A DNA stretch of 64,000 nucleotides, taken from assembly GCA_032622095.1 (NCBI GenBank), contig CP136066.1, positions 49,510,911 through 49,574,910 on the forward strand. Direction: 5' to 3'. The stretch comes from Siphonodentalium dalli (taxonomy: Eukaryota > Mollusca > Scaphopoda > Gadilida > Siphonodentaliidae). This document shows, piece after piece, positions 1 through 64,000 of this stretch (its first letter is position 1; each line of letters begins with the position of its first letter). The notes under the pieces were generated by a model. That model had not been told where the DNA came from and made no database searches. It worked only from the letters and a program-made list of their open reading frames with translations. Made by a program: the position numbers and the translations under genes.

Positions 1-1
1 A

Positions 2-172
2 TTTGTCCTAGCCATACATATTAATCCCACCACTGACCGGACACCAGAAGTTGCATTATTCGGTCGACAACTGACCTATCATAAAATTGTCGAAATCAAT
101 TCCGTGGAACAGCTGAAGAAATGCATTTTTACAGCGATAACGCTATGCCCACAATCAAACTTGGTATTAAAA
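2..172 (+). pseudogene. Possible retrotransposon integrase C-terminal fragment, cut by window edge
   Basis: A frame open from base 2 to a stop near 172 encodes about 57 residues and contains INPTTDRTPEVALFGRQLT. This resembles the TP...fGR segment after the catalytic core of gypsy-type retrotransposon integrases. The frame then stops and no RNase H, protease or LTR is visible. It enters from beyond the left edge, so the full extent cannot be judged. The match rests on one short motif; a host gene exon is possible. Confidence 0.3.
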
Positions 173-412
173 TGAAGTTTATCATCTATTGCACAATAAA
201 AATCTATTAATTCGAGCGAAGCTGCGATTTATGGACACATAGAGACCGATTAACCCACCCATGCGAAGGTGCCACGAAACACGAAAAACTGCGTTCGACA
301 TCAATGTTTACAAATTTAGATTTCTCGATGAATACGCTGGCAAACAACAAGTATTAGGAACCAAATGACGCAGTGGAACACTGCGCACTCGTATTTAGCA
401 TTTTTTTTTTTT
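173..412. other. No gene seen between integrase-like fragment and inverted-repeat arm
   Basis: AT-rich sequence with many stops. It ends in a run of 12-13 T just before the left arm of the large inverted repeat begins. Confidence 0.6.
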
Positions 413-697
413 TACAATATGGCTGTTTTAGAATGAATACTGTAATGGCGAACACGCAAACAGGTACCGATGTAAACAGCTAAAAATAGACTCGATGTTT
501 ACAATAACAGGATCGATTTCAGCTGATATATTCCATATAATGGGGCGTATAGTATATCAAAATGTAGGATTAGACACAGGAATGTAATATTTTTCCAACT
601 AAGCCGTTCTTATAAGAGATATATCTCAATATCCATAAATTGCTTCTAACAAACAACATAACTAAACACTAAACATTTTTTAAATATTTGATGACAG

Positions 698-875
698 GTT
701 GTCCGAGCCCTTATATTACGAAGTCTGCTGCCGGTGGATGCATATATTATTTCAACGAGTGACGACGCAGTTAACAACCACATTGAAGCCAGACAAGCAT
801 GCACGGACCTGATGTCCGGCCACCTCATGCGGTTCTCAAGCAATGCAGAATTAGAAGCACTCATACCATTGTTAT
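698..875 (+). pseudogene. C-type lectin domain, first exon, left copy (frameshifted)
   Basis: The exon encodes the N-terminal half of a C-type lectin-like domain: CPSPYITKSAAGGC, then ARQACTDLMSGHLMRFSS and LEALIPLL, matching the family order of first cysteines, an A..C helix and the GGHL-like turn. An acceptor (gatgacag) precedes it and a consensus donor (GTAAGTATG) follows. One extra base near 745 (ATATTATTTC where the right arm has ATATATTTC) shifts the frame and brings an early TGA, so this copy cannot encode the domain in one frame. C-type lectins are secreted or membrane carbohydrate-binding proteins common in invertebrate immunity. No signal-peptide exon is visible upstream within the arm. 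The right-arm partner is at 18512-18688. Confidence 0.75.
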
Positions 876-1066
876 GTAAGTATGGAGTGATGATCCTTTA
901 GAGATACCAATACCGATATTATACATTATCAGAATCACTCAGACTATTGTTTTGTAAGTACGTACTGGTGACCTTTTAGATGTACCCGGCCAGATGTTAT
1001 ACAGTATTAGAAGTACTCAGATCATTGTCATGTAAGTATGGACTGATGATCCTTTAGTGATACCAG
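846..1066 (+). repeat. Three tandem 78 bp copies of the exon end plus splice donor (left arm)
   Basis: GTAAG occurs at 876, 954 and 1032, exactly 78 bp apart, each time preceded by a variant of the last exon bases (TCAGA..ATTGT.ATG/TTG) and followed by TATGGA.TGATGATCCTTTAG-like sequence. The unit is a multiple of three. Each copy therefore presents a strong 5' splice site. The same triplication sits in the right arm, so it predates the inverted duplication. Confidence 0.85.
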
Positions 1067-2305
1067 GTCCTATTTTATACCAATTAATTAAGAACATCCG
1101 GAAATCATCATCATTCATATCACATAAGCTTCGCGAAAATCCACGAAATCGATCGTAAAAATGTCTTAACACAATCACAAAGGTCATGATTGAGAACGCG
1201 CATTATTATACACAGTTTGTTTTGGCAACCGTGCAATGACGCTCTTTATAAGAGTTGGTCGTTGGACATTTGACTTGTCCGGTACAAATTAAACACGTAC
1301 TTCCTCCTGTGAAAGTCGACACCTGATCATCACTTCATATTGATTACCTCCTAGGTCACTGCTAATTACGATATGGTATACAACATGCACATATGTTTGT
1401 GTCATTGTGTCAAATGGGCCAGTGTGTGTTTAAGGTAGCGCTGATGTGGTCGAGTTTGCCCCTCGATGAAATATCAGTTCAGCACAACTCTAAAGATGTA
1501 ATGCCAGTCATATCAGTAATATTGGTAATGTTTGAGTTCATATGGAGCTAATTCGCCGTGTCGTCGTGGTATTCGAGAAGAACAAATATTTATAGAAACT
1601 AAATTAAACCGGACTGTTACGCATCATCATATTGCAAATCGGCCGACTTAACTCAACCGAAATATTGTTTGATATTTTATATGGATTGACTTAGCCTGTA
1701 ACTTATATTTTCATCTGATTATCAGGAAGTGTCATTTTTGGGTAAACAGTGTGACGAAAACTGTTATAATATTATATGCCCGCTTGCGTTGGTTAACTGC
1801 TCTGGTTTGTTTTCAACGAACAGTTCGAAGACGTATATTTAACTATTTACAAGTATATCAGCTAAACCTAATGCTAGGTGTCTGTGATGGAAATTCCACA
1901 ATATTTCTTCAAAGTAACCCATTTGAAAAAAGCACACGGACGATTATTATGTGCTGATATCAAACATAATGCATCTACTTAAAAAAAAAACATTTAAAAG
2001 ACATTGGCAATTCAAAATCACGGATACTATCCGAACATTTCAAGGTTGTACAGTATGATTGTTGTCCCTATATATGTGTTATATTGTATGTCAAGAAACC
2101 GAGGAACTAAACACGGTGACATCGAAGTGCTTGCGGCCTCGTGTCTGATTCAAGAGTATTATTGTTATTGACTAAACACATGTAAAGGTTTATGGAAAAT
2201 AAACGTCGGTTTTACTACTTACGCATCACGCGGGTATATACTGCTATTTATTTATATTTTTGAATTATAGAGTTTGCCAAGTGTTAACTAAACTATACTT
2301 TGCAG
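1067..2305 (+). other. Intron-like sequence between lectin exons (left arm)
   Basis: About 1.24 kb of stop-rich sequence ending in a polypyrimidine-poor but canonical acceptor (actttgcag at 2297-2305). A 68-codon frame at 1751-1957 is conserved in the other arm, but only because the whole arm is duplicated. It resembles no family I know, and I do not call it a gene. Confidence 0.6.
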
Positions 2306-2530
2306 ATCAAGGAGGTATAGGACACTACTCTGTGTTGACGGCAAAGTCAGTGAAGAGAATTGGGTATACAGCGATGGCACACCGATGTCCATGACAGTTG
2401 GATGGCTACCATCGGAACCAAATCAAGAGAAACTAAAATTTGTGCAATGATGTACCGCAGCACAACGGAGGACTATGCTATTATAGATGACACATGTGTT
2501 ATAAACAGCCAATTTATATGCCAGATATGA
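2306..2530 (+). pseudogene. C-type lectin domain, second exon, left copy (frameshifted, C-terminus kept)
   Basis: The exon encodes the C-terminal half of the lectin domain after the acceptor at 2305. Readable pieces are NWVYSDGTPMSM, WLPSEPNQ (the EPN motif associated with mannose-type Ca2+ sites), DDTCVINS and the final FICQI followed by TGA at 2528-2530. Frame breaks occur in the HY..DGKV part and near NQEKLK, where the right copy reads in one frame. The last conserved cysteine is present here but lost in the right copy. The pairing partner is at 16850-17061. Confidence 0.75.
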
Positions 2531-2569
2531 GTATATACAGTAAAACAATATTATGCAAAACATGATTGT

Positions 2570-2915
2570 GTTCCACAAAAATGCCTAAATGAAACAGTAT
2601 TCAGGCATGTGTTCCGTTTATTAAAAAACACTAATGTTGATCAAAAACACCTAAATGAAACAGTATTCAGCCATGTGTTCTGTTTATTGAAAAACACTAG
2701 CGATTTACCATGTGTTCCATTTATCAAAACACACTAATGTTTACCAAAAACACCTAAATGAAACAGTGTTCCGGCATGTGTTCTGTTTATTTAAAAACAC
2801 TAGCGATTGACCATGTGTTCCGTTTATTAAAACACACTAGTGTTTATCAAAAACACCTAAATGAAACAGAATTGAGGCATGTGTTCTGTTTATTTAAACA
2901 CATAGTGATTTTACC
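2570..2915. repeat. ~66 bp minisatellite (left arm)
   Basis: Diverged tandem units containing CCTAAATGAAACAG, CATGTGTTCYGTTTATT and AAAACACTA start near 2576, 2642, 2745 and 2847; half-length units account for the ~102 bp gaps. The mirror array at 16572-16800 has one fewer full unit, so copy number changed after the arms formed. It abuts the Helitron 3' end at 2941. Confidence 0.85.
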
Positions 2916-2940
2916 ATATGATACTATTATATATATAATA

Positions 2941-3528
2941 CTAGCAGGTTAGCCCGCCACTGGCGGCAATCGTCAGAAACATGACTTTAATTGTTTGGGT
3001 TAATTCTGTCTTTTTTAAAAATATTTTTAAATTTTTTATTTTTTTATTTATTTTTTTAATTAATCTTTTAAATTAATTTTATAATTTAATTTTTTTTTTT
3101 CAATGAGTTAATTCTTCCTTTTTAATCAAGAGAAATGATGGTACCCGTCCCGTGATGGTACCCGTCCCTAAAGAGGTACGATTTACGGTGCATCGGGCGG
3201 AAAAACTGACGCCGATGAAAATCTCCCCCATTCCTAGGAACCCAAAAGTACGAAGACAGACATAAGAATCACACAACACGCTCATGTCTGGATACAAACA
3301 CGCTCACGTCTGTACCCAGACATAAGAATACACTACACGCATACGCTCTTTATCAACGACACTGCGGATACGAACGCTCTTTAACTATCAACGCGATTAA
3401 ACCCACAGTGCCAAGGACGGTGAATATATATCATTTTGGTGACTGAGAGTGGAGAAGGGGTGATCGGAGCTTCTCCAAAACGGCGCGACGACGCGTGCTG
3501 TGTGCTTTTACCCTTAGATAGTAAGTTT
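2941..3528 (-). mobile_element. Non-autonomous Helitron, left-arm copy, 5' truncated
   Basis: Read on the minus strand, the element ends in the hairpin CCGCCAGTGGCGG, then GCTAACCTG and the terminal CTAG, followed by T, which is the Helitron 3' signature. The interior has a long AT-rich A/T tract (3000-3100) and a unique part that matches 15958-16529. Homology to the right-arm element stops at 3528, inside the element, so the 5' TC end is missing here. A nonsense-rich frame at 3100-3297 is not a gene. Confidence 0.8.
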
Positions 3529-3881
3529 GTAAATAATAGTTCACATAAGTAAATACTATGGATACTATCTTGTCAATTAGACATTAAACATGGTATTTAC
3601 AGTTTTTATTTTGAAGTGGGTTACAAACATAGTAACATCCACGGTATAAATAAGTGTGTTATATACTGAACCATGATCAAACGTATTGACGCGTGTGGTT
3701 TCCATCCTGACAACAAAATCCTTAAAGGGGCCTGCCCAGGCATTTTATCACTTGTGGAAACCCTGCTAATATTAAATTGAATTCATATTTTTAGTGCTGA
3801 ATTTACAAATTTGCTCTCCATTTTTTCCATTCATTGTACACAATTGGACATGAAAAACAAGAATATGTGGAATATATATAG
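3529..3881. other. No gene seen
   Basis: Stop-rich AT-rich sequence between the truncated Helitron and the hairpin at 3882. No domain or RNA gene recognised. Confidence 0.5.
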
Positions 3882-4023
3882 AATACACACGTAGTGTTTC
3901 TGAATACCAAATTTACACCACGAGTGGGATTGATGATTTACCACACGAGCTTTAGCGAGTGTGGTAAATCATCAATCCCACGAGTGGTGTAAATTTGGTA
4001 TTCAGAAACACTACGTGTGTATT
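3882..4023. repeat. Near-perfect 65 bp inverted repeat (foldback element)
   Basis: Arms 3882-3946 and 3959-4023 are complementary over 65 bp, with mismatches only at the CGAG/CTCG core of the CCACGAGTGG segment, around a 12-base loop. The outer tip reads GAATACACACGTAGTGTTTC. The tip resembles the start of a second foldback at 35649-35776 (GAATACCCGCGTAGTGTAGC), which suggests one family. Transcribed, it would form a long hairpin. No coding potential. Confidence 0.95.
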
Positions 4024-5340
4024 TTGTTTATACCATGACCGGTACAGGAGCAAAAAATGATATGAAATCGAAATAAACCCACTTAAATTAAGATGATTCT
4101 GTCGCACCATTCACAATCATCCCCGCTGTGTTCCCCACACTTGGCCGTACATCGACGTACACTATCACAGCTGATCAGGCGTATTGATACATTGAATTAG
4201 GTCAACATTCAATTGTACGAATATGGTATCATTGTAGCCAATTCACAATAAACTGTAATAAAACCGCCATAAAATAAACAACATATATATATATGGGAAT
4301 ACGAATTTAATGAATATAAATATAACACATTGTGGGAACTTTTTTTTCTCCGCCGTACAGTCAACAGGAAACCACGAAAGTCATTTTGAAATCCACAGTT
4401 TGTTGTTCGAGTTTTTTACGTCTATTTCTTGAAATATATGTTCAATTTGTTGATCTGGATGTGATTTCCACGGAATTAACTGTTCGTTTTTATCGCATTA
4501 GTGAGTATAATATTCAATTGAATCGAAAGTATCAAATTGTTTTCATCGCGAGTCGCTACATTTTAAAAATAGAGTCATTTTGATCGAGGTCACGGAAGTT
4601 TAATGAAAGGTCAACTCAAATGTAGTTCTACTATGGGTATAAACTTTAACCATTGAAATGCCATTCAAACGTGTTACCCACAGTAGAAACGTGTTACCCA
4701 CGGTCGGACTCCTGTTCACACACAGTAGGGTGTACAGCACAAATTTATTATATAGCATTTTTGTACACAGTACAATAGGGAGTCATGGTATAAAATGATT
4801 TATCAATATTACCCATAGAGTTCATATGAGCTTCTCAAATCAATAAAAAATATACAATAATACAATTCTTGAATTAATTTCTATTGTTATTTGCCCAAAC
4901 ATGCATTTCTAATTTATTCCAAATACTGCATTGTGTCTCCCTTAGTAATTCAGTTGCATGTAATGTTAAATGTAACATGTATCGCTGCAGTCCAATATTT
5001 CACCATCAATTTACATAAGGCGAAATAAAATAACACATGTGTTTAGAGTAACAGGAGAGAGAAAAATGGGGGGGGGGACTGGTAATATTATGATTAATGC
5101 TCAACATTATTTTGGCCATTCTGTTCTGGGGGGGGGGGCTGGAGAGCAAGATATTTGTCCTGGGTGTCCGAGGGTATGGGGACTGGAAGTTGGGTCACTT
5201 CCTAATGCGATTTATGGAATTTAGCTGCATAAAATGACAAAATAATGACTGTTAGTTTTGTTCACTATCTTTTTAAATCAATGGCTCATTCTGGTCACCA
5301 CCCTCCTGTTTGTCATTAGCCGACCCTAAACACAGGTGTT
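4024..5340. other. No gene; short repeats and long G runs
   Basis: Contains a short direct repeat of ACGTGTTACCCAC near 4670-4700 and runs of 10 G (5068-5077) and 11 G (5128-5138). The 83-codon frame at 4332 and the 61-codon frame at 5039 have no domain; the latter exists only because G runs lack stops. Confidence 0.55.
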
Positions 5341-6480
5341 ATTTTAGTTAGCCTAATTATGTATACTATTATTTTCCTGAAGTAACATAGCTGGTACATT
5401 ATTATATACCAAATAATAGTGGTTCGCTGGATTTTTTGCTCAAATTAATAATAGTGATGGCATTGTCACTCTTTGACTCACTTGCCAAATAATAGTGATG
5501 ATGAGGATTTTTCTTTGAAAATTAATAATCATGTCATCACTACTATTAAGCAAGTGAGAAGTTCCATAGTAATCTATAAATGTACCCATTCAAGGGAACT
5601 ACTCTTGAGTGCCAAATAACAGTGCAGGGTTGGAAATTTTGCAAAATTAAATAACAGTACAGGGCGGAATAATTGCTAGTACAGGGTGGAACTGCTTTGC
5701 AATTTTCATTCACAACATGGCCATACCGTTACTAATTTTACATACTGTTCCATTGTAAAGTACGTACTTTTACCCCTATGGATATAAAAGCGCAGTTTTT
5801 TCCTGTTAACTTTGTCATGATGCAATTTGTTTCTCCAATCTTGACAGCCACGCTCCATTTTTGTACCATTGAATATTGTTTTGTGGTTAAAAATTAATAA
5901 ATGTACAGGGCCAAATAATGACCATACAGGTGGGAAATTTATTCGGAGTACTGGAACATGTATGCTTATTTGGCACTTGAAAGTAGTATATAAATTGTAT
6001 GAATACACATGGTTGAATCTGACATACCCAGGATAGATAACACTACAAAACATACTCAATGAAAGTAAGACAAAGACTAATATTGTGTTGAGCAGTTTCT
6101 GCTGTGGTCTTTCTTCCATAAACCCAATGGCAATTGCCATAGCTGTTGTGACGATGGACCTTATATTACCAAAAACATATAAACTATTTATCTATAAACA
6201 AGAGATAATACTAAATATTCGGACTCTCAGGCAATAGTGTCAGAATTATTAATTTGCACCTAATAATAGTGTTCACATGATTATTAATTTTGTAGAAAAT
6301 TCCCACTGATAATTTTGAACACTATTAATACTAATAATAGTATTATTTGACATTGAGACATTGACAAGAGCGAAATTGCCATCACCATTACAAATTCCCA
6401 ATTAAATCCCCACCCATAACTATTAGTAGGTCATCACATTATTAAGCACCCAATAGTAACAAATTATAGTCCTGGTATAT
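5340..6480. repeat. Region dense in AATAATAGTG-type motifs on both strands
   Basis: AATAATAGTG, AATAACAGT and the complement CACTATTA recur many times, irregularly spaced, with local inverted pairs such as those at 6255-6345. It looks like an old, degraded repeat array or foldback. A candidate exon on the minus strand (6028-6159) lies inside it. Confidence 0.5.
6028..6159 (-). CDS. Candidate exon encoding membrane segment(s)
   Basis: A 132 bp minus-strand block has an acceptor (AATATAAG before 6159) and a strong donor (CCTGG followed by GTATGT at 6022-6027). It encodes SIVTTAMAIAIGFMEERPQQ then KLLNTILVFVLLSLSMFCSV and IYPG. The second part is a good hydrophobic helix and the first is mildly hydrophobic. 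Intron phases match at both ends (phase 2/2), so it could be skipped or duplicated without a frame change. The open frame continues past the donor to 5706, but that part is low-complexity and more likely intron. I do not recognise the family, and no neighbouring exon was found. Confidence 0.4.
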
Positions 6481-6929
6481 CATATGTACACCACGAAGAC
6501 TGGCTGCATGCTTATTTTATGTTATTCTTGCTTTGAACAGTGGTTATCTATCCATGTATACTTCTGTAGTCTGTACTAGTAGGCTACGTAGGAACATGAA
6601 TTTGGATCTTCTGTCAGTTCTGGCCATAAACATATCTGTCCAGGCTTTTCATCAGAATTTACAGATATGAACTGGTTCCGAATCCGAGTATCTGACTACA
6701 GAAGATAGGGGCAATCTCACACGACTTCCCCGTCGAGTAAATGTTGGGCTGAAGTTTGTTTTAATGTGCCGCGAACCTCCCTCAAACCCATCCACATTAC
6801 CAGTGTTTTTTCCTATAGTGTTCTTGAAACGTGTCTCTCTGTGGTGTGACTCTTTTTGGCGTGCCCGTTATTTACTAATTTAGTAACTTTAGGTAATATT
6901 TTACTAAATAACGGGGATATTAGAGTTAT

Positions 6930-8340
6930 ATTTCTGTGAAAAATTCGAATTCCACCAAAATTGATGCACATTCTTCTGAGATCTTCTCCATGATACAAGG
7001 AATCGTATTGTGTGATTTAAAGACGCCAAATTGGTGTCGTTGGGATGAGAGATTTGGGGGGGGGGGGGCAGTGGGTACTAAATCTGATAAGAATTGGTTT
7101 AGTCGCCGACTGCCACGAAACTTATACAAATTCATCCCCATGGTATGAGGTGTCTAATGGCGTGGCTTAAAGCTGTCAAAAGTGGCGTTATCCGATTCAG
7201 GGGTGCACTGAAAGGGAGAGGGGCACCAAAATTGATACACAATATTTTTAGCGCCAATTTTCACCAAATTGATACACATTCTTATCCATGATATGAGGAA
7301 TCTAATCGTGTGATTTTAAAGACGTCATATTGGTGCTGCTTTGATGAGAGATGGGTGGGGTTGGCACTAAATTTGATAAAAATTTGTTTAGTCGCGGATT
7401 ACATGTAGCACCAATCTTACAAATAATAATCTCGATGATATCAGGAGTCTAATTGTATGGTTTAAAGATGTGAAAAGTGGGGCCATTCGAGTCAGGGCTG
7501 CCTAGATGGTGAGAAGGACACACACACTGATAAACAATATGTTTAGTGTCGATTTCCACCTGATTGATAACATATTCTTCTCCGTGATACGAATAATCTT
7601 ATCGTGTGGTTTAAGTGCGCCAAATTGGTGCCTTTTGAGTGAGAGATATGCAATGGTGGCCCTAAATTTGATACGAATTTGTATACTCGCCAATTTTCAT
7701 AAATTTCATATATATTCATCTCTATAATGAGTCTAAGTGTGTGGTTTAATGGTGTCAAAAGTGGCGCCGCTTCAGTCCGAAATAAGGACGGGGGAGTCAC
7801 CAAAAACTTATAAAAATATGTTTAGTGCCAGTTACCATCAAACTCATACACGTTCTTCTCAAATAATACAATGAATCAAATATGTGCGAATATCTGTCTG
7901 TGTTCTATATATAACTTTAAGGGTACAATCGAGATGGCACCAAGGCGGTCTAAGAGGGGTAACTTTTTACGAGTAAGATAATGGTGCGGGTTAAAATTTT
8001 CTAAAGTGACGTTGTTAGCTCAGATTTTGACCAAATTGATAAATTATTCTTCTCCGTGATATGCGGAATATATACGTGGGATTTAAAGACCCGAAATTGG
8101 TGCTGTTTGTGAGATATGGGGGAGTCTAATAACTTTGATAAGAATTTGTTTAGTTGCCGACTACCACCAAACTTATATATAATCATATCCATTATATAAT
8201 AGACGTTGTTTAAGTATGACAAAAGTGGCGCGGTTCAAGTCTTGCAGGAGGGGAGTTGCACCAAAGTTTATAAAAATATATTTAGCACAGATTCCTCCAA
8301 ATTCATGCACGTTTTTCTCTAATAATATGATGAATTAAAT
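6930..8340. repeat. Diverged ~145 bp tandem repeat (about ten units)
   Basis: The landmark ATTCNTCTCCATGATATGAG recurs near 6985, 7133, 7283, 7433, 7583, 7715, 7855, 8050, 8190 and 8320. Each unit also has AAATTGATA, TTTAGTCGCC, GTGGTTTAAAG and GGTG(T/C)CAAAAGTGGCGC-like blocks. Alternate units are more alike, giving a ~300 bp higher-order period. A 13-base G run is at 7056-7068. All open frames here, on both strands, are repeat artefacts. Confidence 0.8.
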
Positions 8341-8853
8341 CACATTTGGGGCAGTTTGGGTCATGGATGGCGAGAGGAGATTCACCAGCATTTATAAGAT
8401 TGTTCAATTCGCATATATCCAACAAAGCTATATATAGTCATCTCCCAGGACATCTCCATGTCGTTCTAATGAGTTTTTGGCGTTCCAATTTCACAATCTC
8501 GACAAATGGTGACCGAATTAAGTCACTTGAACAATTATATCTTCTCAACTGTCATATCTATATGGGGATGGAAATCAAGGCATTCCTATAATGATCTAGC
8601 AACACAGATACATAGAAGAAAGCATTAAAAGTATATTGATATCAATCTATTTAAGAGATACATATATTCATTCAAACTGAGATGATTGCATATTAGAATG
8701 GCTCATGTATATATTATAACACGATTGAGTATGTCGCATTCAATATAGTTTCCACAAAAAAGTAACAATTTCCAAGATATAGTGGTCACAGTGTGCAGTC
8801 AAATATGGTTACTTCTGAGATAAAGGAAAACGCAGTCCGTAGCACATGACTTT
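8341..8853. other. No gene seen
   Basis: AT-rich sequence with an 81-codon frame at 8346-8591 that has no recognisable domain or splice context. Confidence 0.45.
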
Positions 8854-9060
8854 TCAGGATCGTCCAATATTGACATCTGCCAAGGGTATATCTGCCCGAT
8901 ACAGAGGATTTATTTCATTTTTTAGAACAGACTCATCGCCTAACATAAACAAATCAAAATCTCGCTGTGTTGGACACATGTAGCTGCTATATATGCATAA
9001 CATCAATACTTTTAAAATGAAAATGATTAGCCAGTATATAGCACCAGAAGAGAGGAGCAC
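8854..9060 (-). CDS. Candidate last exon: transmembrane helix plus cytoplasmic tail
   Basis: The frame has no usable ATG but opens right after an acceptor-like GATATGTGCAG, so it reads as a terminal exon ending in TGA. It encodes LLSSGAIYWLIIFILKVLML (membrane helix) followed by a polar tail including TQRDFDLFMLGDESVL and NPLYRADIPLADVNIGRS. The tail composition is protein-like and not low-complexity. The family is unknown, and the frame could be chance, because only 69 codons are involved. Confidence 0.33.
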   Translation of the reverse strand: MLLSSGAIYWLIIFILKVLMLCIYSSYMCPTQRDFDLFMLGDESVLKNEINPLYRADIPLADVNIGRS

Positions 9061-9066
9061 CTGCAC

Positions 9067-9977
9067 ATATCTTTAAAACATCTGTATCTTCATGAAGATA
9101 TGATAACTAGATTGATTGATTGGTTGATACATCTCTGTGTAAAACACAATATTTTCTCTTATTTTTTCGATCTAATGTGTTTATGATGTTCATGTTTCAT
9201 GCTATAACGTCTGAAGTATACGCAGTTGTAAATAAATAAATAAATACTTCTTTATTGGTGGGACGGATTAAACGCGATAAACAAAATGATAATCGCTCCG
9301 ACCTGACAAGGTGAGCCACTACTTATATTCCATGTGTAAGAATCATATTTTGTGGTGCCGTTTGGGTATACAATTTATGATAATACGTGAACACTTTGAG
9401 AGCAAGAGTATTCTCTATTCCCACCAAATATCCACAGAGGGTTTCACATCACTTTAACCTGGACAACGCCGAGTAACCCTGCTAGTTATTCATAAGAAAA
9501 GTTAATATTTGTGCTCGCGTCTATAATTGAATTCAAACAATGTATGAACAATGTATGAACTCTGTGCGTATAAATATATTTAATTATATTTTTCATGTTC
9601 TCCAACTCTGTGTACCGAGTATTGGATTAGGCTGGACGATCCCCTGTTGAAGAACTATTCATTCAGACTACATATTAATTCAATTATGAGATCCATTTGT
9701 ATAAGATCTGGTTGGTACCACTTGCTGTGGGTGAAATTTTAAAAGTTGGATTGATTCGGTCCTATACAATCCGATATACCACGGTTAACTTGATCCAATT
9801 GTTGTATGTTTGAACAGATTAAGATATTTTTGCACGAAGAGCATTTAATTCATCTACCTTACACATGTTGATTATTGTATATTCCACCAATCAAAATAAA
9901 CATATTTTATACTGTTGTATTCACTTGATGATATTCCTGGTGCTTTGCACTTTATACACAAATATTCGGCGTGATTA
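9067..9977. other. No gene seen
   Basis: AT-rich, with a short AAAT run at 9231-9245. No coding or RNA signal recognised. Confidence 0.5.
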
Positions 9978-10203
9978 GAACGCTCTTTATTATATACAGT
10001 TGAATTTAAAGTTGTCTAAAGGTTTCAAGACATAAGTAATTTAAATACTCCAACCATATTCAATTAGTCTGGACATTCTGCAATACATTACCTAGAAATT
10101 TAAGAATTAGCAGCAATTACATAAACATGTAACTTGTATAGGCAAATGTTTTTGTCTGGGCTATTTACTTATAATGCTCAGATCCTAATAATAAAGAGCG
10201 TTC
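9978..10203. mobile_element. Small MITE with ~16 bp terminal inverted repeats
   Basis: GAACGCTCTTTATTAT at 9978 is mirrored at the other end as ATAATAAAGAGCGTTC (ending 10203). Size is 226 bp with no open frame. No convincing target-site duplication is visible in the flanks, so the superfamily is not assigned. The outer bases GAACGCTCTTTA also occur near 3364 and, inverted, near 16098. Confidence 0.55.
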
Positions 10204-11536
10204 CATCACTCTGGGTCTGTTTAGGAACTGTAATAACATTGTTAGTTTCTCGGTGGGTGGAAGGACCACACAAGGGATTAATTTAACCGGGAATAGTCCC
10301 ATTGTGTGTAGAAGCATCTAACACCTGGAAATCATTTAACAGACTTGCTCAACACCCTCCCTATACCAAGAGGGTATATATTTTATTGCTAGTATATATC
10401 GCTTATATAGCTGTGTGTTTTTCATTTCCTCTGTACCTGCAATTGTTTACGATTGTCATGAACGTGCATGACAAGGAAACGTTCGGTGGCCAATCTGCAT
10501 TATTGTAACTTCGTCGTATAGGTATATGTGATCATGAAGCAACCCATGCACATATGCTATAAGGAAACTATGTGTTATTTACTAAATCTATATTTGTCAC
10601 GTTCATTAATATGAATAGGTTATTGTCCCGGATACTGTATTCTATTTTATAATAGTCACACGGCAGTCAATTGTGCCCCATATTTGCTTTTGTTTCGTTA
10701 ACAAGCTGTTTTAAGTAAGTTTTTGATTCCATATTTCGTCTGTTTCGATTTGATTCGAATCACTGGCACCAGTTTCATTCTTATTACTTCAATGGTTATT
10801 ATTCCTTTTTCACGAATATAAATTATAAGACCCTACATACAAACACTGTTGAAGACTGAGCTACACCATATAGACCACCGACACATTGCAAGACTGATAT
10901 AACTGATCTAGCAAATTTGCATTTTTGTCGAACTCAGCTACATGAATGCGATTCTTACTGACTTGGTTATTGGTTAATATACTGTTTCATTATTTTATAG
11001 TAGTTATAGTCACACACATTTGCTGACACATATATGGTTCAAATTATGGATAATGTTTACATTATATACCGATAATCATTTATTATCAGTACCAAGTGGA
11101 CCAATTGATGCTGGTGTGGTAACGTATTCAGGTTATGTCTACATATTTACTGTTGATACCAGTCATACCACTGATGCAATAATTCGATTCGAGATTCGAT
11201 TGGCTTGACTGATTTCGAAATGAAATTGCTCGATTCGCATATCCCTAAGCATTACATATCGTGGGTTATATGGTTTTAACCCAGACACGCTCGGATTCGT
11301 ATTAGGCTTTGAATTAGTGTGAACTAATTTCGTAGGTATTTGCAGTTGCTTCAGTCTGATATTTTCTCTGCGTATAAATTTTAAACGGACGGGGTGCATT
11401 ACCATTTAGTCTACTATACGTAGATGGAGTGTGCTTGTATATTTTGATTTGTTGTTATTTATTATGTTCTACCTGACAATAGATCCATATATTCGAAGTA
11501 TAAATATAGATTTCATTGTTTAGGTTTAATTCTACC
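10204..11536. other. No supported gene
   Basis: A 68-codon frame at 10302-10508 encodes a hydrophobic stretch (YILLLVYIAYIAVCFSF) but lacks ATG and splice context. The remainder is stop-rich. Confidence 0.45.
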
Positions 11537-11697
11537 TGAGGTTCGTGCATGTTCATCGGTTCACGCTTTGTTTTATATAACAATAACTTTGAGACTTCAA
11601 AAGGGTAGACTGTATTGTTCTGAGGTTCATGCTGGTTCCCGAGTTCACAGGCTTTGTCTTTATATAACTTTATATAACAATAACTTTGAATTTCTAA
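11537..11697. repeat. Direct duplication of ~75 bp
   Basis: GAGGTTCRTGCNTGTTC...TATATAACAATAACTTTGA occurs at about 11537-11600 and again at 11620-11690; the second copy has an extra partial TTTATATAACT. Confidence 0.7.
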
Positions 11698-12104
11698 GGA
11701 TTATTTCGGCCAATTTGGCCGGTTACTTCATGTGAGTTTTTCATCTGACGTGTGTGTCGGAATAATGATATGGAGGATTTATGTAAATGTTAGCCCAAAC
11801 TACATTTCCAAGTAACGATGGTTTTGTTGTTTATTTTGAGGAATAATACCGCGTCAGATGAATTCAGCCCAAATATGTTAACAGTTGTCGTGTAAAACAT
11901 TCGGCAGTAAGTTAGCGTTATTTAGTATTTGTGGATGTCCTTTAACATGTGGAAAATAGACTACTGCGCTTGAACGAGCATGTGAATTGTCGTTTTTAAT
12001 GTATAGCAACTTTATAATCAATAAGAGAGGCATTCTCTGTCAAATAAGGTCGCTCTATTTACGATACCAATTGGGGAACTTTGTGAATTAAATTACGCGT
12101 AAAC

Positions 12105-12404
12105 TTAACCTGCTGCAAATAGAAAAGGTGTCGGAATCGGCGTACTCGCCTCAGGGCTAACTCGCCCCAATCGGCGAGTGCCAACTCGGAATAAAAGGCC
12201 AACTCGGAATAAAAGATGCATACGGGGTGTTATATGGCGTTTGGTCCGTTGTTTCTCAATGAATATTATTGAAATTTGGTGTATATGTCCGGGCTGGGAC
12301 ATGGAATACAACAACGTTTGAATTGTTTTTAAATTTACAAATTTGTTGATTTTATTCATTTTGTTTTCGTTCTGAAACACACTATAAAGTGTATATAATA
12401 TAAT
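12105..12404. other. No supported gene
   Basis: A minus-strand open frame spans this stretch but shows no domain; its end contains a small direct repeat (GCCAACTCGGAATAAAAG twice near 12180-12215). Confidence 0.45.
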
Positions 12405-12708
12405 AACGAACACGAGACATACATAATTTATAAACTGTTATCAAAAGATATCAAATTCAATACATGACAAAGATGACTCAGTGGAGTTTATAAAGTGAAC
12501 ATAAAAACATTGAGGTAAGAATCTTTTTAAGGAATGCAACTTTATTTAATGATAATAAACACATAAATTAAAATAACAAACATGAGACATACATGATTTA
12601 TAAACTGTTAACAAAATATATCAAACTCAATACATGACAAAGATGACTCAGTGAAGTTTATAAAGTGAACATAAAAATATTAAGGTAAAAATCTTTTTAA
12701 GCATTACT
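12405..12708. repeat. Tandem duplication, unit ~172 bp
   Basis: The block from GAGACATACAT.ATTTATAAAC to AATCTTTTTAAG occurs at about 12413-12531 and 12585-12703 with roughly a tenth of bases differing. A short unlike stretch separates them. Confidence 0.85.
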
Positions 12709-12714
12709 AAACCG

Positions 12715-12960
12715 TTTAGCACAGTCCACTTCACTCATCCGATCATCACTAAACTTCATATTTATCTTGATATTGATCTATCAGATGAGAGCTATCAAAT
12801 ATTTTTTTAATTTTATAGGAAAAAATGGTCGCCAGCGGCCATATTGCATTTACGTTATATGTTATCGCGTCATGTCGATATCTAGTATTAGTTAGAAATT
12901 TCACCTTTCCAGATTCATAATTGCTCCATTGACTGTAACAGATGGAATTATTCCCCTCTT
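12715..12960 (-). pseudogene. Diverged copy C of a CUB-like exon
   Basis: On the minus strand the segment reads ESGKVKFLTNTRY...FDSSHLIDQYQDKYEV and then stops. It aligns with copy A at 13835-14076 (ECGKLKYLRNTDY, FDSSHL). The cysteine is replaced by serine and the splice acceptor is not evident, so it is a decayed duplicate. Confidence 0.4.
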
Positions 12961-13469
12961 CGGATAGAGTGTCACTGAAACTTTATTTTGTCAGACTGTC
13001 TGTATAGTCACTGATTATATATGGCAATAATCTGTAATAAGATGTAGCACTATTTTATTTTATATTTACATGCATTGCTGTTATTATACAACAATTCTAA
13101 TCCCCCCCTAGATCATCATGTGATCGACCATACATCGCGCGAGGACCTGGTTGAATTAAGGGGGGTTTTATGGATAACTTCTGTCCTCAAGCTAGATTAT
13201 ACTTATGACATTTAATGGCATGTTTCTAACGTGGAGGGTTAGATATGCTTGAGACACCACCACTCTTCAATTCACACCAAGTTATCAGCTGTCATATTCG
13301 GATATTAGAACCCATAGCCATGATATATGGTTTATTTTGTGTATACTAGTAATATTGTTATTTTCAGTACCTTTATATACCAGTACTGTGTATAACAATG
13401 CATATAAATTAATCCATGTATACATGTATATTGATTCAACGGATTCAGTGGTTTTGTCCATAAGTCTAT

Positions 13470-13651
13470 CAAATATGCGGGGAAAACATGGCCACAAGCA
13501 GTACACCCTGTTAAATTTCGAATTTGAAGCAATTGGCGCACCCTGCAGCCAGCTTTTATTGGAGAACTTTTTCTCACGTGGATAGTTTGGGTCACCGCTA
13601 GATGTGAGCCATGTTTTGTTCTCAAGCTGTCCTTGTGAAGACATCACTGCC
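13470..13651 (-). pseudogene. Diverged copy B of a CUB-like exon
   Basis: Minus-strand reading GQLENKTWLTSSGDPNYPRE, KKFSNKSWLQG, then CLWPCFPRIFDRL. The SSGDPNYP segment resembles the sSPnYP start of CUB domains, and CFP.(I/K)F.. aligns with copy A. The expected first cysteine is absent (SQG). The frame runs on without a clear donor. Confidence 0.35.
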
Positions 13652-13834
13652 AGCGGTGATCTGGAATTTTACTATTTTTATGGCTAAATAATTTGGTTGA
13701 TCCTACAGACGACACCCCTTGTCCGAACGTCACCAGATTCCACAATGATCTTCTGGATAACCAGGGTGAGAGTAATCTAATTTTCCCGAATTTCGTTAAA
13801 AAACATTACCACAGGCAGCAATTTGGTATCTTAC

Positions 13835-14076
13835 TGTTTGATCCTCTTTTGCGTGACTGAATTGTTTAGCAACTGTACAGTCATATCCCTCATCTGATAG
13901 TCACCACACTTTATATTGATCTTCGGGCTGACAACTAGATGGGAGCTATCGAATGCTTTGAATTTTTTTGGAAAACATTGTCGCCAGCAGTCATCTTCTA
14001 TTTTGGTTTTTATATACATGTATATCTCTTCATTCGGATAGTCAGTATTACGTAGGTACTTCAACTTTCCGCATTC
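13835..14076 (-). CDS. Candidate exon, copy A, with a CUB-like start
   Basis: The minus-strand exon is bounded by an acceptor (gatgacag before 14076) and a strong donor (CA followed by GTAAGA at 13829-13834). It encodes ECGKLKYLRNTDYPNEE, then DDCWRQCFPKKFKAFDSSHL and NIKCGDYQMRD. CUB domains are extracellular beta-sandwich modules whose first strand reads CGG.l...sp.YP. The CG, YP and C.D spacing is suggestive but the core tryptophan strand is not clear. It lies near two decayed copies, so this was a tandem exon family. Function is not known from the sequence. Confidence 0.4.
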
Positions 14077-14251
14077 CTGTCATCATTTGAAATATAAAAA
14101 TTTACCTGATACCATGCACCCTTCAAAATTTGTTTCGTCGTATCTATTTTAATGACCCGTATGGTAATATTGATACAGATATATTTGTCAAACATTTCTT
14201 TGTACAATATACAGGTATTTAGTTTGTAACTAAATCTAGAAATATATAATA

Positions 14252-14915
14252 GTAGCTGGTGGACCCTACTTCGTCCGGGATGTTCCCCTCTGATTTTCGG
14301 AGAATTGCGCGATTTAACCTTGAATTGACCATTTTAAAGGTGAACGTCATGTCGGGTCACGATTTGACCCGTCCATAACACTCCCCGGACAAAAGTCACG
14401 ACAAAAATACCCGTCGAAATCCGCCCGGCTTTACCCGATTTGACCTTGAATTGACAATTTTGAATGTCAAGATCAGGTCAGGGTCATAATATGACCCACC
14501 CGAAACACTCCTGGGACAAAAGTAACAGTAGGTATTATTTTACTTTGAAATACTTCCGTTTTACCAGATTTGACCTTGAATTGATCTTTTTGAATGTCAA
14601 AGTCAGGTCGGGATCAAGATTTGACCCGTCCAAATAGTCCAGAAACATGCCTACATCAGCACGTTCGAGAACATGGTCCCACGTGAAATTGGACCCGTCC
14701 ATATTGCTCCCGGGATCGAAGTAGTCCTACACACAATTTTTTAGTCGGATCGGTCAAGGTCCAGAAACATGCCTATGAGCGAGGTCAAGTTGACACGTTA
14801 AATACCAAATCCGAGTCGGATCAGTCGAGCAGTGTTAGAGTCTATAACACATACACACATGCATTCATGCATACACACATACATACAGACAGGTGTTCCA
14901 AAAATGTATAATCGA
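14252..14915 (-). mobile_element. Non-autonomous Helitron with internal tandem units
   Basis: Minus-strand 5' end is A followed by TCGATTATACA; 3' end is the hairpin CCCGGACGAAGTAGGG, then TCCACCAG and CTAC followed by T. The terminus is CTAC rather than CTAG, a likely mutation. The inside repeats GACCTTGAATTGA and GTCAGGTC.GG.TCA blocks with ~130 bp spacing, as in the elements at 15184 and 48444. A CA/TG-rich stretch is at 14846-14890. No protein coding. Confidence 0.75.
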
Positions 14916-15065
14916 TAGCTACAACAATTCTATGGTAGATAGTTCACGGCCGACCTGATGCATGCATCTTAGTTTGCTTGTATTGTATTGTTCTCCAGAT
15001 ACCTGTAGGGTATAGAGTTCATTCTTTTGTTTAGGAAAAGTAGAACGCTTTGTTCTCTTAAATCA

Positions 15066-15176
15066 CATGCTAATTAAGAACAATGGTTTTCCGTGTGGAA
15101 TGTATTTATGAACAATAGGTTTTCCGGGTTGAATATAATTAAGAACAATAGGGTTTCTGGGTGGAATGTATTGTTC
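15066..15176. repeat. Three tandem ~42 bp units
   Basis: AATTAAGAACAATAGG.TTTCC plus GGGTGGAATGTA recurs three times immediately left of the Helitron start. Confidence 0.8.
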
Positions 15177-15183
15177 CAGACTA

Positions 15184-15873
15184 TCTAGCCTACACACTAG
15201 TTATATATATGTGTGTATGTCCTTTATAGACTCGAAAACGGCTGAACCGATTGAGCCCAAACTTGCTACATATGGGTACTTTTGTCCGGGAAGTGTCATG
15301 GACGGGTCAAATCGTGACCCCGACCTGACCCCGACCTTCAAAATGGTAAATTCAAGGTCAAATTAGGTAAAACTGGCGGATATCGATGAAATTTGATACC
15401 TAGGGGTACTTTTGTCCTGGGAGTGTTTTGGATGGGTCAAATCGTGACTACAACCTGACATTGACACCTTCAAAATGGTCAATTCAAGGTCAAATCTGGT
15501 AAAACTGGCGGATTTCGACGAAATTTGATACCTATGGGTCCTTTGTCCGGGGAGTGTTTTCAATGGGTAAAATCGTGACTACGACCTGACCTTGCCCTTC
15601 AAAATGGTCAATTCAATGTCAAATCGGGTGAAACTGGCGGATTTCGACGAAATTTGATACCTAGGGGTACTTTTTTTCAGGGGAGTGTATTGCACGGGTA
15701 AAATCGTTACCCCGACCTGACCTTGACCTTCAAAATTGTCAATTCAAGGTCAAATCGGGTCCAATTTCGCATGCGCCCGTGTCGTTGCTCATATACTCTC
15801 ATATACGCTCATATAGTCATGTTTCTGACAAAGGCATGGGACGAATCCCGCCAGTGGCGGGCTAACCTGTTAG
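15184..15873 (+). mobile_element. Non-autonomous Helitron with ~130 bp internal repeats
   Basis: The 5' end is taken at A followed by TCTAGCCTACACAC, the 3' end at hairpin CCCGCCAGTGGCGGG (15847-15861), then CTAACCTG and TTAG followed by T. Four tandem units contain CAAATCGTGAC, CTTCAAAATGGTCAATTCA, and AATTTGATACCTA. The early part TAGACTCGAAAACGGCTGA is shared with the next element and with a partial copy near 60970. Open frames at 15166 and 15363 are repeat artefacts. Confidence 0.75.
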
Positions 15874-16529
15874 TCTACTATATATTTTGAGAACTCCGCA
15901 TATATATGTGTATATGTATACTTTATAGATTAGAAAACGGCTTGACCGATCGAGACCAAACTTCCTATCTAAGGGTAGACGGACGCGTCGTCATGCCGTT
16001 TTGGAGAAGATCAGAGCACCCCTTCTCCACTCTCAGTCACCAAAATGATATATAGTCACCGTCCTTGGCACTGTGGGGTTAATCGCGTTGATAGGTAAAG
16101 AGCGTTCGTATCTGCAGTGTCGTTGATAAAGCGCGTATGCGTGTAGTGTGATTCTTATGTCTGGGTACAGACGTGAGCGTGTCTGTATCCGGACATGAGC
16201 GTGTTGTGTGATTCTTATGTCTGTCTTCGTACTTAGGGGTTCCTAGGAATGTGGGAGATTTTCATCGGGTCATTTTTTCCGCCCATGCACCGTAAATCGT
16301 ACCTCTTTTAGGACGGGTACCATCACGGGACGGGTACCATCATTTCTCTTGATTAAAAAGGAAGAATTAACTCATTGAAAAACACAAAATTAAATTCTAA
16401 AATTAATTAAAAAAATTAATTAAAAAAATAAATAAAACAAATAAAATATTTTTTAAAAAGACAGAATTAACCCAAACAATTAAAGTCACGTTTCTGACGA
16501 TTGCCGCCAGTGGCGGGCTAACCTGCTAG
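15874..16529 (+). mobile_element. Non-autonomous Helitron, right-arm copy, 5' end present
   Basis: It begins TCTACTATATATTTTGAG directly after the previous Helitron terminus and ends in CCGCCAGTGGCGGGCTAACC, TG, CTAG, followed by T. The base before its 5' TC is G, not the usual A, so it may be a composite with its neighbour. The part from 15958 onward is duplicated at 2941-3528. Confidence 0.75.
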
Positions 16530-16571
16530 TATTATATATATAATATTATCATATGGTAAACTCACTATGTG

Positions 16572-16800
16572 TTTAAATAAACAGAACACATGCCTCAATT
16601 CTGTTTCATTTAGGTGTTTTTGATAAACACTAGTGTGTTTTAATAAAAGGAACACATGGTAAATCGCTAGTGTTTTTAAATAAACATAACACATGCCTGA
16701 ATACTGTTTCATTTAGGTGTTTTTGATCAACACTAGTGTTTTTAATAAACGAAACACATGCCTGAATACTGTTTCATTTAGGCGTTTTTGTGGAACACAT
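16572..16800. repeat. ~66 bp minisatellite (right arm)
   Basis: Mirror of 2570-2915 with CTGTTTCATTTAGG cores near 16604, 16707 and 16771, one full unit fewer than the left arm. Confidence 0.85.
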
Positions 16801-16849
16801 GTTTTGTATAATAATTTTTTACTGTATATACTCATATCTGGCATATAAA

Positions 16850-17061
16850 TTAGCTGTTTATAACACATGTGTCATCTATAACAGCATGGTCCTCCGTTGT
16901 GCTGCGGTACAACATTGCACAATATTTAGTTGTCTCTTGATTTGGTTCCGATGGTAGCCACACAACTGTCATGGACATCGGTGTGCCATCGCTGTATACC
17001 CAGTTCCCTTCACTGACTTTGTCGTTTCCGTCAACAAAGTAGTGTCCTATACCTCCTTGAT
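16850..17061 (-). pseudogene. C-type lectin domain, second exon, right copy (premature stop)
   Basis: After an acceptor (ctttgcag), the exon reads in one frame: DQGGIGHYFVDGNDKVSEG, NWVYSDGTPMSMTVV, WLPSEPNQETTKYCAML and DDTCVINS, then TAA at 16850-16852. The left copy has CAA here and continues QFICQI, so a single C-to-T change removes the last cysteine needed for the domain's second disulphide. The EPN motif suggests mannose-type binding in the ancestral protein. The transcript would run toward the left-arm copy. Expression with a truncated domain cannot be excluded. Confidence 0.78.
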
Positions 17062-18339
17062 CTGCAAAGTATAGTTTAGTTAACACTTGGCAAACTCAAT
17101 AATTCAAAAATATAAATAAATAGCAGTATATACCCGCGTGATGCGTAAGGAGTAAAACCGACGTTTATTTTCCATAAACCTTTATATGTGTTTAGTCAAT
17201 AACAATAATACTCTTGAATCAGACACGAGGCCGCAAGCACTTCGATGTCACCATGTTTAGTTCCTCGGTTTCTTGACATACAATATAACACATATATAGG
17301 GACAACAATCATACTGTACAACCTTGAAATGTTCGGACAGTATCCGTGATTTTGAATTGACAATGTCTTTTAAATGTTTTTTTTTAAAGTAGATGCATTA
17401 TGTTTGATATCAGCACATGATAATCGTCCGAGTGCTTTTTTCAAAAGGGTTACTTTGAAGAAATATTGTGGAATTTCCATCACAGACACCTAGCATTAGG
17501 TTTATCTGATATACTTGCAAATAGCTAAATATACGTCTTCGAACTGTTCGTTGAAAACAAACCAGAGCAGTTAACCAACGCAAGCGGGCATATACTATTA
17601 TAACAGTTTTCGTCACACTGTTTACCCAAAAATGACACTTCCTGATAATCAGATGAAAATATAAGTTACAGGCTAAGTCAATCCATATAAAATATCAAAC
17701 AAACAAAAGTACTGCATAACAATATTTCGGTTGAGTTAAGTCGGCCGATTTGCAATATGATGATGCGTAACAGTCCGGTTTAATTTAGTTTCTATAAATA
17801 TTTGTTCTTCTCGAATACCACGACGACACGGCGAATTAGCTCCATATGAACTCAAACATTAACAATATTACTGATATGACTGGCATTACATCTTTAGAGT
17901 TGTGCTGAACTGATATTTCATCGAGGGATAAACTCGGCCACATCAGCGCTACCTTAAACACACACTGGCCCATTTGACACAATGATGCAAACATATGTGC
18001 ATGTTGTATACCATATCGTAATTAGCAGTGACCTTTGAGGTAATCAATATGAAGTGATGATCAGGTGTCGACTTTCACAGGAGGAAGTACGTGTTTAATT
18101 TGTACCAGACAAGTCAAATGTCCAACGACCAACTCTTATAAAGAGCGTCATTCACCATTGCCAAAAACAAACTGTGTATAATGATGCGCGTTCTCAATCA
18201 TGACCTTTGTGATAGTGTTAAGACATTTTTACGATCGATTTCGTGGATTTTCGCGAAGCTTATGTGATATGAATGATGATGATTTCCGGATGTTCTTAAT
18301 TAATTGGTATAAAATAGGACCTGGTATCACTAAAGGATC
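17062..18339 (-). other. Intron-like sequence between lectin exons (right arm)
   Basis: Mirror of the left-arm intron. The 68-codon frame at 17410-17616 matches 1751-1957 with three amino-acid differences, reflecting arm duplication only. Confidence 0.6.
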
Positions 18340-18545
18340 ATCAGTCCATACTTACATGACAATGATCTGAGTACTTCTAATACTGTATAACATCTGGCCG
18401 GGTACATCTAAAAGATCACCAGTACGTACTTACAAAACAATAGTCTGAGTGCTTCTGATAATGTATAACATCGGGATTGGTATCTCTAAAGGATCATCAG
18501 TCCATACTTACATAACAATGATCTGAGTGCTTCTGATACTGCATT
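18340..18545 (-). repeat. Three tandem 78 bp copies of the exon end plus splice donor (right arm)
   Basis: Minus-strand GTAAG sites are at 18507-18511, 18429-18433 and 18351-18355, again exactly 78 bp apart. Spacing and copy number are identical to the left arm. Confidence 0.85.
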
Positions 18546-18688
18546 GCTTGATAACCGCATGAGGTGGCCGGACATCAGGTCCGTGCATGCTTGTCTGGCG
18601 TCAATGTGATTGTTAACTGCGTCGTCACTCGTTGAAATATATATGCATCCACCGGCAGCAGACTTCGTAATATAAGGGCTCGGACAAC
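18512..18688 (-). CDS. C-type lectin domain, first exon, right copy (frame intact)
   Basis: The exon is 177 bp, bounded by acceptor gatgacag and donor GTAAGTATG. It encodes CPSPYITKSAAGGCIYISTS, then DDAVNNHIDARQACTDLMSG, HLMRLSS and SEALRSLL. This is the N-terminal half of a C-type lectin-like domain with first cysteine pair and helix cysteine in place. It lacks the one-base insertion of the left copy. The downstream second exon has a premature stop, so the gene as a whole is probably damaged. No leader exon found toward 19.6 kb. Confidence 0.7.
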
Positions 18689-18972
18689 CTGTCATCAAAT
18701 ATTTAAAAAATGTTTAGTGTTTAGTTATGTTGTTTGTTGGAAGCAATTTATGGATATTGAGATATATCTCTTATAAGAACGGCTTAGTTGGAAAAAATTA
18801 CATTCCTGTGTCTAATCCTACATTTTGATATACTATACGCCCCATTTATATGGAATATACCAGCTGAAATCGATCCTGTTATTGTAAACATCGAGTCTAT
18901 TTTTAGCTGTTTTCATTGGTGCTGTTTGCGTGTTCGCCATTACAGTATTCATTCTAAAACAGCCATATTGTT

Positions 18973-19809
18973 TTATGGTGCCCATATTCAGAATGAGCAA
19001 AGGGTGATGCCACAGTGTCCTGGGCCCACAAACAAGGTACCCTGCCTTGCTCACCGGAAGCTAATATTATGCTAATGATGAACAGACAGTCTGCCGTAGG
19101 AGCAGTTTTAGCCAGTCAAAAATAAAAATAGTGTAAATAACATTGTAGAGAATCCTGAATCTCAAGAATTGCTTACATATTGGTGTACATATACAAAACA
19201 CAACATATGCAACTTTAAATCCCACACGCAGTCGTGGCCAGGTTATTTTGTTTATATAATCGTTCCCGTTGCATTAATTTAGCATGTCCGTCATCAATGG
19301 AAAGTAACGAACTTATCCGAAAATGGCCGAATTCCCGCGATATCTTTCCGATGCCGTGCCGTTTGTTATGTCGCCGCCTATGTATATATGGTGTCGAACC
19401 TGGAACTTATCACTGTACAATCCGCAAACGTCCCCGTGTTATTTCATGAGTTATTTCATAAACATAAACAAGATTCATTTAATGCCAAAGGTAGAATTTC
19501 TAGGTTTTTGAAAATTACTCCCAATGAGTTAAAAAGATGCCACAATGTTTTGATAAGACCATCATCAGTTGCAGTTTGCTGACTATATGTCATGCTAAGC
19601 GCATGCCATATAATGTTTCGACTCGTTACGTGCAATACATGTGTACTAAGCCAGCTAGAGTCCGGGCATCGCCCGTGATCTTATCTAAATAACGACAGAA
19701 CATAGGTTCCATGGGGATGATGAGATTGTTTTATTGTGTACAGAATATCATGTTATCGAACCAGGCTAATATCGCTCTTAATATCGATTTGGAACAACTC
19801 CAATCCGAG
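18973..19809. other. No supported gene
   Basis: Several overlapping 60-95 codon frames on both strands without domains. The LINE's 5' end may begin somewhere after about 19620, but no terminal signal is visible. Confidence 0.45.
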
Positions 19810-19815
19810 TAATAT

Positions 19816-20375
19816 ATGGATTTGCAACATGCCGAAAATCTACTTCACTGCTATAAAATAACGTGTAGGTATCCATTTTTTGCGACGGATGAGCCTATAC
19901 TTCTGGTAGGAGATTTAAATTCTAGGACAAGTAATATTGACGAGACAGAAAGGTACCCGACCCAGGACATTATTAATACATTGGAAATTATGGGGTACCC
20001 ATCTGATTTTATAACCCAGAATGAAAGAGACATTTGGGCTTATGAAGTACCTAAACGATATTCCGAAGATAGGGGCAGGGTCAATAGTTACGGATATAAA
20101 CTTTTAGATTTATCACTGATTTTTGTATAATTAACGGACGATTTGGTGAAGATAAGAATAATGAAAAATTAACATCCAATGACTGTAGTGTAATCGACTA
20201 TATGAACGGGAATATAAGTATTCTCAGATTAATCAAGAACTTCCGTGTGAACCCTTTTTCACCATTTTGGAGTGATGTTCATTCTGAGCTACATATCGAA
20301 TTAAACTTCGGCACCAACGTGAGGACGCAACATACCAACTGCATATCAGAAATAGAATCCTTACCAGAACAGGTA
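19816..20375 (+). pseudogene. LINE endonuclease domain (decayed), fragment 1 of one element
   Basis: The first frame carries ILLVGDLNSRTSN, the catalytic GDxN strand of APE-type endonucleases of non-LTR retrotransposons, then YGYKLLDL. After a frameshift near 20120 come CIINGRFG, NDCSVIDYMNGN and SPFWSDVHSELHIEL, where the family's SDH catalytic histidine motif reads SDV. The 5' third of the endonuclease is missing or unreadable. The frame runs through LPEQV up to the TA at 20374, where a DNA transposon is inserted. The element continues at 21262. Confidence 0.8.
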
Positions 20376-21259
20376 TCACCCTAAATCTTGTTGGATAAGA
20401 AGTTATCCAACAGTCAATCAACCGTTGTATGCCCACAGCACCTATCTACGTTGCGTGAAAAGTTGGATCACAATTTTGTTGGATATACTTTTACACAACG
20501 TTGCATATATATTTACTACCAACGGTTGTATGTTAATTATACAACGGTTGGATGAAATTTCACACAACACTCAATCAACGTTAATTGCCCACAGCACTTA
20601 TCTACGTTTATTGAACTGTTGGGTGTTGGGTAGAGTTGGATGACATTTGTTGATTGGAAAGTTTACCCAACGTTGATTGGAAAGTAAAATGGGACAAGAC
20701 GTCGTGGATAGCTTTGCCGGTATAGTATACCTTTGTTATAATTATTCTTTGTATGATACACTGATTATGTAGGCTTTATGTGTTGAGTGAATGGGTGTAC
20801 TACTTTAGTCAAATTAGTGCCGTCAGCAGTTGTGTAAATTCGTAAACTTCAAAATTTGGCAAATATAAATAAATACACTCAATACATAAAGTCTACATAA
20901 TCAGTGTATCGTACAAAGAATAATTACAACAAAGGTATACTATACCGGCAAAGCTATCCACGACATCTTGCCCCATTTTCCAGTCGCTCAGGAGTTTTTT
21001 CACGCAGTCGTCCAATTTGTTTTGAAATATTTGGAGCCAAAAACTCGCATGCTTGCCCGCACCGGAAACGCGCTGCTATTGGATGACCCGGTCACGTGGC
21101 GGTTTTATCCAATGTGGTATGAAAGTAATACCACAGAAGACAGTTCACGCAATCAGTTGTATACACCGCACTATATATATAAACTGTTGGATAATAAGTA
21201 CACAACAAATTCGCACCCAACGAGTTGTATACAACGTTCATCCAACTAGATTTAGGATG
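20376..21259. mobile_element. 884 bp foldback MITE inserted at TA inside the LINE
   Basis: Terminal inverted repeats TCACCCTAAATCTTGTTGGA and (complement) CATCCTAAATCTAGTTGGAT are flanked by TA on both sides (20374-20375, 21260-21261). Joining the LINE across one TA restores frame (...EQV-EIRRWDP...). The core is a palindrome, arms 20691-20789 and 20876-20974, about 95% alike, with an 86-base loop. Subterminal CAACGTTG/CAACGGTTG motifs recur. TA target use fits Tc1/mariner-like or other TA-targeting groups, but no transposase is present. Confidence 0.85.
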
Positions 21260-21261
21260 TA

Positions 21262-21510
21262 GAAATCAGACGGTGGGACCCAGAAAAAAATGTAGAGTAT
21301 CAAACCAACATCGATTACACGAGATCTAAAAACATTCTGGAATGCCTCAATTCTATAGAAGGAAATACCATATTTTCGGACATTGACAATGTGAGCCGTG
21401 ACATTTCTGACATGCTTGTATCCGCGGCAAGGAAAACTTTTGGTGTTAAACGAAAGAAGGGAAATAACAAATCGCGTCAGAAACCTTGGTTTGATACGGA
21501 TTGTCGCGAC
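21262..21510 (+). pseudogene. LINE linker between endonuclease and reverse transcriptase, fragment 2
   Basis: One open frame: EIRRWDPEKNVEYQTNIDY, SRDISDMLVSAARKTFG and RQKPWFDTDCRD. The KPWFD.DC motif is typical of the region before the reverse transcriptase of non-LTR elements. The frame is cut at GTCGCGAC by a second transposon and resumes at 24327 with ARKKFHMK. Confidence 0.8.
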
Positions 21511-23781
21511 CACCGTGGGGGAACTATTCCTGGCGATTTGGTTCTCTACCGAGCTTTATTTACATTCCCTACCGAGCAAAGTTTCCGATTCTTTGCATTT
21601 TGCTCATTTTCGTGACATCGTCATACTCACAGCAAGTTTTCTGCCACGTGTTACCTCGAATCATTACAACAGAAGGAGCAATGGACGCACAAGTGAAGGT
21701 TAGTAATGTATGTCCCAAAATCGAGTCAGTTTATGGTCAGAATTTCAAATGTTATTGTGAAATTATACGGTATGTGTCAGTTGGTGACAACAATTCTTCA
21801 TTTCCATAACATTTTACAAACTAATACTCATAAACACTTTTAAAATATGAGGCCCATGATATACACAGGGGATGCTAAAAAAAATCAACTATAACTCGCA
21901 AATAGTTTTTTAGAAAAGATGCTATAATGAAAATATGGTGAAGGTTCCGGTTCTCTGTTGAGGGCTCCGATTCTTTACAACTTACTCGCGGTGGCTCCGG
22001 TTTTCTACAAATGTGCGGAGTAGTTGTACATGTCCTCATCAAACGCCATAATCATGTTTAAACAATTATTGGGCTAAAACAAGATATTGTATTGGGTTCA
22101 TATTACCTAAATACAGTTATCTGCTCACAATTATAACATCTCTATCTCACAAAGTTACGACATGAAAGCAATTACTAAGCACTAATCATATTGTTTCTCG
22201 AGGACATTATTTCTCTTCGCGTACACGTACGTTTGACAGATCCAGTTCCTAAAGTGTCTGTATTGTTTGATAGGTATAACAAAAGACGTTTCAGCCAGCG
22301 GAATAATAAATTTAGCATATGTCACTGGGCAATGTTCGTTTGTTTTATTTTTTAGTATAAACTGGAGCAGGAATTGTGACTATTATTGGAACTCTAACAC
22401 ATTTCTGAAAGTAATTTTATTTTATGATAATTTTAAGTGAATTATATGTAATAGTGTGCGTTTCTCCTGTTTATGATTAGGCGCAGTGAAGGAAATACGT
22501 CTACGAACGAGTTTTTTTTATTCTTTCTGTCCCTCGATTTTGGGGGAGACTATTGAAATAGCCGGTGTCCGTCCGTCCGTCCGTCCATCGAGTCGTCGGG
22601 ACGCCCGTGTGTCCGTCCGCGCGGAAAGATTCCGGATGAAAACTTCATTTTTGGGCTAACGGATCGAAAACAAATTTGGTATGCGAGCTTATGAGCTCGA
22701 GATAGGTCCGGAGTTATGGCCCGTTTTTTCGATTTAGAATTTTGTCGTTTTGAGGTTTGCGGGTGATAATTTAAGATTGTGTGATCGGAGAACCATATTT
22801 GGAATGTGAGTTTATGAGCCTCAAATACAGATACATTTCGAATATGGGTTCGGTCCGCCCAATTTTGCCGGAGTTATGGACCTTGTCGACTTAAAAATTG
22901 CCGATAATTTTGGTTTCCGGGTTTCCGGGTGATAACTTTTAGTTACCTGGTTGATTTTAAATTCAACATGAAGAACATGCCAAGTTTGAAGTTGGTCACG
23001 GTGAATTTCGACATAATTAAAAAAATCAATATAAATTACTAAAAATCCACCTTTCGTGGGACACGTGGTCACTGACCTGTTATTGTTGTTGCTGTTGTTG
23101 TTGTTGTTCTTGCTGGAAGTATTTCTGCAAAGAGATAAGACACTTTTAAGCGTTTCGCCAGTCTTGATTGTTGAATTTCCATTGCTGAATATATATTCTA
23201 TGCTATTATTGTCAAGCATTTATTGGACATGGAAACGAGACGCTGCAGGGCATACACTCATCACACACACCAATGACCTCGAAATCGTCTTGCTGTGCGG
23301 CGTATCGAGTGATGATATTCGCAACAAACAGTACAAGACGAAGAATTTCTGGATTATTCCAAAACACTACCCTGTGATCTGGCAACACTCCACTTAAACG
23401 AGGGTGATTGCGTTTTGACTTTTCCGGATGAAACCGAAACCGACATACCCGAAAGACCTCTGAGAAAGTGAGGCGAGATGTGAGTTCACACAAAGAGCTG
23501 TTTCAAGAAGAATCGGACATTGACATGACAGAATCTGACACTACTCATGGTATAGACGAATTGTCACAGTTGTTGCCAGATATATATAGTAGATATTCTC
23601 GCTGTGCATGACTGACTGGAGGAGTGGCAATATTTCATGCTAGAGTTAGCAACCGGATGTTTGACTTTAAATAACATTGCCTTTCAATTGTTATCGATGT
23701 CGGTAAAATATGGATATTCGGTTCTATCTAGCGATGACATAAAAATGTGGTCATTAACATTAGGGACCATTATAGGAAGCT

Positions 23782-23817
<36 letters not shown>

Positions 23818-24318
23818 TTGGTGTAAATTTTGTAATTGCAATTAAGTGTTCTTTGAACGAACTGTATTATATGGGACGCGCCAATCGATCTGAATACCCA
23901 TGTCAATGCACATGCCGCCGCTCATCATGTGTCATGTTTATGACTAATTATGTAGCCATATTGGTAGAAATCAAGCGGATGGCATGTACTACTTTATCTA
24001 AGGCAGAGAATCGAGCTATTCGCAGAGATCCGAGCGCTCGGTTGAGAATCGGAGTCCTCCGCAGAGAATCTGAATCGGAAAATAGAAACTCAATTTCCGT
24101 GCATTTCGGGATTAGTTTTTAACTTTTTTTTTACAAAAAGTGATGGTCAGTGACTATGATTTCACGATAGCGCTATGAAACCCATGAAAAACTGTTCTAA
24201 TGTTGTTTTTTGTACGTTTTACGCCGCGATTGCTCGATAGAGAATTGGAATCGTCGCTCAAAACTGCTCACGCAACTCGGTAGAGAACCGCATCGCCAGG
24301 AGTAGTTCCCCCACAGTG
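21511..24318. mobile_element. hAT-like DNA transposon, non-autonomous, inserted in the LINE
   Basis: Terminal inverted repeats of ~45 bp start CACCGTGGGGGAACTATTCC (left) and CACTGTGGGGGAACTACTCC (right, complement). Flanks are an 8 bp target duplication, GTCGCGAC at 21503-21510 and GCCGCGAC at 24319-24326. Eight-base duplications and CA..G termini fit the hAT superfamily. Subterminal copies of CTCTACCGAG and GAGAATCGGA-like motifs recur. The interior has a TTG-rich stretch (23082-23110), a GA microsatellite (23786-23814) and a GTCCGTCC block, but no transposase. Frames at 22821, 23056, 23212 and 23637 show no domain I can defend. Confidence 0.85.
22540..22960. repeat. GTCCGTCC / CCGGAGTTATGG repeat block
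   Basis: A GTCCGTCCGTCCGTCC run is followed by two diverged units with ATTTGG.ATG.GAG, TTATGAG and CCGGAGTTATGG. The same unit structure appears at 36470-36830, so this is an interspersed repeat carried inside the hAT-like element. Confidence 0.6.
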
Positions 24319-24326
24319 GCCGCGAC

Positions 24327-25295
24327 GCTCGTAAGAAATTTCATATGAAAATATCCGACTATAATCGGGACAAAACGATTGAAAATAAACTTCTAATGAA
24401 TTAGTCGGCCATACATTATCGGAAACTGATGGATAGCAAAATCAAAAATAATAACGCATCCAATGTCGACGAACTCAAAAGATTCAATAAGTCTTCGCCG
24501 AAGGAGTTTTGGAAAGAACTCAATAGACTTTCGAATTCTGGTGCCAACGCAAATGATGGTCATAAACAATGTCAGATGCCCCCAAATGTGTGTCATGATC
24601 ATTTCAAAAAAATACATACCTCAGAACACAGTGACGATAATTTGAGCAGACGTGTTGATTCTGAAATTGATTTATCAAACTCGACTTATCTCAATGACTC
24701 GATAACTGATGAAGAGGTACGAAGGGCAATAATTAAAACTCGGAATAATAAAGCCCCGGGATCCGACATGGTTCATAACGAGTATATAAAGTCGTCTTTA
24801 GACCAGTTGTTGCCATTGTATACTAAATAGTTCAATGTGATATTAAATTCAGGTATATTTCTGACAGATTGGGCGATTGGAATGGTCCAACCGATATACA
24901 AATAATCGGGTGAACCTGGAAGTCCGGACTCGTATCGTGGAATAACATTACTTAGTTGTCTATCAAAAGTTTTTACTACTATTTTGAATGCTAGATTAGT
25001 TTCGTACTCGGATGACAATGAGACGATAAGTAAATTCCAGACTGGTTTCAGAAGTGGCCATTCTACAATTGACAATATATTTGTATTACATAGTATTATA
25101 AATTTATACCTGTCGTCTGGTCGAAAGTTATTTTGTGCATTTATCGACTTTCGCAAGGCTTTTGATTTAGTATGGCGAGAAGACTTATGGTTGAAGCTAA
25201 TTCAAATCGGTATTAATGGGAAAATATTGACACTTATAAGAAACATGTACAGCAAATATACTTGTATACGACAACAAACCAAGCCAGACGGCTGA
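24327..25295 (+). pseudogene. LINE reverse transcriptase (decayed), fragment 3
   Basis: Continuation of the split LINE. ARKKFHMK leads through a stop to EFWKELNRL, KTRNNKAPGSDMVHNEYIK, then (after TAG) NSGIFLTDWAIGMVQPIYK, (after TAA) SYRGITLLSCLSKVF, FQTGFRSGHSTIDNIFVLHS and FIDFRKAFDLVWREDLWLKL. These are the RT fingers and first palm motifs; the catalytic FADD/YADD motif is absent because the sequence breaks off after CIRQQTKPDG. It is an inactive relic. Confidence 0.85.
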
Positions 25296-25579
25296 AATCA
25301 AATGGTTGAATCTCGTGAAGGAATCTCTGCGCGAAGTAGGACTAACATATAATTGGGAAACCTAATCATCTCTTACGAAATCTGAAATCCGAAATTGTAA
25401 ATCAAACATGATCGAATAACACTGGACACAAATATTCAGTGATATTAAAAACTCAGATTCATCCAGAGCAATTGTGTACATTTGTTATATCCCCCTAAAC
25501 ACCTGACAGCATAATTAGTGAAAATCAGAACATCAAACCATATAGATTACCAATCGAAAAAGCGCGATGGCATAAAACA

Positions 25580-25778
25580 GAGAGTAAGATGTGCGATACA
25601 TGTAAATCTGACACAATCGGAGACGAGTATCATTTTATACTCGTCTGTGGCAAATATAAATGTCTACGAGAGCGCTATATCCCAAAATATTACTGGGAAA
25701 ATCCTTCGCGCGAAAAGTTTCATGGGCTCTTGTCAATAGAAAATATTTTCTCGTATTTTCCTAAACATTGCCTTTAGA
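25580..25778 (+). pseudogene. LINE C-terminal cysteine motif, fragment 4
   Basis: MCDTCKSDTIGDEYHFILVC followed by R, YIPKYY and YFPKHCL, ending in TAG. The CxxC...iGDE.HF...C pattern is the usual C-terminus of one group of non-LTR elements. About 280 bp separate it from the RT fragment, far too little for the missing palm and thumb, so an internal deletion removed them. Confidence 0.75.
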
Positions 25779-26095
25779 GAAGTCTCATAATTTCAATTAA
25801 TTGTATACCTTGTGGAAGGCAGCTGAATTAGCTCATTGCATGGTCAAAAATTCAAACTGATAGTCAAAAGGAAATTGAAAACATAAGAAGAATATAACTT
25901 ATATATATATATATACACACACGGTTTTTGAAAGAACAAAATAAGGAACACGAAAAAAAAAAAAAAAAAAAAACACGTTTGTAGGGAGGGGTCGCATTTC
26001 CATTGTGTACATATTGTATATAAAATATTGTATATGTGTTATTGCATGTTACTCATTAATTAGTTTCTTCGCAATAAAGCATTTATTCAGTAGTA
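25779..26095 (+). repeat. Probable LINE 3' region: TA/CA microsatellite, A21 tract, AATAAA
   Basis: A TATATA/CACA stretch at 25896-25922 and a run of 21 A (25953-25973) lie 175-195 bp after the LINE stop. GCAATAAAGC near 26071 could be a polyadenylation signal. It is unclear whether the LINE ends at the A run or beyond. Confidence 0.45.
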
Positions 26096-26414
26096 TCGCC
26101 ACAATCATATGACACTGCAGATGTTTTAAAGTTCATGCTGTTAGCTGCGGCATGTATTTATTTTATAAGCATGTCTGTGATCGTTTTGTTTTAGTCTTTG
26201 TCTAATGTTTCGTGTTTTTTTTCTTTTCCTTTCTTCTGTCCGAAACATCCACTTGATTATTGTTGCTCTCACACGGTTGTGAGATATATGGTAAACGTTA
26301 TTGGCAGTACTTATATAGTACGGCACCGGTATGTACTATTATGTATTTATGTATTGAAACTATTATGTAAATATTGTACAGCAATCAATCTCCACAATTG
26401 GAGGCAATAAAGAT

Positions 26415-26770
26415 ATATATTCCATGGAGTTCTTATAGTTCGTTTCAAAACAAATCATTAAAACATAGTTATTTTCAGAATATCAGAATTGCGTTAGTTG
26501 AAATGAAATTTCTTATTGAGATAGAGTTATCCCTCTTGGTATGCATAAGTTATTTCCAAAATATCAGAACAGCGGTACCGATATTTCTTTCATGCAACCT
26601 AATGACTGCTTAAAACAATACATACTAATAATTCAACGGCATAGCACCGATATCCCATGGAATTCTTATATTTCGATTCAAAACAGTTCGTTTCAAAACA
26701 ACTCACATTTTAAAATAGTTCGTTTCATAAGTTAGTTTCAAAATTATCAAAACAGTGGTACCCAGTGTCC
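26415..26770. repeat. Diverged tandem duplication
   Basis: CCATGGARTTCTTATA.TTCG.TTCAAAAC occurs near 26420 and 26655, and TATCAGAA.(C/T)(A/G)G.(G/T) with CCGATAT blocks recur between, suggesting two units of ~235 bp. The frames at 26374 and 26541 are artefacts. Confidence 0.55.
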
Positions 26771-27077
26771 ATATTACCTTCCTAAGCTTATCCTGTCAAC
26801 ATATATTGTAAACCCGTCTGTATAGTAATATAATATACCATCATTTCTTAAACCGTTTGTTGCTCGAACTGGGCCACTTGCCATTCGCGCTTTCTTTATT
26901 TCTATAATCGTTCTACTTGCCCGGGGAGACAGATCAACACAAGCGGACATATGCTTGCTGCTCGGTCCTTTTCTCCTTTTCTATTCTACTCATGTTTTCA
27001 TCATCACAATGTTGTTCATCATAATTGTAATATTAATTGGGGCAAATATAATATTGTTTAAATCAATGACTGCTTAC

Positions 27078-27191
27078 CTGGACAGACATGCGCGTTTCCG
27101 GGTTTGCATTCACAAATGTTGTTTTTGCAGTATACATGATAATGGTTGACGCAGTCCTGGTTGTGTGTTCACGATTCCCCGAGTTTCTTGT
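27078..27191 (-). pseudogene. EGF-like cysteine-rich exon with an in-frame stop
   Basis: A minus-strand exon lies between acceptor ctttcag (27192-27198) and donor CCAG followed by GTAAGC (27073-27077). One frame gives THNQDCVNHYHVYCKNNICE and CKPGNAHVCPG; Cys spacing C-X7-C-X4-C-X1-C-X7-C matches the second half of an EGF-like or EB module found in secreted and receptor proteins. A TGA sits eight codons into the exon, a possible CGA-to-TGA change. Either it is a pseudo-exon or a shorter exon starts downstream. No sister exon was found. Confidence 0.45.
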
Positions 27192-27320
27192 CTGAAAGTG
27201 ACAAAACACACATTATTACATATATAGAGTTAACAGAGGGGAATACTATGATTGGACGAAGCGCTATATCGAGTGAGACAATTGTGTTGGCCATTGCCCG
27301 GCGGCATTTAATTAAGAAAT

Positions 27321-27640
27321 GTATGTTGATTTGCTTGCGTTATAGTATGGATGCAAGTTGGTCTGACATTTTGTGTGGAACGCGCAAAAATTACAGACCA
27401 ACTGGCATCCATACTCTATGGAACGCAACGAAATCAACATCCATTACTTATATTTACACTCAACCGAGTCAACTGGCAGATTAGAAGAGTTTTAAGCTCC
27501 CATTTCCAACGTTATTGTCGTGTATCGGTGCAAGTTGGGGTCAGCACACGACGTCATGTGACGTAATTTCGACCAACAAACGACCTACTTTCATGTTCCA
27601 CAACGCGAATGCATGTGTGAGTGTAAATATAACTCTTATG
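27321..27640 (+). repeat. Interspersed foldback repeat, copy 1
   Basis: Starts with a hairpin (arms around 27321-27375 and 27385-27443 containing ATGCAAGTTGGTCTGACATT and its complement) and continues through AACGTTATTGTCGTGT and GACGTCATGTGACGTAATTT to GCGAATGCATGTG. A copy in opposite orientation is at 48775-49137. Confidence 0.85.
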
Positions 27641-28949
27641 AACTCAAGAAATATGGTAATATGATCATACGTAATTTGCGCCCGTTTGTTACTGTTCATG
27701 GGATTTTCGGATGAATTTTTATCTTTAGATGGATTTGATAATAAACCGTAACGGGACACAAGACAATCATATGTATGTAAATAATCACATATAACGTAAA
27801 TGTTTGGCAGATGTGTTGTTTATCCTGACCGTGTAATACGTATCTCAGCTGTCTGGCCATCGACGCAGTCCTCAGTGTCTGGAGTTTTGCGCGCCGATGT
27901 ATGTTGTGACGTCATGATGCACGTCTTGATGTCATGACGCCTTTACTGGTTTTCCAAAAAGTGATCTTAAAAGGACTCTGCGATCTTTCAATCGGAACTT
28001 ATAGTTTCACTTTGTCGGCTTGAAACCTTTGAGAATAATTCATCAATCTTTTAGGCGAAAATACCATTAGAAAATGGAAGATAATATCTAAACGGCCAGT
28101 AAGGCCCCTATATTCCTCTTTCGGGGCAAATATTTTTAATAATTTTATAAAATATGTAAACAAAACTTGTTCATGCAATTTCACTATTTTGTTAACCAGA
28201 CCTTTGGTTTAATTTACATTCAATTTTTTAAATATCTTTGGCTTTAGGAGCATGTTGTTCCTACATATGATGAAGTATAGCTAACATTTGCTGGAACAAA
28301 GTTTTTTATATTTGCCCTGGAGAATTTTGCCCAATTACACATTTCGAGGTGGTATTAATCAATACAAAATGGCGGCCGTCGCCAACAATAATTTTGGACT
28401 CGGCTGACACTTGAGTTATGAATAAATTATCTATTTTAGGTAAGTTCAGTCTATTTTAAAATTGGGCTGAAAAAGTCGATTAGTATATCTCATATCCGCA
28501 TACGTATACCCTAGATCGCTTCGCTTCCGCGGCTTCGCCGCGGGGGAGCGGACGCTATAAGCCTTTCACAAGCTCTGCGATTTTTCGAAAAATTTACGAA
28601 CCTAATCGAACTATTTCACCGCCCACTTTATCTAATTTGTTCTGATTTTATCCAATATACACTATGCTTAATACTATGAAATCATCTATTATGTATCTAG
28701 CATTGACAACCTGCAATAATTGTCACCAACGACTGGAGACTATAAATTCTCAGTTTATTTCTCGTATCATAAACATGTTTAAGAGGGTAAATATATTAAT
28801 CTGAATCTGCAAGCGAACTATGGCCCTGGCCAAATCATTCGAACTACATGTATTACCCGCCTTCTGACGTCACGAATAACATACAAACGATTTCCAAATC
28901 AATCGCTGTTATGGAGCGCGTGAAATTTTCTTCAAATTATCTGCAAACG
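27641..28949. other. No gene; one GC-rich hairpin
   Basis: Mostly AT-rich without supported frames. At 28515-28545 a GC-rich palindrome (TCCGCGGCTTCGCCGCGG) stands out; on the minus strand it is followed by GAAGCGAAGCGATCTAG, which looks like a Helitron 3' end except that the next base is G, not T. Confidence 0.45.
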
Positions 28950-29605
28950 AGTGTTAGCGTTTTAACAGGTTACCAGTGGTATCATATACCATTGTAAGGA
29001 TACTGTTTTAGCGTTGACACGGACACACGTTTTAACAGGTTAGCACTGGTATAATATACCATTTTAAGGATCAGGTTTTAGCGCTGACATGGACACACGT
29101 TTAACACGTTAACACTTGTATACTATAAAGAGGATCTCACATTCTACTTTATACGGAATATACCAACAGAGTTCAATATATTCGATTTGAGCCGAGGTTT
29201 ACCGTGGCTCAAATAGAACTTAGTGGACGAGGTTGCTAAATTACGTATAAAATAGAACGAGTTTGAGATACCTTTTATCACATGATCAAATAAACGTCAT
29301 CGCACGCGTTAATATTACACGTGTGTCTTACCAATAATTATGAAGCTGGTTTTGTGGGTTAATTATGTGATAAAACAATATAAAATCGGATTTTCGCGTT
29401 GATATGGACACATGTTTTAACAATTTAACACTGGTATCATATAACATTGTAATGATCGGGTGTTAGCGGTGACGTTGACACACGTTTTAACAGGTTAACC
29501 CTGGTATCATATAACACTGTATGAATCGGGTGTTATCGCTGACATGGACAACTGTTTAACAGGTTAGCACTGGTATCGTTTAACATTATAATGATCGGGT
29601 GATAA
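28950..29605. repeat. ~71 bp minisatellite, interrupted
   Basis: TTTTAACAGGTTA.CA.TGGTAT cores occur near 28959, 29031, 29101 and again near 29412, 29483 and 29553, with intervening GATCGGGTGTTAGCG.TGACA.GGACA. A ~270 bp unlike stretch at 29125-29390 separates the two blocks. Confidence 0.85.
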
Positions 29606-29643
29606 ATATCGCAGTGTTGGTAGGCGATTTAGGGTATACGTAC

Positions 29644-29764
29644 TTTGGAAAATTTGGTTTTGATTTCCCGGTTTAGCCACATTATTGGCTCCTTTCCCTT
29701 TGGGATGGGCTACCACCATGCCCACCAACGCCATAATTGCAACAGTTGCAAGAAAGGTTTTCAT
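29644..29764 (-). CDS. First exon of a small secreted peptide (signal peptide)
   Basis: ATG at 29762-29764 opens MKTFLATVAIMALVGMVVA, a clear signal peptide with cleavage expected after VVA or AHP, followed by HPKGKGANNVAKPGNQNQIF. The exon ends at a donor (AAA followed by GTACGT at 29638-29643), after which the open frame continues only into the minisatellite. A TTTATA-type box at 29812-29820 lies about 50 bp upstream of the ATG. The mature region begins basic and glycine/asparagine-rich, as in short secreted or antimicrobial-type peptides, but no family is recognised. The second exon was not found. Confidence 0.5.
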
Positions 29765-29811
29765 CTTCAAGGACGATAGAGGATTTACGATGAATTACCT
29801 AAAACAAGAAG

Positions 29812-29820
29812 CATATAAAT
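29812..29820 (-). promoter_or_regulatory. Possible TATA box for the signal-peptide exon
   Basis: Minus-strand ATTTATATG about 48-56 bp before the ATG at 29764. Spacing would put the start site near 29785 with a short leader. AT-rich context makes chance likely. Confidence 0.25.
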
Positions 29821-30349
29821 TCAGACACGATGGGCGTGTTTCGGTCAGTGTTAACGCTTATTGTACACTTCTGATTTTATTTCGGAACTTTTTTCTAGAG
29901 ACTTTCACCAAATTGAAAAATATAAAATATGTGAAGAAATATATCAGAATAACTGCTATATTTAGAGATGGACATATAGGTTACAGTCAAACTGTGGACG
30001 AATGGGAACTGAAAAACCTGAACTCGGTCAAGCCGTTGACGCATATCAACATAAATAATCACTGAATTTCCAACAGTTTCCGATTATTTGTTTGTGTAGT
30101 ATTCACCATCTGTACCACGATTGTGTTTTATGTGCCTTAACAATTGGTCTTTATGTGACTCTTATTTCAAAGTCAAAGAGCACACGAAGTACAGTATTGT
30201 CACGTGATTAATCCGTTCTGTACTAAATGGATTTCCCAGTCAGTTAAAAGGTGCACATCGGAATGATCTATTGTTGATTTGGAGGGATGACCATGTGATA
30301 CAAGCAGACGATATATACATTAACATGCAGAAGGGACAACATTTAATGA

Positions 30350-30402
30350 GCGAAATGTTTAGATAATAAGTTGTTAACTTATTATCTGAACATTTCCTTT
30401 GT
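30350..30402. repeat. Compact hairpin
   Basis: GAAATGTTTAGATAATAAGT and its near-complement ACTTATTATCTGAACATTTC flank the palindrome GTTAAC with almost no loop; about 24 bp stem. Confidence 0.85.
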
Positions 30403-30429
30403 GATAACTACTCACCAATTAGGTATAGA

Positions 30430-30600
30430 AAGGGTTAAAGGGGGACTTTACTCCAATGTTGTTGTTTGTCTCTTATAACTTTTTCGGACGTTAACAAGAA
30501 CAAAATGGACGCATAGACTTCAAACAATATGACGTCCATCGTTGTGGCCATTTTGCTTGATATCCATTATGTTTTTATAATCGCGTTATAGTAAGGTTAA
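30430..30600 (+). mobile_element. End fragment of the 2.6 kb inverted-repeat element family
   Basis: GTTAACAAGAACAAAATGG, ATAGACTTCAAACAATATGA and CGTCCATCGTTGTGGCCATT correspond to the terminal 60-160 bp of the elements at 41538 and 53807. The interior is missing. Confidence 0.5.
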
Positions 30601-31804
30601 TACCATGTGCGGTCTTGTGCTCAACTCTATTCGTTATTCTACCATTAGAGATGAGCCAAAAACCCGCCACCAATATCATTTACATGGTCGTTTTGTTTGA
30701 AAGTTTGTTTTTGTTAAACGTATTTCAGATATGTATGCCCAAATGTAGGGACAACACACCTATCTAAAAGCAATATATAAAGTCGTTACATAAAGTTTAA
30801 AAAAAATGTCAAAGCCATTTTCCATCCGTTTGATCCTATAAATGTTAGGTTCTGCTCGGATGCGGCGACACGTTTGACGATATCGTGGTGTACGATAAAT
30901 TATCAAATTCAAGTGAACAACATGGCCGTTTCGAATCGCCTTCATTTATAGCGTAAAAGTACTGTATAACAACGGATAAAACACGACATAGCACCCCGCT
31001 TTCAACTTTTATTTGGAGCCGACTTCGGCCTCGACTTACAGGTACACTTTTAGTGTGGCCTATACGGCTATATTTTACCATAACTTGGTGGTTTCAGAAC
31101 TAACGATGTGGTACGTTAGTTAATCTTACTGTGGTACTAGTATTATTTATTTAACCACAGTAACCAAGTACATTACATATGTGTTATTTGTTGCGACTGC
31201 CGTACACCACCTTAATTTTTCTAATTCATGACTGTTATTCACCCAGTTCATTTGTTCGTGAGCGACATGCACCAAGTTAATTCTTTTCACACAAACCTAA
31301 TTTGTTTTATGTCAACTAGACACTTAATAAATGTTTTATCAGTTTGTTAAATGTCTCACTCTATTTAGAATTTGGGCAGAACATATAAACTAATCGGCTC
31401 GAAACTTGCCAGTTGCACAATATAGCTTGGCAGCCTTAATTATCATGGTAAATGGGTTATTCCGCAAATATGTGGGTATTTGAAATAAATTAAAATAAAT
31501 TTATCGACATTTTTTCTATAACCATACAAAACACAGAATGATTAAGCATCATGTTTGTTTTCGCGCAAGTGCGAGATGCATCAACACGATCTTTGTGTAC
31601 ATCAAACGTTAGTTTCCAGTCAACTCAGTGCTCTCGGGCGAAAACCGAATTAAACATGTATTACTTTTATTAGTATACTAGTAGAACCTTGATCGTGATT
31701 TTGTACTTAATTCAATGTTTAATATCTCGATTTCAGGATTTCCATGAACTGTTCCCTGCATGTTCAGTAAAATTGGTCTGAATGTCTAATATAATCGGCA
31801 AAGT
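30601..31804. other. No supported gene; short palindromes
   Basis: AACTAACG/CGTTAGTT (31100-31122) and ACTGTGGT/ACCACAGT (31130-31162) form small hairpins. Frames at 30760 and 30845 lack domains. Confidence 0.45.
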
Positions 31805-32070
31805 TTCTTAATTTGTGTGCAATAATATTAAAGTAAACATTATTAATCAAACATCTTAAACAGGTCTGGATGACACACCAATCGATCTAGAATAGCCCGA
31901 TAAATAAAAAACTACCTTGGGATAAATCGCAAACTTTTGCGAATAGCAAACTACTCATATTTTAGCCCGACTGGGCAATTATAGATGTATATGTTGTTCA
32001 CTCAGACCTGTTTAAGATGTTTGATTTATAATGTTTATTTTAATTACACACAAATTAAGAAATTTGGACA
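31805..32070. repeat. Foldback repeat with ~70 bp arms
   Basis: AAGTTTCTTAATTTGTGTG...AATCAAACATCTTAAACAGG (31805-31873) pairs with its complement at 31996-32068; loop ~120 bp. The loop has no open frame. Confidence 0.9.
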
Positions 32071-32539
32071 ATTATTATTGTCATAAACTCAATTTTAATA
32101 AGCCCCGGCGGAGTCTGAGTATGGGTGTCCCACATGTTCCTTTTTAGACGCTTTGTATACTTCTCGTTTGAATAGAATAGAAGTTCCATATCATGTAGTA
32201 GCCTATACTGCCGAATGCGTGAACGGGGAACCAGCGTTGCTAACACTCATATCGATAGTATACAATTGAATTGACGTGTTAATTAACAAATTGAACGGAA
32301 ACATTGTTTCAGAACAACGGCAGGGTATTTCAGTTGAGTTTGCATTTAGATTTATTTTGTGTTTTTCAAAAATAACAATTATAAATATGTATAGGGTTTT
32401 CATTTTACCGACAGGTGGATCATCATCGAGTCCATTTACAGTGTAACCTGAGTGGACGATTTCGGGATTATCAATGACAAACGGATTTTGACCCATTATC
32501 TGAATGTGGCGTTTTTTTCGGGGCGTTGGGTGGGCGACG

Positions 32540-33000
32540 GGGTGTGACCAATTACTGCCCGGGTAAGCCCGGACACGCCTGGGTGGACCCGGGCTGTCCC
32601 ATGGACCCGCGGACAGTGTAATATGATGGCGTATGGTAGTAGGATACAAAATATGCATATATTATGAAAATTGACTTGCTGTGTCATCAACCGGCGGGTT
32701 TATTAAGTCTTTAAATACCGATATTGACTATAAAAGATCCCGGGAGAGTCCGGGCACACCGGGACCCGATCATATTATATACATGTATGATGACTAATGG
32801 TAGCGATGCACTTACTAAATATATACTGTGAAGATTGACACGGCATCTCGTTCACGACCGGCTTCATTAACCCCTTGGATGACGATATGCACAAGAAGAA
32901 CACAGGAGAGTCCGGGCTGCTCGAGGACAACATAATATGATGCCTTATGGTAGTGGGTTACATACTAAGTATAGGTTTCGAAAGTTTATTTGCTATGTCA
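32540..33000. repeat. Three diverged ~170 bp tandem units
   Basis: GAGAGTCCGGGC with neighbouring ATATGATG.CGTATGGTAG, GACTTGCTGTGTCATC and CCGGCGGGTTTATTAA blocks recurs in three steps. Local GC-rich palindromes (GGGTCCACCCAGG-type) are in the first unit. The 151-codon minus frame at 32203 lies across it and is not supported. Confidence 0.75.
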
Positions 33001-35648
33001 TCCACCGCCGGTTTATTAACATTGATATTAGGTAATAATCGATATATAGTTTGATGCGGTCTCTGATGTGACCGGGCTATACGGATGACCTCCAATCAAG
33101 GTGAACACATAGTGACCACGTGACTACTTATCGATTCAGAATATTGTGTAGATGTAGAGCATAAAATGATATAAATTGTTTTTACCACTGTTATAAATAG
33201 CAGTGTCGTGCGTACTCAGAGAAATAATTTTTTTTTTTTCACTTGTTCACTTAGAACTGTCACAGAAGGAGACTTCACCATTTTAAAATTGAAAATAGAT
33301 AGTTCATCATATTGAATATGTCATCAGTGGCTTCGGTTGTTCCACGTCGCCTTCTATCCCACTCAAGTTGACTGCAGCTGGACACCCAAAACGTGAATGG
33401 TGGGTTGAGCGTGCACATTACAAAGGCCATGTATATACGGAATCAACTAACTTTTAAAATTCGCTAAGTATATAAGATAAGAAGCAATGACTATCTTTAA
33501 GTTTGCTTTTATAGCACGCCAATGGGCCATGGGACTGATCGCCTGCAAGTAGCGATAATCACTGTAGTTGGGATATTTAGCTCAAAACACAACAATGATT
33601 TCATTAATAAAGGATTTAAAACAAATTACAAAGATAGCTCCTATAATATGACCACACGCTATATCGTAATTAAAACGAACCACAGCTAAACTACACCCAT
33701 AAAGGTATATCTGTGGCTTTTCTTTTACAATTCTGATCAAAATCAGTTCAGTGAGATGTATTCCCATTCAAATAAGATTATGATTATTTACACACCGCGC
33801 ACAAGGGTTCGTCGAAATAGTGGACCATAATCGTAATTTCGTGTATTCATTAGGTCAATCATACATCGGCTATGTGAGAAATCCAAGATTCAAAATGTAA
33901 ACAAACTACGTGACAACGAACCTCTCAGTTTTAAATAAAAAATAATTCCATATTTAAACTATTTTATTTCATCTCGCACGGTAGTCGATCACTTCAGTAC
34001 AGAGTAAGGCACTGATTTGTCCCAAATGTTATACCTCGTGTTGTCCACTTGATGTATCTCGCACAGGCGCGAAAATAATCAGCATGTGCTAATGGGCTAT
34101 AGTAAACATGTCTATAATTTCAAATAACCACACCCCATTGCGCAACTGACAAGTTTCAAGTGTTAACCAAAACTATATATCCGCTACCGAAAGAAAGGGT
34201 CCGGGAACTTGATACAGTTTTCAGGAGAGTTAAAACACATAATTATCTTCATTTTACTGTTGTTTGTAAAGAGTATATAACTAATGTCCGAAGCCAGGCA
34301 AATACTCACTCTTTGAGAATATATAAATTGATCCATATAGCCGACCTAATATGCTGTGAGTATTCACGTAAAAATATGTTGTTACGACTTTTTGCCAGAG
34401 TTATTCAGTTGAATTTGTTGTCAAGATAAGACGTTTCGACATATTTCGCCGTACTTTTCATTCGAAGATCAACAAGAATGTCAACGCAAAATATCCAATC
34501 AGGGATTACAAAACAAGGTTCTGATTGAATTCGAGAGGTTCAACATTTTGTCACAAGCTGAATTCGACGTGGGAAATCAGATTTTACCCACATATTTGAC
34601 TGAAAGACAACGGAATTCTTTATAGGCTATACTTTTCTGCATCAATCGAAAACCATTCTTGTCGAAAATGGTGTGAAGAGCACACAAAATGATGAACTAT
34701 GTATATCTCATTTGTGCTCCGCTCCTGACAGCAATGAAATATATTACGAAAAATGCTTACCTTTTATGGTTGTATGAGTTATTTGTTGAGAAAGACTAAT
34801 TCTACTCAAATCATCGAAAATATACACACACAAGAGAACCGTCGTACTGTAGTGCAGATGCCTGGTGAAGTATTGCAGCTGTTACACAATTATAATTTAT
34901 AGCATATTCAGATATTATGCACGCACTACTTACTTTCACCTAAGGGCGTGTGGTTTTGATACACTAAACACTGTCGTATACTCTAGCTAAATCAAATTAA
35001 TTAACAAAAAATTATATTCACATTTCTCTACTTCAGTTTGATTGAAGTATACAGCACCATGGAAAGGTGCCACTTGTGCGGACACATATCGCAAAGAAAC
35101 GCCCAAAATGAACGATCAAAGCACTGCCTTTCAATAAACTTAATTTGAGTGCACCAATATAGCAGATATTTGCGTCATCATCATTGAGATATGAGAACTC
35201 AAGATATACGTGGCATCTTATATTAGACCAGACAATAATTGACATGACCTGCGCCTGGAGCAACTTGTTGAGTACATGTTTACTTATTAGTGCAGCGGAC
35301 TCAACCGTTTTCAGAACATTTAGTCTATCGGCACCATACGCAAGCTTGTGATATTTTGAAGATTATGACATTTTGCACCAGATAACACTCGATGTAAAAT
35401 ATGCAAAAGATGATTTTGAGAGGGTTGAGGGGCAAAATTCAGCAAAAACCGCACCTTTTGAGACACAAAAACAAGATATTGCAGTCTGCAATATTGTTGA
35501 TAAATAGCGAGATTTCTCAGATTTATTGTGAAAAATAGACAAAAGGCGCAATTTTTATTATTTCCCCCCCCTTAATTCAATAACGCTTTGACTTGGGATC
35601 TCGTTTATATATCTCAGTCAAGAAAACTGCGGAGATATGTAGAGAATA
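33001..35648. other. No supported gene
   Basis: Long AT-rich stretch. Frames at 33582, 34160, 35033 and 35363 are short, without domains or clear splice pairs. Confidence 0.45.
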
Positions 35649-35776
35649 CCCGCGTAGTGTAGCTGAATAATTTATGTTTGCGAGTATGTGGCCATCTATT
35701 TGGCGAGCCTCTAGGGAGCCAAATAGATGCTCACATTCGAGCAAAAAATAAATTCTCTATTCAACTACACTGTGCG
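35649..35776. repeat. Foldback repeat, ~60 bp arms
   Basis: GCGTAGTGTAGCTGAATA...CATCTATTTGGC (left) pairs with GCCAAATAGATG...TCAACTACACTGTGC (right) around a tiny loop near 35711. Same tip as the hairpin at 3882. Confidence 0.85.
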
Positions 35777-36229
35777 GATGTTTTGTTTATCAACCGAACA
35801 AATTTAAATTTATTTTATCGCAGTTTTTGTCAAAAAACATCGCAAAATTCACAGGCTCCTTATGGAGAAGCGATGACCCACTTAGCCACTTTATCTGTAT
35901 AGTAGAGACTAATTAATTATTAAACAGTTTTGTATTCATGCGACTGCACCGCGAACTAAGATAAGATATGATAAGATACGTTTTAATGGTCTTTAAGACA
36001 CACAATGGTGTAGGACAAACTACATGTATAGATAAAAATAAACAGGAATACATGGTATATATGTGATATGTAACAGATTAACAGAAATTGTAAAGACGTG
36101 GAATATCAAATTATTTGATTTATTACTGGACATAGGTCACCTGCGGAAGGATGTCCGTATGTATTGGAGTTTGTAATTTCTCGGTGATCGATGTTTCCAG
36201 TATTTTCTTTAATTCTTGTATCTCTCTTT

Positions 36230-36830
36230 TTTAGTCGAGTTTTCAAAAACTCGACTTATAGTTTGACGAGGGGCGGTTGGCGGGGGGTCGGGCGAAGAGC
36301 GGGCGGGGGCGGGCGGATATAAAGAATGCCTTATAACTTTGACATTTGTGAACGGATTCAAAATTTGTTTTGGTATGTGAGCTGCTCCAATGACTATTTA
36401 CTGCCGGTAGTAATGGGTCACGTCCGAACTTTTTGACAAGTGTTATCCATCTTTGATTACTTTTTTGCAATGTTATCACCTGTTAGCGCGATAACTCAAT
36501 CAAATATTAACTGATTACAACTATATTTGACATATGAGTCTCTTGCAACAATATCTCGGACGAGTTCAAAAACTAGAATTGTCTGAATTTGTTCCCCGGA
36601 GTTATGGGCCTTAGTTTGTCTATTTTTAGCATTTTTTCACCGTTAGCGCGATAACTGAATCAAATATTTACTGATTCAAACCATATTTGATATATGAGTC
36701 TCTTGCAACAATATCTCGGACGAGTTCGAAAACCAGGTTTGTCCGAAGTTTTTCCCCGGAGTTATGGGCCTTAGTTTGTCTATTTTTAGCATTTTTTTCA
36801 CCGCTAGCGCGATAACTCAATTAAATAATA
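36230..36830. repeat. Hairpin-started array of ~162 bp units
   Basis: AGTCGAGTTTTCAAAAACTC (hairpin, 36235-36258) precedes G-rich sequence and then units beginning TTAGCGCGATAACTCAATCA near 36484, 36646 and 36807, each with CCCCGGAGTTATGGGCCTTA. Unit 2 and unit 1 are about 90% alike. Related to 22540-22960. Confidence 0.85.
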
Positions 36831-38059
36831 TGACCATACGTAAACGTAATGAAGCCCACGTAGATTAAATTTATATGGCAGTTTGCGGTCCAAAATACAT
36901 TTATAATAACAACCGCTTTTGAATTATCCCGGTATCGAAATTTAGTCGACGAAATTGCTGTGACACATTCAGATAAAAGGAAATAATGACATTTCTTCCC
37001 ATGTTCAAATATAACTTTCGAAGAAGTGTTCTTTTGTGCGACGCTGTTCAAATTTTCACAACACGGTATCTATTCGATGTGTATACATGTACTGGCAACA
37101 CCGAAGATCTGGTCTGCTTGATAGCGTGGAGATATAACATTGTCGTACAAAACGACGTATTTTATCGCACAGGGTTATAGATGCGTAAACTTAAACAAAA
37201 AATTTGGCACAAACATAATCATGTTTGATCACGAGATCTTTCACTCGTATCTATCACTACATCATACCGCATGACAGTTCAGATAAGTAAGCTATACACT
37301 GATATTGCGGAGTACTTAGACGAAAATAAAACATAATTATAAAGTACAAGTATTTTGGGCAGTATTGCTATTTAGTTAGCGAATGGGGATAATTTGAAGA
37401 GCAGAATAATGGGAACTATATCTTTGGCCGGGGGATGCGTGCAGCTATACTGCGTTTTAAACATTCTTTCCAATAATTTCTTTGCCGAGGACAGACGCTT
37501 GTGTTGACAACCCTCCCTCCCTCCCTGTTTTTTGTTTTGGGACATACGCGTTCGATTGGTGTCTCCCCCTTTTGGCTTACATCTGTATAGGCGGTTATTG
37601 TGCCTCAAAAAATTGTCACCCACATGTTTGTATTGGTTACTACTACATTTATTGTATCGGCTTCCTGTAAATAATTATGATTTTCTGAACAGGTAGCTAT
37701 AAACGCATTCCAGTTGTTGTCTTTCACTCTAACCCTGTGGGATAAAATAAACTTACATTACAATATTATCCAAGTTGTGTGTTGAAATTCGGCAGCGTTG
37801 AAAAAATTCACACCGACAATGTGACTTATAAGTTAATAAGAAAGTGATGTGACACATAACCGCACTACATGTGGAGTGATTACAGAGTGTGCTGTATAGC
37901 TCAGGATATGTTGATACACAGCTAAGTCGTGTAGTCACAAAATATCTATTCAAATCTAAGATGAATATGCTCATTTGCATAAGTTGGAGGGAATTGAGTG
38001 AGAACATGGTGACGTCATATAGTGTAGTACAGTTCACAATCTGAAGGAACAACAGCCTG
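36831..38059. other. No supported gene
   Basis: Stop-rich; a CCCT run lies at 37508-37525. Frames at 36821, 37372 and 37753 lack domains. Confidence 0.45.
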
Positions 38060-38500
38060 TCACAGTCATGTCGCAAGCATATGTGTGCTCTTCCCATATC
38101 CCAACTCAAGAACACATTGTGACATTAAGAACTAACCACGATTGAGCACAGTGACATTAACGGATTGACAGACCCATGTCATAGTTTATGTTGCAAGAAT
38201 ATGAACGCATGCATTTGACACTATCCCAATATTTGGGATATATACACAAAACCGCACGCGTGTGTTACTGGTGTCAGTATATCGAACGATTGCAATGTAA
38301 GGTCAGCACGTTCGGTTAATACCCTAAGTGTTATCCTTACGCGACGCAGGCATGCACATTGCCATAACTAGTGTATGTCGCAAGCATATGGATGCACTTA
38401 CGACACGATATCAATATCGCACGCTTGTATGGTATGGAATATATCCACAAAACCGTGCGTGCGAGTTATAGTTGTCAGTATATCGGACGGGTTCAATGGC
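38060..38500. repeat. Diverged tandem repeat (units ~125-190 bp)
   Basis: GTCGCAAGCATATG occurs near 38069, 38190 and 38381. The last two units share TATATCCACAAAACCG.(G/A)CG and GTCAGTATATCG.ACG. Confidence 0.65.
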
Positions 38501-38619
38501 GTAGGATAGCACAATCTGCCAAAAAACATTATTGTTCTCTTTAAGGGACTCATACATGAGTGGCATATACATGTATACACTATCGGCCAGTATATAAAAC
38601 AAACTGATTCTATGCATAC

Positions 38620-39479
38620 ATGTAGTAATACAAAAATATGTTAATATCGCTGTAATACAAGTAAATATATTGCTTGAGTTCTAGATACAATTTGTCCAGA
38701 TCGCATATTGGTCGTCATATGAATGCACATGTGGAAATGTAGCGGTACTTAGTATGAACTGTGGCAAGAAGCAGTTTAAGAATGAGACGATCATCAACAT
38801 GTTTTCCTACACATATGATTGCCAGAATGGTAGAAGCGGGTCTCTGATCATTTTGTATCAATTTCCCATTCCATCAATAAGAGTACACACACAAGGATTC
38901 ATTTTACCAAGACTTTTATGGATATTATGTCAGAAAAGGTCCATGTTACTTCGATCGACTAATACTATCCAACCTCGTTCACCAACCAAGCCTATACCGG
39001 CGGAAGATATGTACCATGGTGAAATGGACAAGCACAAAGTATATCTTCAATATCTGAACAAGGCCCGGTCGATTTCCTGGTTTATAATTTCAATTTCACG
39101 TTTCAAAACCAGTAACTGTTAGCTTTTCCAGTAATCTGATTGAGTCCGTCGCTACTCAATCGTTATCGATATGCAAGAACGTATGGATATCACATGCATC
39201 ATTTGAGCGTTGGTAGCGAAAGCGCCAGAAGTGGCAACTTCAATTTTCTCTCCACATACCATGTTGGTCCCTATTAAAATATTTATATAATATCATTTCG
39301 AGTTTGGCACAAGTCCATATACTTAATATTTGGGGAATTTTTACGAAGCTTATTTTGACAATAATTGTTATATAAACTCGCATTTTGAGTCATTGTGGTA
39401 ATACAACTGATAGGAATGTGTCATAACATGTCAATTATTTATTTGGAAGAAGCAAATTAGTCAACTACATTCAACTTCT
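38620..39479. other. One unexplained 122-codon frame
   Basis: A plus-strand frame with ATG at 38754 runs to 39122. It has FKNETIINMFSYTYDCQNG at the start and a basic middle, but no family is recognised, and no splice or promoter signal supports it. Confidence 0.3.
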
Positions 39480-40200
39480 ACATGACAGAAATGTTATTGA
39501 GTGGAAGAGGGTAAAATTTACGTATTATCGTATTTTGGCGGCCATCTTGGAAGCCATCTTGTATTAAGTTGACAGTTTCTGGATACAGTTAAATGTAAAT
39601 ACCTTATGTAATGATCCCACTCATTTCCATCACCGATTAATTCTAAATTTCTATAAGGAAATAGTTAGAAAATAAAAAAAGTATATTATGGCGAAAATTA
39701 ATACCACTTCCTTTAAATAATCGCATTCGAGAAAACTATCAAGGCTATGATCCAAGAAATCAACCAATGTGATGTCTAAGTGATTTGTTATCAAGATGGG
39801 AGAGAAGGATATTCCTAATCGTCACCAGTTCGATACAATCGGAAATGATGTAGGCGACATGTATGGAAAATTATCAATTTTCCCACTTCCGGTCGCCATT
39901 TTGGCGGCCATCTTTGATCGAGAGGACAAAGTTTTATATAAATATATAACATGACATCTTACCATACGCTGTACCAAAGGATTTTCCTATATTTTATATC
40001 GCAATTATATTTTTATCATGAAATCCTTCAATAGCGAACTTAAGAAATTGAGCATGGCGGCCATCTTTGTGACGTCATCAGACCACCCAGTCGCGACCCC
40101 AGGTGGTCTAACAATTTTTTTTATGAAGTAGGGACCATATACTGGCCCACCAACATGGTCTCTATATTTGTTCATGATTTTCCCACGGGAGCCCAAAATC
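39480..40200. repeat. Repeat-derived sequence with GGCGGCCATCTT motifs
   Basis: TTTTGGCGGCCATCTT, CATTTTGGCGGCCATCTT and ATGGCGGCCATCTTTG recur three times at ~350 and ~150 bp intervals. The same phrase is in the inverted-repeat elements at 41.8, 55.5 and 56.1 kb, so this is probably an old relative. Confidence 0.5.
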
Positions 40201-40280
40201 GGATATAAGCGACTCTACTATCAACTGTGTGCGACTTGTGTGCATTGTTTTGTAGTTCCAATTTACATTATGTCGTGATA

Positions 40281-40410
40281 TAATTGTTCATGATTCTCTT
40301 TACACATACATGAATGGACATTATAAGTTAGCTATAGGTTTAGCCACACGTAATTGTTCATGATTCTCTTTACACATACATGAATGGACATTATAAGTTA
40401 GCTATAGGTT
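40281..40410. repeat. Identical 60 bp tandem duplication, period 70
   Basis: TAATTGTTCATGATTCTCTT...GCTATAGGTT at 40281-40340 is repeated without change at 40351-40410. Identity over 60 bp marks this as a recent event. Confidence 0.97.
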
Positions 40411-41537
40411 ATTGCAAACTGTTGGTGGTGAAAATAAGATAATAGTTGACTAAATATAGTTCCGACGATATGTAAAAATAGATGTATCGGTCCGCAAAGT
40501 ACCATCCTTGTAACAGTGCTATATCGTAGTGCTAACGTAGACGGCGCTATGTATTATCATAGTATGGTTTTGGAGATACAATTGGCGGAAACGTCACGTG
40601 ATTTTACCGCGCCAAATCTACACGTTTATAGATATAGGCCAAACGTGTGAGGCACTGTCAAACAATAGCCTTACTTTGTTTTAACATTGTTTAATTCGGA
40701 TCAATCATATGGACATGTACACGGCATACACAGAGCAAGGAGGTGTGGTTACAGTTATGAGTAATTTACTGAAACAAAGAAAGATAGGTATCTTTCAGGG
40801 TTTTGTTGATCTATTCTATGGGTATTTATATAAAGGCGCATTTTGCAGAAAACAGTGACCACTAATCGAACACATGTGTCAGTATTGTCCATCGTTCTTG
40901 GAAGATATTGTCTTTACTGTAGGCATGTTGTCTATTTACCATCCGTTCAGTTGTTCTACATGTATATCTTCTTTGGTATCATATGAATCATTTTACGGCA
41001 AGTGTGTTCTTTATTTTACAGCAATAAATATACATATCTTAAATACGAACGAATATTATCATATTATTTGGCGCAGACATTAATAGCTGGTGGTGGATAT
41101 AAGTTGGTGGCGGAGATAAGATGTTGGTGGAGATAGGTTGCTGGTGGTGGATACATCCAGGTATGAAATGATGTTACCGAGATAAATATTTGTAATCACA
41201 ACAGAAGGCACATGGCGTGGTGTGGTATTCACCCCATCGTCACATAAATTCACACCAACTATAAATTTATGTGGTCGCCTGACGTCAAATACGGGGGTGC
41301 ACGATCAACGTCACAATTGATCGAAACTTTAAGTACAACGGTCATACATGTAACCCCAACGCTTGACATACTGCACCCGATATTTCGCGCACGTTCTCTT
41401 CAACACCGCGTACCCGGTGACCGATTAGAAGGTACTAGTCTGGTAATAGTGCGATTTTGAATACATTATGTTATCCTACTTATAGAGTTATTACGTCTAA
41501 GGTCAGAGTTAGTCACAGTGACTTGCGAAAAGATATT
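40411..41537. other. No supported gene; GGTGG-rich patch
   Basis: A purine-rich patch (GGTGGTGGATA variants, 41070-41170). Frames at 40874 and 41269 lack domains. Confidence 0.45.
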
Positions 41538-43025
41538 AGTCATGAGCTAATAGGGGTGCCATTGCACCCCCCCTGGGACTTAACTTCACTCCACTCATTT
41601 TGTTTCTTATTATGTCCTTCAACTTTTAAGCATTGTTAACAAGAAAAAAACAATGGCCGTATAGACTCCAGACAAGATGGCGTCCATCATTCCGCCGTTT
41701 TTCAGACCAGACCCTACATGTAAGTCAGATTTATGCAAATTATAGCGGGAAAATGTAACAAAATGTATACAAATGTATATATTTTCTTGAAGCTAAGATA
41801 TAATGACACTTTTCTGTGCTAAAATTGAAACTCACCACCCAAGATGGCCGCCAAAATGGCCGCCGGAAGTTGAAAATATGATATTTTTTCACAAATATCT
41901 TCTAGATCGATTCATGCTGTTTGGAACTGGTTGAGTAATATGACTTTATGTTGTGTTTTATATATTAACTAATCATTGGAGCAATTAAATATGCAATTAT
42001 TGGAGTCTTTGCCCCTTCCGATCCTCAAAATTTTCATTTTATTTTGGTATATCTGGAAGGGCTCACCATTGGTGATGTGTATATGTATACCTGGATTGAC
42101 TTTATGCTCATTGCTATGGCGAATAGGTATACAATGAGTGACTGTATTATCGTGAATGTGGTGAATATGTATACATAGAGTGACTATATGGTCATGTGTC
42201 GGGTGTAGGTGTATACCTGGTGTTCATGCATGGTGATTCGTAGCTGTGTCGTCATCTGTGGTATGTACGGGTATAACCAAGTTTGGCTGTATGATCAGGT
42301 GTACGTTTATAAAGTGGGTGACTATGTTGTCATTTGTGTGGTGTTTATGTACATATGGAGTGACGCAGGTAATGGGTGGGTTGTACATGTGTACCTTGGG
42401 TGGCTATCACTTTCCACAATAACTCAAGGATATGTTAATAAATAGAGTTCTCCATATTGATGGTGTTTATGTACATGCGGGAAATGTTAAGTGTGGAAAG
42501 CGATAGCCAGCCATTATCACAGAGTCATTCCATATATACATAAACACCACAGACATAACAATATAGTGACATACTGTATACATGTATACCTGACCCATGA
42601 CCACGGATGACCATACAGCCACGTGTAACAATGCAGGCACACCGGGTATACTCATAAACATGACCCATAACCATTTAGTTACTCCTTGTATACCCATTTA
42701 TCTCACCATTGGCCATAAGGTCATCCCCTGTATACATATTCGCCGCTCACATGGTCAAATAGACAAACAATATATACATCAACACCACAACAATGACCAT
42801 AAAGTCACTCCGGGTATACACATGCACCTCACCCATTGCCATATAACCACTCGCTTCATACACATACCCTCACCCATGGCACCTGGTTTACTCCTTCGCC
42901 TGACTATGGCCATATAGTCACCCCGTGTGTACCTATTCAATACATTCACACATGATCATGGTCAATCCTTGTATACATATTCACCTGAACATTGGACATG
43001 TCACTCCCTGTATCCATATTTCGCG
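41538..43025 (+). mobile_element. Inverted-repeat element with two-way minisatellite core, truncated copy
   Basis: Starts AGTCATGAGCTAATAGGGGT and matches, in inverted orientation, the full element at 53807-56379. About 1 kb present there (54900-55980) is absent here; the join is at CTGGAAGGGCTCACCATTGG. The core is ~60 bp units (GTGACTATATGGTCATGGGT with GTATATGTATACC) in one orientation at 42080-42440 and the other at 42540-43020, meeting at TTCCACA..CTCAAGGATATGTT. Its right terminus is lost where the helicase relic begins. The 106-codon frame at 42597 is minisatellite. Confidence 0.85.
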
Positions 43026-43159
43026 ACCTGAGTTCCAATCTGTTCTAAGTACCGTTCTGGTACGAAACGTCCGTTGGGGTACCATTGGAACCGGAATTCT
43101 ACAAGATGGTCGCAACACCGAAACGATATTTCGAATAATAACGCCGTAAAACACGGTTA

Positions 43160-45530
43160 TTTGTTGTCCGAAGAATTTCTTACTCAAGTTTTCTTGTTTG
43201 CAGTTGACGATGGATAGGCCATTGAGGTACCTGACTCTGCTCAATGCCATATAGCTAATGCCGGTGAAATAGCATTTTCTAATGAAACAACTGCTTTATC
43301 AAGAGTCAACCCTTGAACTTTATGTACAGTACAAGCATAGGCTAACATTAATGGAAACTGTCTTTTTATTCCTCTACTATAATTACCTTCAACATTAACC
43401 TCTATTGGCTGAAGTTTGACAACTAAATCTCCATTGGAAGCTCTTTCCATCATATCATGATCAATAGATTGATCATCAAATGTAACGATAACCTGCTTTG
43501 TTTTATTTCATTTGCATCCATGTTTTTTAATTCAACAATATTTCCCATAACACCATTGACAAGACCTTGATTAATATTAATATTTCTGACCTACATCACT
43601 CTTGCACCAAGAGCTAATTGCAATTGGATGGCAGACAAGAGTCCGTATGTTTAAATGGAGTGACTTTCCTTTTCAAACTTCCATGCTCATTATTATTTAT
43701 GTAATCTTCAGCCATACAGTCATAAATATTTCCAGAAAAGTTTTCGTTCATCACTTGTGTATTGTAAGCATTTACATACTTTTTGTACAGCATATGTGGA
43801 TGGCATCATCAAGTTGCCTGTCCAGGCAAGTATACAGTATATCCATGTCAGAGATTTGAAGTTGTTTATCTTTCTTTTTGACTCTGCACCTATTTATCGC
43901 ATGTGCAAATGCACCATCTTCCTTCTGGTGCATGACCTGTGTGAGTTCTGCAATTTCAAATTCATTATTGAAAATGTCATCAGGAGTTTTTGTTTTTACA
44001 TACAATCTGCTTTCTAAAGGAACTCTGACAGGAGGAAGTTGGTAAAAGTCGCCAACTAGAATGGTGGCCACACCTCCAAGAAGTACTTTATTTGATGTTT
44101 TCTTGATCGAATTGACCTTTCATGTAAATACAACAGAAGCCGTTTATGTATCATACTAACTTCATCAAGTATAACAACATACAAACTGCGAAGATTACAT
44201 CTCATGGTGCTGACTATATTCTCTGTAAGTCTTATTGGTGGTAATTGTAGTGTTATGGGTATTTTGAAAGTTGAATGCAATGTCGACCCATTGATGTTAT
44301 GGGCTGCATTGCCTGTAGGAGCGACTAAGAGAACGGTTGTATCGTCAGGTTCACAGCAACTTGTGATAACAGTCTTGTCATTTCATAATATATACACTTT
44401 ATCAAATGCGATTTCCCCACACCTGCTCCACCAGTCAAAAATAGATGATGACTAGGGGATGGATTTCCACATTGTACTCTATCTAAACACCAATTTCTTG
44501 TTTCATAAAATATATGTCTCTGTTGAACATTTAAAGACCTCAACATAGGTAGGATATCATCAAATGAAAACTTCATTGGGGCTTTGTCAACAACTGAATG
44601 TTCAGTTTTAGTAGATGAAAAATCAACATCACAATCAAGATTTTCATCATCCTTTACTGTTGAACTGATTTTGTTCATCATCTCTAATATTTCATTCTCT
44701 GCCTCTGGAAAGAGTCTTGACCATGCATCCTCAGCATTGATATGGTTCATCAATTCTTGAGCATTTTGAACATCAGTGGTGTGAGGCTCGAAAGGTGTTC
44801 GATTTGCATCAACAATATTTCTAACAGAATCCTTACTTTGATAAAGTCTGACATAGCCACTCTCATAAAAATCTTGATACTGAACGAAAGGAAGTGGCTT
44901 GAGTTGTCTATCAAATATGTGTGGTAGATACAATTGGAGAATACTGTGATAAAATTTCTCTGAAGCAGTGGACTCTGGAAATCTTGGAAATTTTAATATA
45001 GCACCATCTGATCTTGTTCTCCTTTGAACATAACCTAGACCATTCTCTAATCTAAATACTGTTTCAGTTATTGCGGGCCCCATTGTTTTGTCTGCACCTT
45101 TAGGGACCTGTGACTTTGCAAGTACTCTGTACTCAGAACAGAAGATAGCCAAGCAAATATTTTCAAATTCTTTGATTTTGGGTCTTTCTTTATATTTGTC
45201 AGGCATATTAGTGATGCTGATATTTGTTGTGTTCTCATTGATGTATCTAATTGGCAAGCTCATTCTGGTTGGATTCTCTCCAACTGGAACATAGTACTTG
45301 GCGAGAACTTTCTTTCATATTAAAATTGCAAACTCGGAAAATACTTTCTTGTGCAGTTATTTCCATCTTATTGAGGTATGTTCGACCAAGCTTTCTCATT
45401 GTGTCTTTTGCACTCACATTGCCTTCTTCCGCTTCTTTCTGTGTTTGACTCAGCAGAGTACTCATGTGGTGCTCATTTTTTGAAATATATCTGTCAACAT
45501 AGCAAATGCAACTGTAAACGAGTCTTTGCC
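43160..45530 (-). pseudogene. Helitron-type PIF1 helicase relic (frameshifted)
   Basis: Minus-strand pieces in changing frames give, in order, YVDRYISKNEHHMSTLLSQT and TAQESIFRVCNF; AIFCSEYRVLAKSQ, FPRFPESTASEKFYHSILQL; then SLNVQQRHIFYETRNW; Walker A TGGAGVGKSHLI; motif II YVVILDEVSM; motif III GDFYQLPPV and ELTQVMHQK; YACTVHKVQGLTL; and ALSRVRYLNGL. This is the helicase half of Helitron Rep/Hel proteins, which unwinds DNA during rolling-circle transposition. At least four frame changes make it inactive. The N-terminal HUH Rep endonuclease and element ends were not found, so a captured host-type PIF1 cannot be fully excluded, although the AQES..R and EKFYHS segments favour Helitron. Confidence 0.85.
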
Positions 45531-47404
45531 ATACCAGGGGTAGTCTAATTAGTTAAAAGTAGTCCACATAGAAGTTATACCAACAAAAGAAAGACGTATA
45601 TTTATGATGTGACAGGAGTTTAGAGAAAATGCTGATAGCTGAAAAACACAATCTTAGTCGAGCGCATTCGGAATATCTGGGTAAATTTAAGTTTCATGCA
45701 GCAAAGCTGTCACTGCAGACAGTTCTCTAGAAATTTGTTGAAAACGTTGAGCATTCTATATGGGACACTCTATCGTTGACGTGTTCGCACTGAAAACCAC
45801 AAATCCCTATCCAGTGACTCGAATAAAGACATATTTCCAAACATACCGTAAAAGTAAAACGTACAATGCGGGCAGGAGTAAACTCCGACGCGGGCAAAAA
45901 TCATTCCCGCAGTGGCGTTTACTCCAACACCGTGGAGTGTCTCATGCAATTGTCAATATTGTTCTACTCAAATGCAGAAGATTTTCAAAGTGAATATAGA
46001 TTTAGTTTCCTAAAATATAGAACGTTGTCAACGTTGTCCAAATTTATCACCACACACTCATCTCGGAGCTGAACACACACAAAATTGAAACATGGAAGCT
46101 TATTCTCCCAGTATTTCGTCACTTTATTCCTCTTCGAACTGTTAACATTTGTTGATGCTGTGTTCACCATACACCTCGTGGATCCGGAGTTGTGTCCGAA
46201 CAAAAACAATTAATAAAACAATTTCCCTCAAAAGAAACCTACCCGTACTCTTCACTCGTGCCCGCAACGGGATTTACTCAACATTTGCCCGCAGTCGGTA
46301 TTACATGATGATCAGCGTACATATGCACCTGCGGTTATACATGTATAAACGGACCATACGCGCCAGAAAACGATTATGTAGCGATTACACTGTAACGTCG
46401 TACAGCACAATAAGGCGACACGCGTGGGATCGAAATGATACGGACGACCAGTCGTAAAAAACATCAACATCAAAATACACAGCGCAAGGTGTATCGATGC
46501 AAACTATGGAGTGTGTTTTCCTGGTGTATATCTCGCATATATATACACAAGGTATATAGGCCTATAACCGGGCTATCTGTATCTGGCCGTTAATGTTTAC
46601 GACCTGACTGACAGTTTCGTTACCTGCAACACTTTAAATCGAACCACGGGCTCAAATTAAGAACCCAATACCAAATGTCCCACTTCCTCTCAAAACTGGT
46701 GGTTGTTGCCCTAGAAACGCGTGTTTATCGATGAGAAGACTTAGTGACATGGCCCGTGGGGCTAACTAAGAAAACAGCAAGTTTTCTATCAAAACGTTTA
46801 CGTATTAGTCAACGGCAGTTAATAACATCGCTCCAATCTGCCGCGAAAATTCATTAATGCTTAAATGACGTCACATAAATTGTGACGTTTTCAAGGGAAT
46901 TTATTATCTTATATACTTAATATTATGATCAAATGTCTTATCGGCTGCAACGGGTGATACCTTATATGGAAGGTGAAGATCTTAAGATATTTATGGTGAC
47001 TATCCTCTCCAGCAAAACAGGTGTGTGATTGTCTGATAAGAAACAGATTTCAAAATAGACCTCATAAAATCGCTTATTGTTTGATGACCTTGACCCTTAA
47101 CAAATGACCTTGACCGCACAGACGAGTGACATTTGCATCAATTTATCGGGCTATACCAGGACAATAATTTTGCATAAATATAATAAGCCACGGATTCATT
47201 TTAGCTCTAATAATGATAATTTCCATAATTTTATTGAAATCCTAGTGGTTGGCATTGAAACTGGATTTTCACCATAAATGCACCACTTTGGGTACTATCA
47301 GATGCCCCATATTACAGGCTATAAATGTTATATCACAATCTCATGTGAGGGTATATATATAGGTGCATTAAGCATTAAGAACAATATGGGGTCCTTGCCG
47401 CTCA
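45531..47404. other. No supported gene
   Basis: Contains a small inverted repeat GGAGTAAAC...GTTTACTCC (45873-45928). A 102-codon frame at 46149 lacks a domain. No Rep endonuclease for the adjacent helicase was found here. Confidence 0.45.
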
Positions 47405-47412
47405 CATATTAA

Positions 47413-47914
47413 CAGGGTTCGCGCTGCCACTTGCCAAATTTGCCAATGGCAAAACAATTCACATTTGGCAAAACATATTTTCATTGGGCAAAAGTTTTGG
47501 CAAGTCACTTTTTAATTCCTCAAGAAAGTTAAAAAAAAATAGTGGTCAATCAATATCATTAATTTCAGGAAACTCTTACAACATAATTATATTAGTGGTG
47601 TTTTATAAGGTTTAGAAAATCTTAACCCCTCTATTAAGTGACAGTTAATCCTCTTGTGATAAAGCAACCCTTCTGCCATTTTATTGTTCGGTGATTGGCT
47701 TATTGTTATATGGTACACTAAATAGAGTTGCGAGTATAATTAATTATTAACTAACTGATTTTCTACGATATCAAAAGACGTTCAAACCATGCGTGACGAA
47801 ACATAGGACTTAAGGTTGCCGAAAAATGATACTATCAGTGATAGCATTTGGCAAAAAATATTTTCATTTGGCAAATTATTTGGCAAAAATAAATTTGGTC
47901 CAGCCCGGACCCTG
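47413..47914. mobile_element. 502 bp hAT-like MITE with 8 bp target duplication
   Basis: Ends CAGGGTTCGCGCTG (left) and, complemented, CAGGGTCCGGGCTG (right). Flanks CATATTAA (47405-47412) and CCTATTAA (47915-47922) match at 7 of 8 bases. CAGGG termini plus 8 bp duplication are classical hAT features. Subterminal TTTGGCAAA motifs recur many times on both strands near each end, as transposase-binding repeats often do. No transposase. Confidence 0.85.
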
Positions 47915-47922
47915 CCTATTAA

Positions 47923-48443
47923 CTTATGCATCAGTTCTAAATCGTTTTTGTTAATTTGGTCATCAATTATGAGAGAAGAACTTTTCTGTGTTGAAATAAT
48001 TTGTGCTCCCATCCCCATTGTCCTTCCTCCTGTCTATCTCTCATGCAGTTATAAAAAAAAACAAATATGTATGTATCCATCCTCGTTCATAGTTATACAA
48101 TAAACTATGTCGATGATGTAAACATTCTTGTAATAAATCCACATATTCTAGGTTACATGTGTAAGAAAGCACCTCCCCGATATACAGATATAAACAACAG
48201 ATTAATGAGTATGCCCGTTGATAGAGGTTTTAACTGGTTACTAGTATACAATACGATTTGTTTGTAATGTCCAAGACTTGCTCCAGCTGCCTGCCCACAC
48301 TAACGTCTAAACGAAAACAAGACATTAAACAAGATTTACAAGAACTCTAATAGCTGCTAATAGCTGTATTGCTGGACATTCGTATTCTTTTTATATGAGT
48401 GACACTTTTGACCAACCTAATTATTTATATAAATATATAAGAC
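47923..48443. other. No supported gene
   Basis: AT-rich sequence between the hAT MITE and a Helitron; short frames without domains. Confidence 0.45.
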
Positions 48444-48741
48444 TAGTCGGTGGGCCCGACTTCGTCCGGGCTATTTAGGGATTTCTTTGCCAGAAACATG
48501 ACTATATGAGCGTATATGAGCAAGGACACGGTCGCATGCAAAATTGGACCCGATTTGACCTTCAATTGACCATTTCTAAAGTCAAGGTCAGGTCGAGGTC
48601 ACGATTTGACCCGTTAAAAACACTCCCCGGACAAAAGCACCCCTAGGTATCAAATTTCGTCGATAACCGTCCTGCAGATTTCCCGGCCAATGCTAATAAA
48701 CAAATAAACACACAGACAGAAGTCCCAAAAGATTTAGTAGA
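48444..48741 (-). mobile_element. 298 bp non-autonomous Helitron with both ends
   Basis: Minus strand: A, then TCTACTAAATCTTTTGGGAC at the 5' end; hairpin CCCGGACGAAGTCGGG, CCCACCGA, CTAG and T at the 3' end. Insertion between A and T, TC start, subterminal hairpin and CTAG end all fit. Interior shares GACCTTGA..TGACC and GGTCACGATTTGACCCG blocks with 14252 and 15184. Confidence 0.9.
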
Positions 48742-48774
48742 TACCCCGTCATAGTCTAACACTAATACCACCGA

Positions 48775-49137
48775 ATGATATTTACACTCTAACATGCATT
48801 CGCGTTGTGGAACATGAATGCAGGATGTTGGTTGGTCGAAATTACGTCACATGACGTCGCGCGCTGACCCCAACTTGCATCCATTTTAGTGTAGACGCAA
48901 CTTGCTCCGAGACACGATAATAACGTTGGAAATAGACGCTTAAAACTCTTTTAATCTGCCAGTTGACTCGATTGAGTGTAAATATAAGTAATGAATGTTG
49001 ATTTTGTTGCGTTCCACAGAGTATGGATGCAAGTTGGTCTGACATTTTCATATGTGGAACGCTTTCGCGTCCCACACAAAATGTCAGACCAACTTGCATC
49101 CATACTCTATGGAACGCAACAAAATCAACACCCATTT
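48775..49137 (-). repeat. Interspersed foldback repeat, copy 2
   Basis: Reverse-orientation copy of 27321-27640. Its hairpin has ~60 bp arms (48995-49060 and 49070-49134, GTTGATTTTGTTGCGTTCCA...GTCTGACATTTT) with few mismatches. Confidence 0.9.
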
Positions 49138-50155
49138 CTTAATTGAAAGTAAGTGATTAACATTTTGAGAAAATGGGTTATTTTTGGGGTTCCATTGCTT
49201 TTGTGTGCTCAAGTTAGAGGATCGTGTCCAATCCTATCATCATATGCAGTTTTGTTTCGTTCACAGAAAGATATCTACCGACTTTTTAGTGAATTTCACC
49301 AATGTTATCACACATTATGGGTGAAAACTACTTTAAGTGCTTCATTTTAGTCAACAGAGAAAACTAGAACACCTGCGAGCTGTTCTAAACTAAAAACAAA
49401 GTAAAATAAAGCATTTGGATAACAATTCATGATCTATCAAAATGCTTGTTTTGGCCTCTGAACACACAGCTACCGAGGGGGGGGGGGGGTGGGCATTGTA
49501 TAGCACTTTTACCCCTAGCCACCCGGTTGTGACTGCTGGACATCGACTATCAATGGAGACCTTTCACAAAATCACGATTACGGATTTGGACAATATCCTG
49601 CCAGTATACGGCCAAAATTCGATCGTAACGCACGAGAGTTCTTATGTGAGACGAGATATACCCCACCAAGTTTAATTATGTGTCAAGGATGTGCCACCGG
49701 TCCTGCGTGGGGACGCTGTAACAGTATCCGTATAACACACGGATAAGAACATGGGATCTGAAGAGACACATATTACCTTTAACTGAATATAGTGGGGCAT
49801 ATGCCGTCTCACCAGTTAACCATTGTAGGTAAATTTGGATGGTGTCCACCTTACTATGACAATATATCCTATCCGTAATCGTAATAGATATTTTGCGAAA
49901 GGTCTCTATTAAGGGAGTTTTAACACGTTTTGTATTTTTGCCAGCCCAGCAAATATTCCAATGATCACAAAAAAACGTCCATACTTCAGTTGCACAAAAG
50001 CGGTATAAAATAAAGAGGAAATTCTGAATTATTTGGGCATCAAATATGAAGGGGCATCTTTAATGTATTGTCCAAATCATGTAAATGCAATCTGGAATAA
50101 GGAATAAAGATATAAAGAATATCTAGATATGCGTTACATATAACGAGAAACAGTG
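49138..50155. other. No supported gene; 13-base G run
   Basis: A run of 13 G is at 49477-49489. Frames at 49153 and 49442 have no domain. Confidence 0.45.
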
Positions 50156-50159
50156 GTCG

Positions 50160-50480
50160 GCTGTATCACACCCATCTTTTGGTAAAATTTGAACAGCTGG
50201 AAATTCCATGCCGACACAATATCAAGAACAGCTGGAAATACCATGCCCGACACAATATCCCTGAGTTGGACATTTCAAACTAAAAATTGGTTCAAATTGT
50301 TCTGATAGTTTGATTTTCCAACCAGTATTTAGCGTGAAATGTGTTGTTTCAGACCGAAAGTCTCAAATTTTCTTATTAAAGAAATATTTTTTGGACTGAT
50401 ACATATATGGATATCAGTTGAAAATGTTCTTGCTGTCGGGATTGAAATGTACAACACTTGGAAATATTGGGGGTAACAGT
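50160..50480. repeat. Dispersed repeat with TGGAAATTCCA motifs, copy 1
   Basis: ACAGCTGGAAAT(T/A)CCATGCC occurs twice, then GTTCAAATTGTTCTGATAGT, TTGATTTTCCAACCAGTA. The latter block recurs at 57940-57975. Confidence 0.55.
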
Positions 50481-50580
50481 TGAAAAAAAAAAACATTACA
50501 AGGGGATGTCTGGCTCATGTGGGTGCATGCAGTTGTAAATTATAAAATGTTCACCCACATTACCGAGACCCTTTAGTCAC

Positions 50581-51500
50581 ATCCTTGTATATATCTGTCG
50601 CACATTGTTGGCGTAATGTCGTATCGTAGTACTTAGCTGTAGGGCGTATGTTGCAGATTTCATTCCAGATTGTACTCAGTTTGAATAAGAACCACATTAA
50701 TCATGAACATATTGTTGTCACTTTCATATATCAATAACCAACAGCTTGTTCCTCTGAAACGTATTTCTAAATGGGAAACGAATGCGCTAAATCCTTGTAT
50801 ATATCTGTCGCAGATTGTGGGCGTAATGTCGTATCGTGGTACTTAGATGTAGGGTGTATGTTGCAGATTTCATTCCAGATTGTACTCAGTTTGAATAAGA
50901 ACCACATTAATGAAGAACATATTGTTGTCACTTTCATATATTAATAACCAACAGCTTGTTCATCTGAAACGTATTTCTAAATGGGAAACGAATGCGCTAA
51001 ATCAAAACGAAAGTATCGAAATCGACACGTACTATATAGTGTTATATAGTTGTTAAACGTCTAAGGATACATTCATACATGTGGCGAAATTGTTATAAAT
51101 ATAGAATATATTTGAACTACCTTTCTACGAGCATATAATTGTGCCAGAAAGACGCATTGCAGTCATACAATATACAACTGTGAACATGATGTTTGGGTCA
51201 CAAACAAAACAGCCATTTGTATGGAATGGGGCAGAAAAGAGCGTTCCGTTGTGTTAGTCTATTCCTGATTTGGTCGAAATGTACGATATTGGTTGTGAAG
51301 ATGCTGTTTTTGGACCGAGTCCCATCTCGTTACTCTTCTGTAACAGCCCCATGTACCACGCCATTGATTTCCAAAATGGGCAAGTCTGCGTTAAATCTAA
51401 ACAAAAGCATCGTTCAACACATAGTATATATATAGCTGTCATAAACGTCTAAGGCTATGTGCATATCGTGGCAAAATTGTTATAAATATAAACCTCCCAA
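50581..51500. repeat. 210 bp tandem duplication plus an older third copy
   Basis: 50581-50790 and 50791-51000 are about 96% alike (ATCCTTGTATATATCTGTCG ... AACGAATGCGCTAAAT). 51200-51500 is a diverged relative of 50791-51110, including the trailing TAAACGTCTAAGG and AAATTGTTATAAATATA, so two rounds of duplication of different age are stacked. Confidence 0.9.
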
Positions 51501-51534
51501 ATCGCCTCTTGACAGCTAAATACGTGGAGTAAAC

Positions 51535-52020
51535 CAGATAAGTGACTCATTCGTCATCTCTTGTTTAAACCTGGTCCAGCCCCACCCATTTCGCAGTGGT
51601 GTCTTTACATTGTATATCGTCTAGCGAATAATATACAATACTTGTCTAATCGGGACCACTGCGTTCTGTCGAAAGCGACAAATAGATAACTACGACAACG
51701 AGTACATTTTGATTGTAGATTTATAATCAAGAAGCACTCACACCAATCGTCGCCTATAACGTTTTTATTCAGTTGTATTTTTGTTTGTGTGTAGCATGAT
51801 TCGAAAATTGGACCACCTGTTTTCCGTATGGCCGTATTCGGTTTAAACCTCCGAGTTTAAACCTGGTTTAAACCTAAATTTGAGGTCCGACCAAACCGGG
51901 TTTAAGGGGGCGTTTTTTATTTGGCAGCTAACTGACAACTCGATTCGGTGATATAAGCATGCAGTCAAACTACCAGTCGGACCAAAAAGACAGGCCGATA
52001 TAATTGTTATTAGCACGTCA
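51535..52020. repeat. GGTTTAAACC repeat family, copy 1
   Basis: CATTCGTCATCTC.TGTTTAAACC, a middle block shared with 61230-61340 (ACGACA.CG..(C/T)ATTTTGATTG), and a TTTAAACCTGGTTTAAACCT end near 51855-51875. Also LIKELY part of the same: CAAACTACCAGTCGGACC. Confidence 0.65.
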
Positions 52021-53806
52021 TAAAATAGAAGCTGTCTATCTGTATGTCCGTTTTTTTTTCGCAACTGTTCTCCCGTAACCCTGGACCGATTTCAACCAAA
52101 ATTAGGTGTGATGACTCGCATGGTATAACGGCGTTAGGTTTTAAAAATTTTGATTTAAAGATTAGACAAATTTAATTTAAAAATACATGAACAAATTGTG
52201 TTGTTAAAATGAGTAAGGAGTTGAATCTAACAAGAAACAACATTTACATTTTTTTATTAATATGTTGTTTTAAACTTAATTAATTTTTTTTTATTAAAAT
52301 GTACAAATGATCAAAATGTGCGCAACGGTGTCGCAGGTTCCTATCGCACATAGGGGCCTCATGCCCATCTGAATGGCGAATAAATGCTCCATAATCGAGT
52401 CAATCCTGATCCAGGAGGTCAGTCAAGTAAAGACAATTCGCTTATGAGTGTACAACAGGGGCGTCATTTTTATCTGTTGGAAGTGGGCACATTGACAGCT
52501 TTTAATAAAGAAATATATTACATGCGTTGCTCTTTTTCAATGTCATAACTTTCCTGTCATGCATAAAATCAAAAGGTTCCTAGGTTTTGAACTGGTGAAA
52601 TATTATGGGAAGTTATGGGCGAAGCCAGAGTAGAGCTTTGCGGCATGATCTGCATAAAAATAAGTTACCAAATTGGCAACATAAGTCTAGGATTGCAAAC
52701 TATGTGTATAGCATATCTGGTCATGCAGTAGCATCGTTTTGGTGTCAAAATTGAAACGTTGAACCCTGCAAAATAATTCTTAGAAAACACCAGTATTTGT
52801 GATTGCCACAAGCCAAAAAAAAGCACAAGATTGTTGTAAGGGTGGATACACACATGCATGTAATTTATGTAAGCAAAATACATGTATTTTACATGGCCAC
52901 TCCAATAATTATTGACAACATTAATCACCTGCGCACAAGCGGTTCATCGTTAACAGGCCAGACAAGTGAGTAGTGATAAGCGAAGTCAATATGTCTGCTA
53001 TCAGGACATTTAAGGCCAGTCCAAAACATGTCTTCTCTTACGGATGCGGAAATTAGTCAAGTCAGTGTGATATCTGGCATTTTATTAATGCACGAACACC
53101 AGAAGCGACACATCTGGCATATACAGGCCTGATAAAGAACATGTTCGACCACGATGCTTGTTTGGCGTGGGGTCTCGAAAGCTTCAAATCGCTAAGGGAC
53201 TTAGTTGAATCTATCGGTCGGAATAATCTGGGCAAGAAGGTAAAATATAATATCTTTTACTTAAACAGCAGAGTTAGCCACCCCGCCTGGTAGCTTTCGG
53301 GATCATATATAGCCCCAAGTAGGGGATCATATAGCCCCTACGTCGGAGAAATCCTCATCCACCACTGCTATAAATATCAAGAGTGAACAGGTAATTATTT
53401 AAATATTTAAATATATCGGTTAGCCCGCGAACTGTTATTTTAAGTTGCCTGGCGACTCGGTCCAAGATAGCAGCTTCTCTACATTCCGACTTAACTAGAA
53501 CTCAGTGCGGTCAACACGTCGGCAATGATTGGGGTGTCAGTGGACACATATTACATTGTCTGTATGATCCATGTAAAACGTCAAATACACGATAATTACA
53601 GAGATTATAGTTGCTTTTCTAAATGAAAATAATCATTACATTTCACGAATCAAGAATAATTTAGTCTCCTCTGACGATCTTGAGATATGATATCATGGAT
53701 ATATGAACTGCACGTTTGAAAACAATCATATTTAAAGGGTCCATGGCAAAACGTACGTCTATCCTTAATCATTCGCACGATTTACCTATTAAATATGATT
53801 CTATTT
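52021..53806. other. No supported gene
   Basis: 52040-52140 resembles a Helitron 5' part (TGTCTATCTGTATGTCCG, CCGATTTCAACCAAAATTAG) without a terminus. The rest is stop-rich. Confidence 0.4.
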
Positions 53807-56379
53807 AGTCCGGGAGCTAATAAGGGTACCCTTGCACCCCCTGGGACTTAACTTCACCCATGGCTGGTGTGTATTAGTATATCTTGAGTGGCTATTCGGC
53901 TATGGTGTGACAAATTGGGATACAGGGAGTGACATTGGCCAATGTTGAGGTGGATATGTATACAAGGATTGACCATGATCATGTATGAATATGTACACAC
54001 GGGATGACTATATAGCCATAGGTCAGGTGAAGGAGTATACCAGGTGACCTGGGTGAGGGTGTGTGTAAGAAGCGAATGGCTATATGGCCATTGGTGAGGT
54101 GCATATGTATACCGAAGTGACTTTATGGTCATTATTGTGGTTTTGATGCATATATTGATTGTCTATTTGACCATGCGTTTGGAGAATAGATAAACAGGGG
54201 ATGACCTTATGGCCACTGGTGAGATGAATGGGTATATAAGGAGTGACTATATGGTTATGGGTCATGTTCAGGAGTATACCAGGTGTGCCTGCATTGTGAC
54301 GCGTTGCTGTATGGTCATCCGTGGTCATGGGTCAGGTGTACATGTATACAATGGGTCACTATATTGTTATGTCTGTAGTGTTTATATATATATATATGTA
54401 ATGACTGTGATAATGGGTGGCTATCGCTTTCCACGATATGACTCTCTGACATGACCTCTCTATTGATTAACATATCCTTGAGTTATGGTGGAAAGCGATA
54501 GCCACCCAATGTACACATGTACAACCCCCCCATTACCACAGTCACTCCATATGTACATAAACACCACACAAATGACAACATAGTCACTCGCATTATACAC
54601 GTACACCTGATCATACAGCCATACTTGGCTATACCCGTACATACCACAAATGACGATACAGCCACGAGTCACCACGCATGAACACCAGGTATACATCTAC
54701 ACCCGACATATGACCATATAGTCACTCTATGTATACATATTCACTACATTCACGATCATATAGTCACTCATTGTATACATATTCACCTCACCATGTACCT
54801 TTCAGCCACTACATGTATACCTATTCGCCATACCATGACCATAGAGTCACATATATATACATATGCACATCACCAATGGTGAGCCCTTCCAGATATACCA
54901 ATACCCGCACATACGACCACTCATAAGTTCCATACTTGCCATACTTATACACGCCATCCATGATCATACATCCACTCCCCATACACCACCAATAATAACA
55001 CATCCACAAGATATATGAATATACGTCCCACCGTTACCAACAGGGCACTCCATATATACCCACACATCATTCATGACCATACCATAACTCACTGTATACC
55101 TATTATCCTCATCTATGACCATCGGGTAACTCACTGGTTGCCATCTTGGCTTCCACCCTGTACCCAGTTGATAAATTTTATCATAATGGGCCAGAATACA
55201 CACATATCATAGTTAATTTCAGTTCCGTCTCAAAGTTCTGCCCATTTCCTTTCAATAATATGGCCAGAATCACAAAAGATGTTCTCCGCAAAATTCCATA
55301 CTGCAACTTTGAAATGAATTTGTCATGCCCCGTACGGAACTGGGACAAACATAATAGAACGTAGTTGTTAGTTATAAGTGAGTCACAATTTGCTACTTTT
55401 TTTCGGATACTGCAGAGAATAATGTTCGGGAAATGTCAACTTTTAACTTTTTACCAATTTGGTTGCCATTTTGGAAGCCATCTTGAGCAATTTAGTCTAT
55501 ACACACCGTAGTGTGACACATTTAAGATAGACCAAAACAATAAACACCTTTTATCCCAAAGATAGCTGCATGTTACTTGAGTAAATGGTCGAAAAAGTTC
55601 ATTTTTGTCGATATTTATGTCAAGTTTGTGAGAGAAAAAAAACAATATTTCTGGTGATGTCAGTGGTAACAATAGTAAAAATGAGCCATGGTGCATCAGA
55701 CATGTTAGTATGCAATATATAGAATACATATTAGCCAATTGTATATATCAACCGCAACTTGTAAGCGATTGCAGGACACGCTGGTGTAATATTTACCATT
55801 TTCTATATATTGGCGTCCATATTGGCAGCTATTTTGAGCCAAAGTAAGAATTTTGGTTCCAGTGATTTGGAATATGAATACGTAATGATATGCGTCACTT
55901 ACATTACAAAGTTCTGGTTCATTTCTTGTTGAAATATGACTAGAATCCCACTTGTGATTTTTTTGTGAAATTTTATACCCCATTGTGTAAAATCGAATTT
56001 TTGAGGGATCGGAAGGGGGTAGGACCCCAATAATTGCACATTTAATTGCTCCAATGATCAGTTAATATAAAAAACACAAAATACAGTTGCATTGCTCAAC
56101 CAGTTCCAAACAGCATGAATTGATCTATAAGATATTTGTGAGGCCATTTTGGCGGCCATCTTGGATGGTGAGTTTCAATTTTGGTCCAAAAAAAAGTGTC
56201 ATTATGTCTTAGCTTCACGAAAATATATACATTTGTATGCCATCTTGTCTGGAGTCTAAATGGCCACTTTTGTTCTTGTTAACATTGCTTAAAAGTTGAG
56301 GACATAATAAGGAACACAATTAGTGGGGTCAAGTTAAGTCCTATGTGGGTGCAAGGGTACCCCTATTAGCTCTCGGACT
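53807..56379 (-). mobile_element. Full 2.57 kb inverted-repeat element with two-way minisatellite core
   Basis: Ends AGTCCGGGAGCTAATAAGGG and (complement) AGTCCGAGAGCTAATAGGGG, inverted-repeat homology continuing ~50 bp through CTTGCACCC and GGACTTAACTT. TTT lies at both outer edges, a possible 3 bp duplication but weak. The core is ~60 bp minisatellite units in one orientation at 53870-54440 and the opposite at 54490-55110, with GTGGCTATCGCTTTCCAC facing GTGGAAAGCGATAGCCAC across the centre. 55140-56300 has repeated CCATCTTG/GGCCGCC phrases. No transposase; the autonomous partner is unknown. Confidence 0.85.
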
Positions 56380-57559
56380 TTTCCTAAACCTGTATCAACG
56401 GCTCGTCCAGAGTGGTCATTTCTGTTTACATGGACTTATTAACGTCGTTTTGTGGTAAAATTCTAGATACAACAAAAATCGCGGTACAGTCAATGCAATG
56501 CTGCCAACGCCTCAACTTTCAGAACGCCGATAATTCAAACCACGTGCGAATTGGTTAATCTCAAAATGGCTACCTGCTAATACTGAGTTTTGTTTAAGAT
56601 AGAACAACAATAGGTTGTGCCTACTGCGGACGGTTTTTGAAAACAACTGTTAACGTCATGGTTTGGTGGAAAAACATACCACACATCGAAACTGGACTAT
56701 TATCACACCGGTCACCCGCGTATCATTAACACGGCGGAGTACCTATTGGCACGGATATCCGGTCGTCTGTTCAATGTTTTGGTGTCAAGAAAATGTGAGT
56801 TCTTTATTTATATGCATTTTATTTATAATTATTTCCGATTTAATATTAAGAAAATAAATCCATTGCAATATTCGTGTGTGTGGATAATCTGATACGCTTG
56901 CTTTGTTTGAATAATCTCGGTATGTTCAGAGACAGCTACAACGAAAATGGGAATAACAGTATTAATCGCTCTTTTTCACCAATAACAACTGGCGACGAAC
57001 GGATCAAAAGGACCATACTATATTATATAATATGTACCCCACAAAACATGATGGTAGCAGCTTCATCTGATGCATAATTCTCATAAAACAGCCTCTTCAA
57101 AACACGTCGATTGTAAACAAATTTGTACCAACAACTCGGTGAGAAATACCGGTTGTTGCGGTAAACAATACGTTTTGAGTACCAACTGACTCGGTGTTAA
57201 AGTTTCCCACAATTGGAATGTTTTCTTGAATTTAGGACACGTCGGACAGAATATAACCCAGAAATATAGCATGCTATACAACGGCCTATGAAATTTGATG
57301 GAACTGATGGGTTTTAAACCGATTTGGCACATCTGACCGTTTAAAAAAAATATTTATTAGCTCCAGGATAAGTTTTTTGCAAGTTAACATTATTTTTCCA
57401 TTTGTTTCCAGAAATGATATGGCAGATCATGTCCAGAGACTGTTCGGATGACAACAACAACAACACCAGAGCCTCAGGATTCCAGAAATTCTCAGCTCGT
57501 ATCCAGCATGTGTTATCAGATCAACCACATCGAGTTGGAGCTTGTACATGTACCACAAA
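56380..57559. other. No supported gene
   Basis: A 64-codon frame at 56663 precedes a donor-like AAAT/GTGAGT near 56795 but has no domain. The minus frame at 57081-57332 is also unassigned. Confidence 0.4.
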
Positions 57560-58170
57560 CGTTCTGAAATCTTTGAGTTAATTTTCAAAGTTACACCCAT
57601 ATGGTTGGCCATTTCAACTAATTGACATTTCAGTCCAAAAACATATGACAGGCCTACAAATCGACCAGTGTACCATTTCCAAGTGGTGGCATGCAGGCAC
57701 GACATTTCCAACTATTGGCCAATTTGGAAAACATTGGCTGAGTAGACACTCAAATTCCTTAACCCATGTTCCATAATAAATAGAATATTGATAACCAACT
57801 TCTCCCTCTTAACGCTCCATATACATGAACGCGTCGACATGGCATGCTTTGGTAATTTTTTCAACAATCTGCAACAATCGGACATTTTATTCTTGACACA
57901 ACGTTCGTTGGAAACGTTACACCAAGTATATAATAGGTTGAAATTGTTATCATTATTTGATTTTCCAAACAGTAATTAAGGGGGACATGTTGTTTTCAGA
58001 AGAACGAGAGCACAACAGTTGATGAGTTTGAAATGCCAGTTGGAAATTTCCAACCAAAGTTGATGCAATGGTATGTCAACTCTATGGATTTTGGTATGGC
58101 TGTTTGTGGATGGGTGCAGTTGGAAATTTCAAAGTGGAAACTCCCCCCAACAGGGATATGACAGTCATGT
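57560..58170. repeat. Dispersed repeat with TTGGAAAT motifs, copy 2
   Basis: TTTGATTTTCCAAACAGTAAT, ATGTTGTTTTCAGA and many GTTGGAAAT / CATTTCAAC words match 50160-50400. Orientation of the words alternates. Confidence 0.5.
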
Positions 58171-58261
58171 CCTCTGACCCATAAGTGTGTTAGTAGTATG
58201 CAAACAATACCCAGGTTTTTACAACAAACGAAATTGGAAGACATTGCTTTATTGTGAACAC

Positions 58262-58657
58262 TTAGTTCGTTGTCTTCTGTCTGTGGTTTGCATGGCCAGT
58301 GTTGTACTTGTAAACCCTGCCACATTCACAACTGAATGTGGTCCCACTGTGTACGGCAATTCTGTGAACTCTTAAACTGTTTGCGCCAGAGTAACACTGC
58401 GTACATTCTGATGATGAGCAGCCAGAGTTTCCACCGCATGCTTTTGCATGACGTTGCGGGTACTCTTTAGCGGTAAACGTGTTCCCGCGGGACTTACTTT
58501 TATATGGACATGAGCCAGTTTGTATATTCACGTGTGTCTGGAACGCCGTATTCTTGTAAAATGATTTTGTCCTTAATGACAAACCCCTGAGACTCAAAAT
58601 AGTATTTCGGAGTCCCCAGACAAATGTGCGGAGCTTCTGCCACCATTTATTAATCAA
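58262..58657 (-). CDS. Open frame with C2H2 zinc-finger-like pattern
   Basis: A 131-codon minus-strand frame begins MINKWWQKLRTFVWGLRN and ends TGHANHRQKTTN. The second half is cysteine/histidine rich: SSECTQCYSGANSLRVHRIA, VHSGTTFSCECGRVYKYNTG, HANH. C..C...L..H....H followed by an H(S/T)G..F.C linker resembles tandem C2H2 fingers, although the first finger is three residues short and the second has C.C spacing. The basic first half could be translated non-coding sequence. It might be an exon or a transposon-derived protein; neighbours are repeats. Confidence 0.35.
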   Translation of the reverse strand: MINKWWQKLRTFVWGLRNTILSLRGLSLRTKSFYKNTAFQTHVNIQTGSCPYKSKSRGNTFTAKEYPQRHAKACGGNSGCSSSECTQCYSGANSLRVHRIAVHSGTTFSCECGRVYKYNTGHANHRQKTTN

Positions 58658-59082
58658 TAATATCTTCTTCTTCTTCTTGTTTTTGTTGAAATGTTACCCG
58701 GAAAGAGAAACAAAAAGACTTTTAAATCGGGAAAACACTTTGGACGCTTGCAAAATATCCATACCAGTGGGTACTTCAACCGCGACAATAGGTACTTTCG
58801 CAAGAAATTACACCGATTTGTTGATACTCATAAAATTATCGACAACAATTATTTAAATCCATAATTTGGCGTTTTTGTATGGTTCTAACACACGACAAGG
58901 ACTTGTTCCTGTCAAAAGTAATGTACATCTTTTCGAAGCTTCAGGATGACATGGACAATTGAACACGGTTGTGATTATATCAATATTTAGTCAGAATTAT
59001 TTCCTCAGACTGTAATTTTTTTCCAAATAATCGTTTCAAATCATTAGAAAAGTCACGATTTAAATGGGTCAAAGAATTTCTA
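58658..59082. other. No gene; short (TTC)n
   Basis: A CTTCTTCTTCTTC run at 58662-58678 and otherwise stop-rich AT sequence. Confidence 0.5.
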
Positions 59083-59424
59083 TCAACGAGTGATAATCCA
59101 TCTACATAATATGTGGTTAACTGTTCTTCTGGGATATCGAATTGCAGTCATTTTAGCGATATTAACGTACATATATCTTCCTCCATTGCACGGGATAGGC
59201 TTGACCGGATTCTCGATTGGCGGTACGATCACCGTGTTGGTGATACGCGGGTGACCGGTGTGATTATAGTGGATTTCTGAAACCAAGATATGCACGTCTG
59301 ACACAACAATTTCGATGAACACATACAACATTACACAAAGAAATAAAAACAGTGCGCACACTGCGCGCTTATAGTTTGATATGACCACACGAATTGATTG
59401 CTGGACTCTACTCCGCGTCGGCAT
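59083..59424 (-). CDS. Candidate type II membrane protein, N-terminal exon
   Basis: ATG at 59422-59424 opens a 113-codon frame: short basic cytoplasmic part (MPTRSRVQQSIRVVISNYKR), one membrane helix (AVCALFLFLCVMLYVFIEIV), then a lumenal stem with an N-glycosylation site (NHT), proline-rich VIVPPIENPVKPIPC, and NGGRYMYVNIAKM. This layout is typical of Golgi type II enzymes such as glycosyltransferases. The C.GGRY.YV phrase recalls the start of exostosin/GT47 catalytic domains, but that is a guess. The frame ends at TGA near 59083 or may splice earlier. A TATA-like box lies about 100 bp upstream. Confidence 0.45.
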   Translation of the reverse strand: MPTRSRVQQSIRVVISNYKRAVCALFLFLCVMLYVFIEIVVSDVHILVSEIHYNHTGHPRITNTVIVPPIENPVKPIPCNGGRYMYVNIAKMTAIRYPRRTVNHILCRWIITR

Positions 59425-59520
59425 ACAACCAGTGTATTTGTGGTCAACATTTGCAATACACCCCAATGTGCAGTGTATTATGTCTTGGTGTAAACATTAT
59501 TTAATATGTTTGTATCCCAG

Positions 59521-59530
59521 ATTTATATAA
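59521..59530 (-). promoter_or_regulatory. TATA-like box upstream of the type II membrane frame
   Basis: Minus-strand TTATATAAAT, 97-106 bp before the ATG at 59424, allowing a start near 59495 and a ~70 base leader. In an AT-rich region chance occurrence is common. Confidence 0.3.
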
Positions 59531-60720
59531 CAATTTACAAGATGATGTTCATATATATGATTAAGTATGGTAAGTCTGAGAGAGAAGAGGATTTGACATC
59601 AAGCTCCAGGCGCTTATATGGAGCCATCTCCTCAGAAAAGAACAGTAAGTGCGTAGTGGAAAGATAGAATTAGAGATCGAGAGGTAGGAGACAAATCATA
59701 TGAAGTGGGAAACAGAGGAATTGATGAAGTAGAAGTAAAGGTAGAATTTAAGAATGAAAAAAGAAACAAGACATATAGACAAATTTAAAAAATGAGATGG
59801 TCACTGCTCTGTATATATCAGTTTGATATATAGATTTGAAATTAACGGTTGATTCATTTTACTATTTTTTATGGATCAGCCAAACGAGTTGCCAATCGAG
59901 GGGAGTCATTTGATGTGCCCAACATGTGCCCAACATGTGCCCAACTAGCAAACATGATGTCGTCGGAGTATTTGTCCAGCTGGTATTCAAGTTTCCCCGT
60001 ACACTGTCTGATAATTAGTTAGTTCAATTTAAGGGTCTCCGAACCCAAGACAATATCAGTTGTTTAAGGTACTCAATCCGATTCGATGTTCCCCATATCA
60101 TCAGATTCCAACAACAACGACATTTCTTGAAATGCCGCTTCAGTTATCAGAATCGATTATTTGACAACAAATAATGCTATCAAGTCAACTATATTTAGAA
60201 ATTGTCCAAAACTCAATTTCGTATCGAGAGTATGTCGGTTGGCATTCATCGAATATTTGCTAGGCCGCCAAATATTTCAGGTGGTGAAAAATAATAGATT
60301 TAAATAATCGATATATGATCACTCTGAGCATTGATTGGTGGGTTCCTGGACTCTAATCAGATATGTTTTACCCCGAAATCAAAGAAATAATATATTATGA
60401 TCATTAATTCGGATTGTGGATCCTTAAGTATGTGTAACTAGAATTGAGTATCCAGTATCGAGTGTAGGAACACATGCACTTCAGTTTTCAATGGAAAGCT
60501 ACCCTGCCATAATAACATTCTTTGTCTCATTTATTTTCCAAATCTGTTTTCAATCTGCCGCTATGATTAATTACAACTGCATCGTTAGATATTCAGATTA
60601 GAGCATGTTGTTGGTGTAACAGCTTTCACGATGCCTTACATTTCTGTGAACGGGTCATTTTCTTCGTGGAAAGTTCCACGCAACACATAATCCCACAAAC
60701 CGGCTGGCACCACCCTCTCA
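59531..60720. other. No supported gene
   Basis: Contains three head-to-tail ATGTGCCCAAC words at 59919-59948. Otherwise stop-rich. Confidence 0.45.
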
Positions 60721-60782
60721 CTATAATAAGCAACCGCCCAAGTTACAAATTCATTCTCAGAATTCCAAGTCCAGATCCTGGG
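60721..60782 (+). promoter_or_regulatory. Possible promoter and non-coding first exon
   Basis: CTATAATAAG at 60721 is followed ~30 bp later by an initiator-like TTCATTCTCAG and, at 60783, by a perfect donor (CTGG followed by GTAAGTTTT). This spacing fits a TATA promoter with a ~30 bp 5' UTR exon for a plus-strand gene whose coding exons are not in view. Confidence 0.25.
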
Positions 60783-60939
60783 GTAAGTTTTATTATGTGC
60801 TAACGGCATAGTATCGCAAGCTTTAAATTAAGCCTGATATTCGATTTTGTGTTCATTTCCGGATAAAAAATTGTTCTAAACAATTTCTTTGTAAGAGAAA
60901 TGCATCTATTTTATATTTTGGAACTTTTGTCTGTGCGTA

Positions 60940-61030
60940 TGTATGCCAATATGTATGTGTGTGTTATAGACTCGAAAACTGCCTGACTCAAATTTGGTAT
61001 GTAGGCCTACTTCGATTTATAGTTTCGTGT
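60940..61030 (+). mobile_element. Helitron 5' fragment
   Basis: GTGTGTTATAGACTCGAAAA, CTGCCTGACTCAAATTTGGT match the 5' part of the 15184 element. No hairpin or CTRR end follows. Confidence 0.4.
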
Positions 61031-61039
61031 AAACATCCG

Positions 61040-61600
61040 GGCCGGATTCGTCATCTCAGGTTTAAGCATGGTCTACGTAAACCTCTAGGTTTAAACCGCC
61101 GTGAGTCAGCAAAACACGTGGTTTAAACCCGAGACCGCAGATCTAGGTGACGCATTCGTCATCTCTGGTTTAAACCTGGTCCATCCAGACCAGTGGTTTA
61201 GTAGTATTGTCTCTGTATCGTCGAGATAATTAAATGTACTTTCCTAATGCGGACCGCCTTGTTTTACTGATTGCGAAAATCAATAATTACGACAGCGGTC
61301 ATATTTTGATTGGAAATTTATAAGCGAGAAGCAGTCACACATATAAAGCGTATGGGGATAAGTTTTTGTCAATTTCAATATTGTTTTTGCGTTTTATAAG
61401 CTTAAACCGGAAACTAAACCATCTAATTCGGCGGTCCAGCTCAACCAACTTTATCAAGGCTAAACTTGAGATGACGAATCCGTCTTTTCTTCATCGCGGT
61501 TTACAATTGTCAAACTATCAGTCAAAGGGTGGAGTTGTAAATAATCTCGAGCCCGACTGCCGACTGGTGTTAGCATGTCACAGTTGATTCATTGGGACGT
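61040..61600. mobile_element. GGTTTAAACC family MITE, copy 2
   Basis: ATTCGTCATCTCTGGTTTAA at 61147 is mirrored by GGCTAAACTTGAGATGACGA at 61461, giving a ~345 bp unit with terminal inverted repeats. A third outer copy of ATTCGTCATCTCAGGTTTAA is at 61048. The interior matches 51535-51770. No transposase. Confidence 0.6.
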
Positions 61601-61716
61601 AAGCTTTGCTCAGATAGATAGATAATTTTATTGGCAAAAGTGCATTAAATATATACAAGAATACAGGAAATACAAAAATAATCATAAATAGGATTGAATC
61701 GTCAAGTGCATGAGAT

Positions 61717-62038
61717 GGGACCTCGGTGGCTCAATCGGTTAGGGGTACAACTCCAAGCCGTTTCGCCTTCCAGCGCTGGCGATAAGGGTTCAAATCCACA
61801 TGTTTCCATCGCGGACTTTGTAACTCGAAATCGTTATCTGGGAAAGTTGCCAGTTACTTGCCGATGGCCGGTGGTTTGCCGCACATGGTCGACGAGTTTA
61901 TCAGCCATTGAAATCACTGTTAGATTAGCCATACGTGTGCGGATTTCCTCCACCATTAAAACTGGCAATGTCGTGATATGGCCTTAGTGGCTAAAGCGAC
62001 ATAAAACCCCAATCAATCAATCAATCAATCAATCAAGA
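61717..62038 (+). mobile_element. tRNA-derived SINE with target-site duplications
   Basis: The head has a pol III A box (TGGCTCAATCGGTTAGGG) and a perfect B box (GGTTCAAATCC near 61789), so it derives from a tRNA. The body includes GGTGGTTTGCCG and TTTCCTCCACCATTAAAACT, phrases I associate with conserved SINE central domains in molluscs. The tail is CCCCAATCAATCAATCAATC. GCATGAGAT flanks both sides (61708-61716 and 62039-62047). SINEs rely on a LINE for mobility. The 97-codon frame at 61694 is an artefact. Confidence 0.9.
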
Positions 62039-62047
62039 GCATGAGAT

Positions 62048-62597
62048 CAGATACTTGCCCAGTTGAGGGTCAGCAAGATATGGATATATGACGATCCACA
62101 TCATGCTGACTCCCAAATGGGGTGCACACCTCGTGTGTGGCTGTCTTCCTGCCAACCCCATCATAATTTGTATTGAGTCAACTCCGGTTATGTCAACGAT
62201 TAAATGTAATAGTTAGTATATAGCAGACATATGTATATGCATATGCTCTTCTTTGACGGACCCGAGGGAGTGCATGTGGCATGTGGTCTAGCGGGTTTCT
62301 TAAATATGTAAACCAAGGTAGCCCCCATTTTCAAAGAAACCCGCCAGGCCAGTTGGATGAGATCCAGTTAGAACACTAGAACATTATATTGTCGAATGTG
62401 ACGTAAGGTGTGGAGTCGTTGCACGTTGCATACTGATTTGAAGCGTCACACATGTACTAAATAGCAAATCGCGATTAACAAATCTAGAACGAACTATACA
62501 TGCTTGATATTAAGAGTTATGGTGCCATAGGTAACGTACGCATTCTGGGCAGTATGGGTTATTACAAGTCACTGACGTGGGATATGAATCGATGAAA
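62048..62597. other. No supported gene
   Basis: Unique-looking sequence between the SINE and LINE; no domains or RNA signals. Confidence 0.45.
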
Positions 62598-64000
62598 TTA
62601 CTGATTTTTTTTTTTTAAATTGCATCGTGTCGGTTCCGATCGAAGTTCTTTGAATAGGTTATTCCAAACGGCGGGGAATTTAAATGTCGGGAATGAATCA
62701 AGGAACTTTATCCGCGATTTCGAGAATTTAAAGAGACCCTTCTGTCGGGTATTAGCTTTATTTATTTCAAAAAATGAATTAAAAGAATCTGGAAGACCAC
62801 CGTTCCGCCACTCTTGCATAAACAGTGCAACATTGAGTTCGTATAGATCTTGAACTTTGATATTTTTATTTTTGCTAAATAAGGGATCAGTGTGTGAGTT
62901 ATAGCGCTTATTGTTTATAATTATAATAGTCTTCTTCTGAAGCAGAAACAGTCTATGAACATGTTTGCTGTGACCCCATACTTCAATGCCATACAGTAAA
63001 CGACTTTGAACAATAGAGTAGTATAGAGTTCTAAGAGTTTGATATGGAAGCAGTTTCTTTACCTTATTCAGTGCGTAATTTGCATAAGCTATTTTGGAGC
63101 AGACTTTAGATATATGAGCAACATAACTGAGATTTTCATCATTAAATATGCCTAAAAATCGTATGCTTTTTTCGCTTGAATCTTCACCTACTCGCTCGAT
63201 TGATATATTGTTGATTGATACATTGATATGTGTTCCTTTCGGTATAAATCGTGATGGGTCGAATAAGATATATCGTGTTTTATTTGCGTTTAATGATAGA
63301 CGGTTCGCACAGCACCACTGAAATAGTTTTTGCAGTTCAAAATTAACGTCGCACTCTAATTTTCTAACATCGACGCCCGATTCATACACTGTTGTATCGT
63401 CGGAAAATGAGACAAGATTCATTTTTGTTGAATTTCGAATATCGTTGGCATAGAGCAAAACAAGTATGGGGCCCAATATGGATCCTTGAGGGACCCTAAT
63501 AGTGATCGGAAGCATACAAGATTGGTTTCCTCTTAACGAAACATACTGTTTTCTATCCGATAAATAATTTCGAAACCAAAGATTTGCTATTCCTCTTATT
63601 CCATAATGATTTAGTTTTCTCAAAAGAATGTTGTGATCTATGGTATCGAATGCCTTTGATAGGTCTAATAGGAGAGCCAATGTGAAGTCTTTTGATTTTT
63701 TGTTGTTTTCAGTACAAATATGTTCAAGTAAGTGGAGCACAGGGTGAACAGTTGAATGGTGTTTTCTGAAACCGTATTGGTGTTCATTCAAAATATTGTG
63801 TTTATTAAGAAACTTAACAAGTCTTGTGTACATCGCTTTTTCTAGTAATTTCGAAAAGGATGGCAATATGCTAATAGGTCTGTAGTTATCTAGGAGTTGT
63901 TCACTTCCAGCTTTGTAAATCGGCACTGCTTTAGCTATTTTCATATCAGTAGGTATAATACCAGTTTCAAAGGTTCTGTTTATAATATATGACAGAGGGT
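62598..64000 (-). CDS. Non-LTR retrotransposon (CR1/jockey-like) reverse transcriptase, 5' part beyond window
   Basis: The frame is open from the right edge (64000) to a stop at 62598, about 466 codons without interruption. It encodes MKIAKAVPIYKAG, DNYRPISILPSFSKLLEKAM, EHQYGFRKHHST, LLLDLSKAFDTIDHNILLRK, VPQGSILGPILVLLYANDI, the catalytic box FSDDTTVY, LNANKTRYILF and LGIFNDENLSYVAHI, followed by the thumb and C-terminal domain to FPAVWNNLFKELRS. Order and spacing are those of CR1/Rex/jockey-type LINE ORF2. The catalytic box has S where most relatives have A; both aspartates remain. The endonuclease would lie beyond 64000. The last residues KKKNQ come from a 12-base A run, discussed separately. 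Confidence 0.92.
   Translation of the reverse strand, partial: PLSYIINRTFETGIIPTDMKIAKAVPIYKAGSEQLLDNYRPISILPSFSKLLEKAMYTRLVKFLNKHNILNEHQYGFRKHHSTVHPVLHLLEHICTENNKKSKDFTLALLLDLSKAFDTIDHNILLRKLNHYGIRGIANLWFRNYLSDRKQYVSLRGNQSCMLPITIRVPQGSILGPILVLLYANDIRNSTKMNLVSFSDDTTVYESGVDVRKLECDVNFELQKLFQWCCANRLSLNANKTRYILFDPSRFIPKGTHINVSINNISIERVGEDSSEKSIRFLGIFNDENLSYVAHISKVCSKIAYANYALNKVKKLLPYQTLRTLYYSIVQSRLLYGIEVWGHSKHVHRLFLLQKKTIIIINNKRYNSHTDPLFSKNKNIKVQDLYELNVALFMQEWRNGGLPDSFNSFFEINKANTRQKGLFKFSKSRIKFLDSFPTFKFPAVWNNLFKELRSEPTRCNLKKKNQ

Follow-up and report, generated by a model that had tools for sequence, protein, structure and literature searches.

The window, the whole stretch of 64,000 nucleotides analyzed here, contains two dispersed copies of what is probably a DNA transposon family that is old, non-autonomous, and of foldback architecture and that was mobilized in trans by cut-and-paste. 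We place it with the foldback elements because the layout matches: tandem units make up inverted arms around a middle piece, coding content was not recognized, and the copies are dispersed. Foldback-type denotes a structural group and not one phylogenetic family. The first-pass annotation had described a single transposon-like unit with a structure not recognized from described families. A single unit with opposed arrays was indeed found; however, its structure is one that foldback transposons are described as having (PMC4079207, PMC3169594).

Copy 2 is a complete element of 2573 bp on the reverse strand (53807-56379), delimited by inverted ends and by TTT at both flanks. The terminal inverted repeats (TIRs) were located through an inverted-repeat search and alignment, the array-side repeat at 53807-53859 (forward strand) and the second at 56326-56379 (reverse strand). 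They match over 54 columns with 88.9% identity in BLAST (E 6e-13), in agreement with the shared ends of ~50 bp in the first-pass annotation; a separate inverted-repeat search returned 33 nt at 94%. The family has AGTCCGRGAGCTAATAGGGG ends, and its termini follow the pattern AGTCC...GGACT. The flanking DNA reads ATTCTATTT on one side and TTTCCTAAA on the other, with TTT bordering the element on both sides. At this one site, the three bases adjacent to the element are repeated, and the flanks taken as 9-mers agree at 3 of 9 positions; a three-base match has a chance probability of ~1.9% (0.019). The TTT that the first-pass annotation proposed as a possible target duplication does flank copy 2, which is the sole copy with both ends and thus provides both the flank comparison and the element boundaries; this single site weakly suggests a 3-bp target duplication. 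The element is asymmetric: on one side the TIR leads directly into an array, and on the other ~1.2 kb of unique DNA lies between TIR and array. This unique part (55141-56325, reverse strand) is AT-rich and was without a Pfam domain in a six-frame scan.

Two opposed arrays facing a common center, as noted in the first-pass annotation, are present in both copies, together with a central inverted repeat. In copy 2, lag-42 autocorrelation and the fit to a 42-bp consensus placed one arm at 53860-54412 (forward strand; 15 pieces including partial ones, 75% identity to the consensus) and the opposed arm at 54510-55140 (reverse strand; 16 pieces including partial ones). The hairpin core between them (54414-54508, no strand assigned) has arms of 25 nt (54414-54438 and 54484-54508) that are 96% paired and separated by 45 nt. 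Lag 42 was the top lag in three of the four arms and came second, after lag 180, in the left arm of copy 1. Three of the four arms had a lag-42 value above that of every one of 100 dinucleotide shuffles; in the left arm of copy 2, the autocorrelation at lag 42 (0.354) was the highest of all lags, yet it remained below the best shuffle (0.367). Lag 60 was outside the top ten lags in every arm, and the period is 42 bp, not the ~60 bp reported earlier. The consensus unit fitted over all arms, TGACTATATGGTCATGGGTGAGGTGTATATGTATACAAGGAG, contains the near-palindrome TGACTATATGGTCA. Identity to this consensus ranges from 71 to 76% per arm, and the arms divide into 15, 16, 8, and 14 pieces when incomplete ones are counted. 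Comparisons of the unit, core, and TIR revealed no similarity beyond that of shuffles that would make them derivatives of one another.

Complementarity between the two arms extends over 848 BLAST columns in copy 2 (63.7%) and 318 in copy 1 (66.0%), gaps counted. Folded as single-stranded DNA, positions 42060-43021 of copy 1 have a predicted energy of -171.8 kcal/mol versus -118.0 (sd 7.0) for 20 shuffles (z -7.69; 0/20 shuffles as low), with the arms mostly paired with each other. This prediction, made for copy 1 only, agrees with the very large hairpin that had been suggested. A mirror order of the two arms is favored, not proven: the best registers were shifts +1 and 0 in copy 2 (117 and 89) and shifts -1 and 0 in copy 1 (108 and 99), and other registers reach 88 and 93; a self-shift control measured no more than overlap.

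Copy 1 (41538-43021, forward strand, its end approximate) was delimited by alignment to copy 2 and comprises a single end, a portion of the unique region, and both arrays with the core. Against copy 2 in reverse complement, its alignment falls into three colinear blocks, in which 119/134, 231/257, and 846/932 aligned bases are identical. The two inverted copies of the first-pass annotation were recovered in this alignment, although copy 1 is incomplete. It has no equivalent of 53807-53911, the distal ~105 bases that include the array-side inverted repeat, nor of 54902-55987 (~1.1 kb, comprising the outer array and much of the unique region). Because the copy 2 array runs outward into the latter segment, we infer that the segment was deleted in copy 1. 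In the part common to both, copy 1 has one 42-bp unit fewer than copy 2, and three places in copy 1 have additional bases (85, 27, and 31). The order end-unique-array-core-array is common to both copies; the array-side end is found in copy 2 alone.

Orthologous arms are 89-90% identical between the copies (466/518 and 323/363 aligned bases), whereas within one copy the best registers of the two arms give 76-77% identity (copy 2, 255/331; copy 1, 229/301 and 235/309; aligned bases). With gaps counted in the BLAST columns, the values are 82.9% between copies versus the above 63.7% and 66.0% within. Since orthologous arms are more alike than the arms of one copy, the inverted arms probably predate the separation of the copies. 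In the unit-by-unit comparison, the right arm of copy 1 and the left arm of copy 2 gave one clear diagonal at offset 1, with a mean identity of 0.80 (14 unit pairs) versus 0.57 for the whole matrix. For the other orthologous pair, a scan of fixed offsets (-4 to 5) fell short of the diagonal, which was read from the matrix: two units lie on it at offset 7 and the next six at offset 8 (values 86, 88, 93, 95, 88, 84, 100, and 75), and the shift between the offsets is one extra unit in copy 2.

Changes in arm pairing were counted from each copy. Pairs taken from copy 1 (n=307) broke on a single side in 28 cases and were restored in 15, with no compensatory changes; the corresponding counts for pairs from copy 2 (n=302) were 28, 12, and 0. 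Under a simple null, breaks would number 40.4 (sd 4.3) and compensatory changes 0.72. Fewer breaks than the null could alone mean constraint; we read the low count as probable bias, because only pairs unbroken in the reference copy were used, and changes in that lineage count as restorations. The possibility that the arms were kept alike by repair or hairpin selection since the divergence was considered and is unsupported (0/307 compensatory changes). The first-pass annotation suggested that replication slippage may spawn the arrays. Ongoing slippage or arm-to-arm repair finds no support, because compensatory pairs are absent and both copies have identically ordered units, with one 42-bp unit differing in number. 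The arrays appear to have been passed on as a block from copy to copy, an argument against fast turnover of the arrays within the element.

Two old relatives of the unique part were present among the matches listed for the window. What had been annotated as an end fragment at 30430 is a relative of the subterminal unique part, at 30445-30554 (forward strand; 121 columns, 71%, E 1e-11), in which roughly the terminal 36 bp are absent. The other, at 39511-39961 (reverse strand), has colinear matches to both copies, with 138 columns at 69% to copy 1 (E 2e-16) and 219 columns at 62% (E 3e-11) plus 69 columns at 70% (E 2e-4) to copy 2; the short motif AAGATGGCCGCCAAAATGG, of which there are further occurrences nearby, makes up part of the match. 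Among the matches listed, the array was undetected at both relatives, and no array homology beyond copies 1 and 2 was found in the window (best E 0.09). An older element of ends and unique part may have gained the array later, or the array may have disappeared or decayed in the fragments. Three sites in the window matched a 17-base end pattern when up to three mismatches were allowed. Two are the ends of copy 2; the end of copy 1, which has changes of its own, was not matched. The third site (57354-57370; three mismatches, 0.14 matches expected by chance), at which no element was seen, may be a worn end fragment or a chance match.

With X at stops, the six frames of copy 2 had no Pfam match at E<0.01; one match, to BH4 (12 residues, E 0.055), was under its cut-off. 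The same search of 37000-41600, 45000-53900, and 56380-61300, run without a positive control, returned nothing at 0.01, and neither a transposase nor a partner was found in copy 2 or in these three regions. An enzyme-coding partner with the same ends, which the first-pass annotation had thought worth looking for, was found neither with the 17-base end pattern in the window nor in the six-frame Pfam search of those parts. Frame-broken pieces of a PIF1-type helicase (43241-45552) adjoin copy 1, and the window also contains an RVT_1 match and a sub-cut-off C-type lectin match; together these suggest that the host is probably an animal and perhaps a mollusc. The element sequences had 0 matches in virus and prokaryote contig collections, groups in which an absence is weakly informative; two viral contigs sharing 17-23 bases with the core were taken as chance. 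In the literature searched, by topic and not by sequence, none of the papers was recognized as an account of this family.

The relatives bear on a composite origin, in which an older TIR element consisting of ends and unique part gained an unrelated palindromic minisatellite by insertion or growth, and copies 1 and 2 came from one chimera. This origin is compatible with the foldback reading, and we entertain it as a tentative possibility. It is consistent with the match of both relatives to the unique part, the array being unfound there among the matches listed, and with the unit and core having no similarity to the TIR above shuffles. However, the relatives are fragments at 62-71% identity, in which an array with arms 24-29% off consensus could escape detection, and the order of parts is the same in copies 1 and 2. 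That shared order also answers in part the first-pass caveat that ends and core could be separate repeats that only happen to be adjacent; on the other side stand the two relatives, with a unique part and no detectable array, and an array-side end seen in copy 2 alone.

Copies 1 and 2 are no more than 15 kb apart and inversely oriented, as would be expected if a non-mobile satellite region had undergone inverted segmental duplication with no transposition. The homology, however, stops where the inverted repeat does, and beyond the end common to both copies the 100-bp outer flanks are unrelated (493/500 shuffles score as well); we consider such a duplication highly improbable. We give equally little credence to a rolling-circle origin, in which a non-autonomous element of Helentron/HINE type with central tandem repeats was moved by a Helitron-like helicase, the remnant of which would be the PIF1-type pieces beside copy 1. 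Helentrons and HINEs have subterminal inverted repeats and a terminal hairpin and are not known to duplicate their target, whereas copy 2 has full TIRs at its very ends, and the terminal hairpins in 3/3 ends were not significantly above shuffles (z -0.05, 0.85, and -1.5). The rolling-circle origin does have a parallel in the Pacific oyster, where dispersed tandem arrays are described as riding on Helentron elements (PMC7492417). Some observations also weigh against the foldback reading: the boundaries and the target duplication come from one insertion, with the chance probability given above for its flank match; the long inverted arms reach the ends asymmetrically; the unique-part relatives are without an array among the matches listed; and no transposase or partner was found in the parts scanned.

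Under the foldback reading, which we prefer, the short TIRs would be the transposase substrate, and inside them the inverted arms of 42-bp units would surround the small core hairpin. Cutting at the AGTCC...GGACT ends and insertion of the element would be the work of a transposase provided in trans and would perhaps leave a 3-bp duplication, to judge from one site; movement would be by cut-and-paste. The arms would have arisen by tandem growth, then inverted duplication, before the copies separated, and the hairpin would have no current function. Long inverted arms of tandem repeats are present as opposed arms of 42-bp units, and single-strand fold-back is predicted for copy 1. As to arms continuous from the ends, TIRs of 53-54 bp stand at both ends, and the ~1.2 kb of unique DNA parts TIR from array on one side. 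It seems doubtful that the palindromic 42-bp arrays are putative binding-site arrays that recruit a transposase or host protein and are inherited as a block, in a foldback element of a superfamily with 3-bp target site duplications (TSDs).

Foldback-like elements need not share descent, according to the accounts in PMC4079207 and PMC3169594. Tetris from Drosophila virilis is described as having inverted repeats with flanking, tandem-repeat, and inner domains and no apparent coding capacity, and is placed with Mutator through TSDs of 8-10 bp (PMC4079207). By that description, it resembles the present element in being non-autonomous, with tandem-repeat inverted arms around a middle, an external flanking domain, no coding, and an unknown transposase source. 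It differs in its unit of ~220 bp versus 42 bp here and in its 8-10 bp TSDs versus a possible 3 bp; here, moreover, one side is without a long flanking domain. TSDs are given as 4-10 bp for IS256/MuDR and as 3 bp for Zator (PMC10045372). A Mutator-length TSD (8-10 bp or 4-10 bp) was not found at copy 2, the single testable site, and nothing beyond the possible 3-bp duplication ties the element to Zator. Tm1, a Mutator/Foldback family of root-knot nematodes with arms of ~14-bp units (PMC3169594), likewise has composite inverted ends in which short tandem units vary in number, and it includes MITE-like members; as described, it is decaying in some species, like the decayed copies here. The ~14-bp units, 9-bp TSDs, and, in some members, a putative Mutator-type transposase set Tm1 apart. 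Galileo of Drosophila, as described partly in PMC4079207, has long, internally repetitive inverted repeats resembling Foldback; it differs in belonging to the P superfamily by its transposase. By analogy with these systems, we regard the element as a further foldback-type member whose architecture is already described in Tetris, Tm1, and Galileo. By itself it opens no long-standing question; it would add to the foldback group a family with a possible 3-bp duplication, versus 8-10 bp in Tetris.

The window also holds an inverted repeat far larger than the foldback-type element, with arms at 414-3529 and 15957-18971. These arms, about 3 kb each and 12.4 kb apart, are 92-95% identical and contain 78-bp and 103-bp tandem arrays; they also carry a C-type lectin match that fell below its cut-off (E 0.0024). 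The large inverted repeat is perhaps an inverted gene duplication.

The window has other repeats as well. A 131-bp tandem repeat containing GACCTGACCTTGACCTT is located at 14310-15833, and stretches similar to it occur in both orientations, close by as well as at 48.5 kb (48485-48669). Another dispersed inverted repeat pair (27307-27630 and 48778-49147) is 80% identical. A reverse transcriptase remnant is located on the plus strand at 24906-25295 (RVT_1, E 1.5e-15).

Beyond the complete element (copy 2), a 17-mer at 57354-57370 resembles the end of that element, with 3 mismatches; it lies 975 bp past the element, and 0.14 such matches are expected by chance.

Helicase pieces with a broken reading frame occupy 43241-45552 on the minus strand; about 220 bp separate their low end from the side on which the incomplete copy 1 is truncated. 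Two had PIF1 matches (E 2.8e-9, and 1.5e-4, the latter below its cut-off); the remaining three had sub-cut-off matches or none. Presumably, these pieces resemble the Rep-helicase of Helitrons.
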